Program-made: the position numbers and the translations under genes | The notes under the pieces: model-generated | What the model saw: the letters and a program-made list of their open reading frames with translations, nothing else | What the model was told of the DNA's origin: nothing | Database searches by the model: none | Assembly (NCBI RefSeq): GCF_017813335.1 | Contig: NZ_JAGIYY010000015.1 | Location: 1-33,990, forward strand | DNA from: Tianweitania sediminis | GTDB lineage: Bacteria > Pseudomonadota > Alphaproteobacteria > Rhizobiales > Rhizobiaceae | DNA length: 33,990 bases | Direction: 5' to 3' | Part shown: positions 1 through 33,990 of the stretch, piece after piece | How the letters are laid out: every line of letters begins with the position of its first letter | How positions within the stretch are numbered: position 1 is the stretch's first letter

Positions 1-64
1 TTCCCGCCTGGTGCTCCTTCAGCACACCGATGATCTGGTCTTCCGTGAACCGGCTTCTCTTCAT
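1..64 (-). CDS. IS3-family transposase OrfA, N-terminal fragment (second element, runs off window)
   Basis: Only the first 21 codons lie in the window; the gene continues beyond base 1. The peptide begins MKRSRFTEDQIIGVLKEHQAG, the start of the helix-turn-helix DNA-binding OrfA protein of IS3-family elements. It is clearly related to, but different from, the OrfA at 481-834, which starts MKASRFSEEQIIGMIKEQEAG. The start is fixed by the ATG at 64 with a GGAGACGGAG Shine-Dalgarno-like run just upstream. The element's outer end appears to lie at about base 123, inside the orfB of the neighbouring element. Confidence 0.85.
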   Translation of the reverse strand, partial: MKRSRFTEDQIIGVLKEHQAG

Positions 65-104
65 CTCCGTCTCCTGTCGACGGAGTCCAGTTCAAACCGA
101 AGGC

Positions 105-123
105 ATCCACGGGGGCAACGTCA
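105..123 (-). repeat. putative left terminal end of the second IS3 element
   Basis: On the minus strand the homology to orfB of the first element stops at base 124, and a new sequence starts TGACGTTGCCCCCGTGGAT, 59 bases before the OrfA start at 64. The first element's own presumed end begins TGACGTGAGCCCTTAGC, 63 bases before its OrfA start. The shared TGACGT and matching distance suggest that these are the left inverted repeats of two related elements. The right ends are not visible, so this is inferred. Confidence 0.5.
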
Positions 124-575
124 TAGGCAAAGGCATTCTCGGGTGAAGTCATCAACGATGAAAAGAATGCGGAAGCGCCGACCATCGGTCAGCGCATCGC
201 TGACAAAGTCCAAGACCAGCGTTGGTTCGGACCTGAAGGCATGACCATCGGGGCCCGTGTTCCCAAGGCTCTCTTACGGCCGCCGCGACGACGAACCTGC
301 AACCGTTCCTCGGCATAGATACGCCGTAGCTTCTTACGGTTGAGCACAATCCCTTCCCGCTCCAACAGAACATGCAGCCGGCGATAGCCGAACCGACGGC
401 GCAGGGCCGCCAGTTCGCGCAGCCGCTCTCGAACCGCCTGATCATCAGGTCGCGGGCTCAGGTAGCGTACCGACGTTCGGTCAACCCCGAGAACGGAACA
501 CGCCCGACGCTGGCTCACCGCAAAGCTCTCGCAGAGGCAAGCCACGGCTTCTCGCCTGACGGCGGGCGTTACCAT
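124..575 (-). pseudogene. IS3-family transposase OrfB, frameshifted and truncated
   Basis: This would be the catalytic DDE integrase-core half of the transposase. From the ATG at 575 the protein reads MVTPAVRREAV, then the HTH_21 region (RFGYRRLHVLLEREG at about residues 61-75). After GPNQRW at about base 215 the frame breaks to a premature TGA. One missing base restores the family sequence LDFVSDALTDGR followed by RILFIVDDFTREC. The catalytic region then stops at about base 124, where a second IS begins. The gene is therefore dead twice over: one frameshift and loss of the C-terminal half, including the later acidic catalytic residues. Confidence 0.85.
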
Positions 576-834
576 TTTTTGTGCTGAGATCCTTCAGCAT
601 GGCATTGTCCAGCATCGCCTCCGCCAACAGCTTCTTCAGCCGGGCATTCTCGTCTTCAAGAACTTTGAGCCGGCGAGCCTCGCTGACCTCCATGCCACCA
701 AACTTGGCCTTGTACTTGTAGAACGTGGCGCTGCTGACGCCGTGCTTGCGGCAAACATCTGCAGTCAGCATCCCTGCCTCCTGCTCCTTGATCATGCCAA
801 TGATCTGTTCCTCGCTGAACCGCGAAGCCTTCAT
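481..834 (-). CDS. IS3-family transposase OrfA
   Basis: The first protein of a two-frame IS3 transposase, responsible for recognising the element's ends. The N-terminal half is a helix-turn-helix (about residues 5-45, with VCRKHGVSSATFYKYK). It is followed by a leucine-zipper-like coiled coil (LEDENARLKKLLAEAMLDN, about residues 60-80). The family-typical part ends near DLSTKN; the remaining C-terminal residues are read out of the usual frame past an A6 run at 575-580. OrfB opens at that run in another frame, as in IS3 elements that join the two proteins by ribosomal slippage. By my count OrfB lies in the +1 frame relative to OrfA rather than the usual -1, so the slippage site may be damaged. 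Start: ATG at 834. Confidence 0.85.
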   Translation of the reverse strand: MKASRFSEEQIIGMIKEQEAGMLTADVCRKHGVSSATFYKYKAKFGGMEVSEARRLKVLEDENARLKKLLAEAMLDNAMLKDLSTKNGNARRQARSRGLPLRELCGEPASGVFRSRG

Positions 835-1165
835 CGTCCGTCTCCATCAATGGACGGACTCTACTCATTCTTGGAGGAAAGCTAAGGGCTCACGTCACCG
901 CCGCCACTAGCCTGCAGACGGTGTCCGCCATGCAGTCGTGGCGGCGGCCCAGCTATATGAATGGTCTGCGAAGCGGCCCTTCTTCCATTAGGATCTCGGG
1001 TGACGCGGGCTGATTTCGACGGAGATGAAGGGTTACGCAGCTGGAGGAGGAGGCGCCGCTCTCGCATCCGATCTAGTGTGCCTCCGCGACGCGGCAGACG
1101 GCAGTCTCGAGATCAACACAACCTGGGCTTTTTGAGCGCATGTCACGAGGGCTCTGCTGGGCGTC

Positions 1166-2974
1166 CTAGCGCGAGTAAAGCGCCTCGATCTCTCCGGCAT
1201 ATTTGCGCTGAACGTTGGCGCGCCGTACTTTCATGGTCGCCGTGACCTCGTCATCATCATGATCCAGCTCCTTGGTCAGGAGATGAAAGCGCTTCACTTG
1301 CGAGACCTGCGCAAGCTGGCTGTTGGCGGCGGCGATCTCGCCCTCGATCAGATCGCGTACTGCGGAGTTCTCCGTCAGGCTGCGGAAGTTCGTGAAGGCG
1401 ATCTCCTTATCTTCGGCCCATTTGGAGACGGTTTCGTAGTCGATCTGGATCAGCGCGGAGACATATTTCCGAGCCTCACCGATGACGATGCATTCCTTGA
1501 TGTACGGACTGCCCTTGACGGTGTTCTCGATCTCGGAAGGACTGAGGTTCTTGCCGCCGGCGGTGATGATGATGTCCTTCAGGCGGTCGATGATCCGGTA
1601 CTGTCCATCACGCTGATCCACCACGTCGCCAGTGTGCAGCCAATCGTCACGTAAGGCGGATGCGGTCGCTTCCTCGTTGCGGTAGTAGCCAGCAAAAACC
1701 GTGTCGCCGCGGATCAGCAGCTCGCCGTGGTCGCCGATGCGTGCCTCGGCATTGACGATTGGCGAACCGACCGAACCGGGTTCGCGCCGCGCCATCGTCT
1801 GGCCAAGCGCGATGCCGCTGGTTTCGGTCGCGCCATACACCTCCACGAGCGGAACGCCAAGGGTGCGGAAGAACCGAACGATCGTAGGGGAAATGGGCGC
1901 AGCTCCCGTCATCGCAACATGCGCTCGGCGCAGGCCGACGTAATTCTGCAAGGAGCGGAAAACGAGCAGGTAACACAGCCGGAACAGAAGCCCTTCTCTC
2001 ATGCTGCGCTCGCCTGGCGCCTTTTCGGCGAACGGCTCACAGGTTCTGTAGGCCCAATCGAACAGTCGCCGACGATACCCGCCTGCTTCAAGCATTCGGA
2101 TGTAGATCGAGGAGTGGAGTTTCTCCCAAATCCGGGGCACGCCGAGGAACATCGAGGGCGCGACTTCGCGCAGGTCTTCCTGGACGGTGCGGATCGATTC
2201 CCCGAAGTTGATCTGCGAGCCGAGGTAAACGGGCGTCATGACGGTGCAGAACTGCTCCGCCACATGGCAGAGCGGCAGGTAAGAGAGGTGGGTCGTCTGC
2301 GCCGTCAGCCCGAGCTTGTCGATCGCGGCAATCGCCTGAGCCCGAATGTTGCGGTAGGACAGCATCGCGCCCTTGGGCTTTCCAGTGGAGCCCGACGTGT
2401 AAATCATCAGCGCGATATCCGACATCGACTGTCGGCCAAGCACCGCATCCACTGCGCCGGGATCTCGCAGGCGCGCTTCGCGTCCTCTTGCTTCCAGTTC
2501 TTCGAAGGAGACCACAAGCTCGGCCGGATAGCCGCGCAAGCCTTTGGTTTCCACCACGACGATGTGTTGCAGGTCCGGAAGTTCGCCGCGCGCCTCCAGT
2601 ACCTTGTCGGCCTGTTCCTGGTCCTCGCAGACGACGATCCGTGCCTGCGAGTGGTTGAGCACGTAGGCGACCTCATTAGCCGGACTGGTCGGATAAACGC
2701 CGATAGTCACTGCGCCGACAGTGCCCGCGCCGAGCTGTGCCAGGACCCATTCCAGACGATTTTCCGAGAGCACCGCGATGTGCCCGCCCTCAGGCAGGCC
2801 TAGCTGGCTGAAGCCATGGCCCACATCGCAGGCCCGTTCGAAGTAGTCGCGCCACGTGACTGGGTTCCAGATTCCGAAATCCTTCTGCCGAATTGCAATG
2901 CCGTCCGGCGTCTGCTGGGCGTTCTGGCGCAGCATCTGGGGCAAGGTTAGCTGGGGGAGATTCGCGGCGTTCAT
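1166..2974 (-). CDS. AMP-forming long-chain-type acyl-CoA synthetase
   Basis: A 602-residue adenylate-forming enzyme that activates a carboxylic acid with ATP and joins it to CoA, acting in the cytoplasm. The P-loop-like motif YTSGSTGKPKG is at about 192-202. The ATE motif VYGATETSG follows, then WLHTGD, RLKDIIITAGGK and the C-terminal catalytic lysine region TATMKVRRANVQRKY. Length and motif pattern match long-chain acyl-CoA synthetases of the FadD15 type. It is the last gene of the minus-strand Liv-type operon, starting 11 bases after the livF-like stop. The pairing of such a ligase with a Liv-type importer is recurrent in proteobacterial loci for aromatic or fatty acids, so the imported substrate is probably its substrate. 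The actual acid cannot be read from the sequence. Confidence 0.88.
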   Translation of the reverse strand: MNAANLPQLTLPQMLRQNAQQTPDGIAIRQKDFGIWNPVTWRDYFERACDVGHGFSQLGLPEGGHIAVLSENRLEWVLAQLGAGTVGAVTIGVYPTSPANEVAYVLNHSQARIVVCEDQEQADKVLEARGELPDLQHIVVVETKGLRGYPAELVVSFEELEARGREARLRDPGAVDAVLGRQSMSDIALMIYTSGSTGKPKGAMLSYRNIRAQAIAAIDKLGLTAQTTHLSYLPLCHVAEQFCTVMTPVYLGSQINFGESIRTVQEDLREVAPSMFLGVPRIWEKLHSSIYIRMLEAGGYRRRLFDWAYRTCEPFAEKAPGERSMREGLLFRLCYLLVFRSLQNYVGLRRAHVAMTGAAPISPTIVRFFRTLGVPLVEVYGATETSGIALGQTMARREPGSVGSPIVNAEARIGDHGELLIRGDTVFAGYYRNEEATASALRDDWLHTGDVVDQRDGQYRIIDRLKDIIITAGGKNLSPSEIENTVKGSPYIKECIVIGEARKYVSALIQIDYETVSKWAEDKEIAFTNFRSLTENSAVRDLIEGEIAAANSQLAQVSQVKRFHLLTKELDHDDDEVTATMKVRRANVQRKYAGEIEALYSR

Positions 2975-2985
2975 CGGAATGTTCT

Positions 2986-3795
2986 CTAGGAAAGCCAGCG
3001 CTTGCGGCGCTTGTAGTGCTTGATTTCGCGGTAGCTCTTGTGGCCTTCGCCACCGCTCATGCCGAGATAGAACTCGCGGACGTCCTGGTCCGACATCAGC
3101 CGCTCGGTTGGCCCGTCGAGCACGATCTTGCCCGTTTCCATGATGTAGCCATAGTGAGCCACCGCGAAGGCGACAGCCGCGTTCTGCTCGACGAGGAGCA
3201 TCGACACCCCGGTCTCGCGGTTGATGCGCGCGATGATGGTGAAGATCTCTTCGACGAGAAGAGGGGAGAGACCGAGCGACGGTTCGTCCAGGAGCATCAG
3301 CGAAGGTTGTGCGATCAGCGCGCGGCCGATCGCCAGCATCTGTTGCTCCCCGCCGGAGAGATACCCGGCGCGGCCGTTCCGACGCTCGCGCAGGCGCGGG
3401 AAGTAGTTGTAGACGCGCTCGAACGGCATCGGCTTCAGGCCGCGTCCGGACAGGGCGAAGGTGGCGGCGGTGAGGTTTTCCTCCACCGTCAGGTCTTCGA
3501 AGATGCGCCGTCCTTCCATGACATGGAACAGGCCCTTGCGAACCAGCCCGTGCGGAGTGACGGCAGCGATGCTTTCCCCGTTGAAGCGGATGTCGCCTGC
3601 GGTCAGCGCGCCGTTCTGCAGCGTCAGGAGATTGCTGATCGCCTTCAGCGTGGTGGACTTGCCCGCTCCGTTGGAGCCAAGCAAGGTCACGACCTTGCCC
3701 CGCTCGACGGAAAGGGAGAGGCCGCGGAGCACCTGCACCGTCTTGTTATAGACGACCTCGATGTTGTTAACTTCGAGAATGGGCTCCGCTGTCAT
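2986..3795 (-). CDS. livF: branched-chain amino acid-type ABC transporter ATP-binding protein (LivF-like)
   Basis: One of the two ATPases of a Liv-type (HAAT family) importer, on the cytoplasmic face. Walker A GSNGAGKST is at residues 40-48, the ABC signature YLSGGEQQMLAIGRAL near 145-160, and Walker B LMLLDEPSLGL follows. The protein ends in a basic tail (HYKRRKRWLS), an extension beyond the usual LivF end that I associate with copies next to acyl-CoA ligases. It starts 5 bases after the binding-protein stop and precedes the ligase. The gene symbol denotes homology; the substrate is probably not a branched-chain amino acid, given the ligase and GntR context. Confidence 0.88.
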   Translation of the reverse strand: MTAEPILEVNNIEVVYNKTVQVLRGLSLSVERGKVVTLLGSNGAGKSTTLKAISNLLTLQNGALTAGDIRFNGESIAAVTPHGLVRKGLFHVMEGRRIFEDLTVEENLTAATFALSGRGLKPMPFERVYNYFPRLRERRNGRAGYLSGGEQQMLAIGRALIAQPSLMLLDEPSLGLSPLLVEEIFTIIARINRETGVSMLLVEQNAAVAFAVAHYGYIMETGKIVLDGPTERLMSDQDVREFYLGMSGGEGHKSYREIKHYKRRKRWLS

Positions 3796-3800
3796 TCCGG

Positions 3801-4976
3801 CTACTCCTGAACGCTGATCCAGTCGGACGCCGGCTTCATCTGCTTGGCCGCAGCGTCATACTGGTAGATCCGCCCGACCGGGATCGAATTGCCCGGAATG
3901 GAGATCGGCACGCCGATCAAGCCGCCGGTATCGAAGTCCTTGATCGTGTTGAGCGAGGCTTTCAGGTTCTTCGCGTTCAGTTCTTGCCCGGCAGCAAGCG
4001 TCCGCTTCGCGGCTTCGGTCAACAGCATCGCCGTCAGGAAACCCTGCGTGTAGGCTGTGGATTGGTACTGCGGCCGCATTTCCCGGATCTTGTCCAGCAT
4101 CGGAGCGGCTTCGGTGTCGTAATAGTAGCGGTAGGGCATCACGCCCATGAAGCCATTGGCTGCTTCGCCGACGTCTGCCCAGATGCTCGAATCCATTGAC
4201 CAGAACGTGCCCATGAACTTGGTTTCAAGCCCGAGCTGCTTGGCCTGGTTCATGAACTCCGGGAGAGGCGCCAGGATGTAGCCGTGGAAGATCGCGTAAT
4301 CAGGCCGAGCCCGACGCAGCTTCAGCACTTCGGTGGATACGTCCACGGCTGTCGGCGGCGTGATGATCTCGCCCACGACTTCGAGGCCCAGCGCGCTCGC
4401 TCGTTCCTTCGTCTTTGCGATTGGATCGCGTCCGAACTCCGTGTCGGAGTTCACAAGCATGATGGTGGCGCCCGGCTTCTCCTTGGCGATGAACTCAAGC
4501 AGGATCGACACCATTTCCGTGTAGTCCGGCCCGGCCAAGAACTGGGCCGGGAACTTCGCCGGATCATTCAGCTCGGAGGCGAAGGATGCGCCGGCCATGA
4601 TCATGGTGCCGCGACGGTCCAGCTCCGGGTTGATGGTCTTGGCGAAGCCCGTCGAGTCTCCGTAGTAGAGGTGGATCTCGTCCTGGCTGGTTAGCTTGTT
4701 GAACACGGCGACCGAGGTGTCGACCTTGTAGCCCGTGTCCTCATAGGACAGCCGAACCTTGCGCCCGTCGATGCCGCCCTCTTCGTTCAGGATCTTGATG
4801 TAGTCCTGCATGCCCGCTTCGATGCCGACGCCTGCGAAGCCGAATACGCCAGTCAGCGGGATCGAGCCGCCGATCACGATCTCCTGATTGTCTTGCGCTA
4901 TGGCAGGAACGCCGAGCGCCAGGGTCATGGCGGCGGCACTTGCCAGGATTTTCCGTCTCGTCCAATTCAACATCAT
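3801..4976 (-). CDS. Liv-type periplasmic substrate-binding protein
   Basis: A 391-residue type I periplasmic binding protein (Peripla_BP_6/LivK family) that captures the ligand for the adjacent importer. The frame stays open to 5162, but the start is set at ATG 4976 (or the next ATG at 4973) by a good GGGAGGAAA ribosome site and a clear signal peptide. That peptide has TRRKILAS followed by a hydrophobic stretch and cleavage near PAIAQ. The twin arginine suggests possible Tat export. The mature protein starts with EIVIGGSIPLTGVFG, typical of the family. It lies 20 bases after the LivM stop. The ligand is unknown; homologues bind amino acids, urea, aromatic acids or fatty-acid-like compounds. 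Confidence 0.88.
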   Translation of the reverse strand: MMLNWTRRKILASAAAMTLALGVPAIAQDNQEIVIGGSIPLTGVFGFAGVGIEAGMQDYIKILNEEGGIDGRKVRLSYEDTGYKVDTSVAVFNKLTSQDEIHLYYGDSTGFAKTINPELDRRGTMIMAGASFASELNDPAKFPAQFLAGPDYTEMVSILLEFIAKEKPGATIMLVNSDTEFGRDPIAKTKERASALGLEVVGEIITPPTAVDVSTEVLKLRRARPDYAIFHGYILAPLPEFMNQAKQLGLETKFMGTFWSMDSSIWADVGEAANGFMGVMPYRYYYDTEAAPMLDKIREMRPQYQSTAYTQGFLTAMLLTEAAKRTLAAGQELNAKNLKASLNTIKDFDTGGLIGVPISIPGNSIPVGRIYQYDAAAKQMKPASDWISVQE

Positions 4977-4996
4977 AAATTTCCTCCCGATGTTAC

Positions 4997-6040
4997 CTAT
5001 TTCCTGAAGGGCCAGAGGTGGAAGAATCGCCTGATCCTCTGGATGATTTCGGCCATTCCCTGCGGCTCGAAAACAAGAAAGCCCACGATCAGCGCGCCGA
5101 ACACGACGGTGCGGACGGGGGAAAGAAGTGTGCCTGCATTCGGCACGAAGGGTGACGCCCACTCAACGAGGAAGCGCAGCAGCTCGGGCACTAGCGTCAT
5201 GAACACTGCCCCGACGATGCCGCCCAGGATCGTGCCCATTCCGCCGACGATGATGGCGGCCAGAAAGAAGATCGACGTGATGAAGGGGAAGCTCTCGGGC
5301 GTCACCACGCGGAAGAAGTAGGCCCACATACCACCTGCGATACCCGCGTAGAAAGACGAGATCGCGAACGAGAGGAGCTTGTAGCGCAGGAGTGGAATGC
5401 CGAGCACTTCCGCCGAGATGTCGCGGTCGCGGATGGCGATGAAAGCACGGCCGATGCGGGTGCGAAAAAGGTTAGCCGCGCCTAGCACCATCAGCGCCGT
5501 GATCGGGACGAAGACCCAGTAAAGATGGAAATTGCTGGTGAGCGGCGCGCCGAAAAAGGTGGCGGGCTCAAGGCTGATTCCGCTCGGCCCGTTGGTCAGG
5601 CTTTGCCAGTTCACGAAGACGAAATGGAGGATGAATGAGGCAGCGATGGTCGCGATAGCGAGGTAGAGCCCCTTAACGCGGAGGCTAGGAAGGCCCACCA
5701 GAACCCCCACGATTGCCGTTAAAGCGCCGGCGGCTAAAAGGTTGAACAGGAACGGCGTGCCCACGTCCCGTTGAAGGACGGCCACCGTGTAGGCGCCGAC
5801 TGCCATGAAAGCGGCTTGGCCGAGGCTGACCAGGCCCGTGAACCCAGTCAGGATGTTGAGTCCCGTCGCGCTTGCCACATTGATGGTGACGAGGCAGGCG
5901 AGATAGAGCCAGTAGCCGTCGAGCAGGAAAGGTGCGGCCAGAAGGGCCAGCGCAAGAATGCCCATCCAGGCCCATTGCGTGTTCGTGCGCAGAAGGGCTT
6001 CGTCGCTCGAATAGCTTTGTTTTGCCGTTGCAATGCGCAT
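4997..6040 (-). CDS. livM: Liv-type ABC transporter permease (LivM-like)
   Basis: One of the two membrane subunits of the importer, 347 residues. It has many hydrophobic segments and the LivM-type features TGFTGLVSLGQAAFMAVGAY near the N-terminus and FRTRIGRAFIAIRDRD in the cytoplasmic coupling region. The C-terminus is short and basic (RRFFHLWPFRK). The ATG at 6040 overlaps the LivH stop in an ATGA arrangement, so the two permeases are likely translationally coupled. Confidence 0.88.
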   Translation of the reverse strand: MRIATAKQSYSSDEALLRTNTQWAWMGILALALLAAPFLLDGYWLYLACLVTINVASATGLNILTGFTGLVSLGQAAFMAVGAYTVAVLQRDVGTPFLFNLLAAGALTAIVGVLVGLPSLRVKGLYLAIATIAASFILHFVFVNWQSLTNGPSGISLEPATFFGAPLTSNFHLYWVFVPITALMVLGAANLFRTRIGRAFIAIRDRDISAEVLGIPLLRYKLLSFAISSFYAGIAGGMWAYFFRVVTPESFPFITSIFFLAAIIVGGMGTILGGIVGAVFMTLVPELLRFLVEWASPFVPNAGTLLSPVRTVVFGALIVGFLVFEPQGMAEIIQRIRRFFHLWPFRK

Positions 6041-6924
6041 CAGAGCCGCTCGATTTCGGTTGTGCCGAAGAGGCCGTAAGGGCGGATCATTAGGGCGACG
6101 ATCAGGATCCCGAACGTCGTGACCATCTTGAACTCGCCGCCCAAGTAGGTGCCGGCCAGCGCTTCCACGAGGCCGATCACGAGACCGCCGATGAGCGCTC
6201 CGGCTACGGAATCCAGTCCGCCGACGATTACCACGACAAGCGCGGACAGGCCGAACACGCCCATCGCGGGCGAAATGCCGCCGATTGCGCCGAGAAGGAT
6301 TCCGGCACCTGCCGCGGTGGCGCAGCCGATGATCCAGGCGAGCGAAAATACGCCCGGCACGTTGATGCCGCAGGAATAGGCGGCTGCCTGGTCAGTGGCA
6401 GTCGCACGTAAGGCAACGCCGCCGCGCCAGAACCGGAAGAGCAAGAGGAAGAGCGGCACCACCACCGCTGCGACCGCCATGGCGATCGCTATCTTCGGCG
6501 ACAGGTAAACGTCGCCAAGGAAGATCGGCGTGTTGCTCATGAACTCCGGCAGCGTGCGTGGATCCGTGCCCCATGTAAGTTCGGCCAGGCCGACAAGCAC
6601 CGATCCCAGCCCCACTGTGACCATGAACACGGAGATGGCGCTTTCGCCAAGCATCGGGCGGATCACGCCGCGTTCGACGATCGCGCCGACGATGCCGCCG
6701 CCGATGATCGCAAGGGGAATGGCGATCCATGCTGGCAGGCCGAACCCTGCGGCTGCGGCGAAGAACAGGTAGCCGCCAAGCATCAGGATCTCGCTGACCG
6801 CAAGGTTGATGACCCGTGTCGCCTTGTAGATTAGCACGAAGGCGAGCGCCGTGATGGAAAGCAGCGCGCCCGAGCCTAGTCCCGCCAGCGATACTTCGGT
6901 GAAGAAAAGCAGCTCGTCGCTCAT
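6040..6924 (-). CDS. livH: Liv-type ABC transporter permease (LivH-like)
   Basis: The second membrane subunit, 294 residues with about eight predicted transmembrane segments. Family features include LIYKATRVINLAVSEILMLG near the N-terminus and the LRATATDQAAAYSCGI coupling segment. The glycine-rich GGLDSVAGALIGGLVIG lies towards the C-terminus. Its ATG overlaps the LivG stop (ATGA) and its stop overlaps the LivM start, so it sits inside one tightly coupled transcript. The usual companion of LivM in Liv-type importers. Confidence 0.88.
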   Translation of the reverse strand: MSDELLFFTEVSLAGLGSGALLSITALAFVLIYKATRVINLAVSEILMLGGYLFFAAAAGFGLPAWIAIPLAIIGGGIVGAIVERGVIRPMLGESAISVFMVTVGLGSVLVGLAELTWGTDPRTLPEFMSNTPIFLGDVYLSPKIAIAMAVAAVVVPLFLLLFRFWRGGVALRATATDQAAAYSCGINVPGVFSLAWIIGCATAAGAGILLGAIGGISPAMGVFGLSALVVVIVGGLDSVAGALIGGLVIGLVEALAGTYLGGEFKMVTTFGILIVALMIRPYGLFGTTEIERL

Positions 6925-7754
6925 GCCGCTTCCTGTGTTTCATTGATGCGCTTCATCAGGGCGGCCGGATCACCGCTGCCGAGATAGGCTTCCACCACCC
7001 TCGGATCCGCCTGTACTTCTGAAGGAAGCCCTTGGGCGATGACCTGCCCGAAGTTGAGCACCACGACGTGGTCTGAAATGTCCATGACCATGCCCATGTC
7101 ATGTTCCACCATCAGGATTGTCGTGCCCCATTCCTCCTTCACATCGAGGATGAAGCGCGCCATATCCTCGGTCTCCTCGCGGTTCATGCCCGCGACGGGT
7201 TCGTCGAGCAGGAGGATACGTGGCTTCATGGCGAGCGCGCGGGCGAGTTCCACCCGCTTCTGCAGTCCGTAGGGAAGCGACCCCACGGGCATATGGCGGA
7301 TGTGGTTGATCTCGAGAAAATCGATGATGCGTTTCTCGATCTCCTCGCGAAGGGCGATCTCTTCCCGCCTAGCTGCTCCCCAGTAGGCCAGCGCCTGAAG
7401 AGCGTTCGACTTCATGTGGGCATGGCGTCCGAGCTTGATGTTGTCGAGCACAGTCATGCCACGAAAAAGCGCGATGTTCTGGAAGGTGCGTGCGAAGCCT
7501 AGCTTCGCCCGCGCTGGCGCATGACGGGCGGTGACATTCTCACCGTCGAACAGGATGCGTCCCTGTTGCGGACGGTAGAAGCCGGAGATGCAGTTGAACA
7601 TGGAGGTCTTGCCAGCGCCGTTGGGGCCGATCAAGGCAGTGATCGATCCAGCTTCCACGGCGAAGGAGACGTCTCGCAGCGCCTTTAAGCCGCCGAAGGA
7701 AAGCGACAGACCCTGAACCTCCAGCCTTCCGGCTTCGCGTGGTGCTTCATTCAT
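6921..7754 (-). CDS. livG: branched-chain amino acid-type ABC transporter ATP-binding protein (LivG-like)
   Basis: The second ATPase of the importer, 277 residues from the chosen start. Walker A GPNGAGKTS is at 43-51. The LivG-type signature is LPYGLQKRVELARAL, and Walker B is RILLLDEPVAGMN. A C-terminal extension ends in MKRINETQEAA. An in-frame ATG at 7775 would add seven residues. I prefer 7754 because GGAG sits five bases or so upstream and because this ATG lies in an ATGAATGA overlap with the regulator stop at 7747-7749. That overlap suggests the regulator and transporter share one transcript. Confidence 0.88.
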   Translation of the reverse strand: MNEAPREAGRLEVQGLSLSFGGLKALRDVSFAVEAGSITALIGPNGAGKTSMFNCISGFYRPQQGRILFDGENVTARHAPARAKLGFARTFQNIALFRGMTVLDNIKLGRHAHMKSNALQALAYWGAARREEIALREEIEKRIIDFLEINHIRHMPVGSLPYGLQKRVELARALAMKPRILLLDEPVAGMNREETEDMARFILDVKEEWGTTILMVEHDMGMVMDISDHVVVLNFGQVIAQGLPSEVQADPRVVEAYLGSGDPAALMKRINETQEAA

Positions 7755-8616
7755 TGGCTGCTCCGCGATGTGCATCGAACGCGCCTTCGTTGTCTAACCG
7801 CAGCGAATCCTCTCCGAGTTCACGGCGGGTGCTTGGTTCCCTCCCGGTCTCGCCGGATGGTGAGCGCCCAGCAACCAGGCTTTCCACTGCCTCGTCCATG
7901 CTGTGCCCAGCCCGCTCGAAGCCGCGCTTCCAATCCACCACATGGCGGCGCATCCACAACCGTGCCTCGTCTGCGTTGCCGGCCCGTATCGCGGCTATGA
8001 TGTAGCGGTGTGCCTGAAGCATGCGTCCAGCGCCTTCCGGTACCTTGCGGCAAACCAACTCCGACGTAGGGAAGAACAGCAGCGCGCCAGGCTCGCGGGC
8101 AAGTTCCAATACGCGGTTGCCTGCGATCCGAGCCACCAGGGCATGGAAGCGGCTGTCAACCTCCGCGAGCTTGGCCGGATCGTGCGCAACTGCTTCCGCC
8201 TCAGCGAGGTTGCCTTCGAGGTCCTGCAGGTCGCCGGGGTTCGCGCGCAGGGCGGCTGCTTCCGCTGCTCCCGTCTCGAGGACGACCGCAGTCTCGAAGA
8301 GTTCGCGGAACGTGACTTCCTGGAGCACCATCGCACGAGTCATGCGGCTCAACAGGTTCCGGTAGCGAGGAGCGCAAACAAAGAGCTTGCGGTTTGCTTC
8401 GCGGCGGACAAGGCCGCTTTGTTCCAGCACGCGAATGCCTTCGCGCACCGTAGAGCGATTTACCCCGAACTGCTGCACGAGCTCGGCTTCCGTCCCGACT
8501 TCGTCGCCCGGGCGCAATGTTCCGCCGATGATCTGCTGCTCGATCGCTTCGGCGACCTTCTGATAGGCCGACGAAACGGTGATACGATCGTAACGCGCGG
8601 ATACGCTGTTCCTCAC
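7747..8616 (-). CDS. GntR-family (FadR/FCD subfamily) transcriptional regulator
   Basis: A 289-residue regulator with an N-terminal winged helix (YQKVAEAIEQQI, LVQQFGVNRSTVREGIR, about residues 16-70) and a C-terminal helical FCD ligand-binding domain (from about 95). FCD regulators usually bind small carboxylates or acyl-CoAs, which suits the neighbouring ligase. The open frame extends to a TTG at 8634, but GTG at 8616 has a GGGAGG site eight bases upstream and is preferred. The stop overlaps the LivG start, so it is probably the first gene of the operon and autoregulated. A perfect inverted repeat at 8635-8649 is a candidate operator. Confidence 0.85.
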   Translation of the reverse strand: MRNSVSARYDRITVSSAYQKVAEAIEQQIIGGTLRPGDEVGTEAELVQQFGVNRSTVREGIRVLEQSGLVRREANRKLFVCAPRYRNLLSRMTRAMVLQEVTFRELFETAVVLETGAAEAAALRANPGDLQDLEGNLAEAEAVAHDPAKLAEVDSRFHALVARIAGNRVLELAREPGALLFFPTSELVCRKVPEGAGRMLQAHRYIIAAIRAGNADEARLWMRRHVVDWKRGFERAGHSMDEAVESLVAGRSPSGETGREPSTRRELGEDSLRLDNEGAFDAHRGAANE

Positions 8617-8634
8617 CCCCGGCCCCTCCCACAA

Positions 8635-8649
8635 GTCCGTTTGTCGGAC
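8635..8649. promoter_or_regulatory. candidate GntR operator (inverted repeat)
   Basis: GTCCGTTTGTCGGAC is a perfect 5-base inverted repeat around a 5-base centre. It lies 19-33 bases upstream of the preferred GTG start of the GntR gene. The position fits an autoregulatory operator for the regulator-livGHM operon, but a 15-base palindrome can occur by chance in GC-rich DNA. Confidence 0.4.
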
Positions 8650-8723
8650 ATCTTGGATCAGGTGGACAGGCTCACGTCAAGCCCTGCTGGCCCTGGCTCT
8701 GAGAGGACGGAGTTGCGCCTCAT

Positions 8724-9103
8724 ATGGTAGGCGTTTCGGCCCTGAGCCTCTGGAGTGACTGCTATGTTGGCCGTTTTGATGAACCCCTCCATGCTCGCCT
8801 CTCTTCTAGTGGCCTATGCGCTCACGTTGTCCATCTTCAACGAAAACGGGATCGGTGGGACCTCGCTTCCACCCTCAGCGATGTGGGAGCCTGGTTGGGA
8901 CAGCCCGAGCCGCAGCTCGTCACCGAGATCGTAGAGCGCGGATCGAAGTTCCGGAAGCACTCCTGAATGTGTGGCTCACGTCCGCCGCGGAGGCCTGGAA
9001 GCTGTCGAGCGACGCCGCGCTCTTCATGAACAGGCTGGCGGACGCTGGCGCTGACTGCCGCCCTAAGCTGGCTGCAGTCAGGCGGCTGCTGCATGCGGAC
9101 TAG
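8724..9103 (+). pseudogene. hypothetical protein, frameshifted
   Basis: I do not recognise this gene. Two adjacent plus-strand frames look like parts of one protein. The first starts at ATG 8724 and reads plausibly through STLSDVGAWLGQPEPQ and LVTEIVERGSK to a stop at 8966. Another frame continues from about 8945 with VPEALLNVWLTSAAEAW, DAALFMNRLADAGAD and VRRLLHAD, ending at 9103. A single-base indel near 8945-8955 would join them into a protein of about 125 residues with amphipathic helices. The 3' end overlaps the convergent minus-strand PAPS-reductase-like remnant by 26 bases. No good ribosome site is visible before 8724. Confidence 0.4.
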
Positions 9104-9851
9104 ACCCCGCTGCCAGTTCCGCCAGCGGCTTCCGGCTCATGTGCATCGTGTAGCCCGTCCTTTCCTCCAGCGCCCGGTACTCGCGAGAAGGGCAGGGAAG
9201 TGGCGGCCGCCGTTCGCGAGATCGCCCTTCGACCCCATGATGCAGAAGACGCAGCTGAGTCGCTCGTTGCCAGCCGCGTACGCCCAGTGCGGCTCCTGGC
9301 CCGCGTCGCGGATCCTCGCGAAGACTTCTGCCGTCGAGAGGCCATGGATCGGCAGCCACTCGTACGAGGTTAGGACGCCGTTGCTCACGGACTCCATGGG
9401 TCTCAGGACTGCCCTCTTCGCCTGCGCTGGGCTCTCCCCGCGCGCAGCCCGAGCGCGTTCACGATGACCCTGAAGCCGATTTCCTTCGCGTAACGCCGGA
9501 CTTCGCGCTGGAGCGGCGGGCGCTGCGGCTCGTGGGCCAGGCGGGCGCGCTTGGCCCGGAGCGCTTCGTGATAGATCCGATCCGCCCGCGGCCCCGGATC
9601 GTACCCCGAGAACCAGGGGTTGTTGTCCACGTTCGCGAGGTACTCCTCCTTTGCGAGCCGAGCCACCGCGACGGCAGGATCCGGAAGCGGGGTCTGGTCC
9701 ACGACCGCCGGACCGCAGGTGTCGAAGTCGAGGTCGATCTCCGGATGTCCATGCCTCGCGAATGCGAACCGGGGCGGCTGCCAATCTTTATGCGAAGACG
9801 CCCGGTCCGCTCGGTGGCTCTTGATCTGTGCGAACAGCCTCTCTCCTGCAT
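9078..9851 (-). pseudogene. PAPS-reductase-like (N-type ATP pyrophosphatase) protein, broken by frameshifts
   Basis: The gene can be reconstructed across three frames. It probably began at ATG 9851 (MQER, GGGAG just upstream). Frame changes near 9835 (GAGAGAGG), 9430 (a G run) and 9190 each need one or two bases to repair. The middle part reads NPWFSGYDPG, then EIGFRVIVNALGLRAG, ESPAQAKRAV, WLPIHGLSTAEVFARI and HWAYAAGNERLSCVFCIM. The C-terminal part reads YRALEERTGYTMHMSRKPL and ends at 9078. GLRAxESPAxAKR, LPIHxxSxxEVF and NxRLSCVFCIM are hallmarks of the phage/mobile PAPS-reductase-like family, distinct from assimilatory CysH. This group may act in nucleic-acid sulfur modification or unknown sulfur chemistry. 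As read, it is not translatable as one protein. Confidence 0.65.
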
Positions 9852-9853
9852 GG

Positions 9854-9880
9854 CTCCCGCGGCCGGAACGCCCGCGGGAG
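9854..9880. repeat. GC-rich inverted repeat between two minus-strand genes
   Basis: CTCCCGCGG at 9854-9862 pairs perfectly with CCGCGGGAG at 9872-9880, leaving a 9-base loop. It lies between the stop at 9922 and the ATG at 9851. On the minus strand the 3' arm contains the GGGAG that would be the ribosome site of the downstream PAPS-reductase-like gene, so it could mask translation start. No T-run follows, so it is not a classical terminator. Confidence 0.45.
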
Positions 9881-9921
9881 ACCTCGGGAAGGGGCAGTCG
9901 GGAACGATCCCGGCTTTCCCG

Positions 9922-10401
9922 TCAGGTCTCCCTTATCCTGCCCTCTTGCACCGCAGAGACGTAGCGGTCGGCCAGGTCGGCCATCTTCAGCAGGTTTTCT
10001 ATTGACGCGGCGCGGCCCCCTTTGCCCCCGTTCTCGTAGCTCGCGAGCAGGATCGGCAGCAGGTCCGTCCAGGAAGGCGGCTTCATGTCCATGAACCTGC
10101 GAGGTGCGGCGACGGCCAGAAGGTCGTCGGCCTCGGCGGCCATCCAGTAACCGCGGACCTCGCCCTGCTCCAGTGCGGCTTCGCCGTCGTGCCGGGACCA
10201 CTCGCGTCCCTCGGGAACGGAAACTTCCGCGTAGACGTGTCCGCTCTCGCTCATGATCCATTCCCTCCGTGTCGTTGGCTCCCAATCGCGGGCCCCGTCG
10301 CCCGCCCTCCGGTCGGCCTCGGCCTGAGCCTCCTCGAGCGTGCCGCCCGCCCCGAAGATCGCGCCGGTCTCGAAATCCACGAGGACCGTTATCTGCTGCA
10401 T
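9922..10401 (-). CDS. hypothetical protein
   Basis: I do not recognise this 159-residue protein. It is one of the few intact genes in the 8.7-12.7 kb island. The frame is open to 10668, but the start is set at ATG 10401 by GGAG seven bases upstream. Sequence upstream of that is arginine/glycine-rich shadow. The N-terminus (QQITVLVDFETGAIFGAGG) is beta-rich. An acidic middle (RRAGDGARDWEPTTRREW, then VYAEVSVPEGREW) follows, and the C-terminus is helical (LLPILLASYENGG, ENLLKMADLADRYV). It is soluble, with no signal or membrane segment. Its 3' end is followed by a GC-rich hairpin and the broken PAPS-reductase-like gene. Confidence 0.6.
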   Translation of the reverse strand: MQQITVLVDFETGAIFGAGGTLEEAQAEADRRAGDGARDWEPTTRREWIMSESGHVYAEVSVPEGREWSRHDGEAALEQGEVRGYWMAAEADDLLAVAAPRRFMDMKPPSWTDLLPILLASYENGGKGGRAASIENLLKMADLADRYVSAVQEGRIRET

Positions 10402-10484
10402 TTCGCTGCTCCGTTTTTTCCTAGCTGCCGCCACCGCAAGGCCGCTGGAGGCCCTAGGGGATGGATCGCTACCGGCCGTTCCCC

Positions 10485-10748
10485 TCAGGCTGCGTAGGCG
10501 CCGCCCCTGCGGCTCTTGCTCCCCTCTGCGAACAGGCGCTCGTCTGACCTGTCGAGCCACCACTCGAGGTGCTCGGCCGCGCTGCGGCCGACCCAGATGC
10601 AGACGTCGGCGCCCTGGTATTACGCGTTCTGTCCCTCCAGCTCCCGGCGCACCTCGTACTGTTTGCACCTGCAGCCGTTCAATGTCGGCTGCCCCACGTG
10701 CGTCAGGATGTACTCTTCGCCCTGCACCTTCCCGACCTTGTTTGTCAT
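10485..10748 (-). pseudogene. small hypothetical protein interrupted by an in-frame TAA
   Basis: From ATG 10748, preceded by AGGAG at a good distance, 42 codons encode MTNKVGKVQGEEYILTHVG and NGCRCKQYEVRRELEGQNA, then TAA at 10622-10620. The same frame continues with 44 coding-like codons (YQGADVCIWVGRSAAEHLEW, WLDRSDERLFAEG) to TGA at 10487-10485. The continuation after the stop looks like real protein, so this is either a nonsense-mutated 86-87-residue protein or a natural 42-residue protein followed by an untranslated relic. I cannot name the family. It lies 83 bases upstream of the 9922-10401 gene on the same strand. Confidence 0.5.
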
Positions 10749-11192
10749 CGTCTCTCTCTCCTCTCGGACCCTGTTGCCGCTGTCCGTAAGGAAATATTGT
10801 GGTCTGGATCGCCCACGCACAAGAGGTGTTTCGAAGAAAACGACCATCGCTCCAGGTTTTGTGGCAACTGAATCAAGAAGTGAGGACTTGTCAACAATTG
10901 AGAATGCGGCCTGACCGGATCGACAATTCTGCCGATCGGCAGGAGCGAGTCCTTCAACATTGTGTTGGCGCCAAGGATTTGTGCCAGTATTGTCAACCCT
11001 GACTACGGGCGAACCCTTCAGTGCTTGTTCTCCGTGCCCTTGGGGATCTTTTTGAATCCTCCGGAGGGCATGCGGTGAACCTCGAATCCTTGAGCGCAGC
11101 GTCCGCAAAAACGACGAAGGGCCCTGGATTGGAGAGGTCCGGGTACTTCGTCGAGAGCGGCTTGCGCGCGGCAGGCGAGCGGGCGCCAGGGG
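10749..11192. other. intergenic stretch, no gene seen
   Basis: This stretch is visibly less GC-rich than its flanks, especially 10790-11010. The reading frames through it have no family-like content and no good ribosome sites. It lies upstream of the small minus-strand gene at 10748 and probably holds its promoter, but I could not find a convincing -35/-10 pair. Confidence 0.4.
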
Positions 11193-11670
11193 TCAGCCGC
11201 CGGCCGGGTCGTAAACGGCGAGTCCCAGGGAGATCAGAACCTTGCGGCACAGGAGGCCGACCTCCTGCCATTCCTCCTCTACTGCGGCGCCGTCGTATCT
11301 GGCCCGCGCCGTCTTCAGCGCACCGTCAACCCGCTCCCACCCGGTTACCTCCCGCTCCTCGACGGGAGTCGGCCTGTGCACCCGCCCCACGGCTGCCGAA
11401 ACGGGCCCGGCGAACAGGCGGCTTACGTAAGTTCGCCGGTCCGCCCACTGGGCCATGTTCTCGTTTCTCCAGTGGTGATAGAAGGCCCATAGGTCTTCGT
11501 GCGGGTTCTCGTATTTGGATGCCTGCGGCTGCACAAGCCTGGGCGAGGCGGAACTGGCGCGCCGTATAGAACTCGTTGACTTCCTGAATCCTCTGCCTGC
11601 CTTCCGAAACCCCGACCATCATTTCACGGTGGATGATCAACTCGGGAAGGATTGTAGCTGAGCCCTCCAC
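11193..11670 (-). pseudogene. hypothetical protein (possibly abortive-infection/HEPN-like), split by a frameshift
   Basis: The first frame starts at GTG 11670 with GGGAG five bases upstream. It reads coding-like to FYTARQFRLAQACAAAG at about base 11525. The sensible protein then continues in another frame (GTG 11534) with NPHEDLWAFYHHWRNEN, RRTYVSRLF, TGWERVDGALKTARARYDG and EWQEVGLLCRKVLISLGLAV, ending YDPAGG at 11193. The segment EVGLLCRxVLISLxxAVYDP resembles a conserved block in bacterial proteins with HEPN-like or abortive-infection-like architecture; this is recollection, not a search result. Either one gene suffered a one-base indel near 11525, or two overlapping coupled genes exist. 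It starts 9 bases after the 11680-11958 stop, so they were probably co-transcribed. Confidence 0.45.
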
Positions 11671-11679
11671 TGGATCTCC

Positions 11680-11958
11680 CTATGGCACCACGTGGATATT
11701 CGAAGCCGGGTCCTGCTCGTTGCGCCTGCTTAGGGCAGCCTGCGCGATACGCTTGCGGTCATGTACCGGAAGGTTGGACAGGGCCTCCGCGAACGGCTCC
11801 GGGGTATAGACTGCAACGACCGTGTTCATCTCGCCGTCGCGGCCCTTGACCTTGCTAAGCTGAATGTGGGCGTGCAGGAGGAGGGCTGACAGGTCGCCCC
11901 TTCGCAGGCTGTCCAGGAAGGCCCGCGCGTTCTCTCCGTCGGAATCTGTGTGTGCCAT
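11680..11958 (-). CDS. hypothetical protein, start uncertain
   Basis: A 92-residue protein of unknown function starting MAHTDSDGENARAFLDSL. It contains VVAVYTPEPFAEALSNLP and HDRKRIAQAALSRRNEQDP, which look like a conserved small helical domain, but I cannot name it. No secretion signal is present. The ATG at 11958 has GGAG directly abutting it, which is a poor spacing. The strongest ribosome site nearby (AAAAAGGAGG, minus strand, 12033-12024) serves a GTG at 12017 in another frame, so an N-terminal frameshift is possible. The gene is followed 9 bases later by the split gene at 11670. Confidence 0.5.
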   Translation of the reverse strand: MAHTDSDGENARAFLDSLRRGDLSALLLHAHIQLSKVKGRDGEMNTVVAVYTPEPFAEALSNLPVHDRKRIAQAALSRRNEQDPASNIHVVP

Positions 11959-12361
11959 CTCCGGCAGCCTGCCGCATCTGGTTGCCGACAGACAAGCGCG
12001 GGAGGGTGGCCTTCCACCGATTGCCTCCTTTTTCCAGTATACCAAGACACCGGGCGAACCACGCGAGGGCACTCAGCGGCCCCGCAAATCGCTCCGAATT
12101 CCGCGGAACGTGCCGTTAACGACGTTTTCACAAGTCCGGCCAGAGATCTGGATCTCCTGGGCGGGATGCTGCTATCGACACCGCGCCCCGGTGTAGCGAC
12201 TCGCCGCCGGACTTGACCGCGAAACCTCCCAAAGACCTCGTAGGGCGCGATGCCCACCCTTCACCCGCTGCGCGGCCATCCGGCTTCGCGGCTCCTGACT
12301 TCTATCGCTGTGCGGTATCCTGACGGGACCCCACGGCTCGCGAACCTGTGGGAATTTTTCA
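11959..12361. other. divergent intergenic region
   Basis: This lies between the minus-strand gene starting at 11958 and the plus-strand gene starting at 12362, and should carry promoters for both. It contains the near-perfect minus-strand Shine-Dalgarno AAAAAGGAGG (12033-12024). A TATACT hexamer sits just upstream on the minus strand (12041-12036), too close to that site to be its promoter. I see no convincing gene in it. Confidence 0.4.
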
Positions 12362-12715
12362 ATGAACCAGAACGACCTTGCCAAGCTCATCGCCGACTTG
12401 TTCAACAGCTGCGCCGCCGAACCGCGCCCGGCAGGCGGCGAGTTCGACTACCTGCGGTTCCGCTTCCGGAACGGCTCGGTGCAGCTGTCCGAGCGTCCCT
12501 GCAGCGATGCGGACGCGAACCGCCGTGGAGGCTATGCCCTCTACGCGGTGAAGACCACGATCGTCCCGCTCAACGTCCCCGTGGGGCCGATGACGTATTG
12601 GGCGCCCTCCGTCTTCTTCATCCCCGACGACGAGGCCATGCGCCCCGAGGTCGCGTATGACGGATCTCCGTTCCGGCGCGGAGTCGAGGCGGTGAAGTTC
12701 GGACGCCCTTCATGA
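12362..12715 (+). CDS. hypothetical protein
   Basis: An intact 117-residue protein that I do not recognise. It starts MNQNDLAKLIADLFNSCAAE and has a beta-rich centre (FDYLRFRFRNGSVQLSERP, YALYAVKTTIVPLNVPVG). It ends DGSPFRRGVEAVKFGRPS, with no signal peptide or membrane span. It is the only plus-strand intact gene in the island and is followed at once by a strong intrinsic terminator, which supports it being a real transcribed unit. The ribosome site is weak (GTGGGA about nine bases upstream). Confidence 0.6.
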   Translation: MNQNDLAKLIADLFNSCAAEPRPAGGEFDYLRFRFRNGSVQLSERPCSDADANRRGGYALYAVKTTIVPLNVPVGPMTYWAPSVFFIPDDEAMRPEVAYDGSPFRRGVEAVKFGRPS

Positions 12716-12717
12716 CT

Positions 12718-12751
12718 GCGGAGGCCGGCATCGCGCGGCCTCCGCTTTTTT
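12718..12751 (+). terminator. intrinsic terminator
   Basis: GCGGAGGCCG at 12718-12727 pairs perfectly with CGGCCTCCGC at 12736-12745 around an 8-base loop, followed by six T's. It begins three bases after the stop of the plus-strand gene ending at 12715. It marks the end of the small-gene island and protects the convergent AraC gene. Confidence 0.9.
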
Positions 12752-12798
12752 CTGCCGACGGCTCTTAAATGTTGCAGCCAGCCCCGCGGTCATTGCGA

Positions 12799-13839
12799 TT
12801 AGGCCGGAGCGCCAGCGTTTCTACCTGCGATCTGTAATGTCTCGCGGGGGCTCTGCGCGAAAGAGCGGCGGTAATCTCGGGAGAAGTGGCTGTGGCTTGA
12901 GTAGCCCACATCGTGGGCTACCTGGGTGATTGTGGTCCCAGGTATTGGGTTGGATAACAGTCGATGTGCAGCCTCAAGACGACGTTCGACAAGGTAGCGC
13001 AGCGGAGCGGTGCCTAGATGCTTGGCGAAACCGTTATACAGAGACCGTCGACTCGTGCCGGCATATTTTATAATCTCTACTATTGTCAGCGGGTACATGT
13101 AGGAAACGTCGATCAAGTGCATGGCTCGATGCATGAAGGCAGGCAGTGACGCGGCTTTACGTGCAGAAGGGGCCGATAAGGTGGACGCGCCTATAGCTAA
13201 GTCGATGAGGACACGTTCGAAGTCTGTAGAAACCTCACCGTCAAGCTTCGAGATGCTGGCAGTTTTATCAGCGATCGTCGTGTTGAGCAGCCGGAAGAAC
13301 GTTGCGTGCTCGTCAAGGGCTTCCACCACAACGGGCGCAACCTTGAGCGCAGTAAAGTCGGCACTTCCGCAGCGCCTCTGGAGATAAGCATTGACGCTGG
13401 CGCTGCCGAAAATGACGTTCAGGATGTCAGCGTCGCAGTCCCAGGAACGGCTGAGTTCGCCGGATCTGCTTGCCATCAAGAATTGCCCGGGCTTCACTTC
13501 AAAGGAAAATCCCTCGTGCCGGGCACGAAACATGCCGCGGAGGGGCACATATATGGAGATGCGATCCCGCTGCGTGCGGCGCGTGACGGTCTCGACCTCA
13601 TCCGATGTCCGCCACTTCAGCATGTGAAGTGCGCTCTGGCCGATGCTTAAAGCCTTGCCCTGCAAGGTGACGCAGCCGCTGGAGGGCGCGTATACGCCGC
13701 ATCGGCCGTCCGTAAGTGATGAGACGACGTTGCGTATCCTATCCAAGCCCATGTCGCCGCGGCTATCCTCAGCCGGCACGGCGGAGTCGTAAGTCGCGCA
13801 AAGTTGCTGCAGAGCATCTGTTGTCGTCAACCGCGTCAT
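12799..13839 (-). CDS. AraC-family transcriptional regulator
   Basis: A 346-residue regulator with an N-terminal ligand-sensing domain of the AraC_binding_2 type (about residues 50-220). The C-terminal double helix-turn-helix (about 240-335) includes EIIKYAGTSRRSLYNGFAKH and ITQVAHDVGYSSHSHFSRDY. It is divergent from the catabolic/transport run starting at 13993 and most likely activates it in response to its substrate. GGGAGG directly abuts the ATG at 13839, which is unfavourable; the TTG three codons in (13830) sits nine bases from it and may be the real start. Confidence 0.85.
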   Translation of the reverse strand: MTRLTTTDALQQLCATYDSAVPAEDSRGDMGLDRIRNVVSSLTDGRCGVYAPSSGCVTLQGKALSIGQSALHMLKWRTSDEVETVTRRTQRDRISIYVPLRGMFRARHEGFSFEVKPGQFLMASRSGELSRSWDCDADILNVIFGSASVNAYLQRRCGSADFTALKVAPVVVEALDEHATFFRLLNTTIADKTASISKLDGEVSTDFERVLIDLAIGASTLSAPSARKAASLPAFMHRAMHLIDVSYMYPLTIVEIIKYAGTSRRSLYNGFAKHLGTAPLRYLVERRLEAAHRLLSNPIPGTTITQVAHDVGYSSHSHFSRDYRRSFAQSPRETLQIAGRNAGAPA

Positions 13840-13992
13840 CCTCCCTGATCACGTGGCGGTGTCGCAATGTGCGACGAACCAACTGCGAACGCAACCGAGG
13901 TGCACTCTCGTGCAAATGAAATGCACCCGTGAGGCAGACGCTGGCCTGCGGCATGCATACCAAAGGTCAAGCTCAAACACGGCAGCGATACT
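13840..13992. promoter_or_regulatory. divergent promoter region between araC-type gene and catabolic operon
   Basis: This is the only intergenic space between the AraC regulator and the nine-gene plus-strand run, so the operon promoter and regulator binding sites must lie here. I did not find a convincing direct-repeat operator or consensus promoter by eye. Confidence 0.5.
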
Positions 13993-15723
13993 GTGGCAAC
14001 AGACACTCATAGGTCCCATAGAACCCTCACCATCTCCGGGGTGTCGGTCTTCGGTGCGGTCCTGCTGATCGTCGTCGGCTGGTTGGTCGTGCTTCCTCTA
14101 GGAGCTGTGCTGTTGGGGGCATTCAGGCCATCGGGACTCCTGCTCGATCCAGGTCTTACACTCGATAATGTGCGTCGAGTGTATTTCAACTCTGAAATCT
14201 GGAGCCTGGCTTGGACGACCGCTCGTTTCGCTTTAGGGTCGACCTTCGTTGGCCTCATCGTAGGGGCGCTCTTTGCCTGGATGATTGAACGCACCGATGT
14301 TCCGCTCGCGGGCTTTTTTCGGGGCGCCTTCATCGCCCAGATGGCTGTGCCGCCATTCTTGCTGGCAATGGGCTGGACCATTCTGCTCAGCCCACGCTCC
14401 GGACTCCTGAACGCGATCGGCGCGCAGGTCTTTGGGCCGGGTTTCACGCCCTTCAACATCTACTCCATAACAGGGATGATCTTCGTCGAGGGCATTGCGC
14501 TCGCGCCGTCAGCCTTTCTCCTGCTTGGACCTGCCTTCCGAAATCTCGATCCGAACATGGAAGAGGCGGCGCGGATGTCGGGGGCCGGCAGCCTGGAAGT
14601 ATTTCGCAAGGTGACCCTTCCGCTCCTCGCTCCCGCGCTGCTAGGAGCAACCATTTTTCTGACGATCGTGAGTTTCGTTGTCTTTGACGTACCGGGCATC
14701 CTCGGCATGCCGTCCAGAATCTGGGTGCTCTCCAGCCGAATCTACAGCCTTGCTCATGAAAGCCCTAACGGGCTCCCGGATTATGGTGCCATCAGCGCGA
14801 TCGCGATGATGTTCATCCTGGCGCTTCTCATCGCCGCTTATATTTATCAGAAGATCATTCGCGGCTCGAGCCGCTACGTCACCGTAACGGGCAAGTCTTT
14901 CCGGCACCGCCGCACCGCCTTGGGCGCGTGGCGGCTACCTGTCGCCCTGCTGGGATCCGTCTATCTCTTCGTCTGCATCTGTCTGCCAATACTGATGGTC
15001 GTGCTGGCCAGTCTCCAACCCTTCATGATGCGACCTAGCGCTGCGGCGCTCACAAACCTCTCGCTGCAGAACTACGCGCAGATCTTCGGCGACGCACACA
15101 TTGTACGGGCGATGGTCAATTCCTTCGTCATCGCGGGTGTGACGTCCTTTGGTGTATTAGTAATCGCCTTTGCGTGTTCGTGGGCGATCTCCCGGTCGCA
15201 GCTTCCCGGCATAGTGCGGCGCATTCTTGATGTATTCACACTTATTCCCCTCGCCATCCCGGGTATCATCCTCGGTACAGCGTTGATCTACCTGTATCTC
15301 GCCCTGGGCTTCCTCGGAATTTACGGGACCATCTGGATCATCGTAATTGCTCACACAACAAATTACCTCTCGTTCGGAGTTCGTAGCATCAACAGCGTCC
15401 TCTCGCAGATGCATCCTGAGCTTGAGGAAGCGGCACTCGTCGCAGGCTCCGACCGCGCGAATGCGGTTCGGGCAATCATTGTCCCACTTGCCGCACCGGC
15501 ACTGGTCGCAACCTGGTTCTGGGTCTTTTCGCACAGCATTCGCGAGCTCACTCAAGCATTGATGCTCCAAAGCGTCGGCAACGCCACACTGACCACGACC
15601 CTTTTTGGGTACTGGTCCTCAGGCGAGCCCAACAAGGCGGCGGCCGTCGGGATCTCACTCTTTGCCGTGGTCTTGCTAGCCGTCTTGGCCTGGGCAGCCG
15701 CCACACTCAGGTTCCGGAAATGA
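13993..15723 (+). CDS. Fe(III)-type ABC transporter permease, double-domain
   Basis: A 576-residue membrane protein made of two fused binding-protein-dependent permease domains, as in FbpB/AfuB/SfuB-type importers. The two EAA coupling motifs lie at about 190-215 (EEAARMSGAGSLEVFRKVTL) and about 475-500 (LEEAALVAGSDRANAVRAI). Around a dozen hydrophobic segments are visible. It begins with GTG; the frame is closed by a stop not far upstream, and no strong ribosome site is seen. Its stop overlaps the ATPase ATG (ATGA). This family carries ferric iron but also phosphonates, hexose phosphates, thiamine and organic acids. The enzymes encoded around it argue for an organic substrate. Confidence 0.88.
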   Translation: MATDTHRSHRTLTISGVSVFGAVLLIVVGWLVVLPLGAVLLGAFRPSGLLLDPGLTLDNVRRVYFNSEIWSLAWTTARFALGSTFVGLIVGALFAWMIERTDVPLAGFFRGAFIAQMAVPPFLLAMGWTILLSPRSGLLNAIGAQVFGPGFTPFNIYSITGMIFVEGIALAPSAFLLLGPAFRNLDPNMEEAARMSGAGSLEVFRKVTLPLLAPALLGATIFLTIVSFVVFDVPGILGMPSRIWVLSSRIYSLAHESPNGLPDYGAISAIAMMFILALLIAAYIYQKIIRGSSRYVTVTGKSFRHRRTALGAWRLPVALLGSVYLFVCICLPILMVVLASLQPFMMRPSAAALTNLSLQNYAQIFGDAHIVRAMVNSFVIAGVTSFGVLVIAFACSWAISRSQLPGIVRRILDVFTLIPLAIPGIILGTALIYLYLALGFLGIYGTIWIIVIAHTTNYLSFGVRSINSVLSQMHPELEEAALVAGSDRANAVRAIIVPLAAPALVATWFWVFSHSIRELTQALMLQSVGNATLTTTLFGYWSSGEPNKAAAVGISLFAVVLLAVLAWAAATLRFRK

Positions 15724-16817
15724 ACATGCCTTCCGAAGAAATGTTGCGGGTCAACGACATCACCCTGTCCTACCGCGTCGGCGACATCGACATGCCCGTC
15801 CTCAACGGCGTGAGCTTTACGGTTGAGCCGGGCGAGCTCTTTACCCTACTGGGTCCGTCGGGCTGCGGAAAGACCAGTACGTTGAGATCAGTAGCGGGGC
15901 TGGAAACGCCCACCTCCGGCGAAATCACGATCGGCGGTGAGACTGTCTACTCGTCGAGTCGCAAGGTGCAGCTTGCTCCCAACCGCAGGCGGTTGGCCAT
16001 GGTTTTCCAGTCTTACGCCATCTGGCCTCACATGACGGTGGCCGAAAACGTCGCCTTTCCATTGCGTCGTATGCGGGTTGACCCTCCGGACCGCCGACGA
16101 CGGGTTGATGAAGCGTTGGGGATGGTGGGACTTGCAGGTGAGGGGCAGCGCAGCGCAACGCTTCTTTCCGGCGGCCAACAGCAGCGCGTTGCGCTTGCGA
16201 GGGCTCTGGTCAGCAATCCCCGGATGATCCTGCTGGACGAGCCACTATCTAACTTGGATGCCAAGCTGAGAGAGCAGATGCGCGGTGAAATACGCGACCT
16301 CCAGCGTAGGTCGGGAACCACCGCCGTGTTCGTAACCCACGATCAGGCAGAAGCCCTCGCGATGTCTGACAGAATCGCGGTGATGGACAAGGGCAACATC
16401 GTCGAGATGGGCAATCCCGAGACCCTGTACCTGCGTCCACGAAAGAAGTTCACGGCTCAGTTCCTAGGGCAGGCTCTGATTTTGCCCATCGACGGCTTGG
16501 AACAGGGGAGCGGCACGCTACAGCTCAGGACCAGGATCGGTGTGGTGGAAGCGCTCGCCGACACTCGTGTCAAGAACGTCGCCTGGATGGCCGCGCGCCC
16601 CGAGCATCTGACGGTAGCTGTCCCCGGTGCACAGATTCCCGGCGGCATACCGGCAAGGGTAGTGCGCGCGCAATTCACCGGCAGCACCATTGATCTTGAG
16701 CTTGATGCAGGCGGCGTCCTTTTTGCAGCCGTCGCTCGCAACGATCGCAAATTCGCGCCTGGAGACGAAGTCACCGTGAGCTTCGATCCAAGCAACATCA
16801 TCCTCCTGGAATCCTAA
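15720..16817 (+). CDS. ABC transporter ATP-binding protein (FbpC/PotA type)
   Basis: A 365-residue cytoplasmic ATPase that powers the adjacent permease. Walker A GPSGCGKTS is at 45-53. The Q-loop region VFQSYAIWPHMTV, signature LLSGGQQQRVALARAL, Walker B MILLDEPLSNLDAKLR and the H-loop VFVTHDQAEAL follow. A C-terminal TOBE-like domain (about 280-365) is typical of this subfamily. It overlaps the permease stop by four bases and is followed 11 bases later by the luciferase-like monooxygenase, so transporter and enzymes are one transcript. Confidence 0.9.
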   Translation: MNMPSEEMLRVNDITLSYRVGDIDMPVLNGVSFTVEPGELFTLLGPSGCGKTSTLRSVAGLETPTSGEITIGGETVYSSSRKVQLAPNRRRLAMVFQSYAIWPHMTVAENVAFPLRRMRVDPPDRRRRVDEALGMVGLAGEGQRSATLLSGGQQQRVALARALVSNPRMILLDEPLSNLDAKLREQMRGEIRDLQRRSGTTAVFVTHDQAEALAMSDRIAVMDKGNIVEMGNPETLYLRPRKKFTAQFLGQALILPIDGLEQGSGTLQLRTRIGVVEALADTRVKNVAWMAARPEHLTVAVPGAQIPGGIPARVVRAQFTGSTIDLELDAGGVLFAAVARNDRKFAPGDEVTVSFDPSNIILLES

Positions 16818-16828
16818 GGGAGCTATAC

Positions 16829-17872
16829 ATGCACTTTGGTGTACTCGACCACCTCGACTTCGGCGGAAAAACCGACCTATCGGCCCACTATGAGGAACGG
16901 CTGCGCATGGTCGAACGATTGGACCGCGCTGGCTTCTACGGGTTTCACGTCACCGAACACCACTGCACTCCCTTGGGTGGCGCCGCATCCCCGAGCATCT
17001 TCCTGGCTTCCGCCGCACAGCGCACTGACAACATCCGACTGGGGACTCTGGTCTACACACTGCCCATGCATCATCCTCTTAGATTGATTGAGGAGATCTG
17101 CATGCTCGACCATTTGAGCAACGGCAGGCTCGACATCGGGTTCGGGCGCGGTTCAGTCCCGTTCGAGTTGAGTTACTTCGGCCTCGATCCCGACGATGCT
17201 GTCGATCACTATAGCGAAGCCCTAAAAATTGTGCGGGAAGGACTGACCACGAGCCATCTCGACCACAACGGGAAGTACTTCCAGTTTCGAGATATTCCCA
17301 TAGCGTTGTTCCCCCTGCAGCGGCCTATGCCACCTGTCTGGTACGGCGTGCATTCGATAGAAAGCGCGCAGAAAAGCGCGGACCTTGGCTACAACATCGT
17401 CTGCAATCAAGCCGTTGAAAACTCCGCGCGTTACATCGGATCATTTCGGGAAGCGCTCGATAAGAGCGGTACGTCCCGTTCCACCCGGATGATCGGCCTC
17501 CATCGTGCCGTGATCGTTGCACCGACAGACCGGGAGGCCGAAGCAGTTGCAGATCGCGCCTACCAGAACTTCCTCAAGAGTTTTCGCTTCGTCACTGCCA
17601 GACATGGCGCCGAAAATAAGGTTAGCGGGCGTGAAAATAGCTTTGCGGAGCTTGTCAAGATCGGTCGGGGCATTGCCGGAAGCCCTGCAACCGTCGCCGA
17701 CTTCCTCGCGGACCAGATGTCTAGGGCGGGTGCGAACTACTGCTTGATGTACCTGGCACTTGGCGACATGTCGCATGAAGAAATCACAACTTCGATAAAG
17801 CTCTTAGCGAACCAGGTCATGCCCCGGCTCCAGGGCGAAGACGGCCTTGCACGCTACGGAACCGATGGCTGA
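16829..17872 (+). CDS. LLM-class (luciferase-like) flavin-dependent monooxygenase
   Basis: A 347-residue TIM-barrel enzyme of the bacterial luciferase superfamily. Such enzymes use reduced FMN, supplied by a separate reductase, and O2 to oxygenate or cleave their substrate. Recognisable blocks are MHFGVLDHLDFGG, GFYGFHVTEHHCTPLGG, IRLGTLVYTLPMHHPLRLIE and EICMLDHLSNGRLDIGFGRG. The C-terminal part is complete, at normal length. The ATG has GGGAG about six bases upstream. An FMN reductase lies downstream at 19992 in the same run, the expected partner. RutA (uracil ring opening), NtaA/EmoA (aminopolycarboxylates), DszA and PyrA (pyridine) are members, so the substrate range is wide. It is probably the committing enzyme of this cluster. 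Confidence 0.88.
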   Translation: MHFGVLDHLDFGGKTDLSAHYEERLRMVERLDRAGFYGFHVTEHHCTPLGGAASPSIFLASAAQRTDNIRLGTLVYTLPMHHPLRLIEEICMLDHLSNGRLDIGFGRGSVPFELSYFGLDPDDAVDHYSEALKIVREGLTTSHLDHNGKYFQFRDIPIALFPLQRPMPPVWYGVHSIESAQKSADLGYNIVCNQAVENSARYIGSFREALDKSGTSRSTRMIGLHRAVIVAPTDREAEAVADRAYQNFLKSFRFVTARHGAENKVSGRENSFAELVKIGRGIAGSPATVADFLADQMSRAGANYCLMYLALGDMSHEEITTSIKLLANQVMPRLQGEDGLARYGTDG

Positions 17873-18905
17873 GAAAATGCTCTCCGTCGCTACAGTCCCG
17901 AGATCCACGCAGGCAGCATATTATGCGGCGCAAGGCCCCGCGAATGAGGTTCTGGAGTTGGGTCTTGTCCCTGTTCCGGACCCCGGTCCAGGAGAAATCC
18001 TGGTTCGTATGACATGTTCCGGCGTCAATCCTTCAGACGTGAAGGCGCGGGCAGGGGCAACACGTGCGATGGCCTGGCCCCGCGTCGTGCCGCATCAGGA
18101 TGGCAGCGGTGTTGTGGAGGCTGTGGGACACGGGTCGCGTTTCTCACCCGGAGACCGAGTGTGGGTGCGTTTCGGGCAATGGCAACGTTCGTTCGGAACG
18201 GCCGCGCGGCGCATGGTGCTTCCAGACGATCTCGCCATGCCTTTGCCGGCAGAGATTTCAGACGAAACCGGCGCCCTGTTGGGGGTTCCTGCGCTCACGG
18301 CTTGGTTGTGCGTTGATAGTTTTAACGGTCCCGAAGGATCGACTGTGCTCGTGCAAGGGCGGGGAGCCGTTGCAGCTTACGCAATACAGTTCGCGAAGCT
18401 CCGCGGTTACAAAGTTCTGGTGGTCACGGGTTCAAGCCGTCGCGCGGCTGAGGCGAGGACCATCGGTGCCGACGAAACGTTGCTCCGCACTGAAACAAAC
18501 TGGCCTGATCGGGTACGGGAGTTGACCAGTGGACGCGGGGTCGACGCGGTAATCGAAGCCCTCTTCGCTGCGAATGTGAGAGATTACCCGCGCTTCATGG
18601 CAACCAGGGCAACGGCAATCGTCTACGGTACCGACACAGCCGACACCACGGGAATCCCTGCAAGGTGGTTCTTGCAGCAGTCCGTCACGGTTCGATTCGT
18701 CTACCTCTACCGCGCGGCCCCAGCGCGCATCGCCGCGGCGGCACAAGCTGTGACGGACATTGCCGCTAAACTTAAGCATGGCACAATCACTCGTCTGCCC
18801 TTGGAGCAGATCGTCCTTGCCCACGAGCTCGTCGAGAATGAGGAACACGAGGGCCGCGTAGTCCTCTCGCTAAGTGAAGCTAACGTCCCGGAGGAGACAA
18901 CATGA
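17865..18905 (+). CDS. zinc-independent MDR / quinone oxidoreductase-like protein
   Basis: A 346-residue medium-chain dehydrogenase/reductase of the NADPH:quinone reductase type. It has an N-terminal GroES-like domain (VLELGLVPVPDPGPGEILV, CSGVNPSDVKARAG) and a Rossmann domain from about 160. The nucleotide loop VLVQGRGAVAAYAIQFAK (161-178) departs from the usual AxGGVG pattern, with Ala where the last Gly is expected. No zinc-binding cysteines are seen. The ATG at 17865 overlaps the monooxygenase stop; an in-frame codon at 17847 is less likely. It probably reduces an enone or quinone-like intermediate, although the altered loop leaves cofactor preference open. Confidence 0.8.
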   Translation: MAEKMLSVATVPRSTQAAYYAAQGPANEVLELGLVPVPDPGPGEILVRMTCSGVNPSDVKARAGATRAMAWPRVVPHQDGSGVVEAVGHGSRFSPGDRVWVRFGQWQRSFGTAARRMVLPDDLAMPLPAEISDETGALLGVPALTAWLCVDSFNGPEGSTVLVQGRGAVAAYAIQFAKLRGYKVLVVTGSSRRAAEARTIGADETLLRTETNWPDRVRELTSGRGVDAVIEALFAANVRDYPRFMATRATAIVYGTDTADTTGIPARWFLQQSVTVRFVYLYRAAPARIAAAAQAVTDIAAKLKHGTITRLPLEQIVLAHELVENEEHEGRVVLSLSEANVPEETT

Positions 18906-19912
18906 AAGCCTTGAGAGCCATCTTGACGGTAACGTCGCTTGTCGGCGCCTGCCTACATAGTGGAGGGCCGGCGCAGGCCGACGCTCTTGCAGACCTTGCG
19001 TCCGCCGCCGCAGGCAAGGAACCCGTTCTTTGGTACGAAAGTGGTACGCCCGCCCAGATCGGCAAGGTAATCTCTGCGTTCAACGCCAAGTATCCAGACA
19101 TCAAGGTCGAGTTCGTCCAGGACACGGCCGGCAACACCATTGCGTCCAAAATTATACAGGAATCGCAGACCGGAAATCCGACCGCGAGCTTCATCACGAC
19201 GGGGGCCCAGCAGCTGGGTCCGCTGCTTGAGCGGAGCCTTCTTGCCGAAGTGGATTGGCGGGCTCTGGGAATTGATGTTGCCCTGACGCCAAAACCTTAT
19301 GCCGCTGCCGTTGCGGCATCAATGTTCATTGGCCTGCGAAACAGCGTAGCGGTGACTGCCGACAAGGCGCCTACGACCTGGGAAGAGTTCACCGACCCGG
19401 AATGGAGCGGCCGCATCGGGACCTGGGTCCGTGCGCCAGGCTTCTCGACACTCGCGGTTGATCTTGGACGGGATCAGGTGAAGTCTCTGCTAGAGAAGCT
19501 CGTTCAGCTCAACCCATTCCTGTACCAGTCGCCCAACATGGTCGCCCAGCAGTTGGCCGCCGGCGAGATCGACGTCGGCATCGGTTTCTACCACACCTCA
19601 CTGCCTGCAATCGCGGCCGGTGCGCCTGTCGAGATAATCTTCCTCGATCCCATACCGATCAACACTATCTGGGCGGCTGTCATCAAGTCCGGGCGTAACG
19701 TTGAAGGTGCGCAGGTGCTGGCAGCTTGGCTAACGTCTGCAGAGGGCGCGATGGTCTACGAGACCGCGACGGGCCGGGGCAATCCACTTGTTCCGGGCAC
19801 GCAGGCGCAAAGGGTGTCTGCGGATAAAAGACTGGTCGAATGGCCGCTGGATCAGCTGGCGACCTACCGGGACATTGATGCTGAGTACTCCAAGATCCTT
19901 TCCGCCAAATAG
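18902..19912 (+). CDS. Fe(III)-type ABC transporter periplasmic substrate-binding protein
   Basis: A 336-residue type II periplasmic binding protein (FbpA/AfuA family), exported by an N-terminal signal peptide. Cleavage is probably at AQA-DAL near residue 26; VGAC at 14-17 is a weak lipobox-like alternative. Mature blocks include VLWYESGTPAQIGKVISAF, ASFITTGAQQLGPL, APTTWEEFTDPEWSGRIG and AAGEIDVGIGFYHTSLPA. It overlaps the MDR stop by four bases (ATGA). It supplies the ligand specificity for the permease/ATPase at 13993-16817. The family's paired tyrosine iron site is not evident to me, in line with an organic ligand. Confidence 0.85.
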   Translation: MKALRAILTVTSLVGACLHSGGPAQADALADLASAAAGKEPVLWYESGTPAQIGKVISAFNAKYPDIKVEFVQDTAGNTIASKIIQESQTGNPTASFITTGAQQLGPLLERSLLAEVDWRALGIDVALTPKPYAAAVAASMFIGLRNSVAVTADKAPTTWEEFTDPEWSGRIGTWVRAPGFSTLAVDLGRDQVKSLLEKLVQLNPFLYQSPNMVAQQLAAGEIDVGIGFYHTSLPAIAAGAPVEIIFLDPIPINTIWAAVIKSGRNVEGAQVLAAWLTSAEGAMVYETATGRGNPLVPGTQAQRVSADKRLVEWPLDQLATYRDIDAEYSKILSAK

Positions 19913-19923
19913 CAAGCAGCCTG

Positions 19924-19947
19924 CCGGCACCGCGTCCGCGGTGCCGG
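19924..19947. repeat. perfect hairpin between binding-protein and FMN-reductase genes
   Basis: CCGGCACCGCG at 19924-19934 is followed after two bases by its exact complement at 19937-19947, a very stable stem-loop. It begins 12 bases after the binding-protein stop, has no T-run, and the next gene starts 45 bases beyond it. Such structures after binding-protein genes often stabilise the upstream message or partly attenuate downstream transcription; that role is inferred. Confidence 0.7.
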
Positions 19948-19991
19948 TCCTGCCAACCACCGGCGTCCCAGCCGGCAACCAAGAGGTCGTC

Positions 19992-20582
19992 ATGAGCCCA
20001 ATTCGTATTGTCGGCATTGGCGGGACGGATCGTCCCGGCTCGTCAACAGAGAAAGCTCTTCGCCTGAGCCTCGTGGCTGCTGAGCGCCTTGGTGCCAAAA
20101 CGACCGCCTTTACGGGTGCGACGCTCATGATGCCGATGTACTCGCCAAACGCGGAGCGGTCGGTCGCGAGCTGCGATCTGATCGAAGCGCTCCGTCAGGC
20201 AGACGGCATCATCATCGCGTCGCCTTCCTACCACGGCTCGATATCGGGCTTGGTCAAGAACGCCCTTGACTACGTCGAAGACATCAAGGGGCCGGATCGG
20301 ACCTACTTCGATGGCATGCCCGTGGGGCTCATCGCGTGCGCAGCAGGCTGGCAGGGAGCAGTGCAGACGTTAGCGACACTTCGCTCGATTACTCACGCAC
20401 TCCGTGGCTGGCCGACGCCGCTTGGAGTCGCGATCAACACTGCCGGCCCGGTTTTCGCTGCTGACGGTTCATGCACCGACATGTCCGTGAAGCTGCAACT
20501 CGAAGCCATCGGTCGGCAAGTGGTCGAGTTCCTAGCGATGCGTTCCGCGCCGGAGCGGCAGGCAGCGGCTTTGGGAGGTTGA
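19992..20582 (+). CDS. NAD(P)H-dependent FMN reductase
   Basis: A 196-residue flavodoxin-fold reductase (FMN_red family). It has an N-terminal phosphate-binding loop GIGGTDRPGSSTEKAL and the signature ASPSYHGSISGLVKNALDYV, followed by GLIACAAGWQGAVQTLATLR. It reduces FMN with NAD(P)H and should supply FMNH2 to the luciferase-like monooxygenase encoded at 16829. The frame is open upstream through the preceding gene's end. ATG 19992, with AGAGG about six bases before it, starts the family-typical sequence. It follows the hairpin at 19924-19947 and leads the second half of the cluster. Confidence 0.87.
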   Translation: MSPIRIVGIGGTDRPGSSTEKALRLSLVAAERLGAKTTAFTGATLMMPMYSPNAERSVASCDLIEALRQADGIIIASPSYHGSISGLVKNALDYVEDIKGPDRTYFDGMPVGLIACAAGWQGAVQTLATLRSITHALRGWPTPLGVAINTAGPVFAADGSCTDMSVKLQLEAIGRQVVEFLAMRSAPERQAAALGG

Positions 20583-20586
20583 TCTT

Positions 20587-20916
20587 ATGTACTTACGCAT
20601 TTTTTGGGGAAAGACGACATCCGGTGGGTTTCGGTCGATCCGTGACAATCACCTCGCACTGTCACGCGAACGACAACCGGGCAGCCGCGGGCGGATGCTT
20701 GTTCAGGACGTCAACGATCCCGACACGTTCTTTGTGCTGAGCTTCTGGGACAGCATAGAAGATGTAGCCGCCTGGGAAGGATCTGCTGATTTTCAAGAGC
20801 GCTTCGCAAGCGCTATTCGGCCCTTCACCGTCGGCACCACTACAGTGTCCCTCTGCCAGATCGTGAGCGCTGCGGGGCTGGACGCCAGCATTCTTGAGGG
20901 GGTTACCCATGACTGA
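20587..20916 (+). CDS. antibiotic biosynthesis monooxygenase (ABM)-like small protein
   Basis: A 109-residue dimeric alpha/beta-barrel-type protein. It starts MYLRIFWGKTTSGGFRSI and includes RMLVQDVNDPDTFFVLSFWD and EDVAAWEGSADFQERF, the usual pattern of ABM/Dabb-like proteins. Family members act as cofactor-free monooxygenases, isomerases or accessory proteins on phenolic or quinol compounds. It lies four bases after the FMN reductase, and its end overlaps the hydrolase start. Its function here is inferred from context only. Confidence 0.65.
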   Translation: MYLRIFWGKTTSGGFRSIRDNHLALSRERQPGSRGRMLVQDVNDPDTFFVLSFWDSIEDVAAWEGSADFQERFASAIRPFTVGTTTVSLCQIVSAAGLDASILEGVTHD

Positions 20917-21730
20917 CGTGGCGAGCAAATTCATCGATGTTGGCGCTTTCCGGACCCACTACCTCGAGGCCGGGTCCGGGCCAACGCTCGTTCTTCTGCA
21001 TAGCGGCGAATTTGGCGGCTGCGCTGAGCTGACCTGGGAATTTAACATCTCGGAACTAGCTGAGCATTTCCACGTGCTCGCCCCCGATTGGCTCGGTTTT
21101 GGCCAGACGGATAAATGGTTCTCATTCGATGACATGTGGAGCGCGCGTGTCAAGCACATTGCTGAGTTCCTGAAGGAAAAGGGCGTTGGCCGCGCCAATT
21201 TCGCTGGTAACTCGATGGGGGCGGGTACTTTACTTTCGGTTGCGGCTCAGCGAGAGCCTGCCTGGCAGATCGACCGTCTGATCGCTGTGAACGGCGGTGG
21301 TCGGATTCCGCCTGACGACGATCAAAATCAGCAGATCCTTTCCGGGTATGATGGCACTCGCGAGCATATGGAGAGGCTCACCCGCGTCATCGTCCGCCGC
21401 GAGGACCTCAGGGCTGATCCCCATTATGTGGATCGTCGTCAGGAAAGTGCTCGAAGGCCCGGTGCCTGGGAGTGTACCGCTGCCGCCCGCTTTCGCGCGC
21501 CTTTCGCAGTGCGGGGCGGGCGGGAGGCCGACTACAGGGCCATTCGTGTGCCAACACTTTTGGCGGTTGGCCGTGATGATCCCCTTAGACCCCCGGAGTT
21601 CTGGCCTTGGCTTCACAGCCAGATAGAGGGATCAACGCTTCAGTACATCGAAGGCGCAGGGCATTGCCCTCAGATTGATCGACCGGAGGAATTCAACCGG
21701 ATTGTCATCGAGTTTATAAAAGGAGCTTGA
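20909..21730 (+). CDS. alpha/beta hydrolase (meta-cleavage-product-hydrolase-like)
   Basis: A 273-residue cytoplasmic hydrolase. The oxyanion-hole region is TLVLLHSGEFGGCAE. The nucleophile elbow AGNSMGAGTLLSVA has its Ser at about residue 101, the acid is in AVGRDDPLRPPEFW and the His in EGAGHCPQID, so the triad is complete. It resembles carbon-carbon bond hydrolases of aromatic pathways (MhpC/BphD-like) and aminoacrylate hydrolase RutD. ATG 20909 is preferred over an in-frame start at 20894 because GAGGGG lies six bases upstream. It overlaps the ABM gene by eight bases. It is likely to act on the ring-opened product of the monooxygenase. Confidence 0.85.
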   Translation: MTDVASKFIDVGAFRTHYLEAGSGPTLVLLHSGEFGGCAELTWEFNISELAEHFHVLAPDWLGFGQTDKWFSFDDMWSARVKHIAEFLKEKGVGRANFAGNSMGAGTLLSVAAQREPAWQIDRLIAVNGGGRIPPDDDQNQQILSGYDGTREHMERLTRVIVRREDLRADPHYVDRRQESARRPGAWECTAAARFRAPFAVRGGREADYRAIRVPTLLAVGRDDPLRPPEFWPWLHSQIEGSTLQYIEGAGHCPQIDRPEEFNRIVIEFIKGA

Positions 21731-21733
21731 CAC

Positions 21734-22750
21734 GTGCGCTACATCGATTCCTTCAATCATTTTTTCCCCGATCGCTTGTGGAATCGGATGCTGGCCTCCA
21801 CCGGCACGGCCCGGGACATCGGTATGCGCATGCGGGGCATTCCGACCATCTACGACCTTGAGGCGCGGCTAGCATGTGTGGATCGTTTCGCCGACTTTAA
21901 CTATGTTCAGGTGCTGTCGCTGGGCATGCCGCCTCTCGAGAGCCTTGGCGAGCCACAGGAAACTGAGGAACTAGCGAAGCTCGGCAATGACGGGCTCGCT
22001 GACTTGGTTGATCGCTACCCGGACAGGTTTGTGGGCTACTTGGCTTCGCTTCCGATGAACTCCCAACATGCCGCGCGTGAGGCCGAGCGAGCCTTCGCCA
22101 ATGGCGCTAACGGTCTCCAGCTCCACACCAACGTCAACGGTCGTCCGCTTGACGATGAGGCCTTCTACGGAGTGTTCGAGACGGCGGCCAGGCACGGCCG
22201 TCCTGTGTTCCTGCACCCTTCTCGCGCGGCGAACATGCCGGACTATCTAAGCGAGACGAAATCAAAATATGAGATCTGGTGGACTTTCGGCTGGCCCTAC
22301 GAAACTTCCGCAGCGATGGCGCGGCTTGTCTTCTCTCGAATGCTGGACAAGTTGCCGGACCTCAAGGTTCTGGCGCACCATATGGGAGCCATGGTGCCGT
22401 ATTTCGAAGGACGGGTGGGGCCTGGTTGGGATCAGCTGGGTAACCGGACATCGGATGAGGACTACAAGGGCTTGTTGGCACAGCTCAAGAAGCGACCGCT
22501 AGACTATTTCAAGGACTTTTACGCTGATACGGCCGTTTTTGGATCGCGATCAGCCACCATTTGCGGGTTGGACTTCTATGGTGCGGACCGTGTCCTTTTC
22601 GCCTCTGATAGCCCATTCGATCCGGAGAAAGGCCCGGGCTACATCAGGGACACTATAGCTGTGCTTCAGTCCCTTGAACTATCAAACGAGGACCGCGAAA
22701 AGATCTGCTTCCGCAACGCGGAGAGCCTCCTCAAAATCGGGCGGTGCTAA
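21734..22750 (+). CDS. amidohydrolase-2 family (ACMSD-like) protein
   Basis: A 338-residue TIM-barrel metal-dependent hydrolase or decarboxylase of the ACMSD/gamma-resorcylate decarboxylase group. Visible site residues are H9 (DSFNHFFP), H161 (RPVFLHPSR), H215/H216 (VLAHHMGAMVPYFEGR) and D292 (LFASDSPFDPEKG). The first histidine of the usual HxH motif is F7, so the metal site differs from ACMSD. It begins with GTG 21734, with AAGGAG about nine bases upstream overlapping the hydrolase stop. It is the last gene of the cluster and probably decarboxylates or hydrolyses a pathway intermediate. Confidence 0.82.
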   Translation: MRYIDSFNHFFPDRLWNRMLASTGTARDIGMRMRGIPTIYDLEARLACVDRFADFNYVQVLSLGMPPLESLGEPQETEELAKLGNDGLADLVDRYPDRFVGYLASLPMNSQHAAREAERAFANGANGLQLHTNVNGRPLDDEAFYGVFETAARHGRPVFLHPSRAANMPDYLSETKSKYEIWWTFGWPYETSAAMARLVFSRMLDKLPDLKVLAHHMGAMVPYFEGRVGPGWDQLGNRTSDEDYKGLLAQLKKRPLDYFKDFYADTAVFGSRSATICGLDFYGADRVLFASDSPFDPEKGPGYIRDTIAVLQSLELSNEDREKICFRNAESLLKIGRC

Positions 22751-23142
22751 CTTCCTGACAGCTGCCGGTGTCCCCCGGTGGCTGCCATTAGACTTGCGAG
22801 GATCGCAAACTACCACGCCGCTACAATCCTACCCAGATTCAAACCTCTCATCAGATCTCAAGAAAGAATGGCTTGCCGGAGTGATCGACAACATCATCGC
22901 CTAAAAAGCATGTAGAGAGGTTTCTGGCTCGCTGGAGGGCCTGCCGGATCCTGCTACTCCGAAGGCGCCGAGCACCGCATTGGGGTTCAGAAGCAGCATC
23001 TGCGCCTCGCCTCAACCAGCTGCAGGGAGCCTGACCTCTGTCGAGCGGGCACTCTCATCTTCCTGTCGGATCCTCTGGCTAGGACCGGGCTTTGCTTGGA
23101 TGGCGAGCCCGCAGACAGGAGATCCAGGAGGAAGTTCAGTCC
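22751..23142. other. junction between the catabolic cluster and the pca block
   Basis: No convincing gene. An imperfect GC-rich inverted repeat near 22758-22785 (CAGCTGCCGG with CCGGTGGCTG, two mismatches) may end the upstream transcript, without a T-run. A short open end (LKKEWLAGVIDNIIA, to 22904) could be a relic but matches nothing I know. The promoter of the pca operon should lie here; no pcaQ- or pcaR-type regulator gene is present. Confidence 0.4.
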
Positions 23143-24333
23143 ATGACCTTCGTAAAGGTGAGCAACACCGTCATCCATTGCCGCGTGACCGGAACCGCGG
23201 GGCGGCCGCGTCTGGTCTTTTTGAACTCGCTCGGATCGGACTTCCGGATCTGGGAAGAGGTGGAGGATCGGCTGCGCCACCGTTTCGAGCTCCTCTTTGT
23301 AAATAAGCGTGGTCACGGGTTGAGCGAGGCCGTGGCCGGCCCTTACACGGTTCGGCAGCTGGCCGATGACGTACTGGGCGTTCTGGATGCGCTTGGCTGG
23401 AAAAGCACGAGCGTGGTCAGCTTGAGCATCGGCGGCCTGATCGCGCAGCAGATCGCGCTGCAGGCGCCGGAGCGCGTCGAAGCGCTCGTTCTGATGGATA
23501 CGGCTGCGAAGATCGGCAGCGCCGACAGTTGGAACGAGCGCATTGCGGCTGTTGAGGCTGGCGGGATGCAGTCCATCAGCGAGGCCGTGGTGAGCCGCTG
23601 GCTGACGAGCGACTTCCGCGAGGCGCAACCGACTGCCTATACCGGCTGGCGCTCCATGCTGGAAGCCACATCGACGGAAGGCTATCGCGGTTGCTGCGCT
23701 GCCTTGCGCGACGCGGATCTGACCCTCGATGTCGGCCGCATCACGGCTCCGACCCTCGTCTTGTGCGGTGACGACGACAAGCCGACGCCACCGGATCTCG
23801 TGCGCGCCACGGGCGAGCGCATTCCGGGCGCCCGCTTTATCCTGATACCGGGCGCGGGCCATCTGCCCTGCTTGGAACAGCCGCAGCAAGTCGCCAGCCT
23901 CATTGCTGAGCATGTCGAAGCTGCTAATTGGGAGAAGGCGCAAGCGGCGTCACGCTTCGACGCGGGTATGGCCGTGCGCCGGCGCGTGTTGGGCGATGCC
24001 CATGTGAACCGCGCAAGCGGTTCTGCCACGCCGTTTGATGCCGCGTTTCAGCGCTTCATCACGGAAGGCGCCTGGGGTACGGTATGGTCGAACCCGCATT
24101 TGTCGCTTCGCGAGCGCTCGATGATCACGATCGCCCTGCTTGCTGCTCTCGGGCAGGAGGATGAAGTGGCCATGCACGTGCGTGCAACCCGCAACACGGG
24201 CGCGAGCGAGGAGGACATCGCCGAAGCGCTGATGCATGTGGCCGTTTATGCCGGCGTTCCCGCCGCCAACCACGCGATCAAGATCGCCAAGAAGACGCTG
24301 ATCGAGATGCGGGAGGAGAAACAACCGCAATGA
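23143..24333 (+). CDS. pcaL: fused 3-oxoadipate enol-lactonase / 4-carboxymuconolactone decarboxylase
   Basis: A 396-residue two-domain enzyme for two consecutive protocatechuate steps. The N-terminal alpha/beta hydrolase (about 1-260) is enol-lactonase PcaD, with [17 protein letters not shown], nucleophile Ser95 in [12 protein letters not shown], and GDDDKPTPP and [11 protein letters not shown] for acid and histidine. The C-terminal domain (about 270-396) is decarboxylase PcaC, with [20 protein letters not shown] and [20 protein letters not shown]. The first glycine of the usual GxSxG is Ser93. Fusions named PcaL are known from actinobacteria and several proteobacteria. ATG 23143 with AGGAGG upstream is preferred to the in-frame 23092. 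Its stop overlaps the pcaH start. Confidence 0.88.
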
Positions 24334-25052
24334 GCAACTCCTATTTCCAGCGTGACCGCGACTGGCATCCGCCGGCGCTCACGCCCACCTACAAGACGTC
24401 CGTGCTGCGCTCGCCGCGCCATGCGCTCCTGTCGCTTCCCACGACCTTGTCGGAAGAAACCGGTCCCGTGTTCGGCCACGACATTCTTGGGCCCCTCGAC
24501 AATGACCTGATCCGCAACTTCGCCAAGGATGGCGCGGAAGCGATCGGCCAGCGCATCGTCGTTTATGGTCGGGTCCTGGACGAAACGAACCGCCCGGTGC
24601 CGGGTGCGCTTGTGGAATTCTGGCAGGCCAATGCCGGCGGTCGCTATCGCCACAAGAAGGAAAGCTACCTCGCCGCGCTGGATCCCAATTTCGGCGGCTG
24701 CGGTCGCGCCATCACGGACGCCGAAGGCCGCTACGAGTTCCGGACCGTGAAGCCGGGTGCTTATCCCTGGCCCAACGGCGTCAATGACTGGCGGCCGGCC
24801 CACATCCACTTTTCGGTATTCGGCAACGCGTTTGCGCAGCGCTTGATCACCCAGATGTATTTCGAAGGCGACCCGATGATCTGGCAATGCCCGATCGTGA
24901 TGACGATCCCTGACCGCGCCGCTGTGGAGCGCCTGGTTGCGGGGCTTGACCGCAACGCCACGATCCCGATGGATAGCCTCGCCTACAAGTTCGACATCGT
25001 GTTGCGCGGCCGCCGGTCGACGCTGTTCGAAAACCGGCCGGAAGGGAACTGA
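24330..25052 (+). CDS. pcaH: protocatechuate 3,4-dioxygenase beta subunit
   Basis: A 240-residue intradiol dioxygenase subunit that carries the catalytic non-haem Fe(III) and opens protocatechuate to 3-carboxymuconate with O2. The four iron ligands are visible as Y106 (GGRYRHKK), Y145 (KPGAYPWPN), H158 and H160 (WRPAHIHFS). [17 protein letters not shown] is the family signature. Length is normal. ATG overlaps the preceding fusion gene's stop, and its own stop overlaps the pcaG start (TGATG), so subunits are made in a coupled manner. Confidence 0.95.
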
Positions 25053-25678
25053 TGGTGCAGCGCCTCGACTACCTGAAGGAATCGCCGTCCCAAACCGCTG
25101 GTCCGTACGTCCACATCGGCACCAATCCGAACTGGGTCGAAATCACCGGCGTTTGGAAGGAAGACCTGGGGCTCGTTCTGGTCGGGCCAGAGACCCAGGG
25201 CGAGCGCATCCTGATCGAAGGCATTGTCACGGACGGCGCCGGTGCGCCGGTGCGTGATGCACTGATTGAAATCTGGCAAGCCGATGCGGAAGGCCTGCAC
25301 AACTCTCCGGCTGAAACGCGCGGCAGGTTTGATCCGAACTTCGTCGGCTGGGCGCGCCAACCGGTGGCAGAAGCGGACGGCTCCTTTCGCTTCGAAACGG
25401 TGAGGCCGGGGCAAGTGCCTTATCCGGATGGCCGAATGCAGGCGCCACATATCACGGTGTGGATCGTGGCGCGAGGCATCAACACTGGCCTCCACACGCG
25501 TTTGTATTTTGCCGACGAAGCAGAAGCCAACGCCAAGGACCCGCTGCTTCTGCGCATCCCAGAGCCGGCACGGCGCGAAACGCTGGTCGCCCGGCGAAGT
25601 GAGCGCGACGGCATGCCGGTGTTCACGTTCGATATCCGGATCCAGGGCGCAAACGAAACCGTCTTCCTCGACATGTGA
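25052..25678 (+). CDS. pcaG: protocatechuate 3,4-dioxygenase alpha subunit
   Basis: A 208-residue subunit that packs against PcaH and helps to form the substrate pocket. It begins [20 protein letters not shown] and has the intradiol-family blocks VRDALIEIWQADAEG and FRFETVRPGQVPYPDGRMQA. It lacks the four iron ligands of the beta subunit, as expected. The end FDIRIQGANETVFLDM is family-typical. It overlaps pcaH by one base, and pcaI follows after 29 bases. Confidence 0.95.
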   Translation: MVQRLDYLKESPSQTAGPYVHIGTNPNWVEITGVWKEDLGLVLVGPETQGERILIEGIVTDGAGAPVRDALIEIWQADAEGLHNSPAETRGRFDPNFVGWARQPVAEADGSFRFETVRPGQVPYPDGRMQAPHITVWIVARGINTGLHTRLYFADEAEANAKDPLLLRIPEPARRETLVARRSERDGMPVFTFDIRIQGANETVFLDM

Positions 25679-25707
25679 TTGCCGCGCTGGCAACCGGAAG
25701 GACCCCA

Positions 25708-26442
25708 ATGAACAAGACGCTTCCCACTCTCGCAGAAGCCGTTGCCGGGATCGCCGATGGCGCCGTTGTGATGATCGGCGGCTTCGGCGGCTCGGGCGCC
25801 CCGATCGAGCTCGTGCACGCGCTGATCGACCGCTTTCTGAAAACGGGCCAGCCGAAGAACCTCACGATCGTGAACAACAATGCCGGCAACGGCCATGTCG
25901 GTTTGGCGGCCATGATCGAGCACGGCATGGTTGCCAAGCTGATCTGCTCGTTTCCGCGTTCGGCCGATCCGCGAGTTTTTACCGAACGCTATCTGGCCGG
26001 ACAAATCGAGCTGGAACTCGTGCCACAGGGGACGCTGGCGGAACGGATCCGCGCCGGCGGCGCGGGGATCCCGGCCTTCTACACGCCGGCAGGTTTCGGC
26101 ACCGCACTTGCCGAAGGCAAGCCGGTGGAGGAGTTCGACGGCCGTTCTTATGTGCGCGAGCGCTGGCTCAAGGCCGATTTCGCGCTGGTGAAAGCCCATC
26201 TTGGCGACACGCTCGGAAACCTGACCTTCAACAAGGCGGCGCGAAACTTCAATCCCCTGATGTGCATGGCCGCAACAACCACAATCGTGCAGGTGTCGCA
26301 GATTGTGAAGCCGGGCGCGATCGATCCGGAGCATGTCGTGACGCCGGGCATCTTCGTGCAAGCCGTGGTCGAGGTTGCAAATCCCGCGCAGGAGGAAGAC
26401 CTCAACCGCGCCAATGCCCATTTCCCGGAGGTCGCCGCATGA
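25708..26442 (+). CDS. pcaI: 3-oxoadipate CoA-transferase subunit A
   Basis: A 244-residue alpha subunit of the succinyl-CoA:3-oxoadipate CoA-transferase, which turns 3-oxoadipate into its CoA ester. Family motifs are VMIGGFGGSGAPIELVHAL near residues 21-39 and GGAGIPAFYTPAGFGTALAE near the middle. The frame opens earlier at a GTG (25675), but ATG 25708 with GGAAGG six bases upstream starts the normal protein. The stop overlaps the pcaJ ATG. Related acetoacetate CoA-transferases are similar, but the pcaHG context favours 3-oxoadipate. Confidence 0.92.
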   Translation: MNKTLPTLAEAVAGIADGAVVMIGGFGGSGAPIELVHALIDRFLKTGQPKNLTIVNNNAGNGHVGLAAMIEHGMVAKLICSFPRSADPRVFTERYLAGQIELELVPQGTLAERIRAGGAGIPAFYTPAGFGTALAEGKPVEEFDGRSYVRERWLKADFALVKAHLGDTLGNLTFNKAARNFNPLMCMAATTTIVQVSQIVKPGAIDPEHVVTPGIFVQAVVEVANPAQEEDLNRANAHFPEVAA

Positions 26443-27110
26443 GCACCAAGCTTTCCGCAACGCAGATCGCCTGGCGGGCGGCGCAGGAAATTTCCGACGG
26501 CGCATACGTCAATCTCGGCATCGGATTGCCGGAAATGGTGGCGCGGTTCCAGCCTCCCGGACGGCAGGCGATCTTCCACACCGAAAACGGCATTCTCGGC
26601 TTTGGCGAAGCGCCCCCGGCCGGTGAAGAAGACTGGGACCTGATCAACGCCGGCAAAAAGGCGGTCACGCTTTTGCCGGGCACGGCCTTCTTTCATCATG
26701 CCGACAGCTTCGCCATGGTGCGCGGCGGCCATCTCGACATGGCGATCCTCGGCGCCTTTGAAGTGGCCGAAAACGGCGACCTCGCCAATTGGTCCACGGG
26801 GCCAAAAGGCGTGCCGGCCGTGGGTGGCGCGTTGGATCTTGTTCATGGCGCAAAGCAGGTGGTGGTGATCACCGAACACACAACCAAGGATAACAAGCCC
26901 AAGCTCGTGAAGCGCTGCTCGCTGCCGCTGACGGGCGTTGGCTGCGTGACGCGCGTTTACACCAGCCTGGCCGTGGTCGACATCCAGGGCGGGCGGTTCG
27001 TGCTGCGCGAAAAACTCGCCGCCATGTCGCTGGACGAACTGCAGTCTGTCACCGGCGCCGAGCTCGTAGTAAATGGACGCGTTGCTGATCTTGTTGTGCC
27101 GGAGCTTTGA
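26439..27110 (+). CDS. pcaJ: 3-oxoadipate CoA-transferase subunit B
   Basis: A 223-residue beta subunit that carries the catalytic glutamate, seen in IFHTENGILGFGEAPP (ENG motif). It begins MSTKLSATQIAWRAAQEISD and contains YVNLGIGLPEMVARF and ITEHTTKDNKPKLVKRCSLP, all typical. The same frame stays open far upstream through pcaG and pcaI, but that is out-of-frame shadow; the ATGA overlap with pcaI marks the start. Its C-terminus is complete (VNGRVADLVVPEL). No thiolase gene (pcaF) follows. Confidence 0.92.
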   Translation: MSTKLSATQIAWRAAQEISDGAYVNLGIGLPEMVARFQPPGRQAIFHTENGILGFGEAPPAGEEDWDLINAGKKAVTLLPGTAFFHHADSFAMVRGGHLDMAILGAFEVAENGDLANWSTGPKGVPAVGGALDLVHGAKQVVVITEHTTKDNKPKLVKRCSLPLTGVGCVTRVYTSLAVVDIQGGRFVLREKLAAMSLDELQSVTGAELVVNGRVADLVVPEL

Positions 27111-27607
27111 TCCATGCATTGCGTTCACGTGGTCGCCTTTGACTAGCTGCGGTGCGGCACCTCAGTCCTACTGATGAACCCGGTATTACTCCTATCCAAC
27201 AATGTCAGCTCTTGTAGGTGACAGGCAGGTTGTGCCACCGCGTATTGGGGCGGTAGCCGAATGGCGGCTTGCCCCTTCTTACGGCGTAGGAGCAGACTGT
27301 CCGCTGACGTGAAGAGTTTCGGGCGCCGGCAGGCGTACGAAAGTCCCCGAGGAAGGAACCCGCGGGCGACCGGCTTCGGCCTATGGGGATTTCAATCTGC
27401 GGCTGATGTCTGCGGTGGCGCGACCTTCATTGGGAAGCGCCGGGATGGATGCGGAAAGGCCGCTTCGTTGCGCCTCCGCGCGGTATTGACGGACTGGAAC
27501 TCGTCCGGGGAGACCCATGTCGGCGTCAGCGATTTGCGTGGCCGCGCGCGGGTTCGTTGCCGGAGGCGGAACGTCTGCGGCTATAGGCTCGACCGTGCCA
27601 TGCCGGG
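27111..27607. other. non-coding stretch between pcaJ and an IS91 fragment
   Basis: No gene that I can support; the frames through it are arginine-rich shadows. It probably includes the trailing part of the IS91-type element whose transposase fragment begins at 27608. I see no terminator with a T-run behind pcaJ and no clear element boundary. Confidence 0.4.
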
Positions 27608-28110
27608 TCATGCGTCGGTCTCCCGGTTGGCCGATGATGCGTGCGGCGGTCCGCGCGGCTGTTTCCGGCGTTCGAACACCTCGATGACGATCATCCGTCC
27701 ACCGCAGCAAGTACACGGCGGGCGGTAGTCTTCCTGTTCGCCAGGTTTGTCTTCATCGGGCGGAGCGGCGACATTCAGGAGTTGGCGGGCGAGCGCAAGG
27801 CTGGCCTTGCGGGCGGAGCCGGCCAGCAGTCCGTAGTGCCGGATGCGATGGAAGCCTCGCGGCAGGATATGGATCAGGAAGCGGCGGATGAATTCGTCGG
27901 CCGCAAGCGTCATGACCTGCTGCCGGTCCGCGCCGTCGCGGCGGTAGTCCTTGTAGCGGAAGGTGACGCCGTCCTGGTCGAAAGCGATCAGGCGGCTGTT
28001 CGAGATCGCCACCCGGTGGGTGTAACGCGACAGATAGGCGAGCACCGCCTGCGGTCCAGCGAACGGCGCCTTGGCATAGACGACCCAGAGTCGACCGAGG
28101 CAGACTGATT
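27608..28110 (-). pseudogene. IS91-family (Y2-type) transposase, C-terminal fragment
   Basis: A remnant of a rolling-circle IS91/IS801-type transposase. On the minus strand the frame RLWVVYAKAPFAGPQAVLAY is followed by LSRYTHRVAISNSRLIAFD, VTFRYKDYR, MTLAADEFIRRFLIHILPRG and FHRIRHYGLLA, all characteristic of the C-terminal half of this family. A stop codon in the same frame lies a few codons before RLW, so the N-terminal part with the zinc finger and first catalytic region is gone. The end at 27608 appears natural. It lies directly behind the pca block. Confidence 0.8.
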
Positions 28111-28317
28111 ACACCGACCCGGCACCGCTTGCACATCCGCTCGTTGGTCTTGAGCCACTTGGGAGAGGCAGCTCGTGGGGATTTTTGGCGAGAGTGGGTG
28201 CAAAAGGCTGTTTCTACAAAAGATTAGGTTCTGGGAATGGCCAGCGTTGGGTGGAAGGAGACGTTCGGCTTTAGGTGACGAAGAACCCGGAAGCTGACAC
28301 CAAAGTCGGCCACAAAC

Positions 28318-29208
28318 TCATGCTCCTCTTAATGCCGAGAAGTCGAAGCCAGCGACGTGATCACGGAATGCCGACTGTGCTCGCGAGGGGTTCTTCAAGG
28401 CGGGAAAGGCGAGCATCATCTCATATGGCGTTATCTCCCATGCCGGGAGTAGCTCGATGAGGCCGCGAAACTTCAGGGCAGGCTCGCAAACGTAAGCCGG
28501 AAGAAGGGCTATTCCACCACCTGCAACGGCAGATTGAAACAGGAAGCTGATCACGTCCGACTTCATGGCAGCTGGAGGTCTCAGAGCGTGTCGCATCTCA
28601 CCCCCAATGAACACCCATTCCGGCTGCGCGTCATGTATCAGGCAGCGGTGGAGCAGCAGATCCTTGGGCTCTCTCAGTGGAGGGCTGGCTTCCAGATAGG
28701 ATGGAGCTGCGACCAGCATCCGTCGGATCGAGGAGAGCCGCCGCACGATCAAATCCTGCCCGGTGACGGCCCCCACCCGAAAGGCGAAATCGATCCGCTC
28801 CTTGATGAGATCAAGGTTCCTGTTTGTGGCGATCAACTCGATTGAGATACGGGGATATGCCATGGCAAAGCTTTGCAGGAAGCCCGGCATGAAATGGATT
28901 GCGGTCACTTCCGGACAGGTGATCCGGAGTGTTCCGACTGGCTGCTCCCTCAGATTGCCCATTGCAATAGCTGCGGCCATGGCCTCGGTCCGAACGCGGC
29001 GGCAGTAGTCGAGGTAAACCTGACCTGCCTCTGTGAGGCTGACGTGTCGGGTGGAGCGGTTCAGAAGCCGCAGTCCCAATCGACTTTCAAGCTGAGCAAT
29101 GCGCTGGCTGACGGTGGACTTCGGCATTCCGACCTGCAGCCCGGCTTGCGTGAAGCTGCCGGTCTCCGCCACCTCTGCCAGGAGGATCATGTCGTCCGCG
29201 CTGTCCAT
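28318..29208 (-). CDS. LysR-family transcriptional regulator
   Basis: A 296-residue LysR regulator. The N-terminal winged helix reads MILLAEVAETGSFTQAGLQV, PKSTVSQRIAQLESRLGLRL and LLNRSTRHVSLTEAG (residues about 7-65). A complete C-terminal substrate-binding domain follows, ending near FDFSALRGA. It is divergent from the EamA-type exporter at 29340 with 131 bases between them, the classic arrangement for a LysR protein controlling its neighbour. PcaQ is also a LysR protein, but the distance, orientation and the IS fragment in between make a pca role less likely. Confidence 0.88.
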   Translation of the reverse strand: MDSADDMILLAEVAETGSFTQAGLQVGMPKSTVSQRIAQLESRLGLRLLNRSTRHVSLTEAGQVYLDYCRRVRTEAMAAAIAMGNLREQPVGTLRITCPEVTAIHFMPGFLQSFAMAYPRISIELIATNRNLDLIKERIDFAFRVGAVTGQDLIVRRLSSIRRMLVAAPSYLEASPPLREPKDLLLHRCLIHDAQPEWVFIGGEMRHALRPPAAMKSDVISFLFQSAVAGGGIALLPAYVCEPALKFRGLIELLPAWEITPYEMMLAFPALKNPSRAQSAFRDHVAGFDFSALRGA

Positions 29209-29339
29209 AGCTGCTCCCGTTCGATCCTCCGCCGCATCCCACTATCCGCTTTTCTGAACGGTGTTTCCAGACTGTCCACATTATCGATCGTGATTTTACG
29301 AGCTACGGTAGTGGCAGCAGAAGAGAAGCGGGAGCCGAA
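29209..29339. promoter_or_regulatory. divergent LysR/exporter promoter region
   Basis: The 131-base gap should hold both promoters and the LysR site. ATCGATCGTGAT near 29284-29295 is a partly symmetric, AT-richer segment that could be part of the binding site, but the match to a T-N11-A box is loose. Confidence 0.35.
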
Positions 29340-30248
29340 ATGACGGCCAGTCAGGTAGATCTAAAAGCGGACAGGGTGAACTTCGCCGTCGCCGTAATGG
29401 TCTTTACGAACCTGACGCTTTCCCTGGCCGACGCGATGATCAAGGTGACGATCGCCACCATGCCGCTGTCGCAGTTCGTGTTCCTCAGGTCATGCGTGAC
29501 ACTGCCGCTGCTGATCGCCATCTTGATATGGCGCTTTCCGCAGGTGCCACTGCGGCCCGTGAAGCCCGCTTGGGCTTCGTTGCGCAGCGCCCTGCTGCTT
29601 CTCAGCCTGCTTCTCTACTATGCGTCGCTGCCCCGGCTCGACCTTTCGATGGCAGCGGCGGTCTATTACACCATACCGCTGTTCATCACCCTGTTCGCGG
29701 CTTTCTGGATCAGGGAGTCTGTCGGGCTGACGGGTTGGCTTGGAGTGGCAATCGGTTTTCTTGGGGTGCTGCTGATGCTGAAGCCGGAAGCCGGACATCT
29801 CAACATCTACGCGCTGATGCCCCTTGGCTCCGCCATCCTTTACGCGCTGGCGATGGTGCTGACCCGCACCAAGGCTCGAGCCGAGAACGCACTCGTCCTC
29901 GCGCTGATCTTCAACCTGATCGCGATCGTCCTTGGAGGCGGAGCAAGTCTGGCAAGCCTGAGCGCAGGTGATGCCGCCCCAAGCCTGTTCACGGGCGAAT
30001 GGCTTCCGATGGAGGCGTGGCAGTGGACCCTCATCCTGCTTTTGAGCACAATGATGCTGATCGGAAGTGTCGGAACCGCCATTGCCTATCAGTCGGCGCC
30101 ACCCTCGATCGTATCCACGTGGGATTTCTCCTATCTCGCCTTTGCGGTGCTGTGGGGCGTGGTGCTGTTCTCTGAACAGCTTGATGTCGCGTCTATGCTC
30201 GGCATCGCGTTCATCGCTCTTGCCGGGATCATTGTCATCCGGCGGTAA
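29340..30248 (+). CDS. EamA/DMT-family transporter
   Basis: A 302-residue inner-membrane protein with about ten hydrophobic segments and the duplicated EamA architecture. The first half includes FVFLRSCVTLPLLIAILIW and AAAVYYTIPLFITLFAAFW; the second runs from about residue 155 and ends GIAFIALAGIIVIRR. Members export small metabolites such as amino acids. ATG 29340 has GGGAG about six bases upstream. It is probably controlled by the divergent LysR protein. The substrate cannot be told from sequence. Confidence 0.87.
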   Translation: MTASQVDLKADRVNFAVAVMVFTNLTLSLADAMIKVTIATMPLSQFVFLRSCVTLPLLIAILIWRFPQVPLRPVKPAWASLRSALLLLSLLLYYASLPRLDLSMAAAVYYTIPLFITLFAAFWIRESVGLTGWLGVAIGFLGVLLMLKPEAGHLNIYALMPLGSAILYALAMVLTRTKARAENALVLALIFNLIAIVLGGGASLASLSAGDAAPSLFTGEWLPMEAWQWTLILLLSTMMLIGSVGTAIAYQSAPPSIVSTWDFSYLAFAVLWGVVLFSEQLDVASMLGIAFIALAGIIVIRR

Positions 30249-30276
30249 GGGAAGGCGGTGGCATCCATGTTAAAAA

Positions 30277-30309
30277 GTGCTGACCCGCCGGTCGCCGGCC
30301 GGTCAGCAC
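30277..30309 (-). terminator. hairpin with T-run on the minus strand (orphan terminator)
   Basis: GTGCTGACC at 30277-30285 pairs perfectly with GGTCAGCAC at 30301-30309. On the minus strand the stem is followed by TTTTT, the form of an intrinsic terminator. No minus-strand gene is recognisable upstream of it (30310-30650). On the plus strand it lies 29 bases after the exporter stop but lacks a T-run there, so it may still act weakly for that gene. Confidence 0.5.
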
Positions 30310-30468
30310 CTCCGATGAAACACCTGGAACAGACCGTCCGCTCTCGGTTCCGTTCCCGCCTGAGGCGAAGGGCTGGCGCCAGTCGGAATTCGCGTGGAAC
30401 CTAAAAGGCTGACCGACCGCCGAGTTGGTTCTCCTGTATAGCATTGGGCACAAGCGGAGGACCTGTGT

Positions 30469-30573
30469 ATGGACGCTGACCTTCTGCTGAAGAACGAAAC
30501 GGTATTCGCAGCCATGCACGGCGACAGCAGGTCAGCCGTCGGCGGACGAGCTCATTTCGGCCATGCGGGTTAA
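30469..30573 (+). CDS. possible 34-residue small protein
   Basis: ATG 30469 is preceded by GGAGG at a good eight-base distance and opens a 34-codon frame: MDADLLLKNETVFAAMHGDS, then RSAVGGRAHFGHAG. I do not recognise it. The good ribosome site is the only argument for it. It could also be the relic of a larger gene, or a leader peptide upstream of cysH. Confidence 0.3.
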   Translation: MDADLLLKNETVFAAMHGDSRSAVGGRAHFGHAG

Positions 30574-30655
30574 CCGGCACGAATTTTCGCCTCTTGTACT
30601 TTGAAAGAGTGCTTCCTTTCTGTGTCCGGAGCGTGTCGAGCGTTACCGTAGAGGC

Positions 30656-31414
30656 ATGAACACCGCCACTGTCGACGACAGCAATTTCGCTACCTTTTTG
30701 CAGCCACTTGACCTGGAGGGCCGTGTTCTTGCCGTGTCGCGGCTCCCGGGACGAAAACTCTTCACAACCAGTCTCGGCATCGAGGATCAGGTCATCACAG
30801 CTGCCATTGCGCGCAGCGGGGCGGCGATTGAGCTGGCGACGCTTGAGACCGGCCGTCTGTTTCCCGAAACGCTGGAGCTGATTGACGTGACCCAAACGCG
30901 CTACGGCCTGACGATCGAGCGCTTCCGCCCGCAAGACAGCGAAGCCATCCAGTATGCGGCCGCCTATGGCGTGAACGGCTTCTACGACAGCGTCGAAGCG
31001 CGCCACGCCTGCTGCCAATTTCGCAAGCTGGCGCCGCTTTCCCGCGCCCTCCAGGGTGTCTCCGTTTGGATCACCGGCGTTCGGCGTGGCCAGTCCGGTG
31101 CCCGAGCCGATGCGCAGCTCTGCGAGTTTGATGAAGCCCGCGGCATCCTGAAGATCAATCCGCTTGCCGACGCAGACCTGGAGATCGTGCAGCGCTACGC
31201 TACCCAGCATGAGGTGCCGCTGAACCCGCTGCATGCGCGCGGCTATCCATCGATTGGTTGCGAGCCCTGTACTCGCGCGATCAAGCCGGGCGAGCCCGAG
31301 CGCGCCGGGCGCTGGTGGTGGGAACAGGATCTCACCCGTGAATGCGGGCTCCACGTCAAACCGGGCACTTCGCGGGTTGTCCAGCATCCTTCTTCACAGG
31401 CTCTCTCATCATGA
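30656..31414 (+). CDS. cysH: assimilatory APS reductase (iron-sulfur type CysH)
   Basis: A 252-residue reductase of the sulfate assimilation pathway, yielding sulfite and AMP from adenylyl sulfate with thioredoxin as donor. The paired cysteines C119-C120 (EARHACCQF) and C202/C205 ([15 protein letters not shown]) form the [4Fe-4S] site that separates APS reductases from PAPS reductases. C230 in RECGLHV is the catalytic cysteine. The nucleotide loop region is [11 protein letters not shown] at about 38-48. Its stop overlaps the cysD start (ATGA). The lack of an APS kinase in this operon fits direct APS reduction. Confidence 0.9.
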
Positions 31415-32358
31415 ATGCAGTTGCACGTCTGAAAACCGGCGCTCCTGTTTTGGAGCGGCGCATGTCCGGCCATTTGCAGGCGCTGGAAAACGAGGCGATC
31501 CATATCTTCCGCGAAGTGGCGGCCGAGTTCGAGCGCCCGGTCATGCTTTACTCGATCGGCAAGGATTCTTCGGTCCTGCTGCACCTGGCGCGCAAAGCTT
31601 TCTTTCCGGAACGGATCCCTTTTCCGCTGCTCCACGTCGACACGGGATGGAAGTTCACGCAGATGATCGCCTTCCGCGATCAGACGGCGCGTGAACTCGG
31701 CCTCGACCTTCATGTCCACACCAACCCGCGGGGGACGAGCGAGGGGCTCAGCCCCCTTAAGAACGGTTCCTCGTTTTTCACCAGCGTGATGAAGACCGAG
31801 GCGCTCCGCCAGGCGCTCGACGCAGGCCGCTACGATGCTGCTTTCGGCGGCGCGCGGCGTGACGAGGATGCGTCGCGTTCCAAGGAGCGCATCTTCTCGT
31901 TCCGCTTGGCGAACCATCAGTGGGACGCCCGCAATCAACGGCCGGAACTTTGGAATCTATATAACGGCCGCATCGCAAAGGGGGAAAGCGTGCGCGTTTT
32001 CCCGATGTCAAACTGGACGGAGCTCGATGTCTGGCAGTACATCAAGGCTGAGGCGATCCCGCTGGTTGATCTTTATTTCGCAAGGCGTCGACCCTTCGTC
32101 GAGCGCGACGGCATGATCATCCTGGCCGAAGATCCACGGCTTGAGCTGAAGCCCGGCGAGGTGGTTCAGGAAGACCTGATCCGCTTCCGCACGCTGGGCT
32201 GCTTCCCGTTGTCCGGCGGCATCCGCTCCATGGCAACTAATCTCGACGAGGTGATCGCCGAAATCGGCGCGTCTCGGTCCTCCGAGCGGCAGGGGCGTGC
32301 CATCGACAAGGATGAATCCCATTCAATGGAGAAGAAGAAGCTGGAGGGCTATTTCTGA
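31411..32358 (+). CDS. cysD: sulfate adenylyltransferase subunit 2
   Basis: A 315-residue catalytic subunit of ATP sulfurylase that makes APS from sulfate and ATP. The PP-motif [16 protein letters not shown] is at about 47-62. [20 protein letters not shown] and the C-terminal [11 protein letters not shown] are family hallmarks. The frame extends upstream into cysH; ATG 31411 overlapping the cysH stop is the natural start. Its stop overlaps the cysN start (TGATG), so the heterodimer is made in a coupled way. Confidence 0.95.
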
Positions 32359-33791
32359 TGCCTGCCAGCCAGATCCTTCCCTTTGAACCTGTTTCAGCCG
32401 TCGAGCAGCCCTCGCGCTCGGTTCTGCCCGACACGCTGCGGCTGCGCTTCCTGGTTTGCGGCAGCGTGGATGACGGCAAGTCGACCCTGATCGGCCGTCT
32501 CCTTTGGGACACGAAATCTGTTGCCGAGGATCACCGCGCAACGTTGCTTGCACGCGGCTCGAGGCAGAACGATCTCGACCTTCCGGACTTCGCACTTTTG
32601 CTAGACGGCCTCAAGGCCGAGCAGGAGCAGGGGATCACGATCGACGTCGCTTACCGCTATTTTCAGACGCCCCGCCGCGCCTTCATCGTCGCTGATACGC
32701 CGGGCCACACGCAATATACCCGCAACATGGCCACCGGCGCCTCAACCGCTAACGTCGCAGTTCTCTTGATCGATGCACGCGCCGGTCTTCTGGAACAAAC
32801 GCGTCGCCACGCCACTATCTGCCACCTGATGGGTATCCGGCAGATGATTCTCGCCATCAACAAGATCGACCTCGTGAACTACAGCCAGGCCGTGTTCGAG
32901 CGGATCGTGGCTGAGTTCCGTGCCTTCTCGTCCGATCTCGCGGGGATTGCCCTGACTGCAGTGCCGGTGTCGGCATTGAAAGGTGAGAATGTGGTCGCAT
33001 CCGCGAAGGGTGCGATGGGATGGTATCGCGGCCCTACGCTTCTCGAAGCACTGGAAGGGGCGGAGGAGCGCGATCAATCCAGCCTGCCGTTCCGCATGTC
33101 GGTGCAGCGTGTCTCGCGTCCCTCGGAAGGTTTCCGCGGCTACCAAGGCACCATCGCGGCAGGCGAGGTCACTGTTGGGGATCGGATCACCGTGCATCCC
33201 TCAGGCGAAACGGTGAGCGTGTTGCGCATCGTGACCTTCAATGGCGATCTGGAGGAAGCAAGTGCAGGTGAGGCGGTGACGCTGGTGCTCGATCGTGCGA
33301 CCGATGCGGCCCGCGGCGACATCCTTGCGGCAGCCGATGCGCCACCAATGCGGGCACGTGCATTTCGTGCCAAGGTCATTGCGCTCCAGGGTGGGGGGCT
33401 CATGAACAACAGCCGCATCCTCGTGAAGTCCGGCGCTCGACTGCGTTCGGCCAGGATCACGGTGCAGTCTGCGCTCGACCTGGCAACCGGCGCATGGCAG
33501 CAGGCAGCGACACTGCCATTGAATTCGATTGGCGAGGTCGTGCTGCAGTTCGATGAGGAAACACTGTTCGACCGCTTCGAGGACTGCTCGGGGCTTGGCG
33601 CCTTCGTGCTAATTGATCCCCAAACCAACAACACGATCGCTGGTGGAATGGTCATCGATCTCGCGCAGCCGGATGCGGCAACTTCGACGCGCATGACGGT
33701 GTCCATGCCGTCCGGTCTGGTGGAGCGCATTTTCGCTATTCCGGAACTCGCGGAGTACCGCAAGGAAATCGAGGTTCTCGCCCGCTGCTAG
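32358..33791 (+). CDS. cysN: sulfate adenylyltransferase subunit 1 (GTPase)
   Basis: A 477-residue EF-Tu-like GTPase that drives APS synthesis by CysD. G1 is GSVDDGKST (35-43), switch region EQGITIDVAYRYF, G3 DTPGHTQY and G4 NKID. Beta-barrel domains follow, ending LVERIFAIPELAEYRKEIEV. It stops at the length of a stand-alone CysN; the C-terminal APS kinase (CysC) domain found in NodQ/CysNC fusions is absent. This fits the iron-sulfur APS reductase encoded two genes upstream. Confidence 0.95.
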   Translation: MPASQILPFEPVSAVEQPSRSVLPDTLRLRFLVCGSVDDGKSTLIGRLLWDTKSVAEDHRATLLARGSRQNDLDLPDFALLLDGLKAEQEQGITIDVAYRYFQTPRRAFIVADTPGHTQYTRNMATGASTANVAVLLIDARAGLLEQTRRHATICHLMGIRQMILAINKIDLVNYSQAVFERIVAEFRAFSSDLAGIALTAVPVSALKGENVVASAKGAMGWYRGPTLLEALEGAEERDQSSLPFRMSVQRVSRPSEGFRGYQGTIAAGEVTVGDRITVHPSGETVSVLRIVTFNGDLEEASAGEAVTLVLDRATDAARGDILAAADAPPMRARAFRAKVIALQGGGLMNNSRILVKSGARLRSARITVQSALDLATGAWQQAATLPLNSIGEVVLQFDEETLFDRFEDCSGLGAFVLIDPQTNNTIAGGMVIDLAQPDAATSTRMTVSMPSGLVERIFAIPELAEYRKEIEVLARC

Positions 33792-33827
33792 CTGCAGCTG
33801 CGTCGCAAGTCCGGCAGGATGACGGGA

Positions 33828-33866
33828 CCTAATCCGCTAAGCGAGGAAAGTCGATTTCCGATTAGG
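33828..33866. repeat. nested inverted repeats behind cysN
   Basis: CCTAATC at 33828-33834 pairs with GATTAGG at 33860-33866. Inside lies GGAAA at 33845-33849 with TTTCC at 33855-33859. The structure lies between the convergent ends of cysN (33791) and the minus-strand exporter gene (33862), overlapping the latter's stop. It could work as a transcription barrier, but lacks a T-run. Confidence 0.4.
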
Positions 33867-33990
33867 GGCTAGGACGTTTGGCGAAGGCTAATCCCAGGCC
33901 CAGCAGGATCATAGCACCGCCAGAGATCTCGCGAAGGCGACGCACGAGGTTGGGCCGTGCTGCCGCTCCGTTCCTGATCCCGCCGGCGGC
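33862..33990 (-). CDS. LysE/RhtB-family exporter, C-terminal end (partial)
   Basis: The last 42 codons of a gene entering from beyond the window end. The residues REISGGAMILLGLGLAFAKR followed by PSP and TAA form the final hydrophobic helix and basic end seen in LysE/RhtB amino-acid exporters (typical pattern RxxxGxxLIxLGLxLAxxxR). It is convergent with cysN. Family assignment rests on this short end only. Confidence 0.6.
   Translation of the reverse strand, partial: AAGGIRNGAAARPNLVRRLREISGGAMILLGLGLAFAKRPSP

Follow-up and report, generated by a model that had tools for sequence, protein, structure and literature searches.

A nine-gene uptake and monooxygenase cluster beside a second pca block in Tianweitania sediminis, and its possible role in aromatic degradation

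Which compound is imported and degraded by a gene cluster that combines an ABC transporter with a luciferase-like (LLM) monooxygenase, and do its genes form a single pathway? The question is raised by contig NZ_JAGIYY010000015.1 of Tianweitania sediminis, of which positions 1 to 33,990 of the forward strand (33,990 nucleotides, hereafter the window) were analysed. Nine plus-strand genes at 13993-22750 and a divergent AraC-family regulator (12799..13839, minus strand; HTH_18, 1.6e-22) had been described there in an earlier reading of the sequence (the original prediction), and the ORF check and Pfam searches agreed with the positions and families given. The nine genes encode an ABC permease with two permease domains in one chain (13993..15723; PF00528, 2 stretches), an ABC transporter ATPase with a TOBE domain (15720..16817; PF00005, PF08402), the LLM flavin monooxygenase (16829..17872; PF00296, 1.2e-49), an MDR-family (quinone oxidoreductase-like) reductase (17847..18905; PF00107, PF08240), a periplasmic solute-binding protein (18902..19912; SBP_bac_8, SBP_bac_1, SBP_bac_6), an NAD(P)H-dependent FMN reductase (19992..20582; PF03358, 1.4e-24), a small ABM-domain protein (20587..20916; PF03992, 6.8e-9), an alpha/beta hydrolase of the meta-cleavage-product hydrolase group (20909..21730; PF12697, Abhydrolase_6) and an ACMSD/LigW-like amidohydrolase, a putative decarboxylase (21734..22750; PF04909, Amidohydro_2, 3.2e-32).

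The FMN reductase was taken as the 196-aa reading from the ATG at 19992, within a longer mechanical ORF, and the hydrolase from the ATG at 20909; the start of the MDR gene is uncertain (TTG at 17847, next in-frame ATG at 17865). Spacing between genes is tight: -4 bases for permease/ATPase, +11 for ATPase/LLM, -26 for LLM/MDR with the TTG start (-8 with ATG 17865), -4 for MDR/binding protein, +79 for binding protein/FMN reductase, +4 for FMN reductase/ABM, -8 for ABM/hydrolase and +3 for hydrolase/amidohydrolase. The overlaps are thus real, but they concern 4 of the 8 junctions, and the description of the genes as mostly overlapping was slightly generous. Similarly, the end assigned to the cluster (22750) is that of the amidohydrolase gene, but the neighbourhood runs on, with a pcaDC gene starting on the same strand after a gap of 392 bases.

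This downstream block comprises five plus-strand genes of the protocatechuate branch of the beta-ketoadipate pathway, all above their NCBIfam cut-offs: a pcaDC fusion (3-oxoadipate enol-lactonase/4-carboxymuconolactone decarboxylase; 23143..24333; NF051488, 462 vs 390), pcaH and pcaG for the beta and alpha subunits of protocatechuate 3,4-dioxygenase (24330..25052; TIGR02422, 366 vs 296, and 25052..25678; TIGR02423, 240.6 vs 126), and pcaI and pcaJ for subunits A and B of 3-oxoadipate CoA-transferase (25708..26442; TIGR02429, 347 vs 128.5, and 26439..27110; TIGR02428, 297 vs 243.6). It differs from that branch in having neither pcaF nor pcaB and in being joined to an upstream cluster which, to our knowledge, matches no described pathway. 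The original prediction had likewise known of none with this gene set, and none was found in the literature searched; this absence is weak evidence, as subscription journals lay largely outside the search. The block is a second copy of most of the pca operon carried by another contig of the genome (C12), with 84% DNA identity; PcaDC is 80%, PcaH 96%, PcaG 92% and PcaI 91% identical to the C12 counterpart. Given the 96% identity, the substrate of PcaH is very likely unchanged. Both missing genes are present on C12, where they close the operon (pcaF, 687 vs 597; pcaB, 426 vs 371 with NF004631, but 351.7 vs 355.75 with TIGR02426), and since a pca operon with pcaF and pcaB exists there, the copy in the window is an extra one. 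Near 23.0 kb the G + C content rises abruptly from 57-61% to 63-65%, and the stretch that blastn aligns with the C12 operon opens at window position 23190, so that the block looks separately inserted. The GC step, the gap and the missing pcaF and pcaB speak against a continuous pathway across the junction.

The reading that we favour, to which we give about an even chance, is that of a catabolic unit under AraC control, which takes in an aromatic compound and leads to protocatechuate. It is drawn from the adjacent pca block, from the decarboxylase relatives of the amidohydrolase and from the association of these relatives with pcaH (see below). The ABC importer would bring the aromatic compound into the cell, where the LLM enzyme, supplied with FMNH2 by the neighbouring FMN reductase, would add oxygen, either by ring hydroxylation or in a Baeyer-Villiger step yielding an ester. 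The alpha/beta hydrolase would then cleave the ester or C-C bond so formed, the MDR reductase would adjust an oxidised intermediate, and the amidohydrolase would yield protocatechuate by decarboxylating the ring. The duplicate PcaHG, PcaDC and PcaIJ, together with the C12-encoded PcaB and PcaF, would carry protocatechuate to central metabolism; the genes may be co-transcribed, and the reactions may follow one another in this order. A comparable logic is found in Sphingobium AntQ-1, where, according to the available part of the report (PMC9836352), an LLM-type (type II) Baeyer-Villiger monooxygenase and an alpha/beta hydrolase open an aromatic ketone, anthraquinone, upstream of protocatechuate, via phthalate. 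In that part of the report, protocatechuate is processed by lig genes, no such decarboxylase is mentioned, and the monooxygenase, likened here by description only, is on another plasmid than the LLM/FMN reductase pair of plasmid pl4. A Baeyer-Villiger role has also been described for an LLM enzyme with progesterone as substrate (PMC12239570).

Two-component FMN-dependent LLM monooxygenases were recognised by an LLM protein with a linked FMN reductase gene (PF00296, PF03358), which is the situation here; an EHH motif occupies residues 43-45. The same pairing recurs in Sinorhizobium mexicanum (locus L014; 58/57% identity) and on plasmid pl4 of Sphingobium AntQ-1 (L075; 34/58%), in line with the earlier proposal of an uptake-plus-degradation cluster having its own FMN reductase. 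Seven solved chains matched the LLM protein at E 1e-15 (best 7bip, 98 bits), none of them labelled as diketocamphane monooxygenase. LLM relatives were found in 5 of 297 genomes of the order at E 1e-60 and in 2 of 394 genomes of the family at the stricter E 1e-75, that of the window counted in both cases, and in its own genome alone among 3 in the genus. A single scan of genome contigs, based on two peptide patterns only, gave 12 LLM loci. Relatives 52-64% identical were found in L014, L018, L019, L020 and L028; neither pcaH nor the cluster's amidohydrolase occurs in the stretch examined around these five closest relatives, which weighs against the proposed pathway, and the transporter was not found near close relatives either. 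In 5 of the 9 LLM loci inspected (L014, L017, L019, L020, L021) an alpha/beta hydrolase gene stands beside the LLM relative; these hydrolases belong to another subgroup than that of the window.

The best solved relatives of the window hydrolase are the meta-cleavage-product hydrolases 1j1i (4.6e-28) and HsaD (5jz9, 2e-27), and its motifs GNSMG, GRDDP and GAGHC presumably correspond to a serine-aspartate-histidine triad. Such hydrolase systems differ from the cluster, among whose nine genes Pfam detected no extradiol dioxygenase, and identity with HsaD itself was rejected (HsaD model, 109.6 vs a cut-off of 400). The MDR reductase scored 110.8 with TIGR02824 (cut-off 296.8).

Where solved relatives of the amidohydrolase have a name, they are decarboxylases, including ACMSD, LigW (4inf, 2.1e-28) and uracil-5-carboxylate (iso-orotate) decarboxylase, the very best chain (3ij6) being uncharacterised; the label of ACMSD-like protein holds. 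Like LigW, ACMSD and gamma-resorcylate decarboxylase, the enzyme is an Amidohydro_2 protein, with H9, H161, H215, H216 and D292 conserved in its subfamily. Its N-terminal metal motif does not open with Glu or His: with equivalence judged by eye, the first residue is F7 in 46 of the 47 sequences aligned, that of the window included, the remaining one being gapped there. At the position that we read as equivalent LigW has Glu, according to the available part of PMC8187880. The F7 position counts against the proposed pathway; this subfamily, with its unusual metal motif and recurring neighbourhood, is also the part of the locus with the widest reach.

Relatives 66-73% identical to the amidohydrolase were found, and the subfamily was present in 41 of 393 other Rhizobiaceae-level genomes sampled, only 5 of these at the 60% level. 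The census comprised 46 loci, with 5 of 6 plasmid records at 60-80% identity covered (H66 being the same place as L055); the pcaH query set took in the pcaH of L077 itself, and the other markers were searched with census-locus proteins. A pcaH gene was found near the amidohydrolase in 3 of 9 loci at >=60% identity vs 0 of 37 below 60% (Fisher P 0.006, window left out), a value uncorrected for two of the three positive loci sharing one genus. In these two (L058 and L059, two species of another Rhizobiaceae genus) the amidohydrolase adjoins pcaC-pcaH-pcaG-pcaB, and in Rhizobium WYJ-E13 (L077) a LysR gene separates it from the nearby pcaHG. We found no name for this recurring neighbourhood. The other 6 of the 9 close relatives show no pcaH in the stretch examined (some stretches being short), which also tells against the pathway. 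Since neighbours of the amidohydrolase relatives include an FAD ring hydroxylase, a protein resembling class II aldolases and another that we take to be Pht5-like (only weak Phosphonate-bd and NMT1 matches in Pfam), 4-hydroxyisophthalate or hydroxyphthalate was considered as specific precursor and is not claimed, direct evidence being absent.

The main alternative, which we consider doubtful, is that the nine genes are a self-standing degradation cluster to which the pca block is adjacent by chance, with gentisate or another ring-cleavage substrate as possible product. The GC step and the sharp edge of duplicated DNA at the amidohydrolase/pca junction leave room for it, as does the gap, and a gentisate end point is suggested by L110, L111 and L112, where the amidohydrolase relative has gentisate 1,2-dioxygenase (or a protein related to it at 50%) in its vicinity, also an argument against protocatechuate, and by the gentisate-type set of L077 (maleylpyruvate isomerase, fumarylacetoacetate hydrolase and cupin genes). 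However, amidohydrolase-pcaHG neighbourhoods exist separately in L058/L059 and L077, and their common strand and gene order would permit read-through from the nine genes into pcaDC and beyond. Were the adjacency accidental, the locus would be an ordinary orphan catabolic cluster. The N-heterocyclic or quinone-like substrate of the original prediction, opened by a Rut-, pyridine- or trigonelline-like pathway, now appears very unlikely. The LLM with separate flavin reductase and alpha/beta hydrolase recalls the RutA/RutF/RutD uracil pathway, and iso-orotate decarboxylase is among the amidohydrolase relatives; any likeness to the trigonelline (Tgn) pathway is our assumption, the literature search having given none. 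RutF is a PF01613-type reductase, whereas that of the cluster is PF03358; the RutD model stays under cut-off (TIGR03611, 51.3 vs 238.5); no isochorismatase-type (RutB) gene is among the nine; and amidase, formamidase and isochorismatase families were matched by 0 of 9 proteins (Pfam). The adjoining pcaDC-H-G-I-J genes point instead to a carbocyclic aromatic compound whose breakdown leads to protocatechuate.

The cluster could also be a composite of unrelated modules, in which aromatic enzymes have their promoter in common with a transporter that takes up a different solute (of the iron, phosphonate or vitamin class); we judge this quite unlikely. In L032 the permease/ATPase/binding-protein triad (46%, 47% and 43% identical) occurs without the cluster's enzymes, and of the three solved proteins related to the binding protein at E 1e-4, two are binders of the Fe(III) type and the third binds pyridoxal phosphate. 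Against it, the LLM and MDR genes split the transporter genes, and the binding-protein gene sits among enzyme genes and overlaps the preceding MDR gene by 4 bases. The best NCBIfam models of the permease were 2-aminoethylphosphonate and polyamine transporters, all sub-cut-off (TIGR03262, 135 vs 593), and a 2-aminoethylphosphonate transporter was rejected (PhnU2/PhnT2/PhnS2: 135 vs 593, 309 vs 458 and 49 vs 393 bits, all sub-cut-off).

Conserved synteny of the nine genes was examined in 113 of 130 loci (17 own-genome loci dropped beforehand, own-genome L069-L074 kept), using the following criterion: at least 2 of ten proteins, ATPase excluded, at 35% identity and E 1e-15. Three places passed: L014 (LLM and FMN reductase), L032 with sub-locus L031 (permease and binding protein) and L110 (FMN reductase and amidohydrolase); L075 is outside this set because its LLM is 34% identical. 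The full set was not found beyond the window, which also counts against the proposed pathway, and homologues stand apart for most parts (the transporter of L032, the amidohydrolase loci, the LLM relatives), an outcome that the original prediction had itself named as refuting it.

Going further than the aromatic unit favoured above, the locus could encode a new protocatechuate route, a proposal that we regard as unlikely, in which a two-component LLM (perhaps Baeyer-Villiger), a C-C/ester hydrolase and a decarboxylase with altered metal site would take the place of the usual ring-hydroxylating oxygenases. The substrate would be a carboxylated aromatic, perhaps of plant origin, taken up from outside, and duplication would have added a dedicated lower pathway. 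If right, the favoured reading would add an upper pathway to the well-known aromatic-degradation funnel and offer a small gene set for finding the substrate.

Several minor features were also recorded. The binding protein was found in 2 of 394 family genomes at E 1e-40 and the rare ABM protein in 2 of 385 class genomes at E 1e-8, one being that of the window in each case; the other ABM protein (L128) is 35% identical, with no further window homologue at that locus at E 1e-6, and plasmids gave no ABM match at E 1e-5. The promoter scan detected 1 sigma-70-like site, within the LLM gene, vs 3.6 expected, and terminator-like sites (20 vs 13.2 expected) were of no clear use. Of the 46 census loci, one (L110) combines the amidohydrolase with a nearby FMN reductase and an LLM protein of distant kinship (26%). 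The best NCBIfam model of the AraC regulator was AndR (88.6 bits, far under the cut-off of 350), and a 25% identical AraC protein is encoded near the LLM/FMN reductase pair of Sinorhizobium mexicanum.

The nine plus-strand genes at 13993-22750 and the pca block downstream are read as a unit for the breakdown of an imported aromatic compound, with protocatechuate as its end point; this is ranked as the likeliest reading and given about an even chance, and the sequence does not suffice to identify the substrate. All nine genes and the divergent AraC-family gene (12799..13839, minus strand) were recovered by ORF checking and by Pfam and NCBIfam profiles, in the families given by the original prediction: permease, ATPase, luciferase-like flavin monooxygenase (LLM), MDR reductase, binding protein, FMN reductase, ABM protein, alpha/beta hydrolase and amidohydrolase. 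A single transcript is plausible from the gene layout, since there is overlap at four of the eight junctions and no gap wider than 79 bases. The motifs inspected are intact in the LLM (EHH, residues 43-45), the alpha/beta hydrolase (GNSMG, GRDDP and GAGHC) and the FMN reductase (GTDR and SPSYHGS).

The pca block, which the original prediction did not mention, lies on the strand of the cluster and begins 392 bases past the amidohydrolase gene. Its five genes, pcaDC (23143-24333), pcaH (24330-25052), pcaG (25052-25678), pcaI (25708-26442) and pcaJ (26439-27110), all exceed their NCBIfam cut-offs; pcaF and pcaB are absent from it. Since a second, similar operon (pcaDC-H-G-I-J-F-B) is present on contig C12 of the same genome, the window block is, on sequence comparison, an extra copy, and its substrate is most likely unchanged. 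The two blocks share 84% DNA identity over 3934 aligned bases (blastn, with the query started at window base 20001), the similarity running from 23190, within pcaD, to the end of pcaJ at 27110. Protein identities are 80% for PcaDC, 96% for PcaH, 92% for PcaG and 91% for PcaI.

The named solved relatives of the amidohydrolase are mostly decarboxylases (5-carboxyvanillate, ACMSD, gamma-resorcylate, uracil-5-carboxylate and 2,3-dihydroxybenzoate), and the closest solved chain, 3ij6, is uncharacterised. Residues H9, H161, H215, H216 and D292 are conserved in the subfamily alignment (n=47); 46 of its sequences open the N-terminal metal motif with Phe, and the remaining one has a gap at that position. 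With positions equated by eye, this contrasts with LigW and gamma-resorcylate decarboxylase, which carry Glu there, and with iso-orotate decarboxylase, which carries His (PMC8187880). Given this Phe, the amidohydrolase would act in the manner of the decarboxylase family only if the remaining ligands hold the metal. Of the 46 loci searched by tblastn (E 1e-20), 33 have an IclR regulator near the amidohydrolase, 32 a ThDP enzyme, 28 an aldehyde dehydrogenase and 24 a FAD ring hydroxylase, these being its usual neighbours. A gentisate 1,2-dioxygenase also lies near one amidohydrolase relative (L110; 483 against a cut-off of 442), and 50% relatives of this dioxygenase are found near those of L111 and L112. 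These neighbours point to aromatic degradation via a dihydroxybenzoate, protocatechuate not being the sole option. A recurrent Rhizobiaceae-level neighbourhood was seen around more distant relatives (L060-L063 and L083-L114, approximately 49-55% identity), with the IclR regulator, a PRK08327-like ThDP enzyme, the aldehyde dehydrogenase and a PRK06126-like FAD ring hydroxylase; for these two profiles, proteins of L062 and L057 scored above the cut-offs and those of L059 and L063 below. No name for this neighbourhood was found in the literature searched.

The searches made turned up close LLM relatives (52-64%) at just five loci (L014, L018, L019, L020 and L028), in varied, catabolic-looking neighbourhoods (judged by eye, with some Pfam support). 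Genes were inspected in nine LLM loci (L014-L021 and L028, L021 being the stretch upstream of the LLM only), and L022-L027 and L029 were checked for window homologues only. In Sinorhizobium mexicanum (L014), a 57% FMN reductase and a distant AraC gene accompany the LLM relative, with a transporter that differs from that of the window; on plasmid pl4 of Sphingobium AntQ-1, a 34% LLM adjoins a 58% FMN reductase. The flavin reductase of L017 belongs to a different family (PF01613). In L014, L017, L019, L020 and L021 the LLM gene has an alpha/beta hydrolase gene nearby, immediately behind it in L019 and L020; these hydrolases represent other subgroups than the window hydrolase (best blastp E 9e-9). 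A second, different LLM was observed near the LLM relative in both L014 and L028, the two second LLMs being 33% identical. According to a report on AntQ-1 (PMC9836352), anthraquinone is opened there by an alpha/beta hydrolase together with a luciferase-like type II Baeyer-Villiger monooxygenase, the route continuing via phthalate to protocatechuate; this LLM is encoded on another plasmid than the pl4 pair. An LLM of Caenibius performs a Baeyer-Villiger step on progesterone (PMC12239570). By analogy, both enzymes are precedents for the chemistry and no proof that the window LLM belongs with them.

The strongest rival to a joint catabolic unit, possible but clearly less probable, retains the same enzymes and takes the pca block to be adjacent by accident. 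Three features favour accident: at about 23.0 kb the GC content steps upward from 57-61% to 63-65%, the duplicated pca DNA has its edge at this step, and the 392-base gap far exceeds any inside the cluster. Against accident, pcaH lies near amidohydrolase relatives of at least 60% identity in 3 of 9 loci and near those below 60% in 0 of 37, counts which are lower bounds because some loci are short contig ends (L093, L107, L109 and others). The 46 loci comprised 41 family matches, the window's own excluded, and plasmid loci L115, L116, L077, L078 and L082. In L058 and L059, from one genus, the order is amidohydrolase, pcaC, pcaH, pcaG, pcaB; in Rhizobium WYJ-E13 (L077) a LysR gene lies between the amidohydrolase relative and pcaH.

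Conserved synteny of the nine genes, the check proposed in the original prediction, did not emerge, the cluster being a singleton in the searches made. At 35% identity, each of the 113 fetched loci held at most three of the ten window proteins compared, and the ABM protein had one 35% relative among 384 other class genomes. In the two other Tianweitania species examined, the LLM, binding protein and amidohydrolase were absent at the thresholds used, and DNA matches to the window flanks were weak, short or absent. The gene set looks assembled from separately travelling modules. The reading as a composite of functionally unrelated modules is considered unlikely, and a heterocycle pathway, in line with the possibly N-heterocyclic substrate first proposed, is also unlikely and ranked last. 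In Sinorhizobium RAC02 (L079), a 47% relative of the window alpha/beta hydrolase adjoins another Amidohydro_2 protein, with no similarity to the window amidohydrolase at E 1e-6.

Elsewhere in the window, genes of a branched-chain-type ABC transporter lie on the minus strand at 1166-8634 together with those of an AMP-dependent acyl-CoA ligase and a GntR-type regulator; the set may handle another acid substrate. The approximately 4 kb at 8635-12700 have a raised GC content (62-67%), and three ORFs tested there gave no Pfam match; at a guess, this segment may be a mobile-element remnant. The sulfate assimilation genes cysH-cysD-cysN (30656-33791) occupy the end of the window.
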